In this document: piece by piece, positions 1-64,000 of the stretch
Layout of the letters: each line of letters begins with the position of its first letter
How positions within the stretch are numbered: the first letter of the stretch is position 1
Source: Chelatococcus sp. HY11
Lineage (GTDB): Bacteria; Pseudomonadota; Alphaproteobacteria; Rhizobiales; Beijerinckiaceae
Direction: 5' to 3'
Assembly (NCBI RefSeq): GCF_018398335.1
Contig: NZ_JAHBRX010000002.1
Span: 806,001-870,000 of the forward strand
DNA length: 64,000 nt
The notes under the pieces: generated by a model
Database searches by the model: none
The model's input: the letters and a program-made list of their open reading frames with translations, nothing else
Told to the model about the DNA's origin: nothing
Translations under genes and position numbers: made by a program

Positions 1-152
1 GCCGAGACCAAAAGGTCAGCATCGCCGTGATCGCCAGTCACCATCACCATCTGGACAGGCGTCAGCCGGCTGTAGCCCCTCGCCTCAAGGGCGGAAGCCA
101 GAGCGGGGTGGATCGTCGTGGGCAATGATGCCTGGTCGTCGGTCGTGGTCAT
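1..152 (-). CDS. DEAD-box RNA helicase, N-terminal fragment
   Basis: The ATG at 152 (minus strand) opens a frame that runs off the left edge, giving about 50 residues. The segment HPALASALEARGYSRLTPVQ is the Q-motif of DEAD-box helicases (aromatic/hydrophobic residue, L..AL...GY, TPVQ). It is followed by DADLLVSA, which leads into Walker A (motif I), lying outside the window. These enzymes unwind short RNA duplexes using ATP in the cytoplasm, in ribosome assembly or RNA turnover. Only the N-terminus is present, so the subtype (RhlE, DbpA, CsdA) cannot be decided. It is a housekeeping gene marking the edge of the catabolic region. Confidence 0.8.
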   Translation of the reverse strand, partial: MTTTDDQASLPTTIHPALASALEARGYSRLTPVQMVMVTGDHGDADLLVS

Positions 153-409
153 GATAGCGGCCTCTGTGTCGAAGCCGCATAGCACAGCAAGTTCGCAGGC
201 ACCTAATGGCCGTTCATTGGCGCTAAGCCGAGGCCCCCGCTCGGCCTCGCGCTTTCAGGCCGTCATTTCGACCGATCGGTGATCCTGTCATGCGGGACTT
301 GAAGGCGATCATGGCCATGTGCGGCATCAGCCCCTCAATCCGGCGGACCTTGGCCGGGTTGTTCATTGGTCGGCCGCGAAAGCAATCGGCCGGGATATTC
401 AACTCTCCT
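153..409. other. Intergenic region between helicase and alpha-hydroxy-acid oxidase genes
   Basis: These 257 bases hold no gene I can support. A GC-rich inverted repeat with 7-bp arms (CGAGGCC and GGCCTCG, 229-249) lies downstream of the minus-strand oxidase and could slow transcription, but no T-run follows it. A 66-codon minus frame (223-423) overlaps the oxidase stop, has no recognisable product, and I do not call it. Confidence 0.4.
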
Positions 410-1600
410 CTATGAAAACCCAACCAGTGCGCTCACGTTGGGTCGAGCCTCACGCAAGGAGACGCATGCCATGTGGCGCTTCTTGATGTCTTCGACGGAT
501 GTGACGCCCGCGAGCGCCATGCTCATGGTGAGCTCCTTCCTCAGCATCTCGAGAACGGCGATGACGCCGTCCGCTCCGGCCGAGGCAAGACCATAGGCGT
601 AACTTCGACCCAATAGGCAGCCGTCCGCGCCCAGCGCCAGGGCTTTGAGCAAATGACTGCCGCGCCTGATGCCGCTGTCGAAGAGGATTTCGACTTCGCC
701 GGAATAACGGCTCGCAATTACGGGCAGGGCCGCGATCGAGGACATGACGCCGTCGAGCTGCCTCCCTCCATGGTTACTGACGACCACGCCGTCGGCACCG
801 ATGCCGATGGCACGCGCCACATCTTCGGGATCGGTGACACCCTTCACCACCACCCGTCCCGGCCAGCGCTTCACCACAGCCTCGATATCGCTCCAAGTGA
901 GATCGGTCTTGAGCTGCCGCGACATGTAGGCTGCCTGCGCGATGAGCCCGCTGCCGACGCCATCCCAATGCGCGAAGTTGCCGAGCCCCCGTCCCAATGA
1001 ACGCCAGGACCGCGCGAACCATCGGGGGTGCATAGCGCAATCGAGCAGCATGCTGAGGGGCGGCCGGGCCGCCGACCTATATCCGTTCCGCAGGTCCCGA
1101 TCACGCATGCCCGGATGGGTGGTGTCGACGGTGATGACAAGGTTCCTGAACCCCGCCGCCGTGGCGCGCGCGAGAATTTCCTCCGTTCGGCCGGGGTCCT
1201 TGAGCACATAGAGCTGAAAGGCATCCCCGTCGCCGACCTCCGGCATCACCTCCTCGATGCTGCACACCGAGAAACTCGACAGGCAGGCACCGATACCGGC
1301 CGCGTGCGCGGCCTGAAAAGCCAGGATCTCCCCTTGCGGATAGAGCATGCCAAGCGATCCGATCGGCGCAAGCGCCACGGGAAAAGGCGCGGTATGACCA
1401 AGCACAGGCCCAGCCGGATCCACCTTTTCGCCGCGTAGCACCTTCTGGCGAATGTAGATCTCCTCGAAATCCGCCGTATTGCGGGCGAGCGTCGATTCAT
1501 CGAGCGCGCCGCCATCGACATATTCGAAGAGCGTCCGTGGCAGGATGGATTGCGCCGTAAGGCGATAGTCGTGCACGGATGCCGCCGTTCGCCTCAGCAT
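410..1600 (-). CDS. FMN-dependent alpha-hydroxy-acid dehydrogenase (LldD / glycolate-oxidase family)
   Basis: Product of 396 aa, a cytoplasmic or membrane-associated TIM-barrel flavoenzyme oxidising an L-2-hydroxy acid (lactate, glycolate, mandelate or a relative) to the 2-oxo acid. Family signatures are present: the N-terminal RTLFEYVDGGA segment, the substrate/FMN motif SNHGGRQLD with catalytic His277 and Arg280, VVVKGV with the FMN-binding Lys, and the phosphate-binding LFDSGIRRG and GADGCLLGR. Length is normal. I use the ATG at 1600 because GGGAGGA lies just upstream. A TTG at 1618 in the same frame would put that Shine-Dalgarno inside the gene. It follows the RraA-type gene by 41 bp on the same strand, so the two probably form one transcript from the 2421-2449 promoter. 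The substrate is not readable. Confidence 0.85.
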   Translation of the reverse strand: MLRRTAASVHDYRLTAQSILPRTLFEYVDGGALDESTLARNTADFEEIYIRQKVLRGEKVDPAGPVLGHTAPFPVALAPIGSLGMLYPQGEILAFQAAHAAGIGACLSSFSVCSIEEVMPEVGDGDAFQLYVLKDPGRTEEILARATAAGFRNLVITVDTTHPGMRDRDLRNGYRSAARPPLSMLLDCAMHPRWFARSWRSLGRGLGNFAHWDGVGSGLIAQAAYMSRQLKTDLTWSDIEAVVKRWPGRVVVKGVTDPEDVARAIGIGADGVVVSNHGGRQLDGVMSSIAALPVIASRYSGEVEILFDSGIRRGSHLLKALALGADGCLLGRSYAYGLASAGADGVIAVLEMLRKELTMSMALAGVTSVEDIKKRHMACVSLREARPNVSALVGFS

Positions 1601-1641
1601 CGCCGAAAGTCCTCCCAAAACCGTGCCTGTCCGGTCACCGT

Positions 1642-2394
1642 TCAGCCACTGACGGATTGGGCTTGCGCCGCTTTCCAGGCCTCGAACTCACCGCGTGCAT
1701 CCTCGGCCAGCGGATAATAACGCCGGAGATCCCCACCCTCGAGCAGACGGATGCGGGAATAGTCCTCCCATTCGTGCCAGATCGAGCCCTTCTGCAGGAG
1801 CTCCTCAGCGGCGACGGCTGGCACGGCGATCGCCCCGTCGTCATCCGCGACGATGATATCGCCCGGCAGAACGAGCACGCCTCCACAGGCCACCGGAACG
1901 TTCACGGCAAACGGCATGAGATCGGTCTGGGTATGGAAATTCGGCGTGAAGCCACGCACCCACAGCGGCACCTCGAGCTTGCTGACATTGGGGAAATCGC
2001 GGATGCACCCGTCAACGACCATGCCCGCTCCGCCCCGGCCCTTGAAGTAGGCGAGCATCATCTCGCCGAAAATGCCGGCGGTCATGCAGCCCCTCGCATC
2101 GACCACGACGATGTCGCCCGGCTCGGTCTGATAGAGCACATGCCGGTGAAGCTGCGCCTCGGGATTCCCGTACTCGTCGTCCCCATAGACGTCCCGTCGT
2201 TTCGGCATGAACTGCAAGGTCAGCGCCGGCCCGGCGACGGTGCGCCCCGGCTCATGCGCTCTTGCAGGCCCGGCCATGAAGACGTTCTGATAGCCCATGC
2301 GATAGATGACGCTCGAGAGCTTCGCTGTGCCGATGTCCTTCAAGCCCTCGACGAGTTCCGCCCTGGGTCTATTGATCGTGGGGATTGGCTGCAT
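1642..2394 (-). CDS. RraA-family protein (HMG/oxaloacetate-type aldolase or decarboxylase fold)
   Basis: Product of 250 aa with the RraA/dimethylmenaquinone-methyltransferase-like fold. The loop GGAGMVVDGCIRDFPNV carries the G-x-x-x-x-D-G-x-x-R-D signature with Arg132 and Asp133. In characterised relatives (4-hydroxy-4-methyl-2-oxoglutarate aldolase) these bind the 2-oxo acid and the divalent metal. It is longer than E. coli RraA (about 160 aa) because of a C-terminal tail (about 190-250), as is common in catabolic members. GGAGGAAACC directly precedes the ATG. It is the first gene of the leftward unit and faces the binding-protein gene at 2641 across a shared operator region. RNase E inhibition is unlikely; retro-aldol or decarboxylation of a sugar-acid intermediate is more plausible, as an inference from context. 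Confidence 0.8.
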   Translation of the reverse strand: MQPIPTINRPRAELVEGLKDIGTAKLSSVIYRMGYQNVFMAGPARAHEPGRTVAGPALTLQFMPKRRDVYGDDEYGNPEAQLHRHVLYQTEPGDIVVVDARGCMTAGIFGEMMLAYFKGRGGAGMVVDGCIRDFPNVSKLEVPLWVRGFTPNFHTQTDLMPFAVNVPVACGGVLVLPGDIIVADDDGAIAVPAVAAEELLQKGSIWHEWEDYSRIRLLEGGDLRRYYPLAEDARGEFEAWKAAQAQSVSG

Positions 2395-2419
2395 GGTTTC
2401 CTCCGGTTCCTTGTTTTAG

Positions 2420-2431
2420 ATATCTAGATAT
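2420..2431. promoter_or_regulatory. Palindromic operator ATATCTAGATAT, copy 1
   Basis: Perfect 12-bp palindrome in an AT-rich patch of a GC-rich genome, overlapping the candidate -10 of the leftward promoter. An 11/12 copy lies at 2602-2613 in front of the rightward gene. Both fit sites for a dimeric regulator; the GntR/FCD protein at 6750 is the closest candidate (inference). Confidence 0.6.
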
Positions 2432-2449
2432 GTTGACATTTTCTGTCAA
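2421..2449 (-). promoter_or_regulatory. Candidate promoter for the leftward RraA/oxidase unit
   Basis: On the minus strand TTGACA (2449-2444) is a consensus -35. A hexamer TAGATA (2426-2421) stands 17 bases downstream. The ATATCTAGATAT palindrome (2420-2431) covers this -10, as expected for repression. The same TTGACA is one arm of a perfect inverted repeat TTGACA-TTTTC-TGTCAA (2433-2449). Confidence 0.5.
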
Positions 2450-2579
2450 TACGAAGGCCCGTCTTCGGCCGCACCTAAAATCGGGGGCCATAGAAATCAA
2501 TATAAATATCTGAAATATATACGTATTATTTGAACAGCTGGTAACGCACCCGTCGGCGAACGCGAGGATCCCCACCCAC

Positions 2580-2608
2580 TTGACGAGAAAATTTTGCGAA
2601 GATATCTA
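2580..2608 (+). promoter_or_regulatory. Candidate promoter for the rightward cassette-1 operon
   Basis: TTGACG (2580-2585) is followed after 17 bases by TATCTA (2603-2608). The -10 is weak, but it lies inside the second copy of the ATATCTAGATA(T) operator, mirroring the leftward promoter. The ATG of the binding-protein gene is 32 bases downstream with GGGAGG as ribosome binding site. Confidence 0.4.
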
Positions 2609-2613
2609 GATAA
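2602..2613. promoter_or_regulatory. Palindromic operator ATATCTAGATAA, copy 2
   Basis: Matches the perfect palindrome at 2420-2431 at 11 of 12 positions and overlaps the candidate -10 of the rightward promoter. Two near-identical sites about 180 bp apart at both ends of one divergent promoter region suggest co-repression, perhaps with looping. Confidence 0.6.
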
Positions 2614-2640
2614 GTAGAAAACAAACGGGAGGACGCGCCA

Positions 2641-4206
2641 ATGACAACGTCGGGCATCAGCAGGCGGGCATTGCTGAAGTCAGGAGTAAGCGCAGGAGTT
2701 TTGGTAGCAGGGTTGCCGGCCTTGGCTCAGGAGGCGCCGAAACGCGGCGGGACCATCGTGGCCTCGACCGACGTGCAGCCTCGCAGCCTTGATCCGGTGA
2801 TGGGCAACGCGCCGACAAGCGACCGTTATACGACCGGGCATATCTTCGACACCCTTCTGATCCAGGAAGAAGACGGAAGCCTCTCCCCTTCGCTCGCGAA
2901 ATCCTGGGACGTCACCGACGATGGACGCGGCATCGTCTTTCATCTGCGCGAGGGCATCAAGTTCCATGATGGCACGCCCTTCAACGCTGAGGCAGTCAAG
3001 GTCAATCTCGATCGCACACGCGATCCAGCCGTCGGCGCCACACGCGCTGTCGATCTTCTCGGCATCAAGGCGGTCGAGGTGGTGGATGATCTGACCGTCA
3101 AGATCGTTCTTGATGGGATCAATGCCGGTATGCTCGCGGCCTTCTCGGTCGAGCCGGGCATGATGTCCTCGCCCAAGGCACTCAAGGCGAACAGCGTCGC
3201 GGACTACGGGCTCAAGCCTGTCGGCACGGGGCCTTTCGTGTTCCAGAACTGGGTGGTGGGGAGCCACGTCGACTTGCGCCGCAACGAATCCTACTGGCGC
3301 CAGGGCTCCGACGGCAAGGCCCTTCCCTATGCAGACAATCTGCGCGTGCGCTTCATCACCAACCCGGCCGTGAAGCTGATCGAGGTGAAAGCCGGCTCCG
3401 TGCATGTGGCCGACAATATTCCCCCCAATGAGTACCCCGGTATAGAGCGCGACCCCAATCTGTCCCTGCTGAAGGTACCGCCGGGCGTCATGCAGTGGCT
3501 CGCGTTCAATACGCGGCGCGCTCCGATGACCGATCCCCGCGTTCGCCGTGCTGTCAGTCTCGCGGTCGACCGGGCCTTCCTGTTCGATCTCGTGGCGGAC
3601 GGCTATGGAGCGGTCGCGCGCGGGCCCGCCGCGCCCTCCGGTTGGGATTACAATCCGGAACTGCCGAAGATCCCGCCTCACGATGTCGAGGAAGCCCGCC
3701 GCCTCCTGGCCGAGGCGGGCCACGGCAAGGGCCTGAAACTCTCCATGCTGATCATTCAGCGTGAACCGGACACCCAGATCGCCCAGGTCATCCAGCAACA
3801 GCTCGCCGATGTGGGCATCGAGGTCGAGATCAACGCGCCGGATCGCAGCGCCGTCGGCGCCATCCGCCAGTCCGGCGGATGGGATATCTATATGGCGCGT
3901 TTCAATGTCCCGCGGCCGGATCCCGTGCAGATCTATGATTTCCATTACGGACGTAATGCCAATCAGAACTTCTCCCTGATCGAGAGGGATGAGCAATTGT
4001 TCGCCGCCGTCGATGCCGGCCGCACACATCTCGACAGGGATACACGCAAGAAATATTATCTCGACGTGCAGAATATCCTGATCGACAAGTCCTACTATGC
4101 ATTCCTGTTCTTCAGAGATGCTCGCCACGTCGCCCGAAAAAACCTGCGCAATCTGAACGTCGATGGCGGCGGCGTCTGGAATATGGCGGAGGCTTGGCTC
4201 GCATAG
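2641..4206 (+). CDS. ABC transporter substrate-binding protein, family 5 (Dpp/Opp type), cassette 1
   Basis: Product of 521 aa, the normal length for SBP_bac_5 proteins that capture peptides, opines, oligosaccharides or other solutes in the periplasm. The N-terminus has SRRALLKSG, a twin-arginine motif, then a hydrophobic stretch and an Ala-Leu-Ala cleavage region near residue 30, so Tat export is likely. Family features include the N-terminal KRGGTIVAS strand, FHLREGIKFHDGTPFNAE around residues 100-118 (the family hallmark), VGTGPFVFQNW, and DPRVRRAVSLAVDR. It starts the rightward operon under the operator at 2602. The permeases at 7489 and 8450 are its likely partners. No ATPase is encoded nearby, so the energising subunits must come from elsewhere. 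Confidence 0.88.
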   Translation: MTTSGISRRALLKSGVSAGVLVAGLPALAQEAPKRGGTIVASTDVQPRSLDPVMGNAPTSDRYTTGHIFDTLLIQEEDGSLSPSLAKSWDVTDDGRGIVFHLREGIKFHDGTPFNAEAVKVNLDRTRDPAVGATRAVDLLGIKAVEVVDDLTVKIVLDGINAGMLAAFSVEPGMMSSPKALKANSVADYGLKPVGTGPFVFQNWVVGSHVDLRRNESYWRQGSDGKALPYADNLRVRFITNPAVKLIEVKAGSVHVADNIPPNEYPGIERDPNLSLLKVPPGVMQWLAFNTRRAPMTDPRVRRAVSLAVDRAFLFDLVADGYGAVARGPAAPSGWDYNPELPKIPPHDVEEARRLLAEAGHGKGLKLSMLIIQREPDTQIAQVIQQQLADVGIEVEINAPDRSAVGAIRQSGGWDIYMARFNVPRPDPVQIYDFHYGRNANQNFSLIERDEQLFAAVDAGRTHLDRDTRKKYYLDVQNILIDKSYYAFLFFRDARHVARKNLRNLNVDGGGVWNMAEAWLA

Positions 4207-4399
4207 ACCACCGCGACCAAAGCGACCGCAACCAGAACGACCGCGACTTGGCGCCATCACGCCCGTCCGGACCTCGCGCCTCCGGTCTTTCAGTCGTGAA
4301 GACATGGTCGGCGCGAGCCGGAGATCCGACACCGCATAGCCGGCAATCCGCGACTACCGTTTTGCCGGCCGTCAGCAGACATAAGCGAGTTGAGCCATC

Positions 4400-5590
4400 A
4401 TGAAGATCGTCGACTTCCGCGTAACCTGTGCCGCCATTCCGTTGAACGCCAAGTTGCGACACAATCGCGGTGTCCATCCCGGACGTTTTCAGCGCACGAT
4501 CGTCGAGCTCATTACTGATGAGGGCATCGTAGGTCTCGGCGAGGTCGGCGGCGGAGACCAACGGCGCGCGATGGAAAAATTTCGGCCGCACATCATTGGG
4601 CTCGACCCCTTCCATCTCAATACCATCAAGCTGCGCGTGCTGCGTTCGACCTACTATATCTCCAACGCGCTCATTTATGCCGCCATCGAGATGGCCTGTC
4701 TCGATATCCAGGGCAAGGCCCTCGGCCGCCCCGTACATGAACTGCTCGGCGGCGCCATCCGCCAGTCCGTGCCGTTCATTGGCTATCTGTTTTGGCGCTA
4801 CGACAGGCCCGGCGGTGGTGATGATACCTGCGCGGAGGATGTCGCCGAGCATTGCGTCGAGTTGCATGAGACGCTGGGCGTCAAGGCCATGAAGCTCAAG
4901 GCCGGTGTGATGGACCCCGAGGAGGAGGCCCGCGCCATGGAGCTCTGCCGGGCGCGGCTCGGCGACCGTTTCGGGCTGCGCATCGATCCCAACGGGGTCT
5001 GGTCCGTGCCGACCGCGACCAGGATCGGGCAACGCCTCGAGCCGCTCGGCCTGCAGTTCTACGAGGATCCGTCCTGGGGGCTGACGGGCAATGCGGCCGT
5101 GAAGGCCGCGGTGCGCATCCCCATCGCGACCAACATGTATCCCGCCAAGTTCGACGACCTCGCACCGGGCATTCGGCTGGGCGCGGCCGATATCATCCTG
5201 ACCGACCTGCACTACTGGGAAGGTCCGCGCGGCGTCCTGGAGCTCATCGCCGTCTGCCGCACCTTCGGGCTCGGGATGGCCATGCATTCCGGTACGGAGT
5301 TCGGCATCGAGCTGGCGGCCATGATCCATACCGCCGCCTCCATTCCGGAGATGACCTTCGAGGGCGACGCCCACTACCACTATCTGGATGACGACATCAT
5401 CGAGGGCGGAAAGATGGCCTACAAGGACGGCATGCTTGCCGTGCCCCAGGGGCCGGGCCTGGGGGTCGTCATCGACCAGGACAAGCTACGCTTCTACGCC
5501 GAATACTTCGAGAAGATGGGTGACTATTATGGGAGCTGGCCTCGCGACGCCCGGCGCCCTGATTGGGTCCCGATGACCGGCGCGATATGA
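4400..5590 (+). CDS. Enolase-superfamily dehydratase, glucarate-dehydratase-like (cassette 1)
   Basis: Product of 396 aa with the mandelate-racemase/muconate-lactonising fold: alpha+beta capping domain (1-125) and (beta/alpha)7-beta barrel. The catalytic set matches the glucarate dehydratase subgroup: Lys165-x-Lys167 as base, metal ligands Asp196, Glu222 and Asn245 (in IATNM), and the Asp269/His296 dyad (TDLHYWEG, MHSGTEFG). The Asn third ligand and TxxHYW/MHS context separate it from MLE- and galactonate-type members. Expected chemistry is beta-elimination of water from a sugar acid to a 2-keto-3-deoxy acid. About 190 bp separate it from the binding-protein gene; the Ldh_2-type gene follows within 20 bp. 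A paralogue sits at 36783. Substrate is not assignable from sequence. Confidence 0.85.
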   Translation: MKIVDFRVTCAAIPLNAKLRHNRGVHPGRFQRTIVELITDEGIVGLGEVGGGDQRRAMEKFRPHIIGLDPFHLNTIKLRVLRSTYYISNALIYAAIEMACLDIQGKALGRPVHELLGGAIRQSVPFIGYLFWRYDRPGGGDDTCAEDVAEHCVELHETLGVKAMKLKAGVMDPEEEARAMELCRARLGDRFGLRIDPNGVWSVPTATRIGQRLEPLGLQFYEDPSWGLTGNAAVKAAVRIPIATNMYPAKFDDLAPGIRLGAADIILTDLHYWEGPRGVLELIAVCRTFGLGMAMHSGTEFGIELAAMIHTAASIPEMTFEGDAHYHYLDDDIIEGGKMAYKDGMLAVPQGPGLGVVIDQDKLRFYAEYFEKMGDYYGSWPRDARRPDWVPMTGAI

Positions 5591-5609
5591 CGGGGCGGTG
5601 AGAGGAACC

Positions 5610-6728
5610 ATGCCCATGCGGACCAGCCCGTTCAAAGCTGATGATCTCGTCGATATTCTGACCCTGATTTTTCGGGCCGCGGGTTGCGCGGACGACATCG
5701 CCAAAGAGGTGGCGGACGCCCTCGTCGACGCGGATCTCTCCGGCCACGACACCCATGGGTCGCGGCAGGTCGATTTCTATGTCGAGAGGCTGAAACGCGG
5801 CGAGGTCGATGGTCTGGCTCGCCCCACGATCGAAAGCGACATGGGTGGCCTCGTTCGCATTGCGGGCAACCGCGCCTTCGGGCAGATCGCCGGCGCCTTT
5901 GCTGCCCGTCTGGGCGCCGAACGCGCGGCGCGTGATGGAAGCTGCATCGTCTGCCTTTCCGGCTCCGGCCATCTCGGCCGCAATGGTCGCTGGGCTGAAA
6001 TCGCCGCGGATCGCAACGTGGGGTCGCTCCATTTTGGCCAGGGCATCCCGCAGAGCGGGCCAGTAGCCCCGCATGGGGGACGCGAGGGGCGCCTCAACAC
6101 CAACCCGATCGCGCTCGGCCTGCCTGGCGCCACGCCGCACGAGCCGATCGTCCTCGACTGCGCGACGTCGGCGGTGTCGGGCAGCACGATTAAGCAGGCC
6201 CATGATCGAGGGACGTCGCTGGATACGCCATGCCTTGTGAAAACCGACGGCACGGTTACCACCGACCCGGCGGCTTTCATGGCGGGCGATGCCGCCGTCA
6301 TGACCTTCGGCGGCTTCAAGGGCTTCGGCCTTTCGGTCTTCAGCGAGATCCTCTCGACGATCGTCGCGACCGCGGGGGATGCGAGGCCCAGCACCAACAG
6401 CCTGTTCTCCATCTATTTCTCGGTCGAGAAACTGATGTCGCTCGGAGACTACGAAGAACGCCTCGCCGCCTATCGGGACCGCGTCGTGACATGTCCCCCT
6501 TTGCCGGGCGTCGATACGGTCATGCTTCCCGGCGATCGGTCGCGCGAAGCGCGCCGGCGCGCGGCGGAGAGGGGTTTCACGCTGACAGCGGATACAGCAC
6601 AGCACGTGCGCAGGGCCGCGGAAATCGCGGGCGTGTGGAAGGACGTCGCTTACCGCTGCCCGGAACTACGCTATTGGGGGCACGAACCCGCCGCCGGGAA
6701 AGGCGACGGACATGATGGACAAAGGTAG
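5610..6728 (+). CDS. Ldh_2/malate-lactate-type NAD(P)-dependent oxidoreductase
   Basis: Product of about 372 aa of the Ldh_2 (MdH/YlbC/ComC) family, which reduces or oxidises 2-oxo/2-hydroxy acids, imines or ureidoglycolate with NAD(P) using a fold unlike classical LDH. GHDTHGSRQVDFYVERL (about residues 45-60) holds the catalytic His and Arg of the family SHG..R motif. GRLNTNPIALGLPG and FGGFKGFGLSVFSEIL match the nucleotide- and substrate-binding segments. I choose ATG 5610, which has AGAGGA five bases upstream, over the GTG at 5598 or the ATG at 5616. It lies between the dehydratase and the GntR regulator in one direction with gaps of about 20 bp, so it should be co-transcribed. A role on the keto acid made by the dehydratase is an inference. 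Confidence 0.82.
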   Translation: MPMRTSPFKADDLVDILTLIFRAAGCADDIAKEVADALVDADLSGHDTHGSRQVDFYVERLKRGEVDGLARPTIESDMGGLVRIAGNRAFGQIAGAFAARLGAERAARDGSCIVCLSGSGHLGRNGRWAEIAADRNVGSLHFGQGIPQSGPVAPHGGREGRLNTNPIALGLPGATPHEPIVLDCATSAVSGSTIKQAHDRGTSLDTPCLVKTDGTVTTDPAAFMAGDAAVMTFGGFKGFGLSVFSEILSTIVATAGDARPSTNSLFSIYFSVEKLMSLGDYEERLAAYRDRVVTCPPLPGVDTVMLPGDRSREARRRAAERGFTLTADTAQHVRRAAEIAGVWKDVAYRCPELRYWGHEPAAGKGDGHDGQR

Positions 6729-6749
6729 AGAGAGAAAAGGGACAGGCCC

Positions 6750-7481
6750 GTGGTAGCAGCCAGGATCAGCGACCGGCGTAGACTGTCATCGATCGTCGCC
6801 CAGGAGATTACGAAGTGGATCATCAACGGCACGTTGAAGGCCGGGGATGCGCTTCCTCCGGAAGCCGAGATCGTTCGGCAGTTCAACGTAAGCAAACCGA
6901 CGGCGCGCGAGGCTATCGACCATCTCAGTGTCATGGGAATAGTCAAGGTCCAGCAAGGCAAGCAAACAACGGTCAATCCGCTTAACTCGCTGGTTCTGGA
7001 GGATTTCTTTCGCTATGCGGTTCAGACCTACCCCGAAGGGCTCTACGACATCGTGGAACTGCGGCGGGGGCTGGAGACCGAAGCGGCGGCCCTTGCCGCC
7101 GAGCGGATCACGGATGACGAAGTCCAGTTGCTGAAATCACTCGCGGAACGACTGCGGACAGGGCTGCATTCGCCAGCCGAATGGCTTTCGACCGACTACG
7201 AATTTCACGCCGCAATCGTGAGGGCGTCGAAAAACAAGCTGATCCTGCAGACTTTCAATGGCATCAGCGAGCATGTCCGCTATGTGCAGCGCGTCTGCCA
7301 CATGCAGCGGGACATGCGCGTGCCGGACTACAACCTGCGCCTCCACGAAAAGCTCGCCGAGGCCATCATCGCAGGCGATCCGGCACGGACGCGAGCCTTG
7401 ATGTTCGAGCACTTCGGCTATGTCCTGCCCTTCGTCGCGGCCATTGTCAGCGACAAATCCCGACTAAGCGAGATGTTCTGA
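6750..7481 (+). CDS. GntR-family transcriptional regulator, FCD type (cassette 1)
   Basis: Product of 243 aa. Residues 8-75 form the GntR winged helix-turn-helix (IINGTLKAGDALPPEAEIVRQF, then VSKPTAREAIDHL as recognition helix). Residues 95-235 form the all-helical FCD ligand domain, with DYEFHAAI and the LHEKLAEAIIAGD...FEHFGY segment carrying the usual metal/effector residues (Asp, His, His, His). The start is GTG with only a weak purine stretch upstream; no better start is visible. It sits inside the operon, 7 bp before the first permease gene. It is the natural candidate to bind the ATATCTAGATAT palindromes at 2420 and 2602, with a catabolic intermediate as inducer; both points are inference. 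Confidence 0.88.
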   Translation: MVAARISDRRRLSSIVAQEITKWIINGTLKAGDALPPEAEIVRQFNVSKPTAREAIDHLSVMGIVKVQQGKQTTVNPLNSLVLEDFFRYAVQTYPEGLYDIVELRRGLETEAAALAAERITDDEVQLLKSLAERLRTGLHSPAEWLSTDYEFHAAIVRASKNKLILQTFNGISEHVRYVQRVCHMQRDMRVPDYNLRLHEKLAEAIIAGDPARTRALMFEHFGYVLPFVAAIVSDKSRLSEMF

Positions 7482-7488
7482 GACAGCG

Positions 7489-8439
7489 ATGGCCAAGATC
7501 CCGAAATTTCTCCTGAGCCGGCTCGCGCAGATGCTGCCTGTCCTGTTCCTGGCTTCAGTGATCGTCTTCGCGATCACGAACCTGCTGCCTGGAGACCCCA
7601 CCTACGCGCTGCTCGGGGAGACAGCCAGCGAGGCCGAGCGTGAAGCCGCACGCATCCGCTTCGGACTGAACGATCCCTTGCCGGTCCAGTATTTTCGCTG
7701 GCTCACGACCATTCTCGGCGGAGATCTCGGGCGCTCGCTCTACCGCAACCAGTATGTGCTGGACATGCTGATCGGCCGGATTCCCGTCACGCTTCAGCTG
7801 TGTCTCATGTCCATTGCTCTCGCCATCGCCATCGGCGTGCCGGCGGGCGTCGTCGCCGCGAAATGGCGGGGCAGCGCGGCCGACGTCGTCGTCAGCGTTC
7901 TCTCGATGGCGAGCGTTGCGATGCCCTTCTTCTGGGCCGGAATCCTGCTGATCATCGTCTTCTCCCTGCACCTCGGGTGGCTGCCGTCATCCGGATACGT
8001 GCCATTCACGACAGATCCCCTGCGCAACCTCCAGCTCATGATCTTGCCGACGATCACGATCGGAACGTCCTTTGCCGGCTTGATCATGCGGCAGGTGCGC
8101 GGCGCCATGCTCGAAGTCTTGAGCTTCGACTTCATCCGGACGGCACGCGCCAAAGGCGCCTCGGAGATGAGGGTGGTCTTCCGCCACGGCCTGCGTAACG
8201 CGCTGATCCCTGTGATCACCGTCGTCGGGTTGCAGACCGGCGCACTGCTCGGCGGAGCGGTTGTCGTCGAATCCGTGTTCTCCTTGCCGGGGCTCGGCTC
8301 CATGATGGTCGAGAGCATCTTTTCGCGCGACTATCCCGCCATACAAGGGGCCGTGCTCTTCAGCGTCTGCTGCGTTCTTCTGGTCTCCGTTATTGTTGAC
8401 GTGCTTTACGCCGTCGTCGATCCCCGCATCGAATATTGA
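7489..8439 (+). CDS. ABC transporter permease, DppB/OppB type (cassette 1)
   Basis: Product of 316 aa, the usual size for the first permease of Dpp/Opp importers. The N-terminal TM helix is followed by NLLPGDPTYALLG and a periplasmic loop (about 35-95), then five more hydrophobic segments. The cytoplasmic EAA loop RTARAKGASEMRVVFRHGLR (about residues 215-234), which contacts the ATPase, is well conserved. It forms the inner-membrane channel with the product of 8450 and receives substrate from the binding protein at 2641. The next gene starts 10 bp downstream. The absence of dppD/dppF-like genes in the same operon is unusual. Confidence 0.9.
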   Translation: MAKIPKFLLSRLAQMLPVLFLASVIVFAITNLLPGDPTYALLGETASEAEREAARIRFGLNDPLPVQYFRWLTTILGGDLGRSLYRNQYVLDMLIGRIPVTLQLCLMSIALAIAIGVPAGVVAAKWRGSAADVVVSVLSMASVAMPFFWAGILLIIVFSLHLGWLPSSGYVPFTTDPLRNLQLMILPTITIGTSFAGLIMRQVRGAMLEVLSFDFIRTARAKGASEMRVVFRHGLRNALIPVITVVGLQTGALLGGAVVVESVFSLPGLGSMMVESIFSRDYPAIQGAVLFSVCCVLLVSVIVDVLYAVVDPRIEY

Positions 8440-8449
8440 GGAGGATGCA

Positions 8450-9325
8450 ATGGCGATGGCAGCTCCTCCAATCATCACTCCCCTGTCGCCGACACAGCGC
8501 TACATGCGCCGCTTCGCGACGCACAAGCTCGGCGTCCTCGGGCTTATCTTCCTGATACTCGTCGTGTCCGCGGCGCTGTTCGCGCCCTGGATCGCGCCCT
8601 ATCCGCCCCAGCGCATCCTGACGCGGGCGCTCCAGGCGCCGTCTTGGAAGTATTGGTTCGGCACGGATGAAATCGGTCGCGATATTTTCAGCCGGATCGT
8701 CTGGGGATCACAGATTTCGCTGCAGGTCGTCGGCTACTCGATCGCCGGCGCGGCTATCGTTGGCGCCACCGTGGGGCTGATCGCCGGCTACGTCGGCGGC
8801 TGGATCGACATCGTTCTGATGCGGATCATGGATGCCATCATGGCATTCCCGTTCCTCATCTTTGCCCTGGCGATCGTCGCCATTCTCGGCCCTTCCGTGC
8901 AGAACTCCGCGATGGCGATCGCGATTGCCAAGGCCCCGGGTTTTGCCCGCATCGTGCGCAGCGAAATCCTGGGCTTGCGGGGACGGGAATTCGTCAAGGC
9001 GGCGATCGTGCTCGGCGCCACCGACCAGCGCATCATCACGCGGCATCTCTGGCCGAATGTCACCGGAAACCTCATCATTTACGCCTCGTTGAGCGGCTCC
9101 ACGGCGCTCATTACCGAGTCTTCTCTCTCATTCCTGGGCCTCGGCGTGCGGCCGCCCGCGCCAAGCTGGGGCTATATGATTTCGGTGGGCATGGCCCACT
9201 GGCAATACTGGTGGATGAGCGTGTTTCCAGGCCTTGCGATCTTCCTGACGGTGCTTGCGTTCAATTTCGTCGGCGACGCCCTGCGCGATGCCTCGGACTC
9301 GAAGCTCGACCTCGGCACGTCCTGA
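8450..9325 (+). CDS. ABC transporter permease, DppC/OppC type (cassette 1)
   Basis: Product of 291 aa, second permease of the importer. The conserved ALQAPSWKYWFGTDEIGRD segment before the membrane domain and the EAA loop FVKAAIVLGATDQRIITRHL are typical of DppC. GAGGAGG directly precedes the ATG at 8450, so I prefer it to an upstream in-frame start at 8393 that would overlap the previous gene. The stop is followed at once by the SDR gene at 9327. Like its partner it has no cognate ATPase gene in the cassette; the EAA loop looks intact, so the complex should still dock an ATPase supplied from elsewhere. Confidence 0.9.
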   Translation: MAMAAPPIITPLSPTQRYMRRFATHKLGVLGLIFLILVVSAALFAPWIAPYPPQRILTRALQAPSWKYWFGTDEIGRDIFSRIVWGSQISLQVVGYSIAGAAIVGATVGLIAGYVGGWIDIVLMRIMDAIMAFPFLIFALAIVAILGPSVQNSAMAIAIAKAPGFARIVRSEILGLRGREFVKAAIVLGATDQRIITRHLWPNVTGNLIIYASLSGSTALITESSLSFLGLGVRPPAPSWGYMISVGMAHWQYWWMSVFPGLAIFLTVLAFNFVGDALRDASDSKLDLGTS

Positions 9326-9326
9326 G

Positions 9327-10244
9327 ATGACAACCTCGGCCCGAGAGACGCACCCCCCTCTGCCTCGCCTTCTTGTCACGGGGGCCGCAGGAAGGCTTGG
9401 ACGTCTGGCGGTCACGCATCTGAGGCAAGCCGCCCGCTATGACGTGGTCGCGACCGACGTGGCGACCATTCCCGATGGCATCGCCGCGGACCTGACACAA
9501 CCCGCCGCGCAATGGGACGGGTTCCTCGATGGCGTGGACGCCATTCTGCACTGCGCGGGCCATCGCGGGCCGGGAACGACCTGGCAGGAAGCCCAGGAGC
9601 TCAACCTGGACTTGAGCCTGCGGCTCATGGCGGCGGCGCGGCGGCGCGTGAAACGCTTCGTGTTCCTCAGCTCGAACTGGGTGATGGCGGGTCACAGGTT
9701 CACGCAAGGACCCATCACAGTCCATCGCGAGCCAGCCCCCATCAACCCCTACGGCATGTCCAAACTGGCGATCGAGCGCGCCGGCATCGCGCTGGCCGAG
9801 GCCGGTGATTTTGATTTCATCGCGCTCAGGATTGGCATGGTTGTCGCTAAACCCCTGGATGCCGGGCGCCGGCTTCCGTCCATGCGGCGCTGGTCACAGG
9901 AAATGTGGCTAGGCGGTGAGGATTTCTGCGAGGGGATAGAGAAGGCCCTGACCGCACCCGTGAACGGCGCAAGTGTGCTCAATCTGGTTTCGGACAATCC
10001 CGGCTCGCGCTGGGACATCTCCGAGACGAGGCAGCGGATCGGCTATTCACCCGGCCCCGGCCGGCGAGCCGAGGTCCAGCCCGCGCACGAGGCGGCCGAG
10101 GTCACAGCCGCCCGCCTCGATCTATGCCGAACCGAGATCGTCAGGCATCTGGCGGCCGGAAGCGCGGACCTGCCCGATGAATCGGCGGCGCGATGCGCGG
10201 AAATCCTGACCGGTGAGGAGAAGGCACCGAAGCATCTGCCATAG
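9327..10244 (+). CDS. NAD-dependent SDR, uronate-dehydrogenase-like
   Basis: Product of 305 aa, extended short-chain dehydrogenase. GAAGRLGRL (Rossmann glycine motif, about residues 16-24), SSNWVMAG with the active Ser, and YGMSK (Tyr-x-x-x-Lys) are intact. The VFLSSN, YGMSK, LRIGM order and the C-terminal GGEDFCEGIEKALTAP segment with a SDNPGSRW element resemble uronate dehydrogenase, which oxidises D-glucuronate or D-galacturonate to the aldaro-lactone. If so, it feeds the glucarate-dehydratase-like enzyme at 4400. The start overlaps the end of the permease gene region (TGA then ATG two bases on). The stop lies 3 bp from the stop of the convergent membrane-protein gene. The Udh assignment is tentative; a generic epimerase is the alternative. 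Confidence 0.65.
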   Translation: MTTSARETHPPLPRLLVTGAAGRLGRLAVTHLRQAARYDVVATDVATIPDGIAADLTQPAAQWDGFLDGVDAILHCAGHRGPGTTWQEAQELNLDLSLRLMAAARRRVKRFVFLSSNWVMAGHRFTQGPITVHREPAPINPYGMSKLAIERAGIALAEAGDFDFIALRIGMVVAKPLDAGRRLPSMRRWSQEMWLGGEDFCEGIEKALTAPVNGASVLNLVSDNPGSRWDISETRQRIGYSPGPGRRAEVQPAHEAAEVTAARLDLCRTEIVRHLAAGSADLPDESAARCAEILTGEEKAPKHLP

Positions 10245-10247
10245 GCT

Positions 10248-11618
10248 TCAATGCGCCGCCCCCGCACAAGTGGCGCTTCGGCTCGCGATGTAGACGCGCC
10301 AGTAGTCCGCGTGGGGGAAATTCGGATGAACACTGATCAAGCCGCGTGGATCCACGGTTTTCAAGAGGGCTTCATCGGCCGGAAGTAAGGACGGAGGGAG
10401 GCACGCCAAGGCGTCGGCGCGCTCCCACGCCTTCGTGACGCTTTCGATCTCCTGCGAAAACCAAAGATTGTAGAGATACGTGGTACCCGCCCCCAAACCG
10501 AGAGCGATTGCCAGGGCGACCTGCATGCCCCGGCCAAAGCGGAGCAGCCAGCCGCATATCCCAATGAGCGCAACGGCAAGGCCAGGGAAGGCCGAGCGCG
10601 TGTCCAGATATGCGCAGGGCCATGCCTCGACGCACCAGGTCTGATGCCGCACGGTCATCGCGACCGGTAGCGTCACATACAGGCTGAACAGAAGGCCCAC
10701 GACGGCAATCATGAGCCAGGGCCGATCACGCTCGAGATACCGGAACGCCCCCCATGCCACCCCGGCGGTCAACACGGACATACCACCCCAGGCAGCAAGC
10801 GCTTTCCACGGTGCCAAAGTGAAGTGCGTCCGTTGGATCGGGAGCAGGACGGTCCCATTCAGGATGTGAAAGAACGACGTCCAGGCCATCGCTCCCAGAT
10901 TCCAGACGCCATCCGGAGAATTGCTGGCGTAGTGGGAGGGATGCACGAACCGATAGCCAAGGTAGACCACCAGCGCCGTGGTGATGGCTGACGCGTCGAG
11001 CACCAGCCGGCTGGACCTTAGTCCGGCGAGGCCCTCCTCCTTTCCGCGGGAGAAATTCGCGAGATACTCGCAGCCGACGACCCCAAGCCCGAACACCCAG
11101 GCATACTCACTGATCGCCATGCTGAAGCAGAGGACGACGCCGAGCATGCACTGTGTCACCAGGGAACGCTGGCCTCCGCCAGCCATGCGCGATGCCAGAA
11201 TGAGCAAGAACGGCACCGTGTTCTGAAGCGGGTAACTGTTCGGCGGCATGTGATCGAACCCAAGGCGTTGGTATGTGACCAGCACCAGGAAGATCAGCAA
11301 GGCAAATGCCCTTGATCGACTTTGGCGGCCGACCCAGAGCGCGGTGAGCAACATCAGCCCGCCCCATGCCCCAAGGAAGCCGACCCGAGCCCAGGGAACC
11401 GCAGCCAGATCACTGGCCAGCATGTTGACGGGCAACAGAATGAACTGTCCAACCCGACCTTGCTGCGCGGCGTTCTCGCTCAGGAATTGAATATTCTGCG
11501 CAAGCGTATTCTTAAGCGAAAGATAGTGAAACTGTATTTCATCAGCCGTCAGCCTGAAGCCTGACAGGAAAGGCCGCGCCTGCAATGCGGCCGCAAACAG
11601 GGCGAGGGCCCAGAGCAC
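10248..11618 (-). CDS. Polytopic membrane protein of unknown function
   Basis: Product of 456 aa with about 10-11 hydrophobic segments, short charged loops and a soluble C-terminal tail of about 60 residues (VTKAWERADALACLPPSL...). The layout recalls GT-C-type glycosyltransferases and O-antigen-modification proteins such as GtrC-like factors: an acidic first loop (LTADEIQFHY, about residues 24-33) following TM1. I cannot show a catalytic motif, so the comparison is weak. The frame begins with GTG at 11618 without a clear Shine-Dalgarno, and the true start may lie upstream. It is alone on its strand, convergent with cassette 1 and divergent from the giant-protein block, and shares no obvious function with either. 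Confidence 0.55.
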   Translation of the reverse strand: MLWALALFAAALQARPFLSGFRLTADEIQFHYLSLKNTLAQNIQFLSENAAQQGRVGQFILLPVNMLASDLAAVPWARVGFLGAWGGLMLLTALWVGRQSRSRAFALLIFLVLVTYQRLGFDHMPPNSYPLQNTVPFLLILASRMAGGGQRSLVTQCMLGVVLCFSMAISEYAWVFGLGVVGCEYLANFSRGKEEGLAGLRSSRLVLDASAITTALVVYLGYRFVHPSHYASNSPDGVWNLGAMAWTSFFHILNGTVLLPIQRTHFTLAPWKALAAWGGMSVLTAGVAWGAFRYLERDRPWLMIAVVGLLFSLYVTLPVAMTVRHQTWCVEAWPCAYLDTRSAFPGLAVALIGICGWLLRFGRGMQVALAIALGLGAGTTYLYNLWFSQEIESVTKAWERADALACLPPSLLPADEALLKTVDPRGLISVHPNFPHADYWRVYIASRSATCAGAAH

Positions 11619-12073
11619 AGCGAAAACGTTGCCACGGATACGTATTTGTTCCCCCCGCCCACAAATTTATACTTATCCAAATTTTAGACGTCGGGTTGTC
11701 TGCCCAGCCACCCGGCGACGTCTTATTTCTTAGGATACGAACCTCCACCTCGATTTTTTTTGTATGGTTCTGATAAATAGCCGATTTCTGTCATTTTCAT
11801 GTCGCGGCAGCGAGGAGCGGGGACATGACGTCTGGCATAAATACTACCATGAGGCAAGCGCCGCTTTATCCCCGGAGTGATCAGGAAATTCACTAGAGGG
11901 CAATCATCTCGCCGGCTCTCGGAAGCGGATTAGCGCAGCGTTGGCGCCAGTGTCTTCCTCGCTTCATGTCAGCATGCCAGCAACCGGTGTGGTTATTTTG
12001 CTGGTCATCATTGGCTGGCTCGGGTAGCATATCACCATGCCGTATGGACATCGGATCGGAGTTTTTATCGATC
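11619..12073. other. Long intergenic region before the giant-protein block
   Basis: These 455 bases hold no gene I can support. The part 11640-11800 is clearly richer in A+T than its surroundings and contains an inverted repeat at 11686-11723. Promoters for the leftward membrane-protein gene and the rightward block are expected here, but I see no convincing -35/-10 pair. An in-frame extension of the first block gene back to 11966 exists but lacks coding character and a ribosome binding site. Confidence 0.4.
11686..11723. repeat. Inverted repeat AGACGTCG...CGACGTCT
   Basis: Perfect 8-bp arms (11686-11693 and 11716-11723) around 22 bases, with further partial GGG/CCC pairing inside. On the plus strand a T-rich stretch TTATTTCTT follows, so it may act as a terminator-like hairpin. 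It is equally usable as a protein-binding site. Confidence 0.4.
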
Positions 12074-13057
12074 ATGCCCGTTCGCAAGACTGAAAGCCGT
12101 ATTCCGGAGAATTATCAGGCTTCCGATCTCGGGCAGGCTGGGCTTTCGGCCGACGGGCGCTCAGCCGTTGTATCCTTCATCACATCGCCAGTTGTCATCG
12201 GTAGGGACAATACTTTCGTCGTCTTTATCACGGATGGCGCACTGGCCGCGTCCGTGCAGTCGTTCGAATGGTCCTTCGCCGAGAACGATGGCGCGCCCGC
12301 AGTCGTGACGGCAGGGATCGGCGAGGTCAGCTATCGCCCCACGGCGACAGGCCGTCTCGCAACTGCGGTGCGCTGCCTTGACGGCGGAGGGACCGCTCTC
12401 GCAGCCCTTTCTCTCGATCAATCGGTGGTCTCGCCGCACGCCGGGCTCGAGGCCATGATCGCGGCGGGCGCTGACGAGCCAGGTCCTTCCGCCGCCAATC
12501 CGGAGGTGTCGCGCGAGCTCGTCAACGACTACAATATCTACTATCAGAACGTGGTCCCGCGCTCGGGCGCCACGGATGAGGGCTTCCGGCGCCTGGTTTT
12601 TGCCTTGCTCATGGAAAGTGCATTGCAGACCAGTGTCGCCCGCCGTCAGGCCGATCTCGCGGACATGGAGGCGGTCCTGAACGCGGGATCGGCTGGCTTT
12701 GCGACGCTCGCCGGCCGTGGGTTGGGCGTCGCGGGGTTGCGTCCGACGCTTCTTGCCATGACTGTCGGCCCGCATCTACCTTGGACGGAGCTGCCTGCGG
12801 ATGGCGCGGCGCATGCCCTGGCCGAGGAGGAATTGCGTCGCAAAACGGCGGCGCTCCCTGAGGCAGCGCGCATCGACCTCTTCAATCTCGCCCGCTTTCC
12901 CAAAAGCAGCATCACGCAGTGCGGACGGGCGATCGAAGCCCTCCGTGACCGCTATTTCAACGGCATCGATTTCGACACGGTCCTCGCCGAGCTCAACGGC
13001 ACGCGGGCTCACTGGATCAACAGGCACTACCGGGAAGGGCCCCTGAAGCGCGCGTGA
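12074..13057 (+). CDS. Unknown protein A of the giant-protein block (beta-sandwich-like N-terminus)
   Basis: Product of 327 aa from ATG 12074; starts at 12044 or 11966 are possible but less likely. I recognise no family. Residues about 25-115 alternate hydrophobic and polar residues with a FEWSFAENDG segment and end in SYRPTATGRLATAVRCL, a pattern like PKD/Ig-type beta sandwiches. Residues 145-325 look helical, with several charged amphipathic stretches. No signal peptide or membrane segment is visible, so the product should start in the cytoplasm. It is the first gene of a six-gene block and is followed by gene B after 42 bp. A structural or adaptor role is a guess from context only. Confidence 0.6.
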   Translation: MPVRKTESRIPENYQASDLGQAGLSADGRSAVVSFITSPVVIGRDNTFVVFITDGALAASVQSFEWSFAENDGAPAVVTAGIGEVSYRPTATGRLATAVRCLDGGGTALAALSLDQSVVSPHAGLEAMIAAGADEPGPSAANPEVSRELVNDYNIYYQNVVPRSGATDEGFRRLVFALLMESALQTSVARRQADLADMEAVLNAGSAGFATLAGRGLGVAGLRPTLLAMTVGPHLPWTELPADGAAHALAEEELRRKTAALPEAARIDLFNLARFPKSSITQCGRAIEALRDRYFNGIDFDTVLAELNGTRAHWINRHYREGPLKRA

Positions 13058-13099
13058 CAAGCAACACCCCCGCCGATCCGTGCGGGCTGGAGGATCGGA

Positions 13100-14317
13100 A
13101 TGGGGAGGACGAGCAAGCGATCGCAAACGGCCGGCCATGAGGCCATCCGTCAGCTCGCGCCGAACACCGCCCCCGAGGGGCCCGGCCCCGATCCCGGTGG
13201 TGGTTCGGGCTCGACCTTTCCCTTGCCGCCGGCTCTGGAGACCGCCGCGCAAGCCTTCAGGCAACTTTTCACGGACAATGAATCGGAATACCATCTGCTC
13301 GGCGGCCAGTTCGCCCTGGTGCGCGCCATGCGCGCCGCGTTGAAGACGAAGATCTACGACATCAACGATACCGCCCTGCGCGAGGCGCTGCTCAGCTTGA
13401 TCGAGGATGGCGGCTGGGGCGATCTCGCCGACGCGATACGCTCGGCTGGCGTGCGCATCGGCCAGTCCTACCGGAACGGTCTGCCGGCAGGTCACCCCGA
13501 CAAGACAAAGCCGCTCGGCGTGCTGCGGTCCGGCTCGACGGTCACCGGCACTACGGCCTACACGTCGGCGACGGCTTCGGCACGCCAGACAATGAATGCC
13601 GCACAGGTCTCCGCGGCTGACAAGGCGATCGCCACCGCCGTACTCAACGACAATACCGCCAATGGCGCGTGGGCTTATGAGCGCGTGAACCGGTGGCTCG
13701 GTCAACCCAAGCTCGCCGCCGCGACATTCGACAAGGTTTCCTTGCCGCGGCAATGCGCTCTGTTTCTTGACTCACTCGTCATGTGCGGTTCCGCCTCGCA
13801 ATTCACCGCGAAACAACTCTTGAAAACGCGCAATGTCGCCGCGCAGTCGCTGCCGGCATTCACGCCGGTCACCTTGACGAACCTGAATGCCAAGGACGAC
13901 CGATCGACGACCAACAATCTGATGTTGAACTATACGCCCGGCCAGCTGCAGACTGTCGTCGCGGCCGCGCGCACGCTTCTCAGCGCGGGACGCTATCTCG
14001 TCGCCGGATGCCTGAGTGGCCGCAAGTACGAAGCCGGCGAACATCCGTTTCCCGAACATTACATTCTTCTCTTTGCCGTCGCCGACAAAACGTTTCTGTT
14101 CTGGGATCCGGATGTTTCGGTCACCGATATTGCTGAACTGAGTGGGAAACTTGGACCTGCTATCGGAGTTCTGTTCTACGACGATTCCGATGCCGCCCGT
14201 CCGAAATTCTCGACTGGTCTCGATTTCAACGATCTCTCCGATATCGACATCAACGGGCACCATACTAAACACCGAAAACGCCACCGATATCAGATCGTGC
14301 ACCTGCAAAAACCATAG
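13100..14317 (+). CDS. Unknown protein B of the giant-protein block; papain-like peptidase candidate
   Basis: Product of 405 aa; GGAGG sits just before the ATG. I know no named family for it, but the C-terminal half has a pattern seen in papain-fold peptidases (C39/NlpC/transglutaminase-like). A Cys opens a predicted helix (Cys219 in RQCALFLDSL; Cys229 is a second choice). About 90 residues later comes HYILLFAVADKTFLFWDPD, in which His320 begins a strand and Asp336 follows at the end of the next one. In C39-like enzymes the same His-strand-strand-Asp order completes the triad. Residues 1-45 are Pro/Gly-rich and probably disordered. No signal peptide is visible. If active, it could process one of the giant neighbours; an inactive scaffold is equally possible. 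Confidence 0.5.
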   Translation: MGRTSKRSQTAGHEAIRQLAPNTAPEGPGPDPGGGSGSTFPLPPALETAAQAFRQLFTDNESEYHLLGGQFALVRAMRAALKTKIYDINDTALREALLSLIEDGGWGDLADAIRSAGVRIGQSYRNGLPAGHPDKTKPLGVLRSGSTVTGTTAYTSATASARQTMNAAQVSAADKAIATAVLNDNTANGAWAYERVNRWLGQPKLAAATFDKVSLPRQCALFLDSLVMCGSASQFTAKQLLKTRNVAAQSLPAFTPVTLTNLNAKDDRSTTNNLMLNYTPGQLQTVVAAARTLLSAGRYLVAGCLSGRKYEAGEHPFPEHYILLFAVADKTFLFWDPDVSVTDIAELSGKLGPAIGVLFYDDSDAARPKFSTGLDFNDLSDIDINGHHTKHRKRHRYQIVHLQKP

Positions 14318-14353
14318 CCCGAGCGTTCCCCACTCTGGAGTGAGCCCCGCATC

Positions 14354-17300
14354 ATGTCCCAGAACGCCCTCACCTCCCTCCTCTGCGACATCGCGGTGGC
14401 GTTTGGATCGATCGCCGACATCGATACGCCGGAGCGGGCAGCCGCCCTCTTCGCCAAGCTCGGCTATGCCGTGCCGGGGGCGACCGCCATGGGGGCGCTC
14501 GCTGGCCTCAAGAGCGCGGTGGCCGGGCTCGGCGGCAGCGTCCGGGCTTCCGCCAGCATCGACACCGACAACGGAAAGCTTGCCGCCAATATCGATCTGC
14601 TCGCGCGGCTCGCGGCGGTCGCCGACGCCATGCGCCAGGTCCAATCAGCCCTTCAGGGCGCCGGTGTCCCCAATCTCGGCGAGCTCGTGCCACGGCTGAC
14701 CGACCATCTCCTGCTCGACCATATCGATCGCGCACAGCCGCAACTGCATGAGGGGTTGCTGCTCATTGGGCTGATCGATCGCAACGAGGCGCCGGCGGCC
14801 GGCCAGCCCATGCGGCGTATCAACTGGCGACGCCTGAGCGCCTTGCTCACCGCACCCGGCGAGATCGCCCGGGATGTCTATCGCTTCGACACCAACCTCG
14901 ATATCGATCTGCTCCTCGCGCGCCTCGAAAAGCTGATGCGCGCCTCCGGCATGCCGGGCGGGCGCTACCCGCAAGCGGCCGCGACCAAGGCGGCATTGGG
15001 CAACGCTGGCGCCGGGCTGCCGGAACTGCGTTTCCCCTTCTTCCAGAAAGGCTTCACACCCGAGACCTACAGCCAGTTCGGCATCACCATTTCGCCGGCC
15101 GAGGCCACCGGCGGCAAGCGCCGGGGCGTGGCGCTCCTCCCCTATATCAGGGGTGGAAACAGCTTCCAGTTCAATGTCTGCGATCGCGGCGAGCTTGTCT
15201 TCTCGTCCACGACCGACATTCGCAAGGTCGGCTTTACCGTGCGGCCTCCCTTCACGGCGGAAGGGCTTTTCGATCTCACCGGCGCCTTCGGCGCCAGCAT
15301 TGCCATTCGCGAGAAGAAGGCCCGCGCCGAGGAAGTCACCCTCATCGGCTCGCCCGGCGGCACGCGCCTCTCCGTACAAGGGCTCGGCTTCAACATCTTT
15401 GCCGGCACACCGCAGGGCAAGCTCGACCTCGGCGTCGAAGCCGAGATCGGTGCCTTCCGTTTCGTCATCGATGCCGGTAAGGCAGACGGCTTTCTGCAGA
15501 AGGTCCTCTCCGGCCTGCATGTGGAAGCGGAAACAGACCTCGCCTTCGGCATGGCGCTCTTGTCCGGCTTCACCTTTCGCGGCGGCGGCAAGCTCGCGCT
15601 GGAGCTCAGCACCCATATCGATCTCGGCCCGGCCAAGCTCGATGGCATCCGGCTTGGTCTCGGCCCGAGCAACGACCGCTTCAGCCTCGATACGGGGGCG
15701 CTGCTGAAGTTCGACCTCGGGCCGCTCAAGGCGGTTGTCGAGGACATCGGGCTTTCGACCAGCCTCGATTTCCGCCCGGGCAATCTCGGCCCGGCGCATC
15801 TCAGCGTCGGCTTCAAGCCGCCGAAGGGCGTGGGGCTGTCCGTTGATGCGGGCATCGTTACCGGTGGAGGCTATCTCAGCCTCGATCCCGAACGGGGCGA
15901 ATACGCCGGCGCCATCGAGCTCAGCTTCAGCGGCATCGTCGCGCTCAAGGCCTTCGGGCTCATCTCGACCAGGATGCCCGATGGCACCAAGGGCTTTTCG
16001 CTCGTCATCATCATCTCGGTCGAGTTCGGCACCGGCATCCAGCTCGGCTTCGGCTTCACGCTGCTGGCGGTTGGCGGCCTTATCGGCCTCAACCGGACGA
16101 TGAATCTCGAGGCGCTGATGGACGGCGTGCGCACCGGCTCCATTGAATCCATCATGTTCCCGCGGGACGTGGTGGCGAACGCACCGAAGATCATCAGCGA
16201 TCTCAGGACGTTGTTCCCGGCGCAGGAAGGCACCTTCCTCATCGGGCCGATGGCCAAGCTCGGCTGGGGTACGCCGACGCTGGTCAGCGTCTCGCTCGGG
16301 ATCATCATCGAGATCCCGGGCAACATCGCCATCATCGGGGTCCTGAAGGTGGCGATCCCAGCCGAGGATGCACCGCTCATCATCCTTCAGGTCAATTTCG
16401 CCGGCGCCATCGAATTCGACAAGCAACGCATCTATTTCTTCGCCTCGCTGTTTGAATCCCGGGTCGTCTTCCTCACCATCGACGGCGAGATGGGATTGCT
16501 CGTGGCCTTTGGCGACGACGCGAATTTCGTCGTCAGCGTCGGTGGTTTCCACCCCCGTTTCGCGCCGCCGCCCCTGCCCTTCCCAAGCCCAAGGCGCATC
16601 AGCGTCAGCCTCCTCAGCACGCCGTTGTCCCGAGTGAGGATCGAGGGCTATTTCGCCGTCACTGCCAATACCGTGCAATTCGGGGCGCGGGTCGAGGTCT
16701 ATTTCGGCTTCAGCGCCCTCAACGTCAAAGGCCATCTCGCCTTCGACGCACTGTTCCAGTTCTCGCCCTTCCGCTTCATCATCGAGATCTCCGCCTCGCT
16801 GTCGGCGAATGTCTTCGGCGCGGGGCTGTTTTCGGTGCGTGTCCGGGGCGAGCTGCAAGGCCCCGCGAAATGGCGCATCAGGGGCCAAGGCTCGATCTCT
16901 TTGCTCTTCTGGGATGTCGATGTGGACATCAACGAGAGCTGGGGCGAGAGCGCCGACACCCTGCTGCCGCCGATCGCGGTACTGCCGCTGCTCGCCGGCG
17001 AATATGCCAAGATGGAGAACTGGCGGGCAATCCTGCCCGCAGGGAACGGGCTCTTCGTCACGCTGCGCAAGATGCCGGCCGAGGAAGCAGCGCTTGTCCT
17101 TCATCCCGTCGGCCTCCTGGCGATCAGCCAGCGCACCGTGCCGCTCGCTATCAAGCTCGACAAGATCGGCAATCAGGCGCCCAGTGACGTCAACCGGCTG
17201 ACGATCGATGTCGCCGGCGGCGGGCTCGCCAAGCGCGACGACGCCTTCGAGCCCTTCGCGCCGGCGCAGTTCCAGAATTTCTCAGATGCCGACAAGCTGT

Positions 17301-17737
17301 CGCGGCCAGCCTTCGCGCCGGAGAAATCCGGTTTGCATCTGTCCGCAGCAGGTGCCGATCTCAGGACGAGCCGCATGGTCAAACGCATCGTGCGTTACGA
17401 AGAGATCATCATTGACAACAACTTCAAGCGCTTTACGCGGCGCTTCTTCCTCTTCGCCGGCACGCTGTTCAATTTCTTCCTCAACGGCGCGGCGATCACC
17501 CATTGCGCGCTCTCGAAGGCCGCCAAGAAGCAGCTCGATCCGTTCGAGGACAAGATCACGGTGATGCCGGAGACCTTTACCGTGGCTTTCCAGGCGACCA
17601 ACAAGGCCTTCGCCGCCAATGCCGGCGCCTTCCGCAGCGAGGCGAGCGCCCGCCAGTTCATGAATGACGTCGTCGCGAACGATCCCACACTGATGGACGC
17701 CGTCCACGTCATTCCAAGCTACGAGCGGGCGGCATGA
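14354..17737 (+). CDS. DUF6603-type giant beta-rich protein
   Basis: Product of 1127 aa. From roughly residue 220 to 870 it is a long series of amphipathic beta strands with recurring GLG, GGF and LDLG turns. Stretches such as GGLIGLNRTMNLEAL, VGGFHPRFAPPP, TANTVQFGARVEVY and FDALFQFSPF match the DUF6603 family as I know it, whose function is not established. The alternating strands recall autotransporter passengers or lipid-transfer beta tunnels (for example AsmA-like), but there is no signal peptide and no C-terminal outer-membrane barrel signature. Residues 1-160 are helical and Ala-rich; the C-terminal 250 residues are mixed. It is third in the block, 36 bp after gene B and 46 bp before gene D. 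Confidence 0.7.
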   Translation: MSQNALTSLLCDIAVAFGSIADIDTPERAAALFAKLGYAVPGATAMGALAGLKSAVAGLGGSVRASASIDTDNGKLAANIDLLARLAAVADAMRQVQSALQGAGVPNLGELVPRLTDHLLLDHIDRAQPQLHEGLLLIGLIDRNEAPAAGQPMRRINWRRLSALLTAPGEIARDVYRFDTNLDIDLLLARLEKLMRASGMPGGRYPQAAATKAALGNAGAGLPELRFPFFQKGFTPETYSQFGITISPAEATGGKRRGVALLPYIRGGNSFQFNVCDRGELVFSSTTDIRKVGFTVRPPFTAEGLFDLTGAFGASIAIREKKARAEEVTLIGSPGGTRLSVQGLGFNIFAGTPQGKLDLGVEAEIGAFRFVIDAGKADGFLQKVLSGLHVEAETDLAFGMALLSGFTFRGGGKLALELSTHIDLGPAKLDGIRLGLGPSNDRFSLDTGALLKFDLGPLKAVVEDIGLSTSLDFRPGNLGPAHLSVGFKPPKGVGLSVDAGIVTGGGYLSLDPERGEYAGAIELSFSGIVALKAFGLISTRMPDGTKGFSLVIIISVEFGTGIQLGFGFTLLAVGGLIGLNRTMNLEALMDGVRTGSIESIMFPRDVVANAPKIISDLRTLFPAQEGTFLIGPMAKLGWGTPTLVSVSLGIIIEIPGNIAIIGVLKVAIPAEDAPLIILQVNFAGAIEFDKQRIYFFASLFESRVVFLTIDGEMGLLVAFGDDANFVVSVGGFHPRFAPPPLPFPSPRRISVSLLSTPLSRVRIEGYFAVTANTVQFGARVEVYFGFSALNVKGHLAFDALFQFSPFRFIIEISASLSANVFGAGLFSVRVRGELQGPAKWRIRGQGSISLLFWDVDVDINESWGESADTLLPPIAVLPLLAGEYAKMENWRAILPAGNGLFVTLRKMPAEEAALVLHPVGLLAISQRTVPLAIKLDKIGNQAPSDVNRLTIDVAGGGLAKRDDAFEPFAPAQFQNFSDADKLSRPAFAPEKSGLHLSAAGADLRTSRMVKRIVRYEEIIIDNNFKRFTRRFFLFAGTLFNFFLNGAAITHCALSKAAKKQLDPFEDKITVMPETFTVAFQATNKAFAANAGAFRSEASARQFMNDVVANDPTLMDAVHVIPSYERAA

Positions 17738-17783
17738 AGGGGCGCGCGGGCGTAATGGCCAGAGCGATGGCGGGGGTGACGGA

Positions 17784-20700
17784 ATGAGCGTGATCGGCAC
17801 CTACTCCTTCCTGCCATGGCTGCGCCAGGGCCTCGCCAATCAGATCGCCTCCGCTGATTTCGATCCCTCGGTCAAAGTCAGGGCCTCGGTGAGCATCGAC
17901 CTGGCGCTGACCGGCGACAAGCTCGGCGGCGGTACGACAGCAGAGACAGTGAGCCGCCCCATGGCGCTGTTTGGCCCCGGCGATATCGTGGGCATCGACA
18001 AGCGCGCCATCGTCCGTGTCGAGCCGCGCGACTGGGTCACGAATTTCGAGCCCAACTATCTGCCGGCCATCGAATTCTACGACGAGGACTTTCCGTGGCG
18101 CTACACACCGGCGGCGCCCGATCTCGGCCGGGGGCGGCTGCGTCCCTGGCTTGCCCTCGTCGTCCTCGCGGAAGGCGAGTTCAAGGACGGCAAGGCAGGG
18201 CTCGACCGGCCGTTACCTTATGTCGACGTCGACAATCTCGCCGCCTTTCCCCGCGCCGACGAGCTGTGGGCCTGGGCCCATGTCCATGTCAACCGCAGCC
18301 TCGCGGCAGGCGACAGCGAGTTCGTCTCGACGGATGTGAACGCGGTCCTGTCGAAATTCGGCGCGGTCCTGGCTGAGAACCCTGATCTCGCGTATTCGCG
18401 GATCATCTCGCCACGCAAGCTGGCGGAGAACACCGCCTATCACGCCTTTCTCGTGCCGACCTTCGAGACGGGGCGTCGCGCCGGTCTCAAGATCGAGATC
18501 GGCGACGATGTTCCCGCGACGTTGTCGGCCTGGGACGCCGGTCGCCGGCCTGAGCCGCAGAGCTTTCCCTATTATCACCGCTGGTTCTTCCACACGGGCG
18601 CGCGTGGCGATTTCGAGATGCTCGTCCGCCTGCTCAAGCCGAAGCCGGTGGATCCGCGCGTCGGCACACGCGAAATGGACGTGCAATATCCGGGCGCCAA
18701 TGTCGCGGGGCTCGATAAGCCGGAGCTGGGCGGCATCCTCAAGCTCGGGGGCGCGCTTCGCCCCCCGGCCAAGGTGCCGGCCACACCACCGGACCTATTC
18801 GAGACCTGGGACGATCCCTTTCCGAGGCCGCTTCAGGAGGATCTCGCCCGGCTTCTCAACCTGCCGGACGACTATCAGCGCGCGGGCGACCCCGACCCGA
18901 TCATCGCGCCGCCTCTCTACGGGACCTGGCATGCGCTGACGAAGCGGGTGCTGAGCGAGGCCGACGGTTCGCCGGCGGCAACCCCGGACAACTGGGTGCA
19001 CCGGCTCAATCTCGATCCGCGCTTTCGCGTACCGGCAGGTTTCGGCACCCGTGTCATCCAGGACAACCAGGAAAAATACATGGATGCGGCCTGGGAGCAG
19101 GTGGGCAACGTGCTCGAGGCGCAGCGCCGCATCCGCTTCGGCCAGTTCGCGGTGAAGGTCAGCGAGATCTGGTACGACCGCCATCTGCTGCCGCTCGTCG
19201 GCGTGAGCCGGCAGAAGGCCCTCCTGCTCATGGCGCCGCTGAACAAGCGTATTCTCACCGGGGCTTTGACCATCCACCACGCGCAGGCGACGAGCCTGCT
19301 GCAGCCGGTCATGACATCGGCACCCTTGCGCCGCATCATCCGGCCACGCGGGCGGCTGATCAGCGCCCTTCCCTTCGACGCCGCGCGCCCGCCCGACCAG
19401 CTCATTGATCGCGTCAACAAAGGCGAGGTCAGCGCGGCACCTCCCAAACAGACACCGCCCGGCCTCTTCACCGCCGATCAGGCGGCGGACGCGCTCGTGC
19501 CGGCTGCCGCGCCGCCCTGGGTGGTGGATTGGCTGAAGCGCCTGCCGCCTCTGCCATGGCTCGTCATTCTCGTCGCCATTCTCATCGCTCTCCTCTGCCT
19601 CCTGGTGCTGTCACCGACCATCGGGGTCCTCCTGGCGGCGGTCGTCATCGCCGTCGGGGTCTATCTCAGGCGGTGGCTCAACCAATGGGCTCCCTCCGTC
19701 GCCGCGTCAGAGGCCTTGAAGGAGGACAACCAGACGCCAGCGGCCGTCGATGCCATGCCGGGGGCTGGCGGCTTCGTGATCACCGAGCCAGGCTCCGGAT
19801 TCCTGCCCGGTCGCGGGCCGGACAGCCAGGAGGCAACGCGTTTCAAGACCGCCCTGAAGGAGGGCTTCGCGCTCGTCCAGGCCAGCGCCGCCGCCGGCGC
19901 GGCCCCGGTCCGGCGTCCGCTCGATCTCGATGGCCTCACCGCGACAGCCGTCAAGGCGATCAACCCCACGCACACGATCCCGCGCCGTATCCGCGCCGGC
20001 ATTTTCGTTCCGCCCCGCCTCATCATTGAGATCGGGGAAGCCTTCGTCGAGCCCATGGCCTATCCAGTCATCGACCAGCCGATGTACGAACCTCTGACGG
20101 CGCGCTCCTCGGAGCTCTTCCTGCCGAACATCAATCTCATCGCGAATAATTCGATCACGCTGCTCGAAACCAACCAGCGTTTCATCGAATCCTACATGGT
20201 CGGCCTCAACCATGAATTCGCGCGCGAGCTCCTGTGGCGGGAATATCCGACAGACCAGCGCGGCTCGACCTTCCGCCAATTCTGGGATGTGCGCTCGTTC
20301 TTCAACAGGGACAATCTCGACGACGAGGCGCTGAAGGAAAAACTCCGCGACATCAAACCCCTCCACACATGGAGCCGGACGTCCTCTCTCGGCAGCCACG
20401 ACAACCGCGAGGCCGTCGCCGGCGCGACGGAGGAAGAGCTGGTGCTCGTCATCCGTGGGGAATTGCTGAAGCGTTATCCAACCGCCGTCATCTATGCCCA
20501 TCGCGCCGTCTGGCAACGCAAGGACGACGGCACGGAGGCCGACAAGGCCCGTGAGCCGTGGGATCGCCATGGCCCGATCGACAATCTCAAGGAGCGGCGC
20601 CTTGCGCCTCTCACCGCCGCCGAGGAGGCCAATCCGCCGAAGTCCAAGGTTTTGACGCCGCTCTACCAGGCGCGCGTCGAGCCCGACATCTATTTCTTCG

Positions 20701-21089
20701 GCTTCGACCTCACCGTGGAGAAGGCAAAAGGAGGCACGGGCGCCGATCCCGACGACGATCCCGGCTGGTTCTTCGTCATCAAGGAGCGCCCCGGTGAACC
20801 CCGCTTCGGCCTCGACATCGAGAACCAGCCGAAACTGAATGTCTGGAATGATCTCGCCTGGGACGACGTGCAGCCCAATGCGCCGGGCAGCCATATCGAG
20901 ATCGCAAAGGCGCCCGCCACCCTCACGCTCGTGACGCCGACCGGCACCGACAGCGAGAAGGCCGTACAGTTCGCCGACGACAAGAAAATCGCCTGGAGCC
21001 ACGGCATGAGCTCCGCGGAACTCGCTTACATTCTCTTCCAGGCCCCTGTGCTCGTTGGCGTCCACGCCAGCGAGATGCTTCCGAAGTGA
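17784..21089 (+). CDS. Unknown protein D of the giant-protein block, with a central membrane hairpin
   Basis: Product of 1101 aa of no family I can name. Residues about 588-630 (LPWLVILVAILIALLCLLVL, then GVLLAAVVIAVGVYL) form two adjacent hydrophobic segments, a likely membrane hairpin in an otherwise soluble protein. The flanking halves are rich in Trp, Pro and Arg. The segment NHEFARELLWREYPTDQRG (about 810-828) followed by FRQFWDV is a striking, probably conserved block that I associate with uncharacterised giant proteins in other bacteria. A late segment ARVEPDIYFFGFDLTV looks like a strand pair. No signal peptide is visible. The next gene begins 10 bp downstream, pointing to translational coupling and matched amounts. 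Confidence 0.6.
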   Translation: MSVIGTYSFLPWLRQGLANQIASADFDPSVKVRASVSIDLALTGDKLGGGTTAETVSRPMALFGPGDIVGIDKRAIVRVEPRDWVTNFEPNYLPAIEFYDEDFPWRYTPAAPDLGRGRLRPWLALVVLAEGEFKDGKAGLDRPLPYVDVDNLAAFPRADELWAWAHVHVNRSLAAGDSEFVSTDVNAVLSKFGAVLAENPDLAYSRIISPRKLAENTAYHAFLVPTFETGRRAGLKIEIGDDVPATLSAWDAGRRPEPQSFPYYHRWFFHTGARGDFEMLVRLLKPKPVDPRVGTREMDVQYPGANVAGLDKPELGGILKLGGALRPPAKVPATPPDLFETWDDPFPRPLQEDLARLLNLPDDYQRAGDPDPIIAPPLYGTWHALTKRVLSEADGSPAATPDNWVHRLNLDPRFRVPAGFGTRVIQDNQEKYMDAAWEQVGNVLEAQRRIRFGQFAVKVSEIWYDRHLLPLVGVSRQKALLLMAPLNKRILTGALTIHHAQATSLLQPVMTSAPLRRIIRPRGRLISALPFDAARPPDQLIDRVNKGEVSAAPPKQTPPGLFTADQAADALVPAAAPPWVVDWLKRLPPLPWLVILVAILIALLCLLVLSPTIGVLLAAVVIAVGVYLRRWLNQWAPSVAASEALKEDNQTPAAVDAMPGAGGFVITEPGSGFLPGRGPDSQEATRFKTALKEGFALVQASAAAGAAPVRRPLDLDGLTATAVKAINPTHTIPRRIRAGIFVPPRLIIEIGEAFVEPMAYPVIDQPMYEPLTARSSELFLPNINLIANNSITLLETNQRFIESYMVGLNHEFARELLWREYPTDQRGSTFRQFWDVRSFFNRDNLDDEALKEKLRDIKPLHTWSRTSSLGSHDNREAVAGATEEELVLVIRGELLKRYPTAVIYAHRAVWQRKDDGTEADKAREPWDRHGPIDNLKERRLAPLTAAEEANPPKSKVLTPLYQARVEPDIYFFGFDLTVEKAKGGTGADPDDDPGWFFVIKERPGEPRFGLDIENQPKLNVWNDLAWDDVQPNAPGSHIEIAKAPATLTLVTPTGTDSEKAVQFADDKKIAWSHGMSSAELAYILFQAPVLVGVHASEMLPK

Positions 21090-21098
21090 GAGGGCGCC

Positions 21099-24000
21099 AT
21101 GGCTGATTTCAATGATCTGCGCGTCGCGCTCAACACGACACGATCGGCGCTCGATGGTCTCCAAAGTGAGATCGCGGCGCTCAGGGCGCGCCTGAAACGC
21201 CTCGAAGACGAGGACGCCGCGGCTTCCCGCCGCTTCAATCCGCGCGATGAAGCCGACGTCGCGGCACGGGAGCACCGCGCGGCGGACAAGCGCCTTCTCG
21301 CATCCAGGCTCGCGGATCTGCGCGAGCGCGAAAAGGCGGCCCTGACGGACGAAATCCGCATCCGCACCGATTTCGCCGATTTCACAGATCCGCGCAGGGG
21401 GATTTCCAACCTCGGCGACGCGACGCCGATCCTCATGATGCCGATCCGGCTTGAGACACGTTTCAAGCCTGCGCGGGAAACCGGCGCAAGTACCGATGAA
21501 CTCTGGCTGCGCGTCTATCCCGATGACTGCTTCATCACCACCTTCGATCCGGCGCTGACCCCGGCGGAAGCGGCGGATGCGCGGAGCTATTGGGCGGGTA
21601 TCTGGTCGGCCGGCGGGCACGAAGACGAGGAACGCGCGGCCTGGCGGGCCATCGCCACCACCCATGGCGCGGGACGGGCTGGCTGGATCGTCGACCAGTT
21701 CCCAGAGATAGCCGCCTCGGCCCGGCCGACCAAGCCAAGACCACAGGACATCGTCCTGACCGTCGTCACCGAGACGCCCCTGCCCGCCGCCGAGGTCGCC
21801 GCGCTCGCCCCGTTCTGGCAGGCGGCGTGGCGCGCGCAGGGCGACGCGACCGCGTTGACGTCGGCGCGGGAGGCGCTCGCAGCGGCCGTCGGCCCGGATC
21901 GCGCCGCGGCGCTGGCGGCGGAAACCCAGCCTGCCAATTTTGCCGTCGCACCGGCGGCGGGCAACGATCCGGCGAGCCTCAATGTCGCCGTCGCCTTCCT
22001 CGTTTTTCCACCCGTCGAGACCAAGGAGAGCGCCTGGGCGAGCGCGCCGAAGATGACGCTCCTGCCGGATCGCTTCGTCTTCATCGGCTATCGCGGCAAC
22101 GCGGCCCCGCGCATCGTCCTCGGCAATCCCGTACCGGCGACGCTCTTCGTGGGTCCGGATCCTCAGGCCGATGCGGCGAGCCAGATCCATCACGACGACG
22201 ATGGCCATATCGCCATGCCCGACGCGCTCAAGTGGATCACGGATTTCCCGCAGGCTGTCGAGGACGGTATGGGCTTGCGGATCACGCTGGATCCGGACGA
22301 AGCCAAAGGCGGCTTTGACCGGGTGCTCGTTGTCGGCCTGCGGCTGAGCGCCGACGCGACAGAAGGGGCCGCCCAATTCGCCGCGCTGCTACGCGGCCAC
22401 GCCTGCGGCCGGACCGGACTCGCCGTTTTGCCGCAAGGCACGCCGACCAACAACACCGAGACGGTTTCATCCGGTCACGCCCGCCTCGACGATCCCGATG
22501 CCGCCTTCGACGATCGCAAGTCCGCACTTTTCATTCCCGATGCCGACTGGCTCGACAAGCGCGACGGCGAATGGCTGGCGGACTATCTCGGCATCGACAG
22601 GCAAGTCTTCGCGCATGTGCATGGCGCCGGTGCGACCGACCAGATCGCCGCGCGCGCCATGAACACGGCACTCTGGCCCGCCACCCTGGGCTACTGGATG
22701 GAAAGCTTGATGTCGCCGGTCTTTCCGCATCGGGTGATCGAACAGACGCGCAGCTTCTTCAATCGCTATGTCATCGCCGGCGGCGCCGTGCCGGCGCTTC
22801 GCATAGGCGCCCAGCCTTACGGCATCCTGCCAGCGACGGCCTTCTCGCGCATGGCATGGCTCGAGGCCCGCGAGCGCCCGCTCCTGCGCGGCGAGGACCC
22901 GACGCTTGCCTTTCTGAGGGAGCTGCGCCGGATCATCGCCGCCTTCGAGACAGACTGGCGCACTATCGGCGCCGGTCTCGCCCATGTCGGCAAGGCGGGC
23001 GACCCGCACCAGATCCTGCTCGATATCGTCGGGCTCCATTCCGGTTCGGTGGAATGGTCGCAACGCTATGCCGAAAGCCTGAAGACGGTCTTCAACCGCC
23101 TCAACCTCCTCGGCCTCGGCGGGCTCATGGAGCAGATCAACATCAGCGTGCGGCAGGCGGCCGCCCGCCAGATCCTGGCCAATCTCGGCTACGCCGGCGA
23201 GGAGACGCCAGAGATCTTCGACAAGCTCTTCTCGGGCCGCCACAACCTCCTCAAGGGCGGCGTCGTGGATGACGTCCCCCTCTCGGAGACGGCTCCCATC
23301 CGCGCCTATACGCCCGATGGCCGGAACTATATCGAATGGTTGAGCACGGCTTCCGGCACCTCGCTCAACGCGCTTTATGCCCAGGACGGCTTCCTCGACG
23401 ACAAGCCGCCGAAAGCCCTGCTCTATCTCATGCTGCGCCATGCCTTGCAGCTCGGCTACCATGATGTCAGCGTCCGCCTCTATGAGAACGCCGCGTTGAT
23501 GACACCAGCGGCAGCCGTCCTCGCCCGGCAGGACAGTCCCTTTCTTCATATCCAGGCGGCGAACACGCTCAGCGAGAGCCGCTACCAGATACTCCAAAGC
23601 GCCGAGGCCACAATCACCGGCTCGGCAACCCAGACGGTCTCGGATTTCATCACGGCGCAGTTGCCGACCTTGAACCTCGCTTTCCATCTGCGGGACCAGC
23701 GCGCCGCCCTCGAGCGCCTGAAAGCGGAACCCACGGCGCGCCTCGAGCGGGTTTTCGCCGATCACGTCGATTGCCTGAGCTACCGGCCGGACGCCTGGCT
23801 GCTCGGCCTCGTCACCTATCAACTTACACGCATGCGCAATATCGCCGACGGCGAGGACCGCGAGCCGCGGCGCGGTCTTCATCTCGGCGCTTATGGCTGG
23901 CTGGAGGAACTGAGGCCGGAGAACAAACATCTGACGCCGGTCCGGCTTGATGACCCGGAACTCGCCGCGGATTTCAGCGATCCCGAAGCGCCGCCCCTGA

Positions 24001-26672
24001 TGCGCGACGACACCAACCAGGGTTCCATCCACGCGCCTTCGCTCAACCACGCCGTCGCCGCCGCGGTGCTGCGTAACGGCTATATCACCAATGCGGGCAA
24101 GCCGAACGGCGAGACCATGTCGGTCAACCTCTCATCGGAGCGCGTGCGCACGGCGCTCGCGCTGCTGGAGGGCGTACGGGCGGGCCAGGGCCTCGGCGAT
24201 CTCCTCGGCTACCAGTTCGAGCGGGGGTTGCACGACCGTCATGGGCCCATCGAGGTCGACAAGTTCATCTATAAATTGCGCAAGGCCTTCCCGATCCGGG
24301 CTGACCGCATGACATCCACCCGCACCGGGGAAGGCGTGCCCGTCGAGGCGATCGAAGCGCGCAACGTCATCGATGGCCTCGCCCTGGTCAATCACATGAA
24401 GGCGGGTGGCGCCTCAACCTACCCCTTCGGCAAGGCGAACCTGCCGCCTGCCACCGCCGCCGAGGCCGCCGCCATCAACGCGGAGGCCAAGGCGCTGGTC
24501 GATGCGCATGACGCCGTCGCAGATCTCGCACTCGCCGAGGGTGTCTACCAGGCCGTGCTCGGCAATTACGACCGGGTGGCCGCCACTTATGACGCCTACG
24601 CGCGGGGCAATTTCCCCCCGGAGCCGGAAGTGGTGCGCACGCCGCTTGACGGTATCGGGCTGACCCACCGCGTCGGCCTGCATCTCGATGCAACCGCGAG
24701 CCCCACGACCTCGCCACTGGCGGGTGTCGCGATGACCCCGCGCGCCCAGGCCGAGCCCGCCCTGAACCGCTGGCTCGCAAGCGTCATGCCCCCGCCCGCA
24801 GAGGTCGGCTGCGTCGTTGCCTTCACCGAAGCCGCCACGGGCGGAGAGCGGACACGGGAGGTCACGCTCGCCGATCTCGGCCTCCAGCCGAGCGACAGCC
24901 TCGCCCTCGTCGGCCATGACAGCGAACAGGCCATGCGCGAGATCGATGACCGCATCCTCCGCCATGTGATGGAGAATTTCGCGCCGCGCCCCGACAGGCC
25001 GGTCACCATCCGCTACATGGAAACCGAGGCCGCCCCCATTTCCCTCTTCGCGCTGAGCCCGCTGCTCAAGGCCCTGCGGCAGCTCACCACCAAGTCACGC
25101 GCGCTGAAGCCGAGCGATCTCACCCTGATGAACGAGGCGACTGTCGCCCAGGACGCCGCGCCGGTCATCGAGAAGGCGAGGCTCGATCTAGTGCAGGCTG
25201 CGATGGCGAGCCTGCACGCTGATCTCACGGCGTTCCAGGCCGCGCTTAATGGGCCGCTCGCCGATCTCGACAATCGTCGTGGGGAGATCCTCGACCACAT
25301 CGACGATCATGTGACGGCGCTGGTGGCTCTCATGGCGCGGGCGGCGCTCTTCGCCATTCCGCAAGCCGGTTGGGGCATGGCCTATGACTTCAAACGGCGC
25401 AGCTATGCCGCCGTGCTCGCACAATTCGCTGAGCGGGTGGCGCGCTGGGACGCCCAGCTGGCCATCTTCGATGCCACGGTCACCACCTATGGCACCCTGC
25501 CGGTGGAGACGAGCGATGATGAGCGCTTCAGGCTGCTCGTCCAGGCGGAACAGGCGATTTCGGCCACGGCGACGGAGGTGCTGCCGCCGACACCGGCCGC
25601 CTTCCTCGCGGACCTCGCGATGAAACGCGCCGCCTTCGTGACCAAGCAGGCGGCGCTCAAGAGCCTCGAGAACACGACGGAGACGGGGCTCGTCGGCCTG
25701 CTCGCCGAAGCCGCCGCCCATCTGCCGACCGACGACTTCGATCCGCTGCCCTTCACCCTCGCGGAGCGCGAAGCCGAGATCATTCGCTTCGCCGAGGATG
25801 CGGCCCTGCTCATCGCCCGCATCGCGGCCGAGATCGAGCGCCGCCTTACCCTGTCCCAGAACCACTTTGATGCTCACGACGCGGCCGCGACGGCGACTGA
25901 AGCCGCGACCGCGCTGGAAAAGGCGGCAAAGGCCCTCCTTGGCGAAGATTTCCGCGTCATCCCGACGTTCCGTCTCGGGGCGGGTCAGAGCAGCGAGATG
26001 GCGAACGCGCTGGCCGCCACCCAGTCCGGCGATCTCTTTGCCTATCTGACCGCAGCACCGGACCCGGCGACGCCCGCCATCGCGCCCTTGCCCGTGGAGA
26101 CCTGGCTCGCGGGAATTGCCCGGGTGCGCGACAAGTTGCGCGCCTTCGAGCAGATCGCCACCTTTACCGGCGCCTTCGGCCGCGATGAGCCGGAGCTGAC
26201 GCCCTTGCAGCTTCCCTTCATGCCGGACGACCGCTGGCTGGCCCTTGAATTCCCGCCTGATCTCGCGCTGGACAAGGACCGGCTGCTGTATAGCGCGGTC
26301 TTCGCCGCCCCGTTCGACGGAACGGCGGGGCAATGCGGCCTTTTCCTCGACGAATGGACCGAGACGATCCCCGGCGCCAACGCCACAACCGGGATTGCCT
26401 TTCACCATGACCGGCCGAACACGGAGGCGCCGCAGACCATGCTTCTGGTTACGCCCAGCGATTTCCGGGGCGCGTGGCAGTGGGAGGACCTGGTCGATGC
26501 CCTCAACGAGACGCTCGACCTCGCCAAGCTGCGCGCCATCGAGCCCGCCCATATCGACGCCACGCCCTATGCTCCCTTCCTGCCGGCAACCGTGATGGCC
26601 GCCCAGGCGCGGCAACTGACCATCGCCGCCAATCTCGTGCTCAACAACAGCTTCAACCTTGTCCGGCCTTAA
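21099..26672 (+). CDS. Unknown protein E of the giant-protein block (1857 aa)
   Basis: The largest protein of the window. Residues 3-92 form a heptad-like coiled coil (LQSEIAALRARLKRLEDED and onward). After it come blocks that look conserved: TPILMMPIRLETRF, LRVYPDDCFITTFDP, FVFIGYRGN, GNPVPATLFVGPDP and LPQGTPTNN. A second long helical, Ala/Glu-rich region (about 1360-1610) contains further coiled-coil potential. No signal peptide, membrane segment or enzymatic motif is recognisable. The gene starts 10 bp after gene D and ends 10 bp before gene F. The coiled coils and size suggest a scaffold or assembly subunit; that is inference. It does not look like a known phage tail, polyketide or RHS/toxin protein. 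Confidence 0.6.
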   Translation: MADFNDLRVALNTTRSALDGLQSEIAALRARLKRLEDEDAAASRRFNPRDEADVAAREHRAADKRLLASRLADLREREKAALTDEIRIRTDFADFTDPRRGISNLGDATPILMMPIRLETRFKPARETGASTDELWLRVYPDDCFITTFDPALTPAEAADARSYWAGIWSAGGHEDEERAAWRAIATTHGAGRAGWIVDQFPEIAASARPTKPRPQDIVLTVVTETPLPAAEVAALAPFWQAAWRAQGDATALTSAREALAAAVGPDRAAALAAETQPANFAVAPAAGNDPASLNVAVAFLVFPPVETKESAWASAPKMTLLPDRFVFIGYRGNAAPRIVLGNPVPATLFVGPDPQADAASQIHHDDDGHIAMPDALKWITDFPQAVEDGMGLRITLDPDEAKGGFDRVLVVGLRLSADATEGAAQFAALLRGHACGRTGLAVLPQGTPTNNTETVSSGHARLDDPDAAFDDRKSALFIPDADWLDKRDGEWLADYLGIDRQVFAHVHGAGATDQIAARAMNTALWPATLGYWMESLMSPVFPHRVIEQTRSFFNRYVIAGGAVPALRIGAQPYGILPATAFSRMAWLEARERPLLRGEDPTLAFLRELRRIIAAFETDWRTIGAGLAHVGKAGDPHQILLDIVGLHSGSVEWSQRYAESLKTVFNRLNLLGLGGLMEQINISVRQAAARQILANLGYAGEETPEIFDKLFSGRHNLLKGGVVDDVPLSETAPIRAYTPDGRNYIEWLSTASGTSLNALYAQDGFLDDKPPKALLYLMLRHALQLGYHDVSVRLYENAALMTPAAAVLARQDSPFLHIQAANTLSESRYQILQSAEATITGSATQTVSDFITAQLPTLNLAFHLRDQRAALERLKAEPTARLERVFADHVDCLSYRPDAWLLGLVTYQLTRMRNIADGEDREPRRGLHLGAYGWLEELRPENKHLTPVRLDDPELAADFSDPEAPPLMRDDTNQGSIHAPSLNHAVAAAVLRNGYITNAGKPNGETMSVNLSSERVRTALALLEGVRAGQGLGDLLGYQFERGLHDRHGPIEVDKFIYKLRKAFPIRADRMTSTRTGEGVPVEAIEARNVIDGLALVNHMKAGGASTYPFGKANLPPATAAEAAAINAEAKALVDAHDAVADLALAEGVYQAVLGNYDRVAATYDAYARGNFPPEPEVVRTPLDGIGLTHRVGLHLDATASPTTSPLAGVAMTPRAQAEPALNRWLASVMPPPAEVGCVVAFTEAATGGERTREVTLADLGLQPSDSLALVGHDSEQAMREIDDRILRHVMENFAPRPDRPVTIRYMETEAAPISLFALSPLLKALRQLTTKSRALKPSDLTLMNEATVAQDAAPVIEKARLDLVQAAMASLHADLTAFQAALNGPLADLDNRRGEILDHIDDHVTALVALMARAALFAIPQAGWGMAYDFKRRSYAAVLAQFAERVARWDAQLAIFDATVTTYGTLPVETSDDERFRLLVQAEQAISATATEVLPPTPAAFLADLAMKRAAFVTKQAALKSLENTTETGLVGLLAEAAAHLPTDDFDPLPFTLAEREAEIIRFAEDAALLIARIAAEIERRLTLSQNHFDAHDAAATATEAATALEKAAKALLGEDFRVIPTFRLGAGQSSEMANALAATQSGDLFAYLTAAPDPATPAIAPLPVETWLAGIARVRDKLRAFEQIATFTGAFGRDEPELTPLQLPFMPDDRWLALEFPPDLALDKDRLLYSAVFAAPFDGTAGQCGLFLDEWTETIPGANATTGIAFHHDRPNTEAPQTMLLVTPSDFRGAWQWEDLVDALNETLDLAKLRAIEPAHIDATPYAPFLPATVMAAQARQLTIAANLVLNNSFNLVRP

Positions 26673-26681
26673 GGATCCGCG

Positions 26682-28580
26682 ATGTCCGAGAAGCTCATCA
26701 CGGCCAATCTGGCCGCAACGATCGCCACCCGCGCCCTGCCGGGCATCACCCAGTGGAACAGGCTCGAAGGCCGCCCCCGCACCGAGAATTTCGAACGGGC
26801 CCTGCGGGCCGAGATCCGCGATCCCCTCTGGCTTCTGACCCGCCAGTGGCAGATGGGCGAATTCCGCGGTGATGACGCGGGATCGCCGATCTTCGCCCGG
26901 GCCCGTATCGAAACGACACGGCTTACAGGCTATCGCGCTGCCGATGGCCCGGCCGAGGCCTTCGACACATCGCTGCCGCTCGAGGCGCGTGTCGAGCCGC
27001 TGCCGGTCGCGCTCTCCCTCGGTGATCACGACATCGCCCTCGATATCCGGCTGATGCTGGGGCGTTACTGGCTGAAACTGATCAAAGCTTTGCCCCAGGC
27101 TGCCCGCGACCAGTACATCGCGGCTTATCCCATCCATGCGCCCGACCCGAACGATGCGGCGGACGCGCCGACGCTCGCCCATGCGGACGCCTGGGCGCAA
27201 TTCGCCGCCGTGGCCGGCCGGGCGATGGATGGAGCCAAGCTCTATGCCTATCTGAAGGCCGATCCAGCGCACCGCGCCTCCGACGGCATCGCGGCCCTTG
27301 CCGGCGGCGAGGCGCAAGCCGACGCGCATGGCGTGCATTTCCTCGCCTGGTTCGAGAAACTCCTGCACCAGCCGGCCGAGGGTTCCGCCTTCATTCCGGA
27401 ACGGCTCGAATATCAGTTCAGCTGCGCCACGCCAGCCGCCGACGGCGCGGAGAAGGTCTATGTCGCGGATCAATATTTCCAGGGACATCTCGACTGGTAC
27501 AATTTCGACAGCGATCCCACCCGGACGATGCTTGGCGAAGCGACCACGGTCGGCGGTGAAGCAACCGCTGGGGGGGAGCCTCCTCAGGCGGCCGTTGAGC
27601 CGCCCGAGGTGACGACGCTGACGACGTTGCCGGCGCAGGCGACCTTCAACGGCATGCCCAACACACGCTGGTGGGCCTTCGAGGACGGCCGCACCAATTT
27701 CGGCGACATCAAGCCCGACACCACGGACCTCGCCAAGCTCCTCCTGATCGAGTTCGGCCTCATCTATGCCAATGACTGGTTCGTCGTGCCCTTCATCGTG
27801 CCGGCCGGCGCGATCGCAACGATCAAGGGCCTCGCCGTCACCAATGTCTTCGGCGAGCGTATCTGGATCGAGGCCGCCGGTCGCGGCAACGACGATAACT
27901 GGCAGCGCTGGGCCCTGTTTCTCACGAGCGTCAAGGGGCAGGGCCACCAGGAGGCGGATCTGAGCCTCATGATCCCCCCGGCCGCGCAGAAGACGCTGGA
28001 AGCCGCCCCTCTTGAAGAAGTGGTCTTCGTCCGTGACGAGATGGCGAACATGGTCTGGGGACTGGAGCAGACCGTGCCCCTGCCGACCGGCATGCCGAAA
28101 CCCGGCGCCTCCGCCGCCCGCGAAACGCGGCTCTTCTTTGAAAAGGACGTGGAACGGCGCCTCGGCGCGCCGCCGCAACCACCACCCGCGGCGAGTGGAG
28201 CCAAGATCCGCTACAAGGTCATGAGCACGGTACCGGAAAATTGGATCCCCATGATCCCGGTACATGTGCCCGGCGACAATCGCGAGGTTCAGCTCCAGCG
28301 CGCGGCCATGCTGCGCGTTATCGAAGGCGACCCCGCCCCACCAGCCAGCGTACGGCCGCGCAGCTCGCTGTTGCGCCACGGCCTCGACGAAACGCCACCG
28401 CAGCCGTATTTCCTGCACGAGGAAGAAGTCTCGCGCGCCGGCGTGCGCGTGACCAAGAGCTTCCAACGCACGCGCTGGCGCGACGGCCGTGTGTGGTTGT
28501 GGCTCGGGCTCCGCAAGCAGACCGGGCGGGGCGGAGGCTCGAGTGGCCTGTCCTTCGACCGCATCGTCGATCTGGCATGA
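26682..28580 (+). CDS. Unknown protein F of the giant-protein block
   Basis: Product of 632 aa, last gene of the block. The N-terminus has a strong motif string: ITQWNRLEGRPR, then LRAEIRDPLWLLTRQWQMGE and FRGDDAGSP (about 25-70), which I believe typifies an unnamed family accompanying the other giant proteins. The middle (about 330-400) has LLLIEFGLIYANDWFVVPF and VTNVFGERIWIEAAG, likely core beta strands. A low-complexity Gly/Glu/Pro linker (about 285-310) separates two globular halves. No signal peptide or catalytic motif is seen. No terminator hairpin is obvious after the stop; about 280 bp later the cassette-2 regulator begins. Confidence 0.6.
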   Translation: MSEKLITANLAATIATRALPGITQWNRLEGRPRTENFERALRAEIRDPLWLLTRQWQMGEFRGDDAGSPIFARARIETTRLTGYRAADGPAEAFDTSLPLEARVEPLPVALSLGDHDIALDIRLMLGRYWLKLIKALPQAARDQYIAAYPIHAPDPNDAADAPTLAHADAWAQFAAVAGRAMDGAKLYAYLKADPAHRASDGIAALAGGEAQADAHGVHFLAWFEKLLHQPAEGSAFIPERLEYQFSCATPAADGAEKVYVADQYFQGHLDWYNFDSDPTRTMLGEATTVGGEATAGGEPPQAAVEPPEVTTLTTLPAQATFNGMPNTRWWAFEDGRTNFGDIKPDTTDLAKLLLIEFGLIYANDWFVVPFIVPAGAIATIKGLAVTNVFGERIWIEAAGRGNDDNWQRWALFLTSVKGQGHQEADLSLMIPPAAQKTLEAAPLEEVVFVRDEMANMVWGLEQTVPLPTGMPKPGASAARETRLFFEKDVERRLGAPPQPPPAASGAKIRYKVMSTVPENWIPMIPVHVPGDNREVQLQRAAMLRVIEGDPAPPASVRPRSSLLRHGLDETPPQPYFLHEEEVSRAGVRVTKSFQRTRWRDGRVWLWLGLRKQTGRGGGSSGLSFDRIVDLA

Positions 28581-28745
28581 CCCGCAAGGCGGCGCCGGCC
28601 TGACGCATCAGTGCAGGTGGCGTCGCCTTACAGCATCCGCGTCCGGGCATTCGCCTTGTTCACAAGCGAATTGAGCCCATCAGCGACAGGCGGCTTTGTC
28701 AGACCTGGCGAAATGCTGATGCCCCAGGCTTGTCATCAAGATTGA

Positions 28746-28764
28746 AAATTGGACAGTCCAATTT
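28746..28764. promoter_or_regulatory. Perfect 19-bp palindrome, candidate GntR operator
   Basis: AAATTGGACAGTCCAATTT has 9-bp perfect arms around a central A. It lies about 35 bases upstream of the -35 of the cassette-2 regulator promoter. Odd-centred palindromes with this spacing are typical of GntR/FadR-type sites. The 28858 product is the likely ligand (inference). Confidence 0.65.
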
Positions 28765-28798
28765 ACCTTCAAGCTCACAAAAATCATCGAAATGTGGC

Positions 28799-28827
28799 TT
28801 GACTGGTCCGAAATCCCCTAATATTGT
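28799..28827 (+). promoter_or_regulatory. Candidate promoter of the cassette-2 regulator gene
   Basis: TTGACT (28799-28804), 17-base spacer, TATTGT (28822-28827). The -10 is overlapped by the imperfect palindrome at 28823-28837, which fits autorepression. Confidence 0.5.
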
Positions 28828-28837
28828 CCTGACCAAT
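28823..28837. promoter_or_regulatory. Imperfect palindrome ATTGTCCTGACCAAT, second operator candidate
   Basis: Shares the outer ATTG/CCAAT arms and spacing with the 28746 palindrome (half-site ATTGGAC). It covers the candidate -10 of the regulator promoter. Confidence 0.5.
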
Positions 28838-28857
28838 AGATGGGGCCAGGAACCGGT

Positions 28858-29595
28858 ATGACCAATCCCGCGACAAAAACAACGCCGTCCCTGTCGATTG
28901 TGCGGAGCAAGCGTGTCTACGAGCAAATCGCCGAACAGATCGGCGACATGATCCGTTCCGAGCAATATCGCGCGGGCGATCGCATTCCACCGGAGCGGGA
29001 TCTCGCCAAATTGCTCGGGGTCAGTCGGCCATCGGTCCGTGAGGCCATGATCGCGCTGGAGGCAGCGGGATTGATCGAGGTGCGCGTTGGCGATGGCACC
29101 TACGTGCGGGAAACAGCAACCGTCTCCGGCGTTATGCCTTGGTCCGCCGGCGCGGATCCAGGCCCCGGACCGCTCGAGCAATTCCAGGCGCGCCGCCTGA
29201 TCGAGACCGAAATGGCGGCACGTGCCGCCGTCAGCGCCACCGCCGGAGAGATCCAGGAATTGGAGGCGCTGGTTGAGGAAATGGCCCGCGTCTATCCAAC
29301 ACTCGACGATTTCGACGACAAGCTCGGCTTCCGCTTCCACACGGCGCTTGCCCGCGCTGCGCGCAACGGCGTTCTTGCCAATGTCGTCGAGTATCTGTGG
29401 ACGCTTCGCGACAGTGACATGTGGCGGCATCTCCGCCGCCGGGTCGTCACGCCTGACAACCGACGTCAGGTGGTGATCGATCGTAAGGAGATCGTCGCCG
29501 GCATTGCCGAGCGCAATCCCGTCCGTGCCAGGGCGGCCATGATCGCGCTGCTCGATCGCGCGGAGCGGCGTTATTTTGGTCTGGACGAGGAATAA
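28858..29595 (+). CDS. FadR/GntR-family transcriptional regulator, FCD type (cassette 2)
   Basis: Product of 245 aa from ATG 28858, preferred because AGGA lies six bases upstream; an in-frame ATG at 28840 has no ribosome binding site and abuts the operator. Residues 15-85 are a classical FadR winged helix-turn-helix (YRAGDRIPPERDLAKLL, VSRPSVREAMIAL, VRVGDGTYV). Residues 105-240 are the FCD domain. Its effector pocket is unusual: the first ligand pair (His161 in FRFHTALARA) is present, but the EH and HL histidines of the last two helices are replaced (DRKEIV and IALLDR). Metal-dependent effector binding may therefore be lost. It stands just upstream of the transporter operon at 29712 and probably regulates it and itself. 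Confidence 0.88.
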   Translation: MTNPATKTTPSLSIVRSKRVYEQIAEQIGDMIRSEQYRAGDRIPPERDLAKLLGVSRPSVREAMIALEAAGLIEVRVGDGTYVRETATVSGVMPWSAGADPGPGPLEQFQARRLIETEMAARAAVSATAGEIQELEALVEEMARVYPTLDDFDDKLGFRFHTALARAARNGVLANVVEYLWTLRDSDMWRHLRRRVVTPDNRRQVVIDRKEIVAGIAERNPVRARAAMIALLDRAERRYFGLDEE

Positions 29596-29711
29596 TTTCT
29601 GTAAAGCACGGGTGGCGCGACATGTAACGCCACATTCAGGCAATCGGACAGCAAGGCCATTCCGGCTCCAAAAAGAACCGATGCCGACAGGACAACAGAG
29701 AGGAACGAATA

Positions 29712-31658
29712 ATGGGGCTCATTCGCTTGACGCCGTCACGGCGCACCCTTTTGCTCGGCAGCGCGGCAGCGGTCGCGCTGCTGTCGCCGCATGTGGCGGC
29801 CGCGCAGGAGGCCTACAAGGAAGCGCCGGCGCTCGCAGCGCGGGTTGCCAAGGGCGACCTGCCACCGGTCGCCAAGCGGCTGCCGACCAATCCGCAGGTC
29901 ATCAAGCCGAACAAGGAAATCGGGCGCTACGGTGGAACCTGGCGGGCAACGATGCTGGGCGCCTCGGACCATTGGTGGCTGATCAAGACAATCGCCTATG
30001 ATGGTCTTATTCGCTACGATCTGGATACCAAGGGTTTCACCGGCAATCTCGCCGAAAGCTTCGAGGCTTCGCCCGACGGCAAGGAATTTACTTTCAAGCT
30101 GCGCGATGGACTAAAATGGTCTGATGGACAGCCCTTCACCTCGGCCGACATCCAGTTCTGGTACGACAGTGTCGCCAAGAACGCTCAGCTGACGCCGAGC
30201 CTGCCCTCCTGGTTGCGCACGGCAAGCGGCCCCGTGGAGATTACCTCTCCCGACTCCCGCACCGTCAAATTCGTCTTCAAGGAACCGAACGGCCTCTTCC
30301 TGCGCAACCTCGCGTCGAACTCGAACATCGGCGACAATCCACCGATTGAAGGTTTCCCCAAGCATTACCTCGCCAAGCTCCATGCCGACCACAATCCAAA
30401 CGCGGACGCCGAAGCGAAGGCAGCGGGCTTCTCGGGCTGGGTCGAGCGTTTCACGACCGTCACCGGCCCCCTGAGCCGTTGGCGCTTCACCGGCCTGCCC
30501 ACCATGCAGGCCTGGGTTCTGACCGCGCCCTATGACGACAAGCGTCGCGTGGCCGCCGAACGCAACCCCTACTACCACAAGGTCGATCCGAACGGTCAGC
30601 AGCTTCCTTATCTGGATGGCTATGATTTCCGCGTCGTCGACGATGCCGAGGCGATGGTCCTGCGCGCGACTGCCGGGGAAATCGACCTGCAGGACCGCAC
30701 GCTCGCGAGCCTGCGCAACAAGTCGATACTCTTCGACAACCAGGACAAGGGCAAGTATCACTTCTTCGAGGTACCACAGCCGCATCACAACACGATGGTG
30801 CTGTTCCTCAACCACAACCATGCCAATCCGCAAAAGCGCGCGCTGATCCGCAACAAGGACTTCCGCATCGCGCTGAGCCATGCGATCAACCGCAAGGAAA
30901 TCATCGATCTTGTCTACTACGGGCAGGGCGAGCCTTGGCAGGTCGCGCCGCGCAAGGGATCAGTCGGCTACGACGAAAAGGTCGCGAAGCAATATACGGA
31001 ATACGACAAGGCAAAGGCCAACAAGATCCTCGACGAGTTGAAGCTCGACAAACGTGATTCAGCAGGCTTCCGCATCGGCCCGGATGGATCGCGCCTCAGC
31101 ATCATCGTCGAAGCGCCGTCGGACTTCCGGCCCGACTGGATCGACGTGCTCGAGACGGTCAAGAAGCACTGGAAAGAGGTCGGTGTCGATCTGCAGATCA
31201 GGCCACTCGGACGCGCGCTCATTCGCAACCGCGCGCTGGCCAATGAGCATGAGGCCTTTGTCTTCCTCGGCAACGGCGGCGAGGATATCGATCTCGTCAT
31301 GCATCCCGACAACTTCCTGCCCTATGACCAGACCGGCTACCGCACTTTCGCGTTGTTGTGGTCCAACTGGTTCGCGGGAAAGCAGCCTTCCGAAGAACCT
31401 CCGGAAAACATCAAGAAGGCCTTTGAACTCTACCGGAAGGTCCAGTCATCGCCAGATCCGAAAGTACAGGGAGAGGCGATCAAGGAAATCGTCAAGATCA
31501 GCGGCGACGAGTTCTTCAACATTGGCATTTCGCTCGCCCCACCCGGTTATGGACTGATCGCGAATTCAATGCGAAATGTCCCCGATTCGGTCACTGATAT
31601 CGGCACTATTCCCTATATCGGCGTGGTCAAGCCGGAGCAATTCTTCAAGGCGCAGTAA
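29712..31658 (+). CDS. ABC transporter substrate-binding protein, family 5, large form (cassette 2)
   Basis: Product of 648 aa, about 120 residues longer than typical Dpp/Opp binding proteins and closer in size to YejA-like members. The N-terminus PSRRTLLLGSAAAVALL with AAAQ cleavage region (about residue 32) is a Tat-type signal. Family landmarks: NKEIGRYGGTWRATML, FTFKLRDGLKWSDGQPF (about 115-131), FRIALSHAINRKEIID and a C-terminal VKPEQFFKAQ. It binds the substrate in the periplasm and passes it to the permeases encoded directly downstream. Within the signal a Ser-Arg-Arg-Thr-Leu-Leu motif is intact. AGAGAGGAACG precedes the ATG. The substrate may be something other than a peptide, given the sugar-acid-type enzymes in the operon. 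Confidence 0.88.
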   Translation: MGLIRLTPSRRTLLLGSAAAVALLSPHVAAAQEAYKEAPALAARVAKGDLPPVAKRLPTNPQVIKPNKEIGRYGGTWRATMLGASDHWWLIKTIAYDGLIRYDLDTKGFTGNLAESFEASPDGKEFTFKLRDGLKWSDGQPFTSADIQFWYDSVAKNAQLTPSLPSWLRTASGPVEITSPDSRTVKFVFKEPNGLFLRNLASNSNIGDNPPIEGFPKHYLAKLHADHNPNADAEAKAAGFSGWVERFTTVTGPLSRWRFTGLPTMQAWVLTAPYDDKRRVAAERNPYYHKVDPNGQQLPYLDGYDFRVVDDAEAMVLRATAGEIDLQDRTLASLRNKSILFDNQDKGKYHFFEVPQPHHNTMVLFLNHNHANPQKRALIRNKDFRIALSHAINRKEIIDLVYYGQGEPWQVAPRKGSVGYDEKVAKQYTEYDKAKANKILDELKLDKRDSAGFRIGPDGSRLSIIVEAPSDFRPDWIDVLETVKKHWKEVGVDLQIRPLGRALIRNRALANEHEAFVFLGNGGEDIDLVMHPDNFLPYDQTGYRTFALLWSNWFAGKQPSEEPPENIKKAFELYRKVQSSPDPKVQGEAIKEIVKISGDEFFNIGISLAPPGYGLIANSMRNVPDSVTDIGTIPYIGVVKPEQFFKAQ

Positions 31659-31734
31659 GCCCGCGCCCTGGAAATCGGTCCCGGCGCGTCAGGCCGCGCC
31701 GGGGCTACCCGTCCCTCACGGGGAATACGCCTCC

Positions 31735-32727
31735 ATGATTGCTTTCATCATCAAGCGTACCGCGCTGATGGTGCCGACGATGCTCATCATCTCGGCCATC
31801 GTCTTCGTGGTGATTCAGTTGCCACCCGGCGACTTTCTCGACACCCTCGCCTCCCAGCTCGCTTCACAGGGGGAGGGCCTCGCCGACTCGCAGATCGCGC
31901 TGCTCAGGGAGCGCTATGGGCTCGATCAATCGATCCTCGTTCAGTATTTGAAGTGGATCACCAATATTGTGACCGCGCTGGATTTCGGACAGTCCTTCGA
32001 GTGGAACAAGGCGGTTCTCGATGTCATAGCGCCTCGCTTCTGGGTCACGCTTGGTATCGCGCTTCTGTCATTGGCGCTGACGGCCGTGGTCGCGATCCCC
32101 TGCGGCATCTATGTGTCGCTGCGGCAGTATTCGCTCGGGGATAATCTGGCGACATTCCTCTCATTTCTCGGCCTTGCCGTTCCCAACGTGCTGATGACGC
32201 TTGTGCTTATGTACGCAAGCTTCACCCTGTTCGACGCCAACCCCGGCGGCCTGTTCAGCGCGCAGTATCAAGACGCCCCCTGGTCCGTGGGGCGCGCCCT
32301 CGACCTCATGGCGCATCTGTGGATACCGGTCGTCGTTCTTGCGACGGCGGGCACCGCGGAGGTGGTCCGGGTGATGCGCGCCACCATGCTCGACGAGTTG
32401 TCAAAGCCCTATGTGGATACCGCGCGCGCCAAAGGGCTGACCGAAGCACGCCTGACGATGAAATATCCCGCGCGCATCGCGATCAATCCGATCGTATCCA
32501 AGCTCGGATGGATGATACCGATCATCGTATCGAGCGAGGCCGTCGTCAGCATCGTTGCCGATATCCCGACGATGGGGCCCCTGCTTTTACGGTCATTGCT
32601 TGCGCAGGACATGTATCTGGCGGGTGCCATCATCCTTCTGCTCGCATTCCTGACGGTCGTTGGCACGCTGATCTCCGACATTCTCCTTGCGCTGCTTGAT
32701 CCGCGCATCCGCCATGCGATGGAGTAG
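31735..32727 (+). CDS. ABC transporter permease, DppB/OppB type (cassette 2)
   Basis: Product of 330 aa from ATG 31735, where the typical N-terminus IAFIIKRTALMVPTMLI begins. An in-frame start at 31576 would overlap the binding-protein gene and lacks coding character. Six membrane segments are visible. IQLPPGDFLDTLAS and a longer-than-usual periplasmic loop (about 40-100) follow TM1. The EAA loop reads DTARAKGLTEARLTMKYPAR. It pairs with the 32730 product two bases downstream. Close relatives occur in YejB/AppB-like systems with large binding proteins. Confidence 0.9.
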   Translation: MIAFIIKRTALMVPTMLIISAIVFVVIQLPPGDFLDTLASQLASQGEGLADSQIALLRERYGLDQSILVQYLKWITNIVTALDFGQSFEWNKAVLDVIAPRFWVTLGIALLSLALTAVVAIPCGIYVSLRQYSLGDNLATFLSFLGLAVPNVLMTLVLMYASFTLFDANPGGLFSAQYQDAPWSVGRALDLMAHLWIPVVVLATAGTAEVVRVMRATMLDELSKPYVDTARAKGLTEARLTMKYPARIAINPIVSKLGWMIPIIVSSEAVVSIVADIPTMGPLLLRSLLAQDMYLAGAIILLLAFLTVVGTLISDILLALLDPRIRHAME

Positions 32728-32729
32728 CC

Positions 32730-33893
32730 ATGTCGTCCGCCACTGACACGACAACCACCGCAGCGGCCCCGGCCGTTCCCGCCGCGATCGCCGCGCAGGA
32801 AAACCGCCTGGCCGGCGCCAGCGAATGGCGCCTCATCTGGTGGCGCTTCCGCCGTCACCGTCTCGCTTTCGCGTCCGGCATCGTCGTACTCGCGATCTAT
32901 ATCGTCGCGCTCCTCGCCGACCCGATCGCGCCGGCCTCGACGGAGGCGTCGAAGCCTCAGTATACTTACGCGCCACCTCAGATGCTGCATCTGTTCCGCA
33001 CGACGGACGACGGCTGGCGCTTCGAACCGCATGTCCTCGGTTATCGTGTCCAGATCGATCCCCGCGCCATGCGACGCAGCTTCGTGACGGATCCCGATAC
33101 GGTCATTCCCGTCGGGCTCTTCGTCCGAGGCGATCGCTACAGCTTCCTCGGACTGTTCGAGAGCGACCTCCATCTCTTCGGCCCCATCGAGGCCGGCCAG
33201 CCGTTCTTCCTGCTCGGCGCGGACAGGCTGGGGCGCGACGTGCTCAGCCGGACGATTCATGGCGCCCGCGTCTCGATGTCGATCGGCCTCGTCGGCGTCC
33301 TGATGAGCCTCGCGATCGGTGTCGTGCTCGGCGGCCTGTCGGGCTATCTCGGCGGCTTCGTGGACAGCGCCATTCAACGGACGATCGAGATCATCCGCTC
33401 CATCCCGACAATCCCCTTGTGGATGGGCCTCGCGGCCGCCGTTCCCCTCACCTGGCATCCGCTCGCGGTCTATTTCGCCGTCACGGTCATTCTGTCGCTG
33501 ATCGGCTGGACGACCATCGCGCGGATCGTAAGGGGCAAATTCCTGTCTCTGCGCAGCGAGGATTTCGTCGTGTCGGCGCGACTCGATGGCGCCTCGCAGA
33601 CACGCATCATCCTCGTGCACATGCTGCCCTCGTTCTACAGCTACATCATCGCCGCGACCACGCTGGCCGTGCCGACGATGATCCTTTCGGAAACGGCGCT
33701 CAGCTTCATCGGCCTCGGCCTGCAGCCCCCCATGGTGAGTTGGGGCGTGCTGCTGAAGGAAGCGCAGAACATCCGCTCGCTCGCGAGCGCACCATGGCTG
33801 TTCGCGCCCGGCGTCGCCGTGATGATCGCCGTTCTTTCGTTGAGCTTCCTTGGCGACGGTCTCCGCGATGCCGCGGACCCCTATCAGAAATGA
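32730..33893 (+). CDS. ABC transporter permease, DppC type with long periplasmic insert (cassette 2)
   Basis: Product of 387 aa, about 90 longer than its cassette-1 counterpart. TM1 (about 45-65) is followed by an insert of about 110 residues (PASTEASKPQYTYAPPQML through DLHLFGPIEAGQPFFLLGAD) before the usual GADRLGRDVLSR segment and five further TM helices. Such inserts occur in a subset of DppC-like permeases working with large binding proteins and probably form a periplasmic docking domain. The EAA loop EDFVVSARLDGASQTRIILV is intact. The stop overlaps the start of the ATPase gene (ATGA), so the two are translationally coupled. Confidence 0.9.
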   Translation: MSSATDTTTTAAAPAVPAAIAAQENRLAGASEWRLIWWRFRRHRLAFASGIVVLAIYIVALLADPIAPASTEASKPQYTYAPPQMLHLFRTTDDGWRFEPHVLGYRVQIDPRAMRRSFVTDPDTVIPVGLFVRGDRYSFLGLFESDLHLFGPIEAGQPFFLLGADRLGRDVLSRTIHGARVSMSIGLVGVLMSLAIGVVLGGLSGYLGGFVDSAIQRTIEIIRSIPTIPLWMGLAAAVPLTWHPLAVYFAVTVILSLIGWTTIARIVRGKFLSLRSEDFVVSARLDGASQTRIILVHMLPSFYSYIIAATTLAVPTMILSETALSFIGLGLQPPMVSWGVLLKEAQNIRSLASAPWLFAPGVAVMIAVLSLSFLGDGLRDAADPYQK

Positions 33894-34939
33894 GTGCAGA
33901 CATGAGAGCGCCCACGCTTGCGCCCCTGCTCGAGGTCGACGATCTCCGCACCCATTTCACGACGCCGGGCGGCATCGTGAAGTCGGTCGATGGGGTCAGC
34001 TTCACTGTCGGACATCGGGAAACCGTCTGTATCGTTGGTGAATCCGGGTCGGGCAAGTCCATCACCGCGCGCTCGATCATGGGTCTCGTTCGTCGTCCCG
34101 GCCGGATAGTGGGCGGGCGGATGGATTTCCGGCGCCGCGATGGATCGACGGTCGATCTTGCCGCAGTCCCACCGGATTCGGCGACTTATCGCGCCATCCG
34201 CGGACGCGAGATCGGCATGATCTTCCAGGAGCCGATGTCCGCCTTGTCGCCGGTGCACACCATCGGCAGCCAGATCGAGGAAGGCATCCGCCTGCACCTC
34301 GGCCTCGGCGCGCGGGCAGCCCGCGAACGCGCGGTCGACGCGCTGGAGAAAGTCGGGTTTCCCGGCGCCCGCCAACGGCTCAATACTTACCCGTTCCAAC
34401 TCTCCGGCGGGCTGCGGCAGCGCGTCTGCATCGCGATGGCTCTCGCCTGCGAGCCCAGCCTTCTCATCGCGGACGAGCCGACGACGGCCCTCGACGTCAC
34501 CACCCAGGCCAATATCCTCGAACTGCTGCTGCGCCTGCAAGGCGAGCTCGGCATGGCGATCGTTTTCATTACCCATGACCTCGGGGTGGTGGCGGAGATC
34601 GCGGATCGCGTCGTCGTCATGTATCTCGGCCAGGTCATGGAGGCGGGCCCAGCCGGCGGCATTCTGGGCCATCCCCGTCATCCCTATACGCGGGGGCTTC
34701 TGCGTTGCGTCGCGGATATCGAAGGCGACGGGCTCCTGCGCGCCATACCGGGAATTGTCCCGCATCCCCTCGCCCGCCCACGGGGATGCCCGTTCAGCAC
34801 CCGCTGCGAGGAGATGATGCCCGGACTCTGCGATGTCACAGCTCCGGATCTCCTGGCGCTCGACCATGAGACAAAGGTCAGGTGTCACCTCTGGTCGAGC
34901 GGCCAGCTCCAAAGCACTGAGGGAGCGGTCCATGGCTGA
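33890..34939 (+). CDS. ABC transporter ATPase, DppD/OppD type (cassette 2)
   Basis: Product of 349 aa, first of two paired ATPases powering the importer. Walker [10 protein letters not shown]-loop [12 protein letters not shown], signature LSGGLRQRV, Walker [13 protein letters not shown] and the H-loop ITHDLGVV are all intact. The C-terminal oligopeptide-transporter extension has the [17 protein letters not shown] cysteine cluster (4Fe-4S-type in some relatives). ATG 33890 overlaps the previous stop; an ATG at 33902 is the alternative. The frame stays open far upstream through the permease gene, but that part is a shadow. It overlaps the next ATPase gene by 8 bp. It might also serve the ATPase-less permeases of cassette 1. 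Confidence 0.92.
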
Positions 34940-36002
34940 ACCCATCCTCTCCGTCCACGACCTGCAGCAGCATTTTCACCGCCGCAAGGGTTTTCTGAAG
35001 CGCGAGACGACGACCATCCGTGCGGTCGATGGCATCTCATTCGACCTTATAGAGGGCGAGACCCTCGGCCTTGTCGGCGAGTCCGGCTGCGGCAAGTCGA
35101 CGACGGGCCGGGCGCTCGTCGGTGCCTATCGTCCGACAGCAGGCTCGGCCCGCTATCGCCGCGCCGATGGGCAGACGGTGGATCTCGTCCAGGCGGATCC
35201 GGCGACACGCCGCGCCATGTTCAGCGAGATCCGCCTCGTCTTCCAGGACCCGCAGTCCTCGCTCAATCCGCGCATGCGGGTCATCGACATCGTGGGCGAA
35301 CCCTTGCGCAATTTCGGCCTCGCCAGAGGCGCAGAGCTGCGCGAGCGCGTCGGCCAGCTCCTCGCGCAGGTCGGCCTCAGGCCCGAATACATCGACCGCT
35401 ATCCCCATGCCTTCTCCGGTGGCGAGCGCCAGCGCATCGGCATCGCCCGCGCCATCGCGACCCGGCCGCGCCTGCTCGTTGCCGATGAGGCCGTTTCGGC
35501 GCTCGACGTCTCCATTCGCGCGCAGATCCTCAATCTTCTGGTCGAGTTGCAGTCGAGCCTTGGTTTGACCTATCTGTTCATCTCGCATGACATGAGTGTC
35601 GTCCGGCGTATCGCATCCCGGGTCGCCGTCATGTACGTCGGCCGCATCGTCGAGATCGCCCAGACAGCGGACATCTTCCGGCAGCCGCTGCACCCCTACA
35701 GTCGGGCGTTGCTGTCGGCGGTTCCAGACGTCCACCGGCCGAAGTCAGCCCATGCGCGACGCATTCGCCTCGCGGGAGAGGTCGCCGACCCGGCCAACCC
35801 ACCGTCCGGCTGTCATTTTCATCCCCGCTGCCCCTTTGCCACAGACCGCTGCCGCACCGAGGCCCCGGCCCTGCGTCGCATCGGCGGCAGCGGCGAGGTC
35901 GCCTGTCATCACGCCGAGGAGATCGCGGCCACCAGTCCCGCCATCCCCCTCGCGCAGCCCGCCATTTCCCAGGAAGGACAACAATTATGGACAACGGTTT
36001 AA
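34932..36002 (+). CDS. ABC transporter ATPase, DppF/OppF type (cassette 2)
   Basis: Product of 356 aa, partner of the 33890 ATPase. Walker [11 protein letters not shown]-loop [12 protein letters not shown], signature FSGGERQRI, Walker [13 protein letters not shown] and H-loop ISHDMSVV are intact. The C-terminal extension has [15 protein letters not shown]. The start at ATG 34932 ([15 protein letters not shown]) is inside the end of the previous gene, with GGGAGCGG just upstream. The C-terminus overlaps the SDR gene by 16 bp, so the whole run from 31735 to 36745 is a compact operon. Confidence 0.92.
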
Positions 36003-36745
36003 AGGGACGTGTCGTCTTCATCACGGGCGCGGGTGGCGGCATCGGCCGCTCTATCGCGCGGCACTTCGGCGCGGAGGGATCGCGCGTCGTCGCGACCGAT
36101 ATCGACGCCGCCGCGGCGGAGCGCACGGCGGGCGAGATCCGCGCCGCCGGTGGCGAAGCGGACGCCTACGGGCTTGATGTCGCCAGACGCGATGCAGTCT
36201 TCGACGTGGTCGGGACAGCCACACGCAAGCACGGCCAGATCGATGTACTCGTCAACAATGCCGGTGTGGTCGGCCTTGCCAAGATCGAGGAGATCACCGA
36301 TGCGGAGTTCGACCGCCTCTACGGCGTCAACGTCAAGGGCAAGCTCTGGTGCATGCAGGCCGCCGTTCCATCGATGAAGGCTCAGAACTGGGGTAGGATC
36401 ATCAACCTCTGCTCCATCTCCGGCAAGACGGGCGGCCGCCTGCCCTATGCGCACTACACCTCATCGAAGGGTGCGGTGTGGACGATGACGATGGCGGCCG
36501 CGCATGAATTCGCGCCCTGGAACATCAACTGCAATGGCGTCGCGCCCGGCTCCGTCATCGGCACGGCCTTTTCCAAGGATTTTGAACTGTCCAACGATCC
36601 CGAAGTCCTGCGCGCGACCATCCCCCTCGCCCGCCGCGGCGTTCCCGACGATATCGCCCCCGCTGTCGTGTTCCTCGCATCGGAGGGCGCCCGTTATATC
36701 ACCGGCGAACTCATCGATGTGAACGGCGGCCTGCATATGGATTGA
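35987..36745 (+). CDS. Classical SDR oxidoreductase (cassette 2)
   Basis: Product of 252 aa with all classical short-chain dehydrogenase motifs: TGAGGGIG (about 14-21), NNAG (about 90), Ser of the NLCSISG strand, and YTSSK (Tyr-x-x-x-Lys, about 157-161). DVNGG at the C-terminus is typical. Asp at the end of beta-2 (VVATDID) favours NAD over NADP. It probably oxidises a hydroxyl of a sugar or sugar acid delivered by the importer. Its start lies within the end of the ATPase gene and the glucarate-dehydratase-like gene follows after 37 bp. The exact substrate is not inferable. Confidence 0.88.
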   Translation: MDNGLKGRVVFITGAGGGIGRSIARHFGAEGSRVVATDIDAAAAERTAGEIRAAGGEADAYGLDVARRDAVFDVVGTATRKHGQIDVLVNNAGVVGLAKIEEITDAEFDRLYGVNVKGKLWCMQAAVPSMKAQNWGRIINLCSISGKTGGRLPYAHYTSSKGAVWTMTMAAAHEFAPWNINCNGVAPGSVIGTAFSKDFELSNDPEVLRATIPLARRGVPDDIAPAVVFLASEGARYITGELIDVNGGLHMD

Positions 36746-36782
36746 GGCTGCTGCGTGAAGATCCAGCAATGAGGATGCCGCT

Positions 36783-37997
36783 GTGAGCTCCCTGAGAATT
36801 GAATCGATTGAATGTATACCCGTCACGGTCCCCATCGAAGCACCTATCCTGACATGTTATGGTTCGCTCGGCTCCTATCCGCGCGTGATCATCAAGATTG
36901 TCGCTGAAAACGGGCTTGTCGGATACGGCGAGACGTCGGCACGCTACAAGGCCGATACATTCCGGATGTTTGAGAATATCTTCAAGGGTGCCAGCCCTTG
37001 GGAGTCGACGCGCCTGATCAACCGTATCAAGCACTGGAATTATTATCCCTGGCAGAAGCCGGAACCGCTGATGGCCGGGCTCGAGATCGCGTGTCTCGAT
37101 CTCGTCGGCAAGGCGACTGGTGAGCCGCTGCATCGCATCCTGGGTGGCAAGATCCACAACGAGGTGCCTGTCGCGTCCTATCTCTTCTACCGACATGCGA
37201 ATGCCGAAGGCTATGGCAAGATTCATTCGGTTGAAGATGTCGTCGACTTCGCCAAGGCCCAGGTTTCCGACTATGGATTTTCTGCTCTCAAGCTCAAGGG
37301 CGGCTATTTCCCGCCCGAGACCGACCGGGATACACTTTACGCGCTGCGGGAGACCTTTGGCCGGGATATGCGCCTGCGTCTCGATCCGCAGGGATGCTGG
37401 ACGCCGGTAACGGCCATCCGCATCGGCCGGCAGCTTGATGCCATCGATCTTGAGTATTATGAGGACCCATGCTGGAACGCGGCGGCCATGGCCCAGGTCC
37501 GCAAGTCCGTGACCACGCCGCTCGCCACGAACATGTGCGTCACGCAGTTCGAGGAATTTCATCCGGCGACCCAGCTTGGCGCCGTCGACGTCGTGCTGAG
37601 CGACATCTGGTATTGGGGCGGCGTGCGCGCCACGATGGCGGCCGACCGCATGTGTCACGCGACCGGTATCGATCTCGGCATGCATTCCAGCGCCGAACTC
37701 GGAGTCGCCTGGGCCGCAATGATCCATGTGGCCAGCGCCATGCCGCATATGAAGCTCGCGATCGACTGCATGAATCTCCATCTGGCCGACGATATTATCG
37801 TCGGTGGCAAGATCGTGCCGCGCAATGGCGTTGTCACACCGCCAGATGGGCCCGGCCTCGGCATCGAGATCGATGAGGAAAAACTCGCCAAATACGGTGC
37901 GCTGGCCACGTCAGGCACCGCCAACGATCGCTACCTCAATCCCAATCTGGCCGATAGCGCCCGCCCCGGCTGGTCGCCGCACAGCCCTGCCTGGTAA
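36783..37997 (+). CDS. Enolase-superfamily dehydratase, glucarate-dehydratase-like (cassette 2)
   Basis: Product of 404 aa and clear paralogue of the 4400 product. Catalytic residues of the GlucD-like subgroup are conserved: Lys170-x-Lys172, metal ligands Asp201, Glu227 and Asn250 (LATNM), Asp274 (SDIWYWGG) and His301 (MHSSAELG). Expected reaction: dehydration of an acid sugar to a 2-keto-3-deoxy product. The start is GTG at 36783; no ATG candidate is nearby and the protein aligns from residue 4 with its paralogue. The RraA-like gene follows after 24 bp. Differences in the 20s loop (ILTCYGSLGSYPRV against LRHNRGVHPGRF) suggest a different substrate from cassette 1. Confidence 0.86.
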   Translation: MSSLRIESIECIPVTVPIEAPILTCYGSLGSYPRVIIKIVAENGLVGYGETSARYKADTFRMFENIFKGASPWESTRLINRIKHWNYYPWQKPEPLMAGLEIACLDLVGKATGEPLHRILGGKIHNEVPVASYLFYRHANAEGYGKIHSVEDVVDFAKAQVSDYGFSALKLKGGYFPPETDRDTLYALRETFGRDMRLRLDPQGCWTPVTAIRIGRQLDAIDLEYYEDPCWNAAAMAQVRKSVTTPLATNMCVTQFEEFHPATQLGAVDVVLSDIWYWGGVRATMAADRMCHATGIDLGMHSSAELGVAWAAMIHVASAMPHMKLAIDCMNLHLADDIIVGGKIVPRNGVVTPPDGPGLGIEIDEEKLAKYGALATSGTANDRYLNPNLADSARPGWSPHSPAW

Positions 37998-38021
37998 CGT
38001 TTCACGAGAAAGATTCCCACA

Positions 38022-38687
38022 ATGCAGCTCGACAATCACGATTGGCCCTCCATCGCCGAGCGCTTCAAGCGCCTGTACACGCCGGCGGTCTGCGATGTGC
38101 TTGATTCCTACGAACTAAGGTTTCAGTTCGTGCATCACTCGATCCGGCCGCTCGACCATCGCCAGATGGTCGCGGGCCCGGCTTTCACGATCGTCGGCAC
38201 GTCCAATTCAACCCGCGACCAGAGCAAGCGGATGGGTCCGCGTGTCATCGACAGCTTCCTGCCGAATGTCGTGGCCTGCTACGATACCATGGGGGACGAG
38301 GAGACTGGCGTATGGGGTGAATTATGGAGCGCCGGTGCCGTGCGGCGGGGTTGCGTCGGCGCCGTCGTTGACGGCGGCATCCGTGACACAGCCTACATCC
38401 GGCGCGCTGGCTTCCCGATCTTCCACAAATACTGCATTCCCGGCGACGCGGTTGGCCGTTTCAACATCGTCGACTTCGGCTGCGCGGTGTCCATCGGAGG
38501 GGTTCGCGTGAATTTCGGCGACTATGTCTTCGGGGATGAAGATGGCGTCGTGATTATTCCTCGCGAGTTGACGCTGGAAGTTCTCCAACGCTCGGAGGAA
38601 GTCTGCTCTAAAGAGAACCGTATCCGTGACGCCATCCAGGACGATACGTCCCTGGCGGATCTCTATAAGAAATTCGGCAAGTTCTGA
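38022..38687 (+). CDS. RraA-family protein (cassette 2)
   Basis: Product of 221 aa of the RraA/HMG-aldolase fold. GCVGAVVDGGIRDTAYI holds the family signature with Arg121 and Asp122; GDYVFGDEDGVVIIPRE is the conserved C-terminal strand pair. It is expected to perform a metal-dependent retro-aldol or decarboxylation step on a 2-oxo acid. It follows the dehydratase gene and directly precedes the epimerase gene (stop TGA, then ATG). It is the cassette-2 counterpart of the 1642 product, from which it is clearly diverged. Confidence 0.82.
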   Translation: MQLDNHDWPSIAERFKRLYTPAVCDVLDSYELRFQFVHHSIRPLDHRQMVAGPAFTIVGTSNSTRDQSKRMGPRVIDSFLPNVVACYDTMGDEETGVWGELWSAGAVRRGCVGAVVDGGIRDTAYIRRAGFPIFHKYCIPGDAVGRFNIVDFGCAVSIGGVRVNFGDYVFGDEDGVVIIPRELTLEVLQRSEEVCSKENRIRDAIQDDTSLADLYKKFGKF

Positions 38688-39572
38688 ATGATGACGCCAA
38701 ATATCCGCAGCATCCTTGTCACGGGCGCCGCCGGATTACTCGGCCGCGCGGTGGTCCCGACCCTACATTCCGCGGGTCATCGGGTCGTCGCGCTCGATCG
38801 CGTCGAAGGCCCCGTTCCGGATGGCGTGCGCCCTGTTGTGGACGACCTCAGCGACCGCGGACGGCTGGAGCATCTGCTGGATGGTATCGACACCGTCGTT
38901 CACTGCGCCGCCTATGCGACGCCGCAGGCCGCCCGCGAGGAGGTCGTGTTCGCGGGCAATGTCACCGCGACGACGAACATCCTGCTCGCGGCGGAAGCGA
39001 CCGGTATCAGCCGCTTCGTCTATGCCTCAAGCCAGTCGGCGCTGGGGTTGGCCTATGCGCCACGGATCATCCCGCCCGACAGTCTGCCCGTCGACGAGAC
39101 GCACCCCTGCCGCCCGCGCGAAGGCTATGCGCTGAGCAAGCTCGTTGGCGAACAGATCTGCGCCATGGTCGCCGCGCGCTCTAGCGTCACCGTCACAGCA
39201 CTACGCTTCCCCGTGATCTGGACCGCCGAGCGGTTCGCCGAACACACCGCTAAACGCCTCGGAGACCCGGCACAGGCGGCCAAGAGCCAATGGGCCTATG
39301 TGGATGTACGCGATGCCGCGCGTGCCTGCCGGCTTGCCATCGACCGTGGCGGGCAAGAGGGTTTCGCGCTCTACAACATCGCCGCCCCGTGGCCCTTCGC
39401 CATGCCCGAGGCGGAAACTACGCTCGCCACGGTCTATGGTGAGCTTCCAAGGCTCGCGGGCTGGCATCCCGGACAAGCCGTCCTCTCGCCTGAGAAGGCA
39501 CGCCGGGAACTCGACTTCGTCGCGGAATGGCGATGGACGCCCGACGCGATAGAGCGCATCGTGCCCGCATAA
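38688..39572 (+). CDS. NAD(P)-dependent epimerase/dehydratase-type SDR (cassette 2)
   Basis: Product of 294 aa, extended SDR. GAAGLLGRAV (about 12-21) is the nucleotide-binding motif, YASSQSALG carries the active Ser, and YALSK the Tyr/Lys pair (about 146-150). YVDVRDAARACRLAI is the typical substrate-domain helix. It resembles UDP-sugar epimerases and uronate-dehydrogenase-like proteins, less closely to Udh than the 9327 product. It starts on the base after the stop of the RraA gene, so translation is coupled. Last enzyme of cassette 2. Confidence 0.8.
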   Translation: MMTPNIRSILVTGAAGLLGRAVVPTLHSAGHRVVALDRVEGPVPDGVRPVVDDLSDRGRLEHLLDGIDTVVHCAAYATPQAAREEVVFAGNVTATTNILLAAEATGISRFVYASSQSALGLAYAPRIIPPDSLPVDETHPCRPREGYALSKLVGEQICAMVAARSSVTVTALRFPVIWTAERFAEHTAKRLGDPAQAAKSQWAYVDVRDAARACRLAIDRGGQEGFALYNIAAPWPFAMPEAETTLATVYGELPRLAGWHPGQAVLSPEKARRELDFVAEWRWTPDAIERIVPA

Positions 39573-39590
39573 AAACAGGGGAGGGCATTG

Positions 39591-40496
39591 ATGTCGTCTT
39601 TCGCCGACACCGTTCATGAGGCGCCCGTCGCCTGGCCTCCGCCCAAACGCCTGAAACCCATGGCCGGCCTGTCGCCCGACGGCATGGCGCCACGCGCGAT
39701 CACGCCCGCCGAGGTCACTGAGCGCCTGTCCAGCCGGCTGCGTGACCTCGTGGGGCCCGGGCGGCGCTGGAGCTACGCCGAAATCTCGGCGCGCACCCTG
39801 ATCGACATACGCACACTGAAAGCCTATGTGCGGGGAACCGCCTGCCCCAATCTCGCCAAGTACAAGAGGCTCGTGGTCGTCATGGGCCCCGAGGTCGCCA
39901 TGGACCTCAACCGCATGCTGGGGTGGACGCCGCGCATCGGCAATGACCCGCCCGAGGCTCTCGACCTCAATGCGCTGGAGACGGCGCTCCTGCGCGCTGA
40001 CCAGGCCTTGACGCAATTGCACCGCTCACCGCCGCGGGGATCGAAACCTGCGACGCCGCAATCCGGCCTCGCGGCCGCGCGCGCGGCCGACACGCTGCCT
40101 GAATTCGCGCAAAGCCTGCATGCGCAGGACATCACGCCGACAGCCATCGCGGCAAGACTGAGCTACCGTTTGAAGCGCATGCTGAACGCCGACGGTGGCC
40201 GTTCCATTAGCGACATCGCCGAGGCGACGGGTATATCCCGCGGGGTCATCGAGGCTTATGTTGCCGGTACGGCCTGCCCCAATCTCGCGCGCTATTTCCG
40301 CCTGGAACGTGTCCTCGGCCAGGAACTCGGCATAGAATTCGCTCTGATGCTCGGCTGGACGCCACGCTTTCATGCCACCCGCGATATCGCGGACCCTGTC
40401 ATCGCCGATCTGCACGACCGCGTCCGCGCCTGCCTCCACACGCTCGCCCGCATCAAGGATGCGGGCGAAGGTTCATCACTCAGCGGCCGCCCGTAG
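39591..40496 (+). CDS. Protein with tandemly duplicated helix-turn-helix units
   Basis: Product of 301 aa. ATG 39591 follows GGGAGGG at good spacing; a TTG one codon earlier is less likely. Two units of about 80 residues repeat: about 36-115 and 178-260. Each starts with ITP and an RL..RL helix, continues with a helix-turn-helix-like stretch (YAEISARTLIDIRTLKAYV and ISDIAEATGISRGVIEAYV), then the near-identical GTACPNLA(K/R)Y and MLGWTPR. A Pro/Ser-rich linker (about 140-170) joins them. The order resembles XRE/Cro-like DNA-binding domains, so a regulator that contacts two half-sites as a monomer is plausible. I know no named family. It follows cassette 2 by 18 bp and its 3' end overlaps the convergent SDR gene by 17 bp. 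Confidence 0.65.
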   Translation: MSSFADTVHEAPVAWPPPKRLKPMAGLSPDGMAPRAITPAEVTERLSSRLRDLVGPGRRWSYAEISARTLIDIRTLKAYVRGTACPNLAKYKRLVVVMGPEVAMDLNRMLGWTPRIGNDPPEALDLNALETALLRADQALTQLHRSPPRGSKPATPQSGLAAARAADTLPEFAQSLHAQDITPTAIAARLSYRLKRMLNADGGRSISDIAEATGISRGVIEAYVAGTACPNLARYFRLERVLGQELGIEFALMLGWTPRFHATRDIADPVIADLHDRVRACLHTLARIKDAGEGSSLSGRP

Positions 40497-41259
40497 CATC
40501 GATGAAGGCGCCTGTCACAAAGGATGACCGCTCGGACAGGAGAAACAGGACGACCTCGGCGATTTCCTCCGGACGGCCCGGCCGGCCCATCGGAATGATC
40601 CGTCCCATGCGCTCATAATGGCCCGGGCCGTCCACATCATGGGCCGGCGTCATGACCGTTGCCGGCCTCACCGCGTTGATGCGAATGCCCTCGCCCCCAA
40701 CCTCCACGGCCGCGTTGAGGGTGAAGCCGTCAACCGCCGCCTTTGCCGCGGCATAGAGCACCAACCCCTCCGCCGTTGCCTTGCGGCTCGTCGGTCCGCC
40801 GCGTCGGGCGCAATCCGAGGAGATATTGACGATGGAACCGCCCTTGCCGCCGTGGCGTGTCGACATCCGGCGCACCGCCTCACGGGTGCAGAGCATGGTG
40901 GACACCACATTGAGGGCCATGATGGCGTGCATCTCATCAGCCGTTGCGTCCTCCACGCGCGCGCCATCGGGACCAAGGACGATCTTCCCGCCGCCGGCGT
41001 TGTTGACGAGGCCAGAGACCGGACCAAGCTCGGCGTCCACCCGCTGGAACATGGCGACGACGGCCGTCTCATCCGTCACATCGGCCTGGACGGCGATGGC
41101 GCGGCCGCCCGCATCACGAACGGCCACCGCCACCTCTTCTGCCGCGGCGCGGGAGGTATTGTAGTTCACGGCAACATCCCAGCCATTGCGGCCGAGGACC
41201 GGGCAGATGCCCGCGCCGATCCCGTGGCTACCGGCGGTGACAATGGCGACAGGTCTCAT
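40480..41259 (-). CDS. Classical SDR oxidoreductase, FabG-like
   Basis: Product of 259 aa from ATG 41259; the open frame extends upstream to 41433 but that part is not protein-like. The cofactor motif reads TAGSHGIG, with Ala replacing the usual first Gly after Thr. NNAGG, the catalytic Ser of NISSD, and YAAAK (Tyr/Lys) are normal. IDATGGR ends the protein. It is divergent from the carbohydrate importer at 41488 across a 228-bp region, which suggests a shared signal and a role in oxidising or reducing the imported sugar. Its 3' end overlaps the duplicated-HTH gene. Confidence 0.85.
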   Translation of the reverse strand: MRPVAIVTAGSHGIGAGICPVLGRNGWDVAVNYNTSRAAAEEVAVAVRDAGGRAIAVQADVTDETAVVAMFQRVDAELGPVSGLVNNAGGGKIVLGPDGARVEDATADEMHAIMALNVVSTMLCTREAVRRMSTRHGGKGGSIVNISSDCARRGGPTSRKATAEGLVLYAAAKAAVDGFTLNAAVEVGGEGIRINAVRPATVMTPAHDVDGPGHYERMGRIIPMGRPGRPEEIAEVVLFLLSERSSFVTGAFIDATGGR

Positions 41260-41487
41260 CGATGTTCGCTCCCAGCCCAGCGCCCCGGCGGGAGCGCCTC
41301 TATTGTGGATAGCGGGAACGATAGCCGTGATGATCGGGCGGAACCTTGTCCAATCACGACAAAGCCCGAGGGCCACGCATTGGCGGGTTGGTGGCCCCCT
41401 TCCCCGACCATGCGTTTTGCAGCAAACCGTCATTGTAACCCCGGGAGCCTCGCCGCACTCTCACCGAAACGATAAGAGGAACGTCCG
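41260..41487. other. Divergent promoter region between SDR and carbohydrate importer genes
   Basis: No gene is apparent. An inverted repeat TTGTC-CAATCAC-GACAA (41346-41362) is the only dyad I noticed and could be an operator. AGAGGAACG precedes the importer start. No convincing promoter hexamers stand out. Confidence 0.35.
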
Positions 41488-42435
41488 ATGGCCCTGCCAG
41501 ACACGGCAGATTATTGGAGCAACCGACCATCGAAGCCGCTCGTGATTCCACGGCGGCGGCGGTTTGTCTCCGTCGACGAGATGCGCGCCTATGGCTTCAT
41601 CATTCCGCTGGTTGTGCTCGAAATCCTGTTCGTCGTCACACCGCTGGTGATTGGCTTTTACTACAGCCTCTACCGTGTCGACTATTTCGAGCTGACGTCC
41701 TTTCGCGGCTCTGACAATTACTGGCGCGTCCTGACATCTTCGATGGTTCTGCAAAGTCTTGCCGCAACGGCGATCTTCGCCATAGGCGCGCTGGTCTTGA
41801 CGCTGTCTGTCGGCATGGGCCTTGCCCTCTATCTGGAGCAGGACACACGGTGGAATATCTTCTCACGTGCCGCGGCGCTGGTGCCTTACGTCATCTCGAT
41901 GCTCGTGGGATCCCTGCTGCTACGCTGGATCTTCTCCACGGATTCAGGACTGGTTGCCGCGACGCTCGGGCCCTTCGGACTTGGCGACGCGACGATTCTG
42001 GCCGACCCCAGGGCGGCGATGGGCGCGCTCATCTTCAATGCCGGCTGGCGTGACAGTGCCTTCGCCATGATCCTGCTGCTGGCCGGTCTGAAGAGCATTC
42101 CGCCGCAGCTGCATGCCGCCGCCCGCGTCGATGGCGCGAGCACCTGGTACCGCTTCCGCCATATCACGCTGCCGCTGATGCGCATTCCCATCCTCATCGC
42201 GGTGGTGCGCCTGCTCATCCATTTCGTCAATGTGTTGACCTTTGCGCTGGTGTTGACCGGCGGCGGCCCGAATGGTGCGACACAGACGATGGGGCTCGCC
42301 ATGTACCGGCTCGGTTTTCTCGACGCACGCATCGGCGAAGCCAACGCACTCGCCATTCTCGTGTTCCTGTTCAACATCGTGCTGATCGGCATCAATGTCG
42401 CGCTGTTCAGCGAACGCCGTCGGAGCGCTTCGTGA
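41488..42435 (+). CDS. Carbohydrate ABC transporter permease, MalF/UgpA type
   Basis: Product of 315 aa with six membrane segments after a cytoplasmic N-terminus of about 38 residues. The EAA loop reads LHAAARVDGASTWYRFRHI (about 208-226), characteristic of CUT1 sugar importers. The segment GDATILADPRAAM lies in the periplasmic P2-like loop. It forms the channel with the next permease, whose ATG overlaps this stop (TGATG). The whole set 41488-45875 makes a complete CUT1 system for an oligo- or polyol-type sugar. Confidence 0.9.
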   Translation: MALPDTADYWSNRPSKPLVIPRRRRFVSVDEMRAYGFIIPLVVLEILFVVTPLVIGFYYSLYRVDYFELTSFRGSDNYWRVLTSSMVLQSLAATAIFAIGALVLTLSVGMGLALYLEQDTRWNIFSRAAALVPYVISMLVGSLLLRWIFSTDSGLVAATLGPFGLGDATILADPRAAMGALIFNAGWRDSAFAMILLLAGLKSIPPQLHAAARVDGASTWYRFRHITLPLMRIPILIAVVRLLIHFVNVLTFALVLTGGGPNGATQTMGLAMYRLGFLDARIGEANALAILVFLFNIVLIGINVALFSERRRSAS

Positions 42436-43298
42436 TGGCGGCTTCAGCAAAGGCTACGATCCCGCTTTGGAAGCGCCGTCAGCGGACACGACTGCTGGTG
42501 CGCCGCGCCATCAACGTCGCGATAGCGCTCGTCGCGCTGTTCCCCGTACTTTGGGGGTTATCAACCTCCTTCAAGACGGCATCCGAGCTTGCCCTGTTTC
42601 CGCCAACACTGTTGCCCGCCCATCCGACACTGGAGCACTACGCGCTTCTATTTCGCACGGGCATAGAGCGTTACATGCTGAACAGTGTCATACTGTCGAT
42701 AGCGACGGTTCTCGGCTGCCTGGCCTTTGGCAGCCTTGCGGCCTATGCCATGGCGCGGATCAAATTTCGGGGGAGCAACATGCTGCTTCTGGCGATCGTC
42801 GCGCTCATGAGCATACCCCTGCCATCCCTGCTGGTTCCAACCTTCACCTTCCTTGCGCAGCTCGGGCTTCTCGACAGCCTGACAGGCCTTGCCCTTCTCT
42901 ACACGGCCTATCAATTGCCGATCGCCGTCTGGGTCCTCTATGGATATTTCCTCACCATCCCGATCGAGCTCGAATATGCGGCGCGCGTCGACGGCTATTC
43001 GCGGTTCGCGACCTTGCGCAAGGTCATCCTGCCGTTGTCAGGGCCTGGCCTCGTCGCCGCCGGGCTGTTCGTGGTGACATTCGCCTGGAACGACTTTGTG
43101 GTCGCCGTGGCGATGACATCCTCCGATGCGGTGAGAACGCTCCCCGTCGCAATCTATGGCTATCTCGGCTTCTACGGCCGGGAATGGGGGCCGCTCACCG
43201 CCTCCGCCATTCTCTCCACCATTCCCGTCATCGTCGTGTTCATTGCCTTCCAGCGCTTTTTCCTGGGCGGGATGACGAGCGGCGGCGTCAAGAGCTGA
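42435..43298 (+). CDS. Carbohydrate ABC transporter permease, MalG/UgpE type
   Basis: Product of 287 aa with six TM helices. The EAA loop is LEYAARVDGYSRFATLRKVI (about 178-197). The conserved NSVILSIATVLGCL segment after TM1 and the C-terminal FLGGMTSGGVK (MalG-like GAVKG ending) support the call. I use ATG 42435, which overlaps the previous stop; GTG 42432 is one codon earlier. The ATPase gene follows after 5 bp. Confidence 0.9.
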   Translation: MAASAKATIPLWKRRQRTRLLVRRAINVAIALVALFPVLWGLSTSFKTASELALFPPTLLPAHPTLEHYALLFRTGIERYMLNSVILSIATVLGCLAFGSLAAYAMARIKFRGSNMLLLAIVALMSIPLPSLLVPTFTFLAQLGLLDSLTGLALLYTAYQLPIAVWVLYGYFLTIPIELEYAARVDGYSRFATLRKVILPLSGPGLVAAGLFVVTFAWNDFVVAVAMTSSDAVRTLPVAIYGYLGFYGREWGPLTASAILSTIPVIVVFIAFQRFFLGGMTSGGVKS

Positions 43299-43303
43299 GC
43301 GTC

Positions 43304-44485
43304 ATGATCACATCCGTCCAGTTTCGCAACGTGACAAAGCGCTTCGGTTCCATGGAAGCTCTGTCCAGCCTCGATCTCAAGGTCGAGCCCGGTGAGTTCG
43401 TCTCCTTGCTCGGCCCTTCCGGCTCCGGCAAGTCGACGACGCTCGGGCTTCTTGCAGGGCTCATCGAGGCCGACGAGGGCGAAATTCTCATCGGTGATCG
43501 CATCGTCAACGATATCGGGCCCGAAGACCGGGACATAGCCATGGTCTTCCAGAACTACGCACTCTATCCTCATATGACTGTCTTCGAGAACCTCGCCTTT
43601 CCTCTGCGAGCTCGTGGGCGACGGCGCCCGGAGCAGGAGATCGAGAGCCGCATCAGCGCCGTCGCCCACGCGCTCGGCCTGCCGGACCTTCTGCATCGCT
43701 ATCCCCGGGAATTGTCAGGCGGACAGCAGCAACGCGTCGCACTCGGCCGGGCCATGATACGGGAGCCAAAAGTCTTTCTTCTGGACGAGCCCCTGTCGAA
43801 CCTCGATGCGCGATTGCGCATCCGCATGCGCCACGACATCAAGGCATTGCACGCGGCCATCGGCTCAACAATCGTCTATGTCACGCACGACCAGGCAGAA
43901 GCCCTGTCAATGTCGTCGCGCATTGCCGTCTTCGACAGAGGCAAGCTTCAGCAATACGCGCCACCCTTCGAGATATACAATCGCCCGGCGAATATATTCG
44001 TGGCCAATTTCGTTGGAGAGCGCGAAACCCTCTTTCTTGAGGGAAGCATAGAGACAAGCCCCGCTCCCCACTTCCTCTGCCGTGGCGAAGCTCTGCCGCT
44101 TGGGAGCGGCGTTGCGGATTTCGGCGCCGTCGCGGGACGGCCCCTAAAGCTCGGACTTCGCGCCGAGGCGGTCACGCTGGTATCGGCGGCAACGCCGGGC
44201 GCTTTTCCCATCACGGTCTCCCAGATCGAACTCTCGGGCCCAGATGTCATCGTCTATGCGATGACCAATGCCGGCATCGCGCTGTGCTGTCGTGTACCAT
44301 CAAGCTATCCGGTGACGCGTGGTGACCATCTTCACGCCGCTCTTCTGCCTGCGGCCGTGCACCTGTTCGATCCGGAAACCGGCGCGGCGGTTCCGGTGCC
44401 CGAAAAGGACGTCGGATTTGGTGGCGGGAACCAACCCGCGCATCTGGAAAAAACCTACGGCCAAGTCGTCGAAAGAACGGCGTGA
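43304..44485 (+). CDS. Carbohydrate ABC transporter ATPase, MalK/UgpC type
   Basis: Product of 393 aa. Nucleotide-binding domain (1-235): Walker A GPSGSGKST, Q-loop FQNYALYPHMTV, signature LSGGQQQRV, Walker B VFLLDEPLSNLD, H-loop THDQAEALS. The C-terminal part (about 240-390) is the OB-fold/TOBE regulatory region of the CUT1 ATPases, somewhat diverged. The ATG at 43304 directly follows the permease stop. The open frame extends upstream to 42395, but it is a shadow of the permease gene. It powers uptake of the substrate bound by the 44562 product and could be shared by other CUT1 permeases. Confidence 0.92.
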   Translation: MITSVQFRNVTKRFGSMEALSSLDLKVEPGEFVSLLGPSGSGKSTTLGLLAGLIEADEGEILIGDRIVNDIGPEDRDIAMVFQNYALYPHMTVFENLAFPLRARGRRRPEQEIESRISAVAHALGLPDLLHRYPRELSGGQQQRVALGRAMIREPKVFLLDEPLSNLDARLRIRMRHDIKALHAAIGSTIVYVTHDQAEALSMSSRIAVFDRGKLQQYAPPFEIYNRPANIFVANFVGERETLFLEGSIETSPAPHFLCRGEALPLGSGVADFGAVAGRPLKLGLRAEAVTLVSAATPGAFPITVSQIELSGPDVIVYAMTNAGIALCCRVPSSYPVTRGDHLHAALLPAAVHLFDPETGAAVPVPEKDVGFGGGNQPAHLEKTYGQVVERTA

Positions 44486-44561
44486 GTAGAAGCTACCGAG
44501 CGCGGCCAGCAATGCACTGGTCGTTCTTTGGTCAATAACCTGAACGAGAGGGAGGAAACCC

Positions 44562-45875
44562 ATGTCAGCTCAACAGTCGCGTGCTTTACGATCCCGTGCG
44601 GTGGCGTTTGCTGGCATTTTTGCCAGTCTCATCGTCGCGCAACCACTCGCGGCCCAGACGACCGTCACGATGTGGACATTCCTTGATCCCAACAAGACCT
44701 CGCCGCGCGAGGTGGCGCTGAAGGAGATCATCGCGGGCTTTGAGGCATCCAATCCCTCAATCAAGATAAAGGTCGAGCCGCAAGACTTCGCGCAGATGCC
44801 GCCAAAGTTCTTCCTTGGCCACCGCACGGGCGGTAATCCCGATCTGGTCTGGATCGATGCGAAGAACCTCGGCGGCCTCTCACAATCCGGCGCGGGCGCT
44901 GATCTGAACGCGCTGGCCGTGAACGCATGGTCGCAGGCCGAGCGCGACGACTTCTTCGTGAAAGCGGGATGGAATGCCGCGCTGAAAGACGGCAAGCTCA
45001 TGGCCATGCCGCTCTTCCACGGTGCCAGCGTCATCTATTATCGCAAGGATCTGCTCAAGGCCGCCGGCATCGACCCTGCCACTCTCACGAGTTGGGACGC
45101 GCTGGCTGCCGCCGCAAAGAAGCTGACCACCGACAAGGACGGCGATGGCCGCGTGGATGTCTGGGGCTTCGGCATGCCGCTTGCCGCCATCAAGACGGAA
45201 AGCACGCCGGTGCTCATCGGCATGCTGGACCAGGAGGGCGGCCCCTTCAATGCCTGCAAAGCGAACTATGCCACCCCTGAAGGCATCAAGTCACTGACCT
45301 TCACGACAGACCTCATCACCAAGGACAAGGTCACGCCGCAGGAAGCGCTCGTCCAGAACGTGGACGATATCACCGAGCAATTCACGGCCGGGCGCTACGC
45401 CATGGCAATCACCTCCAACCTCCGCTTCAGCGTGATCGCGAAGGCAGCGGCCTTCGGTGGCGACAATATCGGCATCATCGCCTGGCCGTCGTGGTCGGGC
45501 AAAAAGCCGGCGCCCATGCCCGTATCCGGCTGGTGGATCGCCGCCTGGCAGAAATCGCCGCACCTGGCGGAGGCGAGCAAGTTCATCGATTATCTCGCCA
45601 GCAGGGAGGCGATCGGAAAATGGATGACGGTCGGCGGGCAGGTGCCGATCCGTAAATCGCTGTTGGACAGCCCATTCCTCAAGCAACCCGCAAACGGGTG
45701 GATGACCACCATGGTCGATGCCTGGAGCACGTCGAGCTGGATGGAGCCCACGGAGTGCAACACCCGCACTCTCCAGTCCGCGCTGAATGAAGCGGTCAGC
45801 CGCGTCATCCTCGACAAGGTCGAGCCAAAGGCGGCCCTTCAGGAGGCCGAGCGCAAGTTCGCCGACGCTCAATAG
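44562..45875 (+). CDS. Carbohydrate ABC transporter substrate-binding protein, family 1
   Basis: Product of 437 aa with a Sec signal peptide (positively charged start, hydrophobic VAFAGIFASLIVAQ, cleavage after LAA near residue 30). TVTMWTFLDPNKTSPREVAL and FEASNPSIKIKVEP are typical of SBP_bac_1 sugar-binding proteins; GNPDLVWID and the late WWIAAWQKSPHLAEASKFI match the ligand-cleft and hinge segments. GAGGGAGG precedes the ATG. Usually this gene comes first in CUT1 operons; here it is last, after a 76-bp gap that may contain its own promoter. A strong hairpin terminator follows at 45946. Confidence 0.9.
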   Translation: MSAQQSRALRSRAVAFAGIFASLIVAQPLAAQTTVTMWTFLDPNKTSPREVALKEIIAGFEASNPSIKIKVEPQDFAQMPPKFFLGHRTGGNPDLVWIDAKNLGGLSQSGAGADLNALAVNAWSQAERDDFFVKAGWNAALKDGKLMAMPLFHGASVIYYRKDLLKAAGIDPATLTSWDALAAAAKKLTTDKDGDGRVDVWGFGMPLAAIKTESTPVLIGMLDQEGGPFNACKANYATPEGIKSLTFTTDLITKDKVTPQEALVQNVDDITEQFTAGRYAMAITSNLRFSVIAKAAAFGGDNIGIIAWPSWSGKKPAPMPVSGWWIAAWQKSPHLAEASKFIDYLASREAIGKWMTVGGQVPIRKSLLDSPFLKQPANGWMTTMVDAWSTSSWMEPTECNTRTLQSALNEAVSRVILDKVEPKAALQEAERKFADAQ

Positions 45876-45945
45876 GTATCAGGCACCGCTCCCGGTATCA
45901 GACGATCGGCAAGCTTTCGCTTGGATGATGGCTGGCGACCAAAGC

Positions 45946-45982
45946 GCCGTAGGTGAGACGCGAATGACGTCTCACCTACGGC
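45946..45982. terminator. Strong 15-bp hairpin between convergent genes
   Basis: Arms GCCGTAGGTGAGACG (45946-45960) and its exact complement (45968-45982) enclose a 7-base loop. It lies between the convergent binding-protein gene (ends 45875) and MlrC gene (ends 46033). There is no long T-run on either side, so it is a bidirectional terminator or processing stem rather than a textbook rho-independent site. Confidence 0.75.
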
Positions 45983-46032
45983 AGAGTTGCGATGTCCAGG
46001 CGGACGGTTTCCCCTTGGTTTCCCCCAACGTC

Positions 46033-47583
46033 TCAAGCTTGCCCTGTCGGTGGGGAGGCTTCGCCACGCGCGTGGGGGAAAGCGACGGGAGATCCGACAG
46101 GCATTGGGCCCACGTCGTGTTCCGGCCAGAAGCGCCCTTTTGTCCAGTTGAACATACCTTGGGTGAAATAGCCGATCCCCGGCGTTCGCAGCATCAAGGG
46201 CTTTGCGAGGCCGGCGAAATTCAGCGTGAAGTGATAGCCGGATTTGACGACGATGCAGTCCTGGTCCGCAATCATGATGCCGTTGTCTTCAAAGGCGGCT
46301 GGATCATGGGTGAAGCCAGGCTTGCTCGTGACGAGAACCGAGACGCGCCCATCGATCTCCAGAACCGCGACCGGGCCAAGCGCGGTCGGCTCGCCCCCCC
46401 TGTAGGGACCACGCATGTTGAACATCCCGTCGCCGATGCGCACAACGCGGGCTTCGACATCGATCGGCTGGAAACCCGGTGTCATCCCGCCGCCAAGCTG
46501 AAAACGCGCGATTGCCCCGGGACCCAGCTGCTGGGCCCGGGCCACGCTGACCGCGTCGGTGATGGGCACGGCGGCGCGCAGGCCGTCCGAGCGAGACAAC
46601 AGGGCCGTCAGGATCGCCGTCGAATCTCCCGGTGCTCCCGCAAGCACCCGGTCTCCCATGTCGGCGAGGACGTAAGGCGTGGTACCGGCATGTTCTGCGA
46701 CATGATCAAGGGCCTCATCGATTGACATGAGGTCGTCGACGAACTCGCCCCGCTTGCGCCAGAAGGCTTCGCCCAGCTCAGAGGCCGCGGCCCGGGCGCT
46801 CATCTCCGTGCCCTCGGCACTGGTGACGACCACCGCCTGCCCGATTCCAGCGTCATCGAGGAAACGAAAGACATTGTAGAGGGATATATCCCACATCCCC
46901 GCTTCCCGCGCCGACAGATCGCGTGCCATGTCGTGGAGATCGCGCAGGGGACCTGTCGCTGTTTCGTTGCCCCCTGGCAGCAGCATGGGAACCTTCACCA
47001 GTGTGCGAACGGGATGAAGCGATCCAGCAAGCACGGAGAGGATGCCCCGCGCGACTTTCTCTCCGCATGCGACAACGTCGGAATGGGGGTTTTCCTTACA
47101 GGCGATACAGATGTCCGAGGCCGCCAGCATGGCCTCCGTCAGATGCGCATGGAGATCAAGGCCGACGCCGATCACGCCATCCGGACCGATGGCCAGGCGC
47201 AAGTCGCGTAGAAGGTCGCCTTCAGCATCTGGCAGGACGGTGGTGCCCATCGCACCATGCAATTCGAGAGCGATGGCATCGGGGGCATGCGCCTCAACGG
47301 CCGCAAGAATTTCCTGTTTGAGGCTGAGATAGAAGTCATGCTCAACGAGGCCGCTTGGCGGCGCGGAGGCTGAAAGCACCGGGATCAGTTCCACGCCCGC
47401 CGCATCGAGGGCCGAAATAATACCGCCTAGCGTTGTTCCGGATCCCCTCGCCTCGCTGAGGACCGCCTCTCCCCGGGACACCAGGAAGCAATCCTGTGGC
47501 GTGGGAATCGGGCTGAACCCGTGCGATTCATGGAAGATCCGCGCCACCATGACGCGCGGCTGAGGCAATGCGGCCCTGTTCAT
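46033..47583 (-). CDS. M81 metallopeptidase family protein (MlrC-like), copy 1
   Basis: Product of 516 aa. The family is named for MlrC, which hydrolyses linear microcystin fragments; most members are unassigned hydrolases of small amide or sugar-derived substrates. LDLHAH gives the zinc-ligand set Asp143, His145 and His147; CKENPHSD continues the motif. The N-terminal domain (about 1-300) matches the M81 domain, and the C-terminal half (FNMRGPYRGGE, TSKPGFTHDPAAF, VVKSGYHF) the MlrC C-terminal domain. I use ATG 47583 because MNRAALPQPRVMVARIFHES is the typical start; the open frame extends to 47709. It follows the Pot-type permease genes on the minus strand (89 bp gap) and may process the imported solute. 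Paralogue at 56547. Confidence 0.85.
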   Translation of the reverse strand: MNRAALPQPRVMVARIFHESHGFSPIPTPQDCFLVSRGEAVLSEARGSGTTLGGIISALDAAGVELIPVLSASAPPSGLVEHDFYLSLKQEILAAVEAHAPDAIALELHGAMGTTVLPDAEGDLLRDLRLAIGPDGVIGVGLDLHAHLTEAMLAASDICIACKENPHSDVVACGEKVARGILSVLAGSLHPVRTLVKVPMLLPGGNETATGPLRDLHDMARDLSAREAGMWDISLYNVFRFLDDAGIGQAVVVTSAEGTEMSARAAASELGEAFWRKRGEFVDDLMSIDEALDHVAEHAGTTPYVLADMGDRVLAGAPGDSTAILTALLSRSDGLRAAVPITDAVSVARAQQLGPGAIARFQLGGGMTPGFQPIDVEARVVRIGDGMFNMRGPYRGGEPTALGPVAVLEIDGRVSVLVTSKPGFTHDPAAFEDNGIMIADQDCIVVKSGYHFTLNFAGLAKPLMLRTPGIGYFTQGMFNWTKGRFWPEHDVGPMPVGSPVAFPHARGEASPPTGQA

Positions 47584-47672
47584 CTCGCAAATCCATTGGT
47601 CTGGATGGAAGGATAGTTTCGGCCTGCCTCCGGAGTGGTGCCTTCCAGAGCAAGGCGTCGGTCGGAGAGGTC

Positions 47673-48536
47673 CTATCGCGTTGAAGCCGCGCTCCGGCTG
47701 CGAAGCCACTCGACCCCACCCATCAGGACGAGGGAGAGGACGACCATGACCGTCGAGGCAGCAGCGATGACCGGCGTCAGATTATAGTCGATGTCCTCGA
47801 ACAGCTTGCGCGTGATGGTCTTGCCGTCGACACCGGAGATGAAGAAAGCCACCGTCGCCTCGTCGAAAGAAGCAAGGAAAGCGAAGACGGCACCGGCCGC
47901 TACACCCGGGGCGATGTTCGGCAGCACCACATGCCAGAAGGCCTGCGCGCGTGTGGCGCCGCAGTTGAGCGCGGCGAGCTCGAGGGCTGGATCGATCCGC
48001 TGTAACGCGGCGGACACCGTCAGCATGACATACGGAACCGACATCATGGTATGGGCGATCGCGAAGCCCGTGAAATTACCCGTGAGCCCCACCGGCGCGA
48101 AGACGAGATAGAGTGCGACCGCCAGCACGATATGGGGGACGATCAGCGGCGCGAGCGTCAAGGCCTGGAGGGCGCGCGCACCCGGCAGGTTGCCACGCAC
48201 GACGGCGAAGGACGCCAGCGTTCCAATGATTGTCGCCGACAGTGTCGTCGCCAGCGCGATCTTCAGGCTGAACCAGGTCGCGCTCATCCAGTCCGCATCG
48301 GAGAAATAGGCCTGATACCATTTCAGGGTCAGCCCTTCTGGTGGAAACTGGATGTACGCGGCTTCCCCCAGCGACATCGGCACCACCAGCACCGTCGGCA
48401 ACAGGAGAAACACAAGGACGAGCCCCACGAAGCCGTTGAGGAGCCAGCGGCCGAGGGCTGGATGCAAGGCAGCTTTCGAAGCCGGGGGCGAGCGCAAAAC
48501 ATCCAGAGCGTTGGTTTCCGACAGCGTCGTTGACAT
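47673..48536 (-). CDS. ABC transporter permease, PotC type
   Basis: Product of 287 aa with six TM segments. The EAA loop ELAALNCGATRAQAFWHVVL (about 183-202) fits spermidine/putrescine, iron or 2-aminoethylphosphonate importers. The start is ATG 48536 (MSTTLSETNALDVL), overlapping the stop of the upstream permease by one base. The frame stays open further upstream as a shadow of that gene. With 48536-50548 it forms a permease-permease-ATPase unit on the minus strand. The binding protein is probably one of the two on the plus strand (55427, 58099). Confidence 0.88.
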   Translation of the reverse strand: MSTTLSETNALDVLRSPPASKAALHPALGRWLLNGFVGLVLVFLLLPTVLVVPMSLGEAAYIQFPPEGLTLKWYQAYFSDADWMSATWFSLKIALATTLSATIIGTLASFAVVRGNLPGARALQALTLAPLIVPHIVLAVALYLVFAPVGLTGNFTGFAIAHTMMSVPYVMLTVSAALQRIDPALELAALNCGATRAQAFWHVVLPNIAPGVAAGAVFAFLASFDEATVAFFISGVDGKTITRKLFEDIDYNLTPVIAAASTVMVVLSLVLMGGVEWLRSRSAASTR

Positions 48537-49402
48537 CACGCAGCCTTTCCAAAGCTGAGGAACCGCCTGAATAGGCCGACCAGACCAAGCGTCACCAACA
48601 GCAGGACCCCGGCCAAGGCTCCGGCGAACGGCCAGTTGAGCAGTTCGGTCGTCTGCTGCCCGATCAAGGTCGCGATGGTCAGGTTCTGGGGCCCGCCGAC
48701 CAGCGCCGGTGTGACATAGAATCCAAGAGACAGGATGAAGACCATGATCGCCCCGGCATAAACGCCAGGAAGGCTGAGCGGCAGCGTGACGGCGGTGAAA
48801 CTGGTCCAGGGTCCAGCGCCAAGGTTGCGCGCGGCTCTCTCGAGTTCCGGCGGGATCGATCGGAGCGCGGAAAAAATCGGAAGGATCATGTAGGGCATCA
48901 GCACATGCGTCATGGCGACGATGACAGCCCCTTCGGTGTAGATGAGCTTTAGGGGCTGATCGATAAGCCCCCAACTCATCAGCGTGCTGTTCACCACTCC
49001 CGTCCTCTGCAGAAGCACGATCCAGGCATAGGAGCGGACAAGCACGCTGGTCCAAAGCGGGATGAGGACACAGGCGGCCACAAGCATCGCGGCGCGACCG
49101 CTGAGCCTCGTCATGACCAAGGCGACGGGGTAGCCGAGGACGAAAGCCAGAAGTGTGACGATGGCGGCGGTCTGCACCGTGCGCAGGAGAATACGCAGGA
49201 AAATGGGCTCCTGCGCGATCCGCAGATAATTCTCCGCCGTCGGGGTCGGCGTGAAAATGCTGCCCATGAGGAGTTTCGCAACCGGCAGAAGAAACGCCAG
49301 AACGAGCAGCAGGACGAGCGGTAGCGCGAGCGCCAATGAGGCCGACCGGGAAAGCTGGCCAGCGGCCGTGCGATCTGAAGAGGCAGCTGTCACATCAGCC
49401 AT
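48536..49402 (-). CDS. ABC transporter permease, PotB type
   Basis: Product of 288 aa from ATG 49402; a GTG one codon upstream is possible. Six TM segments. The EAA loop is LERAARNLGAGPWTSFTAVT. MLMPYMILPIFSALRSIPPELE-type segments and the N-terminal LALALPLVLLLVLAFLLPVA helix are as expected for PotB. The gene starts 3 bp after the ATPase stop and overlaps the PotC-like gene, so translation is coupled through the operon. Confidence 0.88.
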   Translation of the reverse strand: MADVTAASSDRTAAGQLSRSASLALALPLVLLLVLAFLLPVAKLLMGSIFTPTPTAENYLRIAQEPIFLRILLRTVQTAAIVTLLAFVLGYPVALVMTRLSGRAAMLVAACVLIPLWTSVLVRSYAWIVLLQRTGVVNSTLMSWGLIDQPLKLIYTEGAVIVAMTHVLMPYMILPIFSALRSIPPELERAARNLGAGPWTSFTAVTLPLSLPGVYAGAIMVFILSLGFYVTPALVGGPQNLTIATLIGQQTTELLNWPFAGALAGVLLLVTLGLVGLFRRFLSFGKAA

Positions 49403-49405
49403 CAC

Positions 49406-50548
49406 TCAGCCCTCGCCTGCGAACACGCGAACGGCGCTTGGGTCCAGCCGCACAAAGGCCCTGCCATGCATTTCAGCACCGCTGTCGCGATTGGACGAGG
49501 GAACTTGCACCTGAAGCTGTGTCCCGTCGTCGGACCTGACGATCAGGGTCCTGTGCGATCCGAGAAAGATCGAGGTTTCGATCTCCCCCGCGATCGCTCC
49601 CTCACCGGTTTGCGCCGGGCTCAGGCTCTCGGGACGGGCGGCGATTCGGACAGGGCGGCCGACCGCAATCTCATCGCGGCCGCCGAGCTGGGACCGCGCG
49701 ACACTGATCGTCTGCCCGGAGACCATGACTTCGATCGAACGATCGTCCAGACGACTGACGACGCCCTTCAGGAAATTCATCTTGCCGATGAAATCAGCGA
49801 CGAAGCTGCTGTTTGGCTCATGATACAGCGACACTGGGCTACCCAGTTGCTTGATGCGCCCTTTGTCCATGACCGCGATGCGGTCGGACATCGTCAGCGC
49901 TTCTTCCTGATCATGCGTCACATAGATGATGGTGATGCCAAGGCTCGCGTGCAGCTTCTTGATCTCGATCTGGAGCTCCTCGCGCAGCTTCTTGTCGAGG
50001 GCTCCCAGCGGCTCATCCATCAGGAGAACCGGGGGCTGGAAGACCAGCGCCCGCGCCACGGCGACGCGTTGCTGCTGGCCGCCGGAGAGCTGCGCCGGCG
50101 AACGGTCGCCATAGTCCTGAAGCCGCACACGCGCCAGGGCCTGATCGACGAGAGGAGCTATATCGGCCCTGCCCAAGCCACGCATCTTGAGCGGAAATGC
50201 GACGTTCTGCGCCACGCTCATATGCGGGAAAAGGGCATAGCGCTGAAACACCATTCCTATGCCGCGCCGGTTGGGCGGCACATGCGTCAGGTCCCGGCTA
50301 CCCAATGTGATCGTTCCGGAACTCGGTGTTTCAAAACCCGCCAGCATCATCAAAAGCGTGGTCTTGCCCGAGCCGGAAGGACCGAGCAGCGAGAGGAACT
50401 CACCGGCCTCGACATGAAGATCGACCCCATCCACACCGACAATCTGTCCAAACCGCTTCGATATGCCTTTGATGGCGATGGCTTCGCCTTTCGGAGGTGT
50501 CAGGCTTCGGCGTGCCTGCAAGGCATCGCTGTTCGACATCCCGCTCAT
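49406..50548 (-). CDS. ABC transporter ATPase, PotA/FbpC type
   Basis: Product of 380 aa. Walker [11 protein letters not shown]-loop [12 protein letters not shown], signature LSGGQQQRV, Walker [12 protein letters not shown] and H-loop THDQEEALT are intact. The TOBE-type C-terminal domain (about 270-380) is present. It is the first gene of the minus-strand unit; ATG at 50548 or 50539 both fit. Its promoter region (50549-50741) is shared with the divergent GntR gene and carries TTGATG-type operators. Confidence 0.92.
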
Positions 50549-50620
50549 GATCCCGCTTCGAACCTCTGCAAGTGGCTATCCCCGACTCTTCCATGATCGG
50601 GCAGCCTCAATTTTTGATGT

Positions 50621-50632
50621 TTGATGTATCAT
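50621..50632. promoter_or_regulatory. TTGATGTATCAT, operator candidate 1
   Basis: Ten of twelve positions match the palindrome TTGATGCATCAA at 50713. On the minus strand it follows a TTGACA (50653-50648) by about 17 bases, so it would sit on the -10 of the ATPase/permease operon promoter. Confidence 0.55.
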
Positions 50633-50653
50633 TTATAGCCTTATACTTGTCAA
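50625..50653 (-). promoter_or_regulatory. Candidate promoter of the Pot-type operon
   Basis: Minus strand TTGACA (50653-50648), 17-base spacer, GATACA (50630-50625). The -35 is consensus, the -10 weak. It is overlapped by the operator candidate at 50621. Confidence 0.4.
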
Positions 50654-50712
50654 CCACCAAATTTCAGCTTTCGACCACAGCTGGACTGGCGGCGCGAGAA
50701 GACTGCCGGTAT

Positions 50713-50724
50713 TTGATGCATCAA
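50713..50724. promoter_or_regulatory. Perfect palindrome TTGATGCATCAA, operator candidate 2
   Basis: Perfect 12-bp palindrome directly in front of the GntR gene, ending 17 bases before its ATG at 50742. Position fits autorepression. Confidence 0.65.
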
Positions 50725-50741
50725 GCAACATGAGGATTGTC

Positions 50742-51428
50742 ATGTCGGAGCATTTGCTCGCCGGGGTCGTCACACCCATTGCTCGCCAGTCCAATCTGGG
50801 GGAGCTCACCTATGGACGCCTGAAGGAAATTATCGTCGCCGGCTCCTTCCCGCCTAATGAGAAGCTGACTGTGAGATCGGTCGCGGCGGCCCTTGGGGTG
50901 AGTACGACACCGGCCCGCGATGCCATCAACCGGCTGCTCTCCGAAGGTGCTCTCGTCAACGAGGGCCCAAAGACGGTTGTCATTCCCTCCCTTACGCTCG
51001 ACGCACTCGATGAGGTCACGGCCACACGCCTTGCCCTTGAGGGCCTCGCCGCCGAGCGTTCGGTTCTGGCGGCGGCTCCAGCCGATGTCACGGCATTGGA
51101 GAGGATGCAGACCGCCATCAATGCGGGGCTGGACGCCGCCGACTATCGCGAGGTCCTCAAGGTCAACCGGGAATTCCATTTCCTGATCTATCGTCTGTCC
51201 GGATGGCCGCGACTTGTCGCGATGATCGAATCGCTCTGGCTGCGGGTAGGCCCCTCGCTCAATGAGCTCTATCCGGACTTCGCCCAGAACCGGCGGGGAG
51301 TCTCCAATCATATGGCCTCCATCGAGGGGCTACGCGCAAAGGACGGTATCAAGGTCAGGGCGGCCGTGGAGCAGGATATCCGCGATGGCTATGTCCGTCT
51401 CAAAGCGATGATCGCCTCGCGTAACTAA
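50742..51428 (+). CDS. GntR-family transcriptional regulator, FCD type (aminotransferase cassette)
   Basis: Product of 228 aa from ATG 50742, chosen because TGAGGA stands five bases upstream; an ATG at 50730 is in frame. Residues 17-80 are the GntR winged helix-turn-helix (IVAGSFPPNEKLTVRSVAAAL, VSTTPARDAINRL). Residues 90-220 are an FCD domain in which the first His (NREFHFLIYRLSG) and second His (NHMASIEGL) are kept. The last-helix His is replaced by Asp (VEQDIRDGY). It lies between the divergent Pot-type operon and the aminotransferase operon, and TTGATGCATCAA-like sites flank both sides. It is therefore the likely repressor of both units (inference). Confidence 0.88.
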   Translation: MSEHLLAGVVTPIARQSNLGELTYGRLKEIIVAGSFPPNEKLTVRSVAAALGVSTTPARDAINRLLSEGALVNEGPKTVVIPSLTLDALDEVTATRLALEGLAAERSVLAAAPADVTALERMQTAINAGLDAADYREVLKVNREFHFLIYRLSGWPRLVAMIESLWLRVGPSLNELYPDFAQNRRGVSNHMASIEGLRAKDGIKVRAAVEQDIRDGYVRLKAMIASRN

Positions 51429-51462
51429 CGCCCAAACGGAAAAAGACCGCGACCGAATATTT

Positions 51463-51474
51463 TTGTTGCATCAA
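51463..51474. promoter_or_regulatory. TTGTTGCATCAA, operator candidate 3
   Basis: Eleven of twelve positions match the palindrome at 50713. It lies in the 109-bp gap before the aminotransferase gene, in an AT-rich stretch with TATCAT (51484-51489) as a possible -10. Confidence 0.6.
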
Positions 51475-51537
51475 ATATCAATTTATCATTAGCTCTGCCC
51501 GACCGCTCGTCCTCCAGCGGCTCTTGGATCGAGAACA

Positions 51538-52893
51538 ATGACGGCAACCACGACCGAAGGTCACAACTCCGTAGGGAGCGCTTCGCGGGAAGCGTTCAAA
51601 CGCGCGCAACGCGTTTTCATTGACGGCACGACACGCGTCACGATCGAGCGTGATCCTATCCCGCGCTATATGGACAAGGGGGAAGGCGCTTATCTCGTTG
51701 ATGTCGATGGGCGGCGTTTCCTCGATTTGAACGGGAACTTCACGACGCTCATCCACGGCCATCGCTTCCTGCCCGTGATCGAGGCTGTCACACGCCAGCT
51801 GCAGTCGGGGCCCTGCTTCGCCAATCCGACATTGGCCGAGATCGATCTCGCCGAACTGATCTGCGGACGCGTTCCCGGCGTCGAGACGATCCGCTTCGTC
51901 AATACAGGCTCGGAGGCGGTGATGTTCGCCATCAAGGCTGCCCGTGCTTTTACCGGGCGCCCGGCGATCGCCAAGATCGAGGGCGCCTATCATGGCGCCT
52001 ATGATTGGGTCGAAGTCAGCCAGGCAAGCACACCGGACAATTGGGGGCAGGAGGACGCGCCGGCGAGAGTGCCTTACTATCACGGCATGCCGGCGTCCGT
52101 TTTAAGAGAGGTGGTGCCTCTCCGCTTCAATGACGTCGCTCTCCTGGAAAAGCAGATCACAGCCCACGCCGCCGACCTGGCGGCCATCGTGCTCGACCCG
52201 ATGCCGAGCCGCGCCGGCCTGATCGCGCCAATCCCCGAATTCGTTACAGCGGTTCAGCGGATAGCCAAGAAACACGGCGTTCTCATTATCGCGGACGAGG
52301 TGCTGAGCTTTCGCCAAGGCTATGAGGGCGCTTCCGCGCGGTATGGACTGTCCCCGGACCTCTTCACATTCGGAAAGATCATCGGCGGCGGGCTCCCTGT
52401 CGGTGCGATCGCCGGCAGTCGCGCGGTCATGAGCGTCTTCGACGCATCCGGCGGGCGGCCACTTCTGCCGCAAGGCGGGACCTTCTCGGCCAATCCGCTG
52501 TCGATGGTGGCCGGCCTTGCTTCAATGACCGCGCTGGATGGAGACGCCTTTGCGCATCTCGAACAGCTGGGAGACCGGCTGCGTGAGCAACTCACCGCCG
52601 CGATCGCGCGAAACCGGGCTCCGTTCTCGGTCTCGGGTGCCGCATCCCTCTTCCGGATTCACCCGAAGGCGGTCCTCCCCCGCGATTTCCGCGAGGCGAC
52701 GCCGACGGCCGCGCAGGCGCATGCCATGAGGGAACTCAGTCGCGCCTTCGCCGAAAGCGGAATCATCCTCCCGAACGGCGCCGCCGCCTGCCTCTCCACC
52801 CCGATGACCACCGAGGATACCGATCACGTCGCCTCGGTGTTCGACGACTTTCTCGCCAAGCGCAGCGACATCATCGAAAGCCTCGCAGTATGA
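51538..52893 (+). CDS. Class III aminotransferase (glutamate-1-semialdehyde-mutase-like)
   Basis: Product of 451 aa, PLP-dependent fold type I. NTGSEAVMFAIKAARA binds the PLP phosphate, IADEVLSFRQ gives the Asp that contacts the pyridine nitrogen, and FTFGKIIGGGLPVGAIAG contains the Schiff-base Lys (about 280). The family covers omega-amino-acid, taurine and GABA transaminases and GSA aminomutase. The usual genomic context of haem biosynthesis is absent, so a catabolic transaminase acting on the imported amine is favoured. It overlaps the ThDP-enzyme gene by 4 bp (ATGA). Control probably through the operator at 51463. Confidence 0.88.
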   Translation: MTATTTEGHNSVGSASREAFKRAQRVFIDGTTRVTIERDPIPRYMDKGEGAYLVDVDGRRFLDLNGNFTTLIHGHRFLPVIEAVTRQLQSGPCFANPTLAEIDLAELICGRVPGVETIRFVNTGSEAVMFAIKAARAFTGRPAIAKIEGAYHGAYDWVEVSQASTPDNWGQEDAPARVPYYHGMPASVLREVVPLRFNDVALLEKQITAHAADLAAIVLDPMPSRAGLIAPIPEFVTAVQRIAKKHGVLIIADEVLSFRQGYEGASARYGLSPDLFTFGKIIGGGLPVGAIAGSRAVMSVFDASGGRPLLPQGGTFSANPLSMVAGLASMTALDGDAFAHLEQLGDRLREQLTAAIARNRAPFSVSGAASLFRIHPKAVLPRDFREATPTAAQAHAMRELSRAFAESGIILPNGAAACLSTPMTTEDTDHVASVFDDFLAKRSDIIESLAV

Positions 52894-54623
52894 CCAGCCC
52901 GAATCCCACCGTCGCGCAAGCGATTGCCCATGCCCTGAAGCGCCATGGCGTGGATGTCATCTTCGGACAGAGCCTGCCTTCTGCGGTCATCCTCGCCGCC
53001 GAGGCGATCGGCATCCGGCAGATCGCCTACCGCCAGGAAAACATGGGCGGCGCGATGGCCGACGGCTTCGCCCGGATCTCTGGGCGCGTCTCCGTGGTCG
53101 CCGCGCAAAACGGCCCTGCCGCGACCCTTCTCGTGCCACCGCTCGCTGAGGCTTTAAAGGCGAGCATCCCGATCGTGGCGCTTGTCCAGGATGTCGAGCG
53201 GCATCAGGTCGACAAGAACGCTTTCCAGGAACTCGATCACGTCGCGCTGTTCGCCTCTTGCGCGAAATGGACCCGCAGGCTTTCCGGCGCCGATCGCGTC
53301 GACGACACTATCGATGCGGCGTTCGCCGCCGCCGCCAGCGGCCGGCCAGGACCTGCGGTGCTGCTGCTGCCCGCTGATCTGCTGCGTGAGACAGCGATCC
53401 CCTCGGCGTTCGCGCGCGGCGCAAGCTATGGCAGCTTTCCCCTCGACCGCATACGACCGGCCCAAGCCGATGTCGACGCAGCCGCGCGGGCAATCGCCGC
53501 GGCACGACATCCGGTCGTCATGGCTGGTGGTGGCGCTCTCTCCGCGGGCGCGCCGGCCGCCTTGGCGCGGCTTCAGGACATCGCCGCCCTGCCCGTCTTA
53601 ACGACGAATATGGGAAAGGGAGCCGTCGACGAATACCACGCCCTGTCCTGCGGCGTACTCGGCGCGCTTGTCGGGCCGGCTTCGCTCGGCCGATATAGCC
53701 GGGAGCTCCTGGCCGAAGCCGATCTGATCCTCCAGGTGGGCACACGCAACAACCAGAACGGCACCGACAGCTGGAGGCTCGTGCCCCCCACGGCGCGCGT
53801 TATCCAGATCGACATCGATCCGCAGGAGATCGGGCGAAACTACGAAGCGCTTCGTCTTGTCGGCACCGCCGCCGAGACGGTTGACGCGCTAGCGGAGACG
53901 CTTGGACAGATGGATCTTTCAATACGCACCCGCGCGCGTCCCTCTCTGGAAGCCCGCATCGCCGAAATCTGGCGTCGTTTCGAAGCATCCCGTGCCCCTC
54001 TCGTCCAGCACAACACGAGCCCGATCAGGCCCGAGCGTGTCATGGCCGAGCTGCAGAAGCTGCTGGCACCGGACACCATCGTCGTCGCGGATGCGAGCTA
54101 CTCCTCCATGTGGATCGTCGGCCAGTTGCGCGGACTGGCGCCTGGCATGCGCTTCCTGACACCGCGTGGCCTCGCGGGTCTTGGCTGGGGTTTGCCGCTC
54201 GCGATGGGCGCGAAGGTCGCGAAGCCCGACGCGCGCGTCGTCGCGCTCGTGGGGGATGGTGGCTTCGCCCATTCCTGGGCGGAACTCGAGACAATGGTGC
54301 GGATGGACATCGCGCTCACGGTCATCGTCCTGAACAACGGCATCCTCGGCTACCAGAAGGATGCCGAGACCGTGAAGTTCGGGGCCTATACCACAGCCTG
54401 CCATTTCGCGCCGGTCGACCATGTCGCGATCGCCCGCGCCTGCGGTTGCGTGGGAGTTCGCGTCGATACGCCCTCCGCGATTCTGCCAGCCCTTCGCGAG
54501 GCGCTCGGGAGCAATCACCCGACACTGATCGAGGTCATGACCGACCCTGATGCCCATCCGGCGATTTCGCTTTTCGACGGCACGCTCGATCACGCCGTAA
54601 CACCGGAACCGGAGCTTGTCTGA
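52890..54623 (+). CDS. Thiamine-diphosphate-dependent enzyme (acetolactate-synthase-like)
   Basis: Product of 577 aa with the three-domain ThDP fold. The catalytic Glu50 lies in AYRQENMGGAMADGFAR; the central domain (about 190-330) has the GGGALSAGAPAAL start; the C-terminal PP domain has GDGGFAHSWAE (about 453) and LNNGILGYQ, the Mg/ThDP site. Relatives include acetolactate synthase, sulfoacetaldehyde acetyltransferase, benzoylformate and phosphonopyruvate decarboxylases. A carboligation or decarboxylation on the aldehyde or keto acid made by the aminotransferase is plausible. No regulatory subunit gene follows, which argues against a biosynthetic acetolactate synthase. The stop overlaps the SDR start by one base. 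Confidence 0.88.
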   Translation: MTSPNPTVAQAIAHALKRHGVDVIFGQSLPSAVILAAEAIGIRQIAYRQENMGGAMADGFARISGRVSVVAAQNGPAATLLVPPLAEALKASIPIVALVQDVERHQVDKNAFQELDHVALFASCAKWTRRLSGADRVDDTIDAAFAAAASGRPGPAVLLLPADLLRETAIPSAFARGASYGSFPLDRIRPAQADVDAAARAIAAARHPVVMAGGGALSAGAPAALARLQDIAALPVLTTNMGKGAVDEYHALSCGVLGALVGPASLGRYSRELLAEADLILQVGTRNNQNGTDSWRLVPPTARVIQIDIDPQEIGRNYEALRLVGTAAETVDALAETLGQMDLSIRTRARPSLEARIAEIWRRFEASRAPLVQHNTSPIRPERVMAELQKLLAPDTIVVADASYSSMWIVGQLRGLAPGMRFLTPRGLAGLGWGLPLAMGAKVAKPDARVVALVGDGGFAHSWAELETMVRMDIALTVIVLNNGILGYQKDAETVKFGAYTTACHFAPVDHVAIARACGCVGVRVDTPSAILPALREALGSNHPTLIEVMTDPDAHPAISLFDGTLDHAVTPEPELV

Positions 54624-55393
54624 TGGACCATGCTCGTCCTGTCGCTGTCGTCTCGGGTGGCAGTTCCGGCATCGGCCTCGCCGCTGCCGAAGCGCTGTTG
54701 ACGGAAGGCTGGGCTGTCGCCCTGTTCAGCCAGCAGCGCACCCATGTCGAGAGCGCCCGCGAGACACTGGCGGGACGCTTCGGAGATGACGGCCTGTTCG
54801 CTGACACGCTCGATCTAAGGGAACCGGCCGCCATCACGGGCTTTTTTACCGCCGTTTCCGCGCGCTTCAAGCGGATCGATGCGCTTGTCTGCAACGCCGG
54901 CTTCTCACCAAAAGGACCGGTCGGCCGCACGCCGCTCGGTGAAATACCACTCGCCGAGTGGAACGACGTGCTGTCCGTCAATCTCACCGGCGCGATGCTC
55001 TGCTGCCAGGCCGTCCTGCCGGGCATGGTGGAAAGACGGCACGGCCGTATCATCCTGATCGGCTCGATCGCCGGGCGCACGGCGCCGCGCATCGCTGGAG
55101 CAAGCTACGTCGCTTCCAAGGCGGCGCTGACTGGCCTCGCCCGCTCCATCGTCTCGGAATATTCAGAGTACGGGATCACGGCGAATACCATCTGCCCGGG
55201 CCGGATCCTGACGGAGATGACAGGCCAGTCGTCATCGCCGGCCAACCAATCAGCGTTGTCGCGTATTCCGGCCCGTCGCCTCGGGCTGCCGGAGGATATT
55301 GCCCGCGCTGTCGTCTTTCTGTCCGCACCAGAGGCCGGCTTTGTGAATGGTGCGGTCCTCGACATCAACGGCGGCGAATTCACCCCGACCTGA
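54623..55393 (+). CDS. Classical SDR oxidoreductase (aminotransferase cassette)
   Basis: Product of 256 aa. SGGSSGIG is the cofactor motif (first Gly preceded by Ser instead of Thr), CNAG replaces NNAG, Ser lies in ILIGSIAGR, and YVASK gives Tyr/Lys (about 156-160). DINGGEF closes the protein. Start ATG overlaps the preceding TGA (TGATG), so translation is coupled to the ThDP enzyme. Likely reduces or oxidises the product of that enzyme (inference). Confidence 0.86.
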   Translation: MDHARPVAVVSGGSSGIGLAAAEALLTEGWAVALFSQQRTHVESARETLAGRFGDDGLFADTLDLREPAAITGFFTAVSARFKRIDALVCNAGFSPKGPVGRTPLGEIPLAEWNDVLSVNLTGAMLCCQAVLPGMVERRHGRIILIGSIAGRTAPRIAGASYVASKAALTGLARSIVSEYSEYGITANTICPGRILTEMTGQSSSPANQSALSRIPARRLGLPEDIARAVVFLSAPEAGFVNGAVLDINGGEFTPT

Positions 55394-55426
55394 ATGACAG
55401 AACAGCCTGAACGCCAGGAGATCCGC

Positions 55427-56488
55427 ATGGTCAATCGCAAAGCGTTGCTTGTTTCGGCCCTGATTGGAATGGGCCTCACAAATGGGGGCAGCCATGCCCA
55501 ATCCCGGAATGAGCTCGTCATCACGACGACGGGCGGCGTCCAGGAACAGGTCCTGCGTGAGACCTTCTACGAGCCATTCGAAAAGGCGACCGGCATCAAA
55601 ATCGTCTCCGTCTCCGGGTCGGACGCTCAGAACGTCGCGCGGGTGAAAGCCATGGTCGCGGCCGGAAAAGTGAGCTGGGACCTCTATCAGGCCGGTGAGA
55701 TCCAGTCGTCGTCGGCCGAGCATCGCGCCTTGAACGAAGACATGAGCGCCTTCTGCGCCCGGTTTTCAAGCGGTGACGACCTCTTGCCCGGCGCCTGCAA
55801 CGCAGCGGGCGTGCTCGCCGCCTACGGCACCACGATGCTTGTCTATAACGACGAGAAATTTGCCGGCGCCAAGCCACGCAATTGGGCGGACTTCTGGAAC
55901 GTCAAGGAATTCCCCGGTCCCCGCGCGCTGCCGAACTTCAACGACCCATGGCGGGTGCTGGCGGCGGCCCTGCTCGCAGATGGGGTTCCGGCCGACAAGC
56001 TGTTTCCGCTCGATCTCGACCGCGCCTTCCGAAAAATGGACGAGATCCGACCGCATGTGGCGCTCTGGTGGAAAACCGGCGACCAGAGCGTCCAGGGCTT
56101 CCGGAACGGCGAATATGTGATGGGCATGATCTGGCAGACACGGGCCTCCGCTTTGCGGGCCGAGAAGCAGCCGCTCGAATGGAGCCTCGATCAGGCTGTT
56201 CTCGTCGGCGACCGCTGGGCCCTCGTCAAAGGCGCGCCTAACCGTGAGAATGCCCTGCGTTTCCTTGAGTTCTATCTGTCAAATGTCGAGGGCCAGGCGA
56301 AGCGTTGCGAGGCGCAGACCTGTACGCCCGTCAGCCGGAAAGCTGCCGCGATGATGAGCCCGGAAACACAGAAGGCGCTGCCGCTCGCCCCGGAGGTTTT
56401 CAAGGGCCTCATCGTACCGGACAGCGGCTGGATTAACGCCAACAAGTCACGGTTGCTCGATCGCTGGAATGCCTGGCTCCAGCAGTAA
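55427..56488 (+). CDS. ABC transporter substrate-binding protein, PotD/Fbp-like, copy 1
   Basis: Product of 353 aa. ATG 55427 is preferred over 55394: AGGAG precedes it, and MVNRKALLVSALIGMGL starts a clean Sec signal cleaved near SHA-QS (about residue 24). VITTTGGVQEQVL, FEKATGIKIV, NWADFWNVKEFPGPRAL and DPWRVLAAALLADGVPADKL are typical of spermidine/putrescine-type (SBP_bac_8) proteins. A close paralogue lies at 58099, with the MlrC gene between. It probably serves the permease/ATPase set at 47673-50548 on the opposite strand. Confidence 0.88.
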   Translation: MVNRKALLVSALIGMGLTNGGSHAQSRNELVITTTGGVQEQVLRETFYEPFEKATGIKIVSVSGSDAQNVARVKAMVAAGKVSWDLYQAGEIQSSSAEHRALNEDMSAFCARFSSGDDLLPGACNAAGVLAAYGTTMLVYNDEKFAGAKPRNWADFWNVKEFPGPRALPNFNDPWRVLAAALLADGVPADKLFPLDLDRAFRKMDEIRPHVALWWKTGDQSVQGFRNGEYVMGMIWQTRASALRAEKQPLEWSLDQAVLVGDRWALVKGAPNRENALRFLEFYLSNVEGQAKRCEAQTCTPVSRKAAAMMSPETQKALPLAPEVFKGLIVPDSGWINANKSRLLDRWNAWLQQ

Positions 56489-56546
56489 TCCGGCTCTCGC
56501 GCCCAACACCGTCTGACCAGATCAACCGGCCTCCGGGGCAATCGGT

Positions 56547-58052
56547 ATGCGCATTTTCGTCTCCAGCCTTTTTCATGAGGGCAACAGCTTCAGCAGGCTC
56601 AAGACCGGCCCCGGCAGCTTCGTGATCGCCCGGAGCGCGAGCCTGCTCGGAAAGGCCGCGGGGTCGCGTTCTTCTCTCGGCGGCGCCTGCCGGGCCCTTA
56701 CGCATCTGGGTTGTCAGATCCTGCCAGGCATTTCCGCCGTGGCGCCACCCGGTGGCCCTGTGGAGGACAGCCTGTTCGGACAACTCTGCGCCGAAATCGT
56801 CGCAGGCGTCGAAACCATGCGTCCGGACGGGATCTACCTCGATCTACACGGCGCGATGATCACCGAGAGCCTTGATGATCCTGAAGGCGCACTGATCGCC
56901 GCAATCCGCGAGGTGGCTGGGCCGGAAACAATCATCGCCGTCAGCCTCGACCTGCATGCCCATGTCACCAAGACCATGCTTGCCGGCGCGGATCTCGTGC
57001 TCGCCTGCAAGGAGAACCCGCATACGGACTATGACGTTGCTGGCGAGCGCGCGGCGACCCTGCTTGTCGAGACCATCCAGCGGCGCATCGCGCCGGTCAC
57101 GGCGGCGGTATGGCTACCTCTCATTTTCGGGGCACAGATGGAAACCGCGCGAGGGCCTCTCTCCAGCCTCCACGCGCGCCGACGCGAGATCCTGGCGCAC
57201 CATCCATCGCTGCTCGATATCTCGATCTGCAATTGCACGACCCTTGTCGACGTGCCGGGTGGCGCCCAGTGCATCACCGCGATCGCAAACGGCGACCCGA
57301 GCGGCGCTAAGGACGCGGTCGAGGATCTTGCCCGCATGCTGTGGGACCTGCGTGACGCATTCACCCCGGATTTCACGCCGCTCGAGACAGCGCTCGCAGA
57401 CGTCGCCTCCGGTCGTCTGTCAACGCCTGTCATCCTCGGCGATCAGGGCGATCGCGTACTGGCTGGCGCGGCCGGTGATGGTACGGTGATCATGTCCGAA
57501 ATCGCGCGGCACTGGCCAAATCTCAACGCGGTCGTCCCGGTCACCGATCCCGACGCCGTCCTCCGCGCAGAACGGTCCGGCATCGGTGGAGTGTTCGAGG
57601 CGGCGATTGGCGGGGGCCTCTCCAAAGGCGCTGTGCCGTTTCGCGCCAAATGGTCCGTCTTGAGCCTCGGCAATGGCCATTTCGTGCATGATGGTCCTTA
57701 TCTCAAAAACGAGCCCGCCACTCTCGGCAACACGGCTGTCCTGCAATCGGGCAACCTCACCGTGCTGGTGACCAGCCTCCCGGGTTTCACCCAGGATCCA
57801 GCGGCGTTCCGCAGTCAAGGCATCGAACTTGACGGCCGCGACGTGGTCGTCGTCAAGTCGGGCTACCACTTCAAAATTTCCTTCGGATCGCTCGGCGCTT
57901 GTGTCGTCGTCGATACGCCAGGCATTTCGAACTACCAACGCGGCCTTCTGCCCTTCACAAAACGTCGGCCGATCTATCCGGAAGACATGATCGAAGATCC
58001 GGCGCTCGCGGCCAGTATTTTCACACGCATCCGGCCAACACATCCAACCTGA
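56547..58052 (+). CDS. M81 metallopeptidase family protein (MlrC-like), copy 2
   Basis: Product of 501 aa and paralogue of the 46033 product. LDLHAH (Asp135, His137, His139) and CKENPHTD hold the metal site. The start MRIFVSSLFHEGNSF is the standard family N-terminus. C-terminal landmarks: LGDQGDRVLAGAAGDG, TSLPGFTQDPAAF and VVVKSGYHF. It is flanked by two similar binding-protein genes, and the next one begins within 50 bp. A role in opening an amide or lactam of the imported compound is possible but unproven. Confidence 0.86.
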   Translation: MRIFVSSLFHEGNSFSRLKTGPGSFVIARSASLLGKAAGSRSSLGGACRALTHLGCQILPGISAVAPPGGPVEDSLFGQLCAEIVAGVETMRPDGIYLDLHGAMITESLDDPEGALIAAIREVAGPETIIAVSLDLHAHVTKTMLAGADLVLACKENPHTDYDVAGERAATLLVETIQRRIAPVTAAVWLPLIFGAQMETARGPLSSLHARRREILAHHPSLLDISICNCTTLVDVPGGAQCITAIANGDPSGAKDAVEDLARMLWDLRDAFTPDFTPLETALADVASGRLSTPVILGDQGDRVLAGAAGDGTVIMSEIARHWPNLNAVVPVTDPDAVLRAERSGIGGVFEAAIGGGLSKGAVPFRAKWSVLSLGNGHFVHDGPYLKNEPATLGNTAVLQSGNLTVLVTSLPGFTQDPAAFRSQGIELDGRDVVVVKSGYHFKISFGSLGACVVVDTPGISNYQRGLLPFTKRRPIYPEDMIEDPALAASIFTRIRPTHPT

Positions 58053-58098
58053 CGGCGTGTCAGTTAACTGCCATTCAAAAAATAGGGGGATCTTTATT

Positions 58099-59184
58099 TT
58101 GCTCACTATCAGAAAGCATTCGCAAGCGCGTGATCTCCTCATCACCCTTCTGCGCCAGATCGGCATTGGCCTAGCGCTCACCACAGCAGCCGCGGCGCAG
58201 TCGGGTGAGGTCGTCGTCGCCACCACGGGCGGCGTCTATGACAAGGCACTCAAAGAAATCTGGTTCGAACCCTTCACCAAGGCAACGGGCATCAAAGTCG
58301 CCACCGTCACCGCGACCGATGCGGAGCAGCGAGCCCGTGCCCAGGCCATGGCGAAGGCCGGAAACGTCACGTGGGACATCATCAACAACGTCGATATCAT
58401 CGCCGAGTCAGAGCAGAATCGCTCCTTCACCCGCGACCTCGCGTCGTTCTGCGAACAGTTCAAGGTCCGCAAGGATCTGGTCGACAAGGCCTGCAATCCG
58501 GCCGGCGTCCGCATCACACTCAACGCCACATTACTCGGCTCGAATGCAGAGCGTTTCAAGGACGAGCAGCCTCGGAGCTGGGCTGACTTCTGGGACACCA
58601 AGCGCTTTCCCGGTGCACGCGCGCTACCAAGCTTCAACGATCCCTGGCGGGTGCTCGCTGCCGCCCTGCTCGCCGACGGCGTACCAGCCGACAAGCTTTT
58701 CCCGCTGGATATCGATCGCGCGCTGAAGAAACTCGACGCGATCAAGCCGGAGATCCAGTTGTGGTGGCGCACGGGTGATCAGAGCCAGCAGGGGTTCCGT
58801 AACGGCGAATATGTCATCGGAATGATTTGGGGTACGCGGGCATCGGCTTTGAAAGCGGAAGGCCAGCCCGTCACGACGTCCTATGAAGGCGCGTTCCTGC
58901 TCGCCGACACGCTTCAGATCCTGCGTGATGGCCCTAACCCGGCAGGGGCTGAAGCGCTTCTCAAATATTACCTTGATAATCCGAGCGTACAAGCGAAGCT
59001 CGCGGAACGGTTGAATGTAACGCCGCCGAGCATCGACGCCGTTACCCTGATGAGTGAAGCAGCACGCGCCAATATTCCCAGTTCGCCTGAAGCTTTCCAG
59101 GCCATCGTCAAGCACGATTCCGCCTGGATCGCCGCCAACCAGGCCCGGATGCTCGATGCATGGAACGCATGGATCCAACGCTAG
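58099..59184 (+). CDS. ABC transporter substrate-binding protein, PotD/Fbp-like, copy 2
   Basis: Product of about 361 aa. The open frame begins with GTG at 58057, but AGGGGGA (58084-58090) points to the TTG at 58099. From there LTIRKHSQARDLLITLL and a hydrophobic stretch up to TAAAAQS give a proper signal peptide. VVATTGGVYDKAL, FTKATGIKVATV, SWADFWDTKRFPGARAL and DPWRVLAAALLADGVPADKL parallel the 55427 product almost word for word, so the two are recent duplicates. The ligand region before that (NVDIIAESEQNRSF against QAGEIQSSSAEHRAL) has diverged, which suggests different substrates for one transporter. Confidence 0.85.
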   Translation: MLTIRKHSQARDLLITLLRQIGIGLALTTAAAAQSGEVVVATTGGVYDKALKEIWFEPFTKATGIKVATVTATDAEQRARAQAMAKAGNVTWDIINNVDIIAESEQNRSFTRDLASFCEQFKVRKDLVDKACNPAGVRITLNATLLGSNAERFKDEQPRSWADFWDTKRFPGARALPSFNDPWRVLAAALLADGVPADKLFPLDIDRALKKLDAIKPEIQLWWRTGDQSQQGFRNGEYVIGMIWGTRASALKAEGQPVTTSYEGAFLLADTLQILRDGPNPAGAEALLKYYLDNPSVQAKLAERLNVTPPSIDAVTLMSEAARANIPSSPEAFQAIVKHDSAWIAANQARMLDAWNAWIQR

Positions 59185-59270
59185 AGCAATATTCTGCTTC
59201 ACACGCGTGAACTGTCACTCGGAACAGTCATCATAAGCGCAAGGTTAACACATAGGCTTGGTCAATGGCC

Positions 59271-60173
59271 TCATGGCTTGTCGCGGACAATAGGCGCTCC
59301 CGAGGCGCCGACCGCCTTGGAGAGATGCGCATGCATCATCTTGCTGGCGCCGCGATAATCGCCGGCGAGAACCGCGTCGATAATGGCGAGGTGTTCTTTG
59401 CACCATTCACGGACTCGCCGTCGGTTCCGATAGCCGCCGAATTCGAGCAGACGCCTCAGACGATTTTGTTGTTGGACTGCTTGCAGAAAGAACACGTTTC
59501 CACTGAACTCCGCGAACATTTCATGAAAACTCGCGTCGGTGGAAAACAACTGCATACTGTCGACGCTGTTTATGTCGGGGTGCGACGCAAGATACATATG
59601 TTGCAGTCGGGCGCGCTCAAGCGCGGCCCCATCCGGTTTGAACGTGCTCAAAAGAAATGACGCGGGCTCGATCGTCAGGCGGAAGTCGTAACTTGAGTTA
59701 AGCGCGAGTTTGGAGTCCAGCGTCGGCAGGAAGGTCCAACCGTGCCCTTTGTTGCGCGCGATCAAACCGTCCTCGGACAGCCGCGCCAGCGTCCTCAGCA
59801 TCACCACGCGATCGACATCGTATCGGTGTGCGATCTCGCTCTGGGTCAATGAATCTGGAAGTATCCCGGCTAGCCTGTCTCTTACGAGCTGCTCATAAAG
59901 GCTCTGGTCGAGCGAGTTGGGCACTTCGATTTCGATGCGGTGAAGCACGTCAAACGGCTTGACGAGGAAAAAACCCTGGTTCCGGCGAGCCTCCACTATC
60001 TCCAGCTCGGTCAGCAACATCAGAGCTGCACGGACCGGCGTCCGCGAGACCCCGAGCAGATCACCCAGCTGCTGCTCGCGCAAATGGTGACCCGGCTCAA
60101 ACTTCGCGTCGCGAATGAGATCGAGTATTTGGTTCGCGAGTCGGTGCCGGCTCTGGTTTGATGATCGCGCCAT
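59271..60173 (-). CDS. GntR-family regulator with two winged-helix domains plus FCD
   Basis: Product of 300 aa, 60-70 longer than usual GntR/FCD proteins. Residues 10-72 are a normal GntR winged helix-turn-helix (FEPGHHLREQQLGDLL, VSRTPVRAALMLL). Residues 92-148 form a second one (ILPDSLTQSEIAHRYDV, then RVVMLRTLARLSEDGLIARNK) with a wing-like GHGWTF. Residues 160-285 are the FCD domain with Asp213, His217, His261 and His283 in the ligand positions. Last gene of the leftward unit 62630-59271 (gap 163 bp to the dehydrogenase gene). Candidate sites are the dyads at 62799 and 62816. Confidence 0.82.
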   Translation of the reverse strand: MARSSNQSRHRLANQILDLIRDAKFEPGHHLREQQLGDLLGVSRTPVRAALMLLTELEIVEARRNQGFFLVKPFDVLHRIEIEVPNSLDQSLYEQLVRDRLAGILPDSLTQSEIAHRYDVDRVVMLRTLARLSEDGLIARNKGHGWTFLPTLDSKLALNSSYDFRLTIEPASFLLSTFKPDGAALERARLQHMYLASHPDINSVDSMQLFSTDASFHEMFAEFSGNVFFLQAVQQQNRLRRLLEFGGYRNRRRVREWCKEHLAIIDAVLAGDYRGASKMMHAHLSKAVGASGAPIVRDKP

Positions 60174-60336
60174 GGATCTCGTTCTGTTCTAAGGACGTTA
60201 GTGACGGCAACCGAGCAATTGAAAGTTCCTCGACACAACGCGCAAATGGTCTCGTCCCCGATAGCGGAAACCCGGTGCACTATCTGTTGAACGAGGCTGT
60301 GTCCAGTGCGAATTCAAGGCCATCGGATGTGGCGCC

Positions 60337-61389
60337 TCAGACCTTCAGACCATCGACAAAGTGCCTGGCCCGAGGAAGAAAATCCGATAGCTTTTGCGCC
60401 GCGAGCATTGGCTCACCCAGCGTGTCAATGATCGTGTACCACGGCATGGTGCGCGCGTATTCCGGCAGCGCCTTGAGTGTGTCCGCGACCAGTTCCCAAC
60501 TTGCGCCGATGTGTTCTGGATGAAAGGGAAGCCGTGCATCAACAATGCACCGGGCCGGATTGTCCGGGTCGTTGTCCTGCAAAAGGGCCATAAGCAGAAT
60601 CCCAAGCGCCACCGCCTCGCCGTGGATCATACGGCGACCGGCCGTCGCATCGAGCGCCCAGGCGAAGAGATGCTCCGAGCCCGCGTTGAATCGCGCCCTG
60701 GGATGGGAGGAGAACCAGGGTGCGAAACGCGCGCAGGCCTTGATGATGCCGACGAACGCGTCCGGCGTCCCTTGCGCGACGGCTGGTATCACGCCGGGAA
60801 CAACCTCGAGCTCATGCACAGTGAATGCGAAAAGCGCTTCATCCCAGTCGACATCGCATCCAGCATCATGCCCGAGCCGCCAATCGAACAAGGCGGTGTG
60901 GCTACAGAGAATTTCAGCGAGGCCCGCCCTGTTGAAGGATGGGGGCGCAGTCGCGATAAGCGCGCGGTCCGCGACGATTGCATCCGGAACTGGACAACCC
61001 CGCTCGGCAATGCGGCGCCCTCTATCCATCGCCCAGGCCGTCCGCGTGAAACAGGCATTGTTCGAGGCGCTGCTCGGGACTTGGACCAACAGCTGTCCGT
61101 TCTGCCGCGCCACATATTTTGCCGCGTCCATGACGAGGCCGCTGCCAATGCCGACAACCGTGCGGAATGCGGCCGCCTCTCGGGCATATCGCTCGAGCTC
61201 AGCCTTGTCGTTTCCTTCCACCATGATGACGCATGCGGGAGGTGAGGCAAGAAGCGGCATGGCCGCGCGGAGAGGAGAGCGTGTCGTCAAAATGACGGGG
61301 CGCTCCCATTCTCCGCTCGCCTTTCGCAATACCTCCGGTCCGTCCGTCACCTCGGGCCAACCGTGAGCGGAATCTATGCCATGAGGCAA
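60337..61389 (-). CDS. sn-Glycerol-1-phosphate-dehydrogenase-like / Fe-ADH-fold enzyme
   Basis: Product of 350 aa of the dehydroquinate-synthase/glycerol-dehydrogenase fold. VGIGSGLVMDAAKYVA is the nucleotide glycine motif; VQVPSSASNNACFT is the phosphate loop. GLAEILCSHTALFDWRLG resembles the metal-ligand Asp region of G1P dehydrogenases; GSEHLFAWAL and MIHGEAVALG supply the two metal His residues. In archaea and some bacteria the family makes G1P; catabolic members reduce or oxidise other polyol phosphates. It follows the M24 gene (53 bp gap) on the same strand, so I favour a catabolic role over lipid synthesis. Confidence 0.75.
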   Translation of the reverse strand: MPHGIDSAHGWPEVTDGPEVLRKASGEWERPVILTTRSPLRAAMPLLASPPACVIMVEGNDKAELERYAREAAAFRTVVGIGSGLVMDAAKYVARQNGQLLVQVPSSASNNACFTRTAWAMDRGRRIAERGCPVPDAIVADRALIATAPPSFNRAGLAEILCSHTALFDWRLGHDAGCDVDWDEALFAFTVHELEVVPGVIPAVAQGTPDAFVGIIKACARFAPWFSSHPRARFNAGSEHLFAWALDATAGRRMIHGEAVALGILLMALLQDNDPDNPARCIVDARLPFHPEHIGASWELVADTLKALPEYARTMPWYTIIDTLGEPMLAAQKLSDFLPRARHFVDGLKV

Positions 61390-61442
61390 GGCGTTGAGTT
61401 CCCCATCTTGAGCCGCCTGGCTGAGGTTTCTTGCTGCCGCAG

Positions 61443-62630
61443 CTAAGCCTCGACGATCTCGCGGCTTATGCTGCTGAAGGTCCGTGGCGCACCATCCGTC
61501 ACGAGAACTGTCTCGCTCACGGCCACGGTGAACTTGTTATAGGCGCGCAACGTGATCGGCACATGGAAGGCCATGCCCGGCTCCAAAGGCACGTCTATCC
61601 CACGGAACAGGCTGAGGATATTCCCTTCCCCCCAGTCGGGGGCAAATGAAATTCCCATGCTGTAGCCGGTTCGCTTGCGGTAGCCGTTGGTTTGCCCGTG
61701 ACTGTCGATCACAGCCTGCACGGCATCGTGAACATCAGCGCATGTATTACCGGGCCGCAGTTTTTCCAAAGCAACCTCGAGAGCTTCTCCGCACACCTGG
61801 TACATGTCGCGAGCAATCTGGGGTATCTCGCCGCATGCGACGGTGCGGAAAAGCGCCACATGGTAGCGATTATAACAGGCCGATGTTTCGAGCACGGTCA
61901 CGTCTCCGGGCTCGATCTGCCGGCGTCGCCAGGTTGTGTGGGGAATGCCGGAACGCGGCCCTGAAGTAACGAAGGGCTCCATTCCCACATACTCAGAGCC
62001 AGCCTTGATGGCAGCCCCCATAATGGCAGAGGCGATGTCGTTTTCGTTTGCACCAACCTTCGTGACGGCAAGACCAGCGCTCATTCCGGCCTCGTTTGCA
62101 TGTCCGGCCTTCTCCATCTGCTCGATCTCCAAGGCGGATTTGATCCGCCGCAGAGGTTCCACGAGCCCGGTTGCGTCCAGGAGAGGGCCAAAGTCCGCCA
62201 CGAGCCTGTTGTAGAGGTTGATGGTCAGGAACCATCCGCTTTGATCGATGGCCACACGCTTCCCACGCCAACCGCGTGCGAAGAGGACTTCCGCGACGGC
62301 GGAAGCCGGCACGACGTCATCGGCATAGCCGATAATATCATCAAGATAGGTATTGAGGCGCGCGTTCATGGCCTCCAGTCCGCGCAGGACATGGAATGGC
62401 TTGCCCTCCAATGGTATGCACAAACACTGGAACGCGTAGTATCCAGGCGTTTGCTGGCCAGACAGATAGAATATATTCTCCGGTCCCGATAGTAGAACAA
62501 GATCGAAACCGCGCTCGCTCATCGCGACGCGAAGCTTGGCAAGACGTCGCTCATATTCATCTTTAGGGAAAACGCTCTCTTTGCCTTGCGGCACTTCCTG
62601 CAAGATGTCGTTGAGGTCAAAATCCGCCAT
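61443..62630 (-). CDS. M24-fold hydrolase, creatinase/ectoine-hydrolase-like
   Basis: Product of 395 aa from ATG 62630; the frame extends to 62690 but starts at 62630 like its relatives. N-terminal creatinase domain (1-160) and C-terminal pita-bread domain. His231 in GIPHTTWRRR occupies the place of the catalytic His of creatinase. The Asp ligands of metallo-M24 enzymes are missing: GDVTVLETS replaces the D-x-G segment and HVALFRT the S-D-x-T-R-T segment. A metal-independent amidinohydrolase or ring hydrolase (creatinase, ectoine hydrolase DoeA or similar) is therefore more likely than an aminopeptidase. First gene of the leftward unit, divergent from the binding protein at 63041. Confidence 0.8.
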   Translation of the reverse strand: MADFDLNDILQEVPQGKESVFPKDEYERRLAKLRVAMSERGFDLVLLSGPENIFYLSGQQTPGYYAFQCLCIPLEGKPFHVLRGLEAMNARLNTYLDDIIGYADDVVPASAVAEVLFARGWRGKRVAIDQSGWFLTINLYNRLVADFGPLLDATGLVEPLRRIKSALEIEQMEKAGHANEAGMSAGLAVTKVGANENDIASAIMGAAIKAGSEYVGMEPFVTSGPRSGIPHTTWRRRQIEPGDVTVLETSACYNRYHVALFRTVACGEIPQIARDMYQVCGEALEVALEKLRPGNTCADVHDAVQAVIDSHGQTNGYRKRTGYSMGISFAPDWGEGNILSLFRGIDVPLEPGMAFHVPITLRAYNKFTVAVSETVLVTDGAPRTFSSISREIVEA

Positions 62631-62798
62631 GATCGTCTTGCTCCACGCTGGAGGCCTACGCGCTGCGAGGCGCAGGAAGCCACACATCATAATTGTATAT
62701 TAACGAGCCATTTGATCAATTCAACACCAATCGCCCGGATCATGCAAGCGTCACTCACCCGGCGGGATTGCTGCTCTGCCCGAATTAGAGGCACACGC

Positions 62799-62817
62799 AA
62801 TTCGGCGCGACCGAATT
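62799..62817. promoter_or_regulatory. Inverted repeat AATTCGG-CGCGA-CCGAATT
   Basis: Perfect 7-bp arms with a 5-base spacer. A further CCGAATTA copy lies at 62780-62787, in direct orientation to the right arm. Candidate operator for the dual-HTH regulator at 59271. Confidence 0.5.
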
Positions 62818-62830
62818 AATTTATAATTAA
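62816..62830. promoter_or_regulatory. Inverted repeat TTAATT-TAT-AATTAA
   Basis: Perfect 6-bp arms around TAT, overlapping the right end of the previous dyad. Very A+T-rich, so it may also be the melting region of a promoter. Confidence 0.4.
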
Positions 62831-62890
62831 ATATCAATATTCTATCAGCCTTCGCACGATAAGCCTGGAAATCCCCCGCTGTCAAAGTGA

Positions 62891-62944
62891 TTGCTAAGCT
62901 GGCGGACAGTTGCTGAAATGATGGGCGTTAGATTGCTGAAAATG
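62891..62944 (+). repeat. Three TTGCTGAAA-like direct repeats
   Basis: TTGCTAAG (62891), TTGCTGAAATG (62910) and TTGCTGAAAATG (62933) are spaced 19 and 23 bp, close to two helix turns, in front of the binding-protein gene. They could be activator sites on one helix face. Confidence 0.45.
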
Positions 62945-63040
62945 TATCAAAAAAAACAAAATGCCAGCTAGACACGGGCCTTCTCGCGTTCTTAAATGTG
63001 GCATCAACACAAGAAAAAATTGAATCGACGAGGTGGAACC

Positions 63041-64000
63041 ATGAAACATCGTGTGAGCCGCTTGGCGGCGATCGTCGGGTTGGGAATTTCATGTTTGGCG
63101 GTGAATCAGCTCCAGGCTCAGGAAGCCTGCACCTCCATGCAAGTATTTCTGGGCATCGCGCCAAACCATCGCGAGAACGTGATGGAATACATCGCTCCCA
63201 AGCTGAAAGAAAAATACAACGTCGAACTCGTCGCCGAGGCTATCGGCTCGGCGAACATGGTGGAGCGCATCACGGCGCAGGGCGCCAACCCGCGCATTTC
63301 GATCGCGCAATGGGATGTGCCGATCGGGCTGACGGCCTGCGAGCAGGGACTGTGCAAGCCGATCGACGCCAACCGCGCGCCGAATACCAAGAATCTGGCC
63401 GATTGGGCTGTGACCAAGGATAAAGATGGCAATCCGAATGTACTGGCCACGAATGTGCTTGGCGTCGGCATTATCTATGACGAGGAGCAGTTCAAGAAGA
63501 ACAATATGGCACCGCCTAAATCATGGACGGATCTCAACCGTCCGGACATGAAGGGCAGGCTCGCGATAACCGCGCCTCAGAGCACGATGGGCACCGCGGC
63601 CCTTGTGATGTTGGCCAAGAACAACGGCGGCGGCGAAGCCAACATTGATCCCGGCTTCGATGCGACCAAGAAGCTTCTTCCCAATATCCATACCGTTTTC
63701 ACCTGGACCTCCGAGCTATCCAATCTGATGCAGCTTGGTGAGGTCTGGGCGGCTGTCACAAGTTCGAATATTGCTCCAGCCTTGCGTGCGCAGGGTATCC
63801 CAATGAAATTTGTCATTCCGCAGGAAGGATCCCCGACGGTCAACGGAGGACTTTCTCTCGTCAAGGGCGCGCCTTGCGAGGAAGCTGCTTACGAGTACAT
63901 CAACTTGTACTATAGCGACGAGTTCCAGGCCCTTCGCATGCGGAAAGGCGCGACGGCAAGCCCCAGCGCATCGGCATGGTCGAAGCTCACACCCGAAGAG
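63041..64000 (+). CDS. ABC transporter substrate-binding protein (PotD/Fbp-like), truncated by window end
   Basis: The ATG at 63041 follows GAGGTGG, and 320 codons run off the right edge without a stop. MKHRVSRLAAIVGLGISCL with cleavage near LQAQ (about residue 26) is a Sec signal. VERITAQGANPRISIAQWD, VLGVGIIYDEEQFKKNN and a SWTDLNRPDMKGRLAIT segment match periplasmic proteins of iron, spermidine or phosphonate-type importers. LVKGAPCEEAAYEYINLYYS is the usual C-terminal helix. Transport genes should lie to the right. Divergent from the M24 hydrolase, whose substrate it may deliver (inference). Confidence 0.85.
   Translation, partial: MKHRVSRLAAIVGLGISCLAVNQLQAQEACTSMQVFLGIAPNHRENVMEYIAPKLKEKYNVELVAEAIGSANMVERITAQGANPRISIAQWDVPIGLTACEQGLCKPIDANRAPNTKNLADWAVTKDKDGNPNVLATNVLGVGIIYDEEQFKKNNMAPPKSWTDLNRPDMKGRLAITAPQSTMGTAALVMLAKNNGGGEANIDPGFDATKKLLPNIHTVFTWTSELSNLMQLGEVWAAVTSSNIAPALRAQGIPMKFVIPQEGSPTVNGGLSLVKGAPCEEAAYEYINLYYSDEFQALRMRKGATASPSASAWSKLTPEE

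Follow-up and report, generated by a model that had tools for sequence, protein, structure and literature searches.

Encapsulins and microcompartments use a short tag or a docking domain to load enzymes that are unlike one another. A conserved core with exchangeable toxin cargo, found in both bacteria and archaea, is described for extracellular contractile injection systems (eCIS; see PMC8213781). In this study, we analysed a stretch of 64,000 nucleotides from Chelatococcus sp. HY11 (hereafter the window), which contains an operon of six genes, A to F (Table 1), together with related loci (numbered with the prefix L). We consider that a core of C, D, E and F, joined by exchangeable cargo, probably forms a modular enzyme-carrying protein assembly. 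If true, this would be a new modular carrier of proteins of natural origin, equipped with docking elements of its own. Pfam lists DUF6603 (PF20248), the family matched by C, as being of unknown function, and our literature search found neither DUF6603 nor PF20248 named in any of the papers searched; the carrier role and the link of D, E, F and the cargo to DUF6603 come from the present analysis.

Table 1. Genes and features of the operon, numbered from the first letter of the window
Feature	Position	Strand	Description
A	12074-13057	+	327 aa; candidate docking adaptor
B	13100-14317	+	405 aa; putative tagged cargo
C	14354-17737	+	1127 aa; DUF6603 protein, candidate receptor/platform
D	17784-21089	+	1101 aa; core protein with central membrane-type hairpin
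E	21099-26672	+	1857 aa; largest core protein
F	26682-28580	+	632 aa; core protein
B N-terminal tag, about 29 residues	13100-13186	+	pattern also borne by further cargo for this type of C
C residues 1-420, cargo-type-specific part	14354-15613	+	helical at 1-215, then beta (AF2 model)
C residues 421-979, DUF6603 core	15614-17290	+	PF20248 match; long beta-strand array
D hairpin, about residues 588-635	19545-19688	+	hydropathy

The operon and its conserved core

According to a first-pass annotation, the window holds six same-strand genes for large proteins that mostly lack known families, and this description is borne out, including the gene lengths. The gaps counted from the open reading frames are 42, 36, 46, 9 and 9 bp; the first three agree with the annotation, and the last two had been given as 10 bp. 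An alternative ATG for A lies upstream at 11966, and we favour the start at 12074 because free-standing homologues of A begin at the residue encoded there. All six genes are under purifying selection in comparison with L013, the locus of the congener Chelatococcus asaccharovorans (dN/dS of 0.155 for A, 0.123 for B, 0.084 for C, 0.077 for D, 0.120 for E and 0.117 for F).

The DUF6603 domain that had been proposed for C is the sole Pfam family that exceeds its cut-off among the six proteins, and C belongs to that family by a score of 426.9 bits against a curated cut-off of 27 (E 1.3e-127, residues 421-979). D, E and F of the window have no Pfam match at E 0.05. At the same threshold, 44 D and 26 E homologues gave weak matches of single members only (the best among the E homologues at E 0.0049), and F matched no family across 60 homologues. 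Searches of the six proteins against NCBIfam, PHROGs and PADLOC returned only weak PHROG matches, the best of which (E 0.0027) is to a family of unknown function. The PDB was searched by sequence with single C, E, F and B proteins and with profiles of C-F; a match of 9gtp to E (E 0.0068) seems to reflect a run of chance similarity, and the remaining matches are to designed or generic helical proteins, or are weak.

Several structural features read from the letters alone have held up. The beta-strand array in C is supported by an AlphaFold2 model of low global confidence (pTM 0.43), whose fold is similar to that of outer-membrane barrels and of the ApoB100 beta belt. In D, two peaks of hydropathy, one from residue 592 and one from residue 611, confirm the membrane hairpin, and a central hydrophobic segment occurs in 70 of 85 D homologues, with two such segments in 52 of the 85. 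The two coiled-coil regions proposed for E are consistent with our searches, the resemblance to helical bundles being weak at about residues 1320-1600 and reaching E 2 or worse at residues 1-100.

A profile of D matched 559 stretches in contigs of one genome per species, and 489 of them encode a D relative. The genome loci studied here are the best-scoring 80 of these 489, and distant clusters are consequently under-sampled. C, D, E and F are all present in 65 of the 80 loci, with the same order and strand in all 65, so that the genes are collinear and not scattered, and the intergenic gaps are below 400 bp in 63 of them. C, E or F went undetected in the other 15, mostly on short or cut contigs; in L071, which is one of them, C is placed behind F, and L036 without F and L082 without C, within the fetched stretch, stand as exceptions. 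All four core genes also occur in 9 of 10 plasmid loci, and relatives of E were found in 13 plasmid records (E 1e-5), from Streptomyces (6), Gemmatirosa, Nocardia, Rhizobium and four haloarchaea. Of 394 genomes in the family to which L086 (Filimonas zeae) belongs, D is found in 17 and F in the same 17, which are included in the 31 genomes (29 over cut-off) that have DUF6603.

The distribution of the cluster across genomes is sporadic. D is present in four of four genomes of the genus Chelatococcus, the D of L013 standing at 95% to that of the window, and in none of 37 other relatives; among these 41 relatives, the cluster is confined to one of 38 genera. A survey of phyla with F, covering 299 genomes, gave a match in the window's own genome only, and no relative of D or F was found in viral contigs and none of C in phage records. 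In a D tree of 78 rows there are 26 changes of phylum, where 14 groups require at least 13 and shuffling gives 45 on average, and the tree is therefore clustered by phylum but mixed repeatedly. The window D is sister, with full support, to those of Kribbella and Tessaracoccus, whose loci have trypsin cargo and C N-termini unlike that of the window. The absence of mobile-element genes that had been remarked is uncontradicted within the window; relatives are nevertheless carried on plasmids, and phyla are intermixed in the D tree. Many bacteria and some archaea have C-D-E-F, a core that has spread horizontally. This large conserved core, for which no function has been described, is thus represented at hundreds of loci in genomes from at least 14 bacterial phyla, as well as on haloarchaeal plasmids.

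What the first-pass annotation regarded as one fixed unit is fixed only with respect to C, D, E and F; A and B are replaceable. A fixed machine of six genes would agree with their collinearity in the window and in L013, with the purifying selection and with the presence of D throughout the genus, but the large majority of the C-D-E-F loci studied lack A and B, and we regard such a machine as very improbable. A large assembly built from these proteins is plausible.

DUF6603 also occurs outside C-D-E-F. At 12 places in the L086 family (L117-L128), the gene order is different: DUF6603 comes first, then a protein of about 500 aa homologous to the D N-terminus (11 of the 12), a protein of about 310 aa (11) and one of about 1220 aa (10), and the protein of about 310 aa is in some cases fused to the D N-terminus homologue. 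Residues 34-287 of D, approximately, align with this family by hhalign (87.8%, E 3.4e-6), and hmmsearch with the family finds D (best E 9.4e-9); E and F were not detected at the 12 places. Because the D N-terminus homologue stands beside DUF6603 in 11 of 12, these two appear to be the widest part of the core. An enzyme-like gene precedes DUF6603 in two of three places scanned, a metallo-beta-lactamase in L127 (over cut-off) and an EEP in L124 (E 0.0011, under cut-off).

Exchangeable cargo and the N-terminus of C

The gene or genes just 5′ of C vary from cluster to cluster. Among 84 upstream proteins, 8 of which were excluded from the count by size, a Pfam search at E 0.01 assigned S8 to 15 of the remaining 76, trypsin to 10, M64 to 5, PhoD to 4, galactose-oxidase E-set to 3, and tyrosinase and PLD to 1 each, and many match no Pfam family. 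These enzyme identities are sequence matches to families or motifs, and some of the classes were assigned by catalytic motifs.

In the window, B sits at the position held by cargo genes in other clusters. It has no match in Pfam, NCBIfam, PHROGs or PADLOC at E 1 and no plasmid relative at E 0.01, and among L003-L116 its only homologue is in L013. The earlier description of B as peptidase-like found no support in these family searches or in the PDB, where no sequence match was better than E 0.41. Its Cys/His/Asp pattern, read by eye, is putatively papain-like, and we consider B to be putative tagged cargo.

The two parts of C differ in their conservation. Across 40 homologues, identity to the window is 53-69% at residues 421-700 and 42-72% at residues 701-980, and it is mostly 13-31% in stretches of residues 1-420 unless the homologue is of the same C type. 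With N-terminal types set by a clustering cut of our own choosing, residues 201-260 have 54-61% identity to 11 C proteins of the same type versus 12-15% to 61 of other types. The type signal peaks at these residues and is gone by about residue 480. From 99 C sequences we removed 10 with a short N-terminus or core and 1 without an upstream gene; in the resulting 88 loci, a partial Mantel test gave a correlation of 0.81 between the C N-terminus and the cargo, given the core (reached in 0 of 999 permutations, the highest of which was 0.09), versus -0.12 between the core and the cargo, given the N-terminus. By these comparisons C is a mosaic, the first 420 residues or so following the cargo and not the core.

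The 5′ end of C adjoins the cargo gene, and a segment of DNA swapped as a block would therefore covary even without binding. It is conceivable, then, that the 5′ end of C is exchanged by recombination together with the neighbouring enzyme gene and that no functional docking takes place; the covarying region of C indeed lies beside the cargo gene, and the core does not follow the cargo. This reading bears on the covariation, but it predicts poorly the signs of docking described below, and we judge it quite unlikely.

One rearranged cluster is known from a single contig (L071/L129), in which the order is D-E-F-cargo-C, with C behind F and an M64 gene before C. The M64 type is the nearest one both for its cargo and for its C N-terminus, and the two are thus still matched. 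The relocated pair keeps the adjacency of C and cargo.

Candidate docking domain, protein A and the B-type tag

A C-terminal domain of about 90-150 residues is common to the trypsin-like and the subtilisin-like cargo of the largest C type. A profile built from the trypsin cargo of 11 loci, with no subtilisin cargo in training, finds this candidate docking domain in 32 of the 35 loci that have the matching C type (21 of the 24 that were not used for training) and in none of 53 other loci. The three misses, L035, L063 and L089, all have cargo of the kelch/galactose-oxidase type. On subtilisin cargo, the domain is present in 10 of 10 cases with the matching C and in 0 of 8 with another C, where BLAST against other S8 cargo was the basis for assigning two of the ten (L051 and L081) to subtilisin; the Fisher value of 2.3e-5 overstates independence, since the loci are related to each other. 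A mere linkage of neighbouring genes poorly predicts a domain that unlike enzymes have in common according to C type.

Protein A accompanies the C type of the window. A profile trained on 6 loci matches in 12 of the 13 loci of this type versus 0 of 75 others; outside training it matches in 6 of 7, two of them weakly (L087 and L113, about 13 bits). In L048, the one locus without A, the sequence reaches only some 2 kb ahead of C, where the contig stops. A is free-standing in 8 loci and forms the N-terminal part of proteins of 1052 and 1055 aa in L054 and L061, and its occurrence, free or fused, with that C type only is also poorly predicted by linkage. A has a weak Ig-like match (PF24908, E 0.0055), which is under cut-off.

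The N-terminal tag of B recurs on six proteins with four unlike bodies: B itself, a pair in L067 and L109, a pair in L065 and L109, and one in L086. The bearer in L086 is a tyrosinase (E 1.5e-32), the one in L109 that is homologous to the L067 protein is beta-lactamase-like (E 2.5e-4, just under cut-off), and the related pair of L109 and L065 has 660 and 676 aa. The tag was first seen in four proteins and then in two more from L109, which was fetched later. As a pattern, drawn after the sequences had been seen, it occurs in 7 of 220 open reading frames of at least 150 aa in loci of the window's type, B of the window and B of L013 both being counted, versus 1 of 2639 elsewhere. L034, a locus of another C type, has a tyrosinase homologue that aligns to that of L086 only from residue 148 and accordingly lacks about 145 residues at the start, the tagged part among them. 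In L052 and L077, free A is present and the tag is absent. The tagged protein of L086 lies two genes from A, and a tag in that place is likewise poorly predicted by linkage.

At the level of sequence, these clusters thus combine a conserved core, swappable cargo, co-variation, and a shared docking domain and tag. In the modular carrier that we favour, the N-terminal 420 residues or so of C would be the receptor for one class of cargo. In one type, the cargo would reach this receptor by the C-terminal domain on the enzyme; in the type of the window, docking would occur through A, which is in some loci the start of a larger protein and in others free; free A would usually be accompanied by proteins with a short N-terminal tag. 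B would be the tagged cargo, A the adaptor and C the receptor and platform of a conserved core made up of C, D, E and F. The core would spread horizontally, and the segment of cargo, docking element and receptor would be exchanged as one block. We infer that the matched parts bind each other and that C-F assemble together; the C beta array and the D hairpin may contact lipid or a membrane. The match of cargo and receptor turns an entry of unknown function into a loading rule that is open to testing.

Possible use of the proposed carrier and comparison with known systems

The cargo families found here are typically secreted or toxic. By simple hydropathy, however, a hydrophobic N-terminus is present in only 1 of 66 C-adjacent proteins, and it is rare in the core too (none of 90 D, 88 E and 78 F proteins, and 1 of 84 C proteins). 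The remark that the six genes lack signal peptides stands in this sense, the same simple window finding no hydrophobic N-terminus in the six proteins, with the exception of a weak stretch from residue 5 of C. Such proteins may be exported or released as an enzyme-delivery particle that is made in the cytoplasm and freed by lysis or by a route of its own, the C array and the D hairpin serving to reach or cross the target membrane. Two haloarchaeal plasmids on which the annotation calls E a BGTF surface protein and F a lamin tail domain protein, and one Streptomyces plasmid on which D is annotated as a VCBS repeat protein, point in this direction, as do the long central helices of the D model, with weak matches to helical proteins, alpha pore-formers and F-BAR among them, and the sporadic, horizontally spread distribution. 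We tentatively regard export or delivery as the leading use of the carrier, although still a doubtful one; it is a more specific form of the modular carrier, and the two likelihoods overlap.

Docking domains and short tags resemble the cargo-loading elements of compartments. The docking domains and the tag, the lack of signal-like N-termini and the sporadic distribution would also suit a scaffold or compartment in the cytoplasm that gathers several enzymes and keeps proteases and oxidases confined, perhaps as a defence against phage or to serve turnover. The six proteins, however, match no shell-protein family and, at E 1, no known anti-phage defence in PADLOC, and the haloarchaeal annotations are of the surface type, so that such a scaffold is in our opinion rather unlikely. 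Within the modular carrier, the most complete form of our proposal is an undescribed protein-delivery or enzyme-display particle of bacteria and archaea, in which a DUF6603 protein that contacts lipid or membrane and has an interchangeable receptor carries exchangeable proteases, oxidases and phosphodiesterases by class-specific docking domains or tags. We put this forward as a possibility on the unlikely side.

Several described systems were compared with this locus. Tc (ABC) toxins have TcA, TcB and TcC, and no Pfam family of these was found in the six proteins at E 1 or, at E 0.05, among the homologues of D (44), E (26) and F (60); the cargo here is a separate gene. Polymorphic toxin systems have a toxin domain that ends a trafficking protein, with an immunity gene adjacent; the cargo here is usually a separate gene. 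The C model is similar in fold to outer-membrane barrels, within its low global confidence; a hydrophobic N-terminal segment is found in 1 of 84 C proteins, and the cluster also occurs in Gram-positives and haloarchaea. No sheath, tube, baseplate or ATPase family of eCIS was found in the six proteins (Pfam and PHROGs, E 1), and in the annotated stretches L005-L012 no feature is named as an eCIS sheath, inner tube, baseplate or AAA ATPase. The likeness to eCIS lies only in how the system would work, by a conserved core with exchangeable cargo in bacteria and archaea. For encapsulins and microcompartments, a family search of the six proteins found no HK97-fold or BMC shell protein, and the components here have 1100-1860 aa; the two resemble this locus in manner of working only, by a tag or docking domain borne on unlike enzymes.

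Divergence from the congener locus

Synonymous divergence (dS) was compared with the Chelatococcus asaccharovorans locus carrying the same six genes, A-F (L013). It is lower in genes B-F than in flanking gene A and the downstream gene, which was labelled GntR/FadR-like by eye; this pattern would fit a more recent exchange of B-F between congeners. Upstream of A, approximately 1.7 kb of the window is missing from L013, where the sequences on either side are joined almost directly.

Features of the window and of a Nocardia plasmid locus (L012)
Feature	Coordinates	Strand	dS against L013
Segment absent from L013	window 10276-11993		
Membrane-type ORF, 456 aa	nearly all inside window 10276-11993	-	
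A	window 12074-13054	+	0.81
B-F	window 13100-28577	+	0.29-0.39
GntR/FadR-like gene	window 28840-29592		0.94
S8 peptidase (by annotation), after F	L012:21479-25189		

Variant and incomplete loci

In two plasmid loci, L012 and that of Rhizobium lusitanum (L009), the 250 bp before C contain no same-strand ORF. The former places a peptidase gene after F, and in the latter D is broken into two neighbouring ORFs, as is E. Within the fetched stretches of two genome loci, F was not detected in L036 and C was not detected in L082.

Other DUF6603 arrangements

A 248-kb Halobellus plasmid carries two DUF6603 clusters (L011 and L145), both close to molybdopterin oxidoreductase and NrfD genes. Another DUF6603 gene order, with DUF6603 proteins of 919-3229 aa, occurs at L117-L128, which lie outside C-D-E-F in the bacterial family of Filimonas zeae.

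What the first reader, a model, noticed from the sequence alone, without database searches (positions are those of the whole stretch)
12074..28580. Six-gene, 16.5-kb operon of giant proteins with no known function
Seen: six same-strand genes (327, 405, 1127, 1101, 1857, 632 aa) with gaps of 42, 36, 46, 10 and 10 bp, no signal peptides, no mobile-element genes, bounded by unrelated transport cassettes. Known: the third carries a DUF6603-type domain of unestablished function. Inference: the 10-bp gaps and fixed order suggest subunits made in set ratios. With two coiled-coil regions in E, a membrane hairpin in D, a beta-strand array in C and a peptidase-like B, a large assembled machine or particle is possible.
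Basis: partly seen in the sequence, partly recalled or inferred. Interest (0 to 1): 0.8.

Follow-up and report, generated by a model that had tools for sequence, protein, structure and literature searches.

The report
Giant-protein chassis with swappable hydrolase
Four very large proteins of unknown function travel together through distant bacteria and a salt-loving archaeon, and the gene just in front of them is usually a digestive-type enzyme that is swapped for an unrelated one from genome to genome, so this looks like an undescribed machine with an exchangeable enzyme whose job is still unproven.

Summary
The six ORFs are real, but they are not one fixed six-gene unit. C (DUF6603), D, E and F are a constant cassette: all 59 loci with complete flanks (of 78 examined, window included) carry C-D-E-F in order on one strand, in 11 named bacterial phyla; a haloarchaeal plasmid has it too. 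The slot before C varies: 63 slot genes comprise trypsin-like 14, M64-type 13, subtilase 9, caspase-like 8, PhoD 5, PLD 2, LAS-like 2, B-type 2, glycosidase-like 1, unassigned 7. Of nine further loci, six had a hydrolase. Two non-catalytic modules recombine with unrelated catalytic domains: A, and a C-terminal domain shared by trypsin-like and subtilase slots. Here A+B fill the slot. D, E and F match no NCBIfam or PADLOC family and no Pfam family above cut-off; D has no significant fold match. My reading: a chassis that holds and deploys an exchangeable hydrolase. Swapping is well supported; assembly, docking, location and target are inferred. Paper searches found nothing on it.

The parts
12074..13057 (+). 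A, 327 aa: presumed adaptor; relatives stand beside or are fused to unrelated peptidases (caspase-like, subtilase L036, LAS-like)
   Evidence: N-terminal part has a sub-threshold Ig-like Pfam match (E 0.0065)
13100..14317 (+). B, 405 aa: presumed payload, cysteine-peptidase-like by C229/H320/D336 (codons at 13784, 14057, 14105); only 12 database relatives
   Evidence: catalytic role is inference, no profile match
14354..17737 (+). C, 1127 aa: core protein with DUF6603 (residues 421-979, window 15614-17290); helical N terminus, then a long antiparallel beta array
17784..21089 (+). D, 1101 aa: core protein, most used as probe; predicted helical part holds a hydrophobic hairpin (about residues 590-645, window 19551-19718)
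21099..26672 (+). E, 1857 aa: core protein, helical N terminus and a helix-rich stretch near profile positions 1385-1602
26682..28580 (+). F, 632 aa: core protein; a haloarchaeal relative is fused to lamin tail domains

Best explanation
C, D, E and F are the constant chassis of one system, probably subunits of one large assembly made in the cytoplasm without a Sec signal (inferred). The gene or genes just upstream of C encode an exchangeable hydrolase that docks on the chassis through a non-catalytic adaptor: A in this window and several others, a C-terminal 'LVNxNRxVxxxWHRxxGP' domain in trypsin-like and most subtilase slots (recombination shown; docking inferred). I think the chassis keeps the enzyme harmless in the producer and deploys it outside the cytoplasm against polymers of other cells: proteins, phospholipids, cell wall, polysaccharide. 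In this window the payload would be B, probably a cysteine peptidase, with A as adaptor. Shown: constant cassette, hydrolase swapping, module recombination, patchy spread across phyla. Inferred: assembly, docking, export, target.
For: C-D-E-F in order on one strand in 59 of 59 loci with complete flanks, typical joins of -4 or 11 bases. 56 of 63 slot genes assigned to hydrolase classes, by Pfam, by similarity to Pfam-matched members or by motif; 3 of these 56 (B twice, L050) rest on a few residues only. Slot class needs 29 changes over 54 labelled D rows; shuffled labels need 34.0 on average, so class follows descent only weakly; close starred neighbours differ (L011 S8/L008 TRY, L014 TRY/L020 S8, L023 S8/L027 PLD). 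Six of nine further loci hold a hydrolase. One C-terminal module is shared by trypsin-like slots and 6 of 7 subtilase slots; A is fused to a caspase-like protein in L171 (profile probability 100% for both halves) and to LAS-like proteins. Haloarchaeal slot is PhoD.
Against: No experiment, and no complex prediction, shows that C-F bind each other or the enzyme. 7 of 69 loci with enough upstream sequence have no gene within 400 bp of C; 7 of 63 slot genes are unassigned; of four plasmid regions opened only Salinigranum has a hydrolase directly before C; 3 of nine further loci lack one. Motif checks are incomplete: HExxH in 8 of 13 M64-type, all three subtilase motifs by my pattern in 4 of 9, my trypsin His pattern in 2 and GDSG in 14 of 14 trypsin-like, my PhoD pattern in 0 of 5 (rough patterns). 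D's hairpin is absent in 16 of 59, so a membrane step cannot depend on it. No transport partner was identified.
Confidence: 0.45

Rival explanations
1. Intracellular conflict (defence) system: C-F sense an invader and switch on the docked hydrolase, which kills or arrests the own cell.
For: Caspase-like and trypsin-like enzymes are effectors in described prokaryotic conflict systems (passages of PMC7159879); patchy distribution; no Sec-like signals; some copies on plasmids beside recombinases.
Against: PLD, PhoD, transglycosylase, LAS-like, sulfatase and glycosidase-like neighbours suit envelope or outside targets better; no NTPase or sensor domain is recognised in the cassette; in 120 flanking proteins no PADLOC family matched more than 3 (25 of 183 families shown, no background control).
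Confidence: 0.27
2. Maturation module: the slot peptidase processes or activates the giant C-F proteins, which do the real work.
For: Most assigned slot enzymes are of peptidase classes; position directly before C (median gap 3 bp).
Against: PLD, PhoD, glycosidase-like and transglycosylase slots could not process proteins; unrelated enzymes would have to share one cleavage job.
Confidence: 0.1
3. Extracellular or surface scaffold for nutrient-degrading enzymes, not a weapon.
For: Enzyme classes are of secreted, degradative kinds; many hosts are soil or water bacteria (titles); F carries lamin tail domains in a haloarchaeon; the window's flanks are peptide-type ABC transporters.
Against: No Sec-like signals in core or, with one doubtful flag (L052), in assigned slot proteins; no anchor domain found in the six proteins.
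Confidence: 0.18

Closest known systems
DUF6603 (Pfam PF20248)
   Same: C holds the whole domain far above cut-off
   Different: A family without function; it also occurs in other proteins: 9 of 15 Bacteroidota genomes with a match lack D and F
vWA-MoxR and related conflict systems with variable effectors (PMC7159879, passages seen)
   Same: Variable trypsin-like or caspase-like peptidases beside conserved partners; neighbours that co-occur with the peptidase
   Different: No vWA, MoxR or other NTPase recognised in this cassette
Tc toxin A subunits and tripartite alpha pore-forming toxins
   Different: Foldseek finds no match at E <= 0.001; no such Pfam family in the six proteins; hairpin missing in 16 of 59 D
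ApoB100 beta belt and porin-like beta arrays
   Different: Large rmsd, TM-scores of 0.16 or less to the query; no signal peptide; C also in Actinomycetota, Paenibacillus and a haloarchaeon

Membership tests
DUF6603 (PF20248) | Profile match above the gathering score | tested here: met
   426.9 bits against 27
Contractile or phage-tail-like injection systems | Recognisable sheath, tube, baseplate or tail families in the cassette | tested here: not met
   No such Pfam or PHROGs match at E <= 0.001 in the six proteins
Tc toxins | Tc or RHS-type domains by sequence | tested here: not met
   None among Pfam matches of the six proteins at E <= 1
Tc toxins | Pore-forming helical fold | tested here: inconclusive
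vWA-MoxR conflict systems | vWA and MoxR-type ATPase partners | tested here: not met
   No such Pfam match in the six proteins
Outer-membrane beta barrels (for C) | Sec signal and restriction to diderms | tested here: not met
   Crude test flags 2 of 53 C, neither signal-like in my judgement; C occurs in monoderm Actinomycetota and an archaeon
Known anti-phage defence systems (PADLOC-DB 2.0.0) | Profile match of a cassette protein | tested here: not met
   None at E <= 1 for the six proteins
Papain-like cysteine peptidase (for B) | Cys-His-Asp/Asn set in a papain-like fold | tested here: inconclusive
   C229, H320, D336 invariant in 13 sequences; no profile match, fold not predicted

The most novel reading that the evidence does not exclude
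A widespread particle or translocating complex, built from four protein families of which three have no name, that carries interchangeable hydrolase payloads out of the cell: a delivery device unrelated to phage tails, Tc toxins and the known secretion systems.
Probability: 0.28. Interest if true: 0.95.

Novelty: categorically new. Interest (0 to 1): 0.8.

Why it matters
About 14 kb of strictly co-inherited sequence in at least 11 named bacterial phyla and a haloarchaeon has no described function, and three of its four proteins no family name. The swappable enzyme slot turns proteins of unknown function into a testable question: does the chassis hold, activate or deliver the hydrolase? If it delivers, it is a new kind of enzyme-delivery device; if it defends, a new class of defence with an unusual enzyme repertoire.

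Tried and rejected
Profile searches of C, D, E and F against solved-structure sequences gave coiled-coil or designed-helix matches for C and E, two chance-level matches for D and none for F. Foldseek of D against PDB and viral models: nothing at E <= 0.001; C: seven chains at E <= 0.001, all with low TM-scores. Homology among C, D, E and F by profile comparison: none. Phage origin: one 4-kb IMG/VR fragment and one 'UNVERIFIED Bacteriophage' contig (L086) that carries C-D-E-F and, in my judgement, reads like bacterial DNA. PADLOC on 120 flanking proteins: type I restriction and MADS genes match in a few, no family in more than 3. Terminator scan: 11 found, 13.5 expected, so it says nothing on a single transcript. 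Papers: searches gave nothing on this cassette; the library holds open-licence PMC papers only. L042's slot looked caspase-like to the eye; a profile comparison did not bear it out, so it is counted as unassigned.

Handling and dropped rows: ORFs were called by a longest-ORF rule; in the first maps some D were hidden by longer overlapping frames, so one search used six-frame segments. The A profile used there had taken in the L067 and L069 fusions. In the D tree rows L073, L030, L055, L065, L040 and L036 and rows under 850 aa were left out and over-long ones trimmed. Slot labels were set by hand. One search labelled L010 and L032 trypsin-like although their candidate genes lie over 1 kb from C; one search dropped these two and added L052 and L042 (L042 as caspase-like), again 54 labelled rows and 29 changes; 1 of 200 shuffles was as low. 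L074 and L070 are long branches that meet, unsafe. Five loci had too little upstream sequence to look for a slot, and three had no C. Of 14 plasmid or phage hits 5 regions were opened. Of 107 confirmed stretches the tool kept 80, giving 77 loci. The nine further loci are 9 of the 12 D-positive genomes and 105 other than L003's and L006's; their D are 25-64% identical to the nearest of the first set.

Full report
The observation. Most relatives of A start at the methionine that corresponds to 12074. Only C matches a Pfam family above cut-off, DUF6603 at 426.9 bits. The genome has one DUF6603 copy. The closest named D is from Chelatococcus asaccharovorans at 95%, so the window is probably from a Chelatococcus (inference). 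All 4 genomes searched of its genus, own included, carry D; of 398 sampled genomes of its phylum only its own does.

The constant part. D used as probe gave 77 loci from genome contigs; with the window 78 were examined. Of these, 59 have more than 3.6 kb upstream and 8 kb downstream of D, and all 59 carry C, D, E and F in that order on one strand. Median joins are -4 (C-D), 11 (D-E) and -4 bases (E-F). The 59 belong to 11 named bacterial phyla, one being unranked; D rows in the tree span 13 named phyla. On plasmids D matched 13 records, among them Natrinema, Salinigranum, Halalkalicoccus and Halobellus; all four plasmid regions opened have C-D-E-F matches in order, one of them (Rhizobium) with D and E each split over two frames. 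Other starting points agree: F occurs in 6 of 345 Bacteroidota genomes, the same six that have D among the 15 tested; in 346 Actinomycetota D is in 8 and F in 9, seven shared, and the unshared matches are partial. DUF6603 alone is not diagnostic: 9 of 15 Bacteroidota genomes with a match lack D and F. Phylum changes at least 25 times on the D tree, and the window's D is nearest, outside its genus, to Kribbella and Tessaracoccus; lateral transfer is likely, not proven.

The variable part. Of 69 loci other than the window with enough upstream sequence, 62 have a + strand gene of at least 150 aa ending within 400 bp of C (median gap 3 bp) and 7 do not. With B these are 63 slot genes: trypsin-like 14, M64-type 13, subtilase 9, caspase-like 8, PhoD 5, PLD 2, LAS-like 2, B-type 2, glycosidase-like 1, unassigned 7 (L016, L042, L048, L053, L063, L066, L077). 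Direct Pfam support at E <= 0.001 over the 63: M64 12, S8 8, PhoD 4, Nal1_C 4, Trypsin_2 3, PLDc_2 2; the rest rests on similarity to those members or on motifs. The caspase-like, LAS-like, glycosidase-like and B labels use recalled motifs. Motif checks were mixed: GDSG in 14 of 14 but my His pattern in 2 of 14 trypsin-like; HExxH in 8 of 13 M64-type; all three subtilase motifs in 4 of 9; two HKD motifs in 2 of 2 PLD; the cysteine block in 8 of 8 and my His pattern in 6 of 8 caspase-like; my PhoD pattern in 0 of 5. The L071 sulfatase lies 924 bp from C and is not counted. Slot class changes 29 times over 54 labelled D rows, against 34.0 for shuffled labels (1 of 200 as low), so class is only weakly tied to descent. 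Close starred neighbours differ: S8/TRY, TRY/S8, S8/PLD.

Further loci. Nine loci from genomes outside the first set, whose D are 25-64% identical to the nearest D there, gave a hydrolase in six: subtilase in L167 (Pfam) and L170 (class profile), M64 in L175, PhoD in L172 (23.6 bits, below cut-off), a transglycosylase with peptidoglycan-binding domain in L174 (behind a 284-aa frame that I read as the split-off start of C), and an A-caspase-like fusion in L171. L168 has no slot gene nearby, L169 an N-terminally extended C, L173 a WD40 protein. Of four plasmid regions opened, only Salinigranum has a hydrolase (PhoD, 40.5 bits) directly before C.

Adaptors. Two non-catalytic modules recombine with unrelated catalytic domains here. 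Trypsin-like and subtilase slots share about 115 residues at their C termini with a 'HxxEVxxLVNxNRxVxxxWHRxxGP' core (profile probability 99%, E 2.7e-18; 6 of 7 subtilase rows tested). A matches occur in 11 of 78 loci, one of them partial: beside B, beside caspase-like proteins (L024, L028, L045, L046, L078), beside a subtilase (L036), and fused in front of LAS-like (L067, L069) and caspase-like (L171) domains. I infer that both dock the enzyme to the chassis.

How it most likely works. The best reading is a constant chassis (C-F) that holds and deploys an exchangeable hydrolase. The enzyme list (peptidases, phospholipase or phosphodiesterase types, cell-wall and sugar hydrolases; no nuclease recognised, though the PLD superfamily includes some, recalled) points to targets outside the cytoplasm; the lack of Sec-like signals (4 of 63 slot genes flagged, 3 of them unassigned and one, L052, doubtful) points to another way out or to release on lysis. 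Defence inside the cell is the main rival (passages of PMC7159879). Assembly, docking, export and target are all inferred.

Known or new. C belongs to DUF6603, a family without function. No paper in the library names it, and searches with enzyme and system terms found none on the cassette. The logic of constant core and variable effector is known; this chassis is not a member of any tested family beyond DUF6603.

Noticed in passing
window 10248-11618, - strand: A 456-aa hydrophobic ORF stands between the epimerase and A in the window; in L002 (Chelatococcus asaccharovorans) those two genes are nearly adjacent. Plasmid relatives in Sulfitobacter at about 30% identity.
   Followed up: partly
L108-L112, L116, L123: DUF6603 in other long proteins of Bacteroidota without D or F in the genome.
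   Followed up: partly
L169:12026-18637 (- strand): A 2203-aa C whose N-terminal half is made of further repeated beta segments.
   Followed up: no
L086 (MT835531.1): A record labelled UNVERIFIED Bacteriophage sp. carries C-D-E-F and looks like bacterial DNA.
   Followed up: partly
L173:6309-7547, L016:2573-3565, L084:24928-25893: Beta-propeller (WD40 or PD40) genes beside the cassette in three loci.
   Followed up: no
L043, L058, L062, L003, L019, L044: Two or more paralogous slot hydrolases in tandem before C.
   Followed up: no
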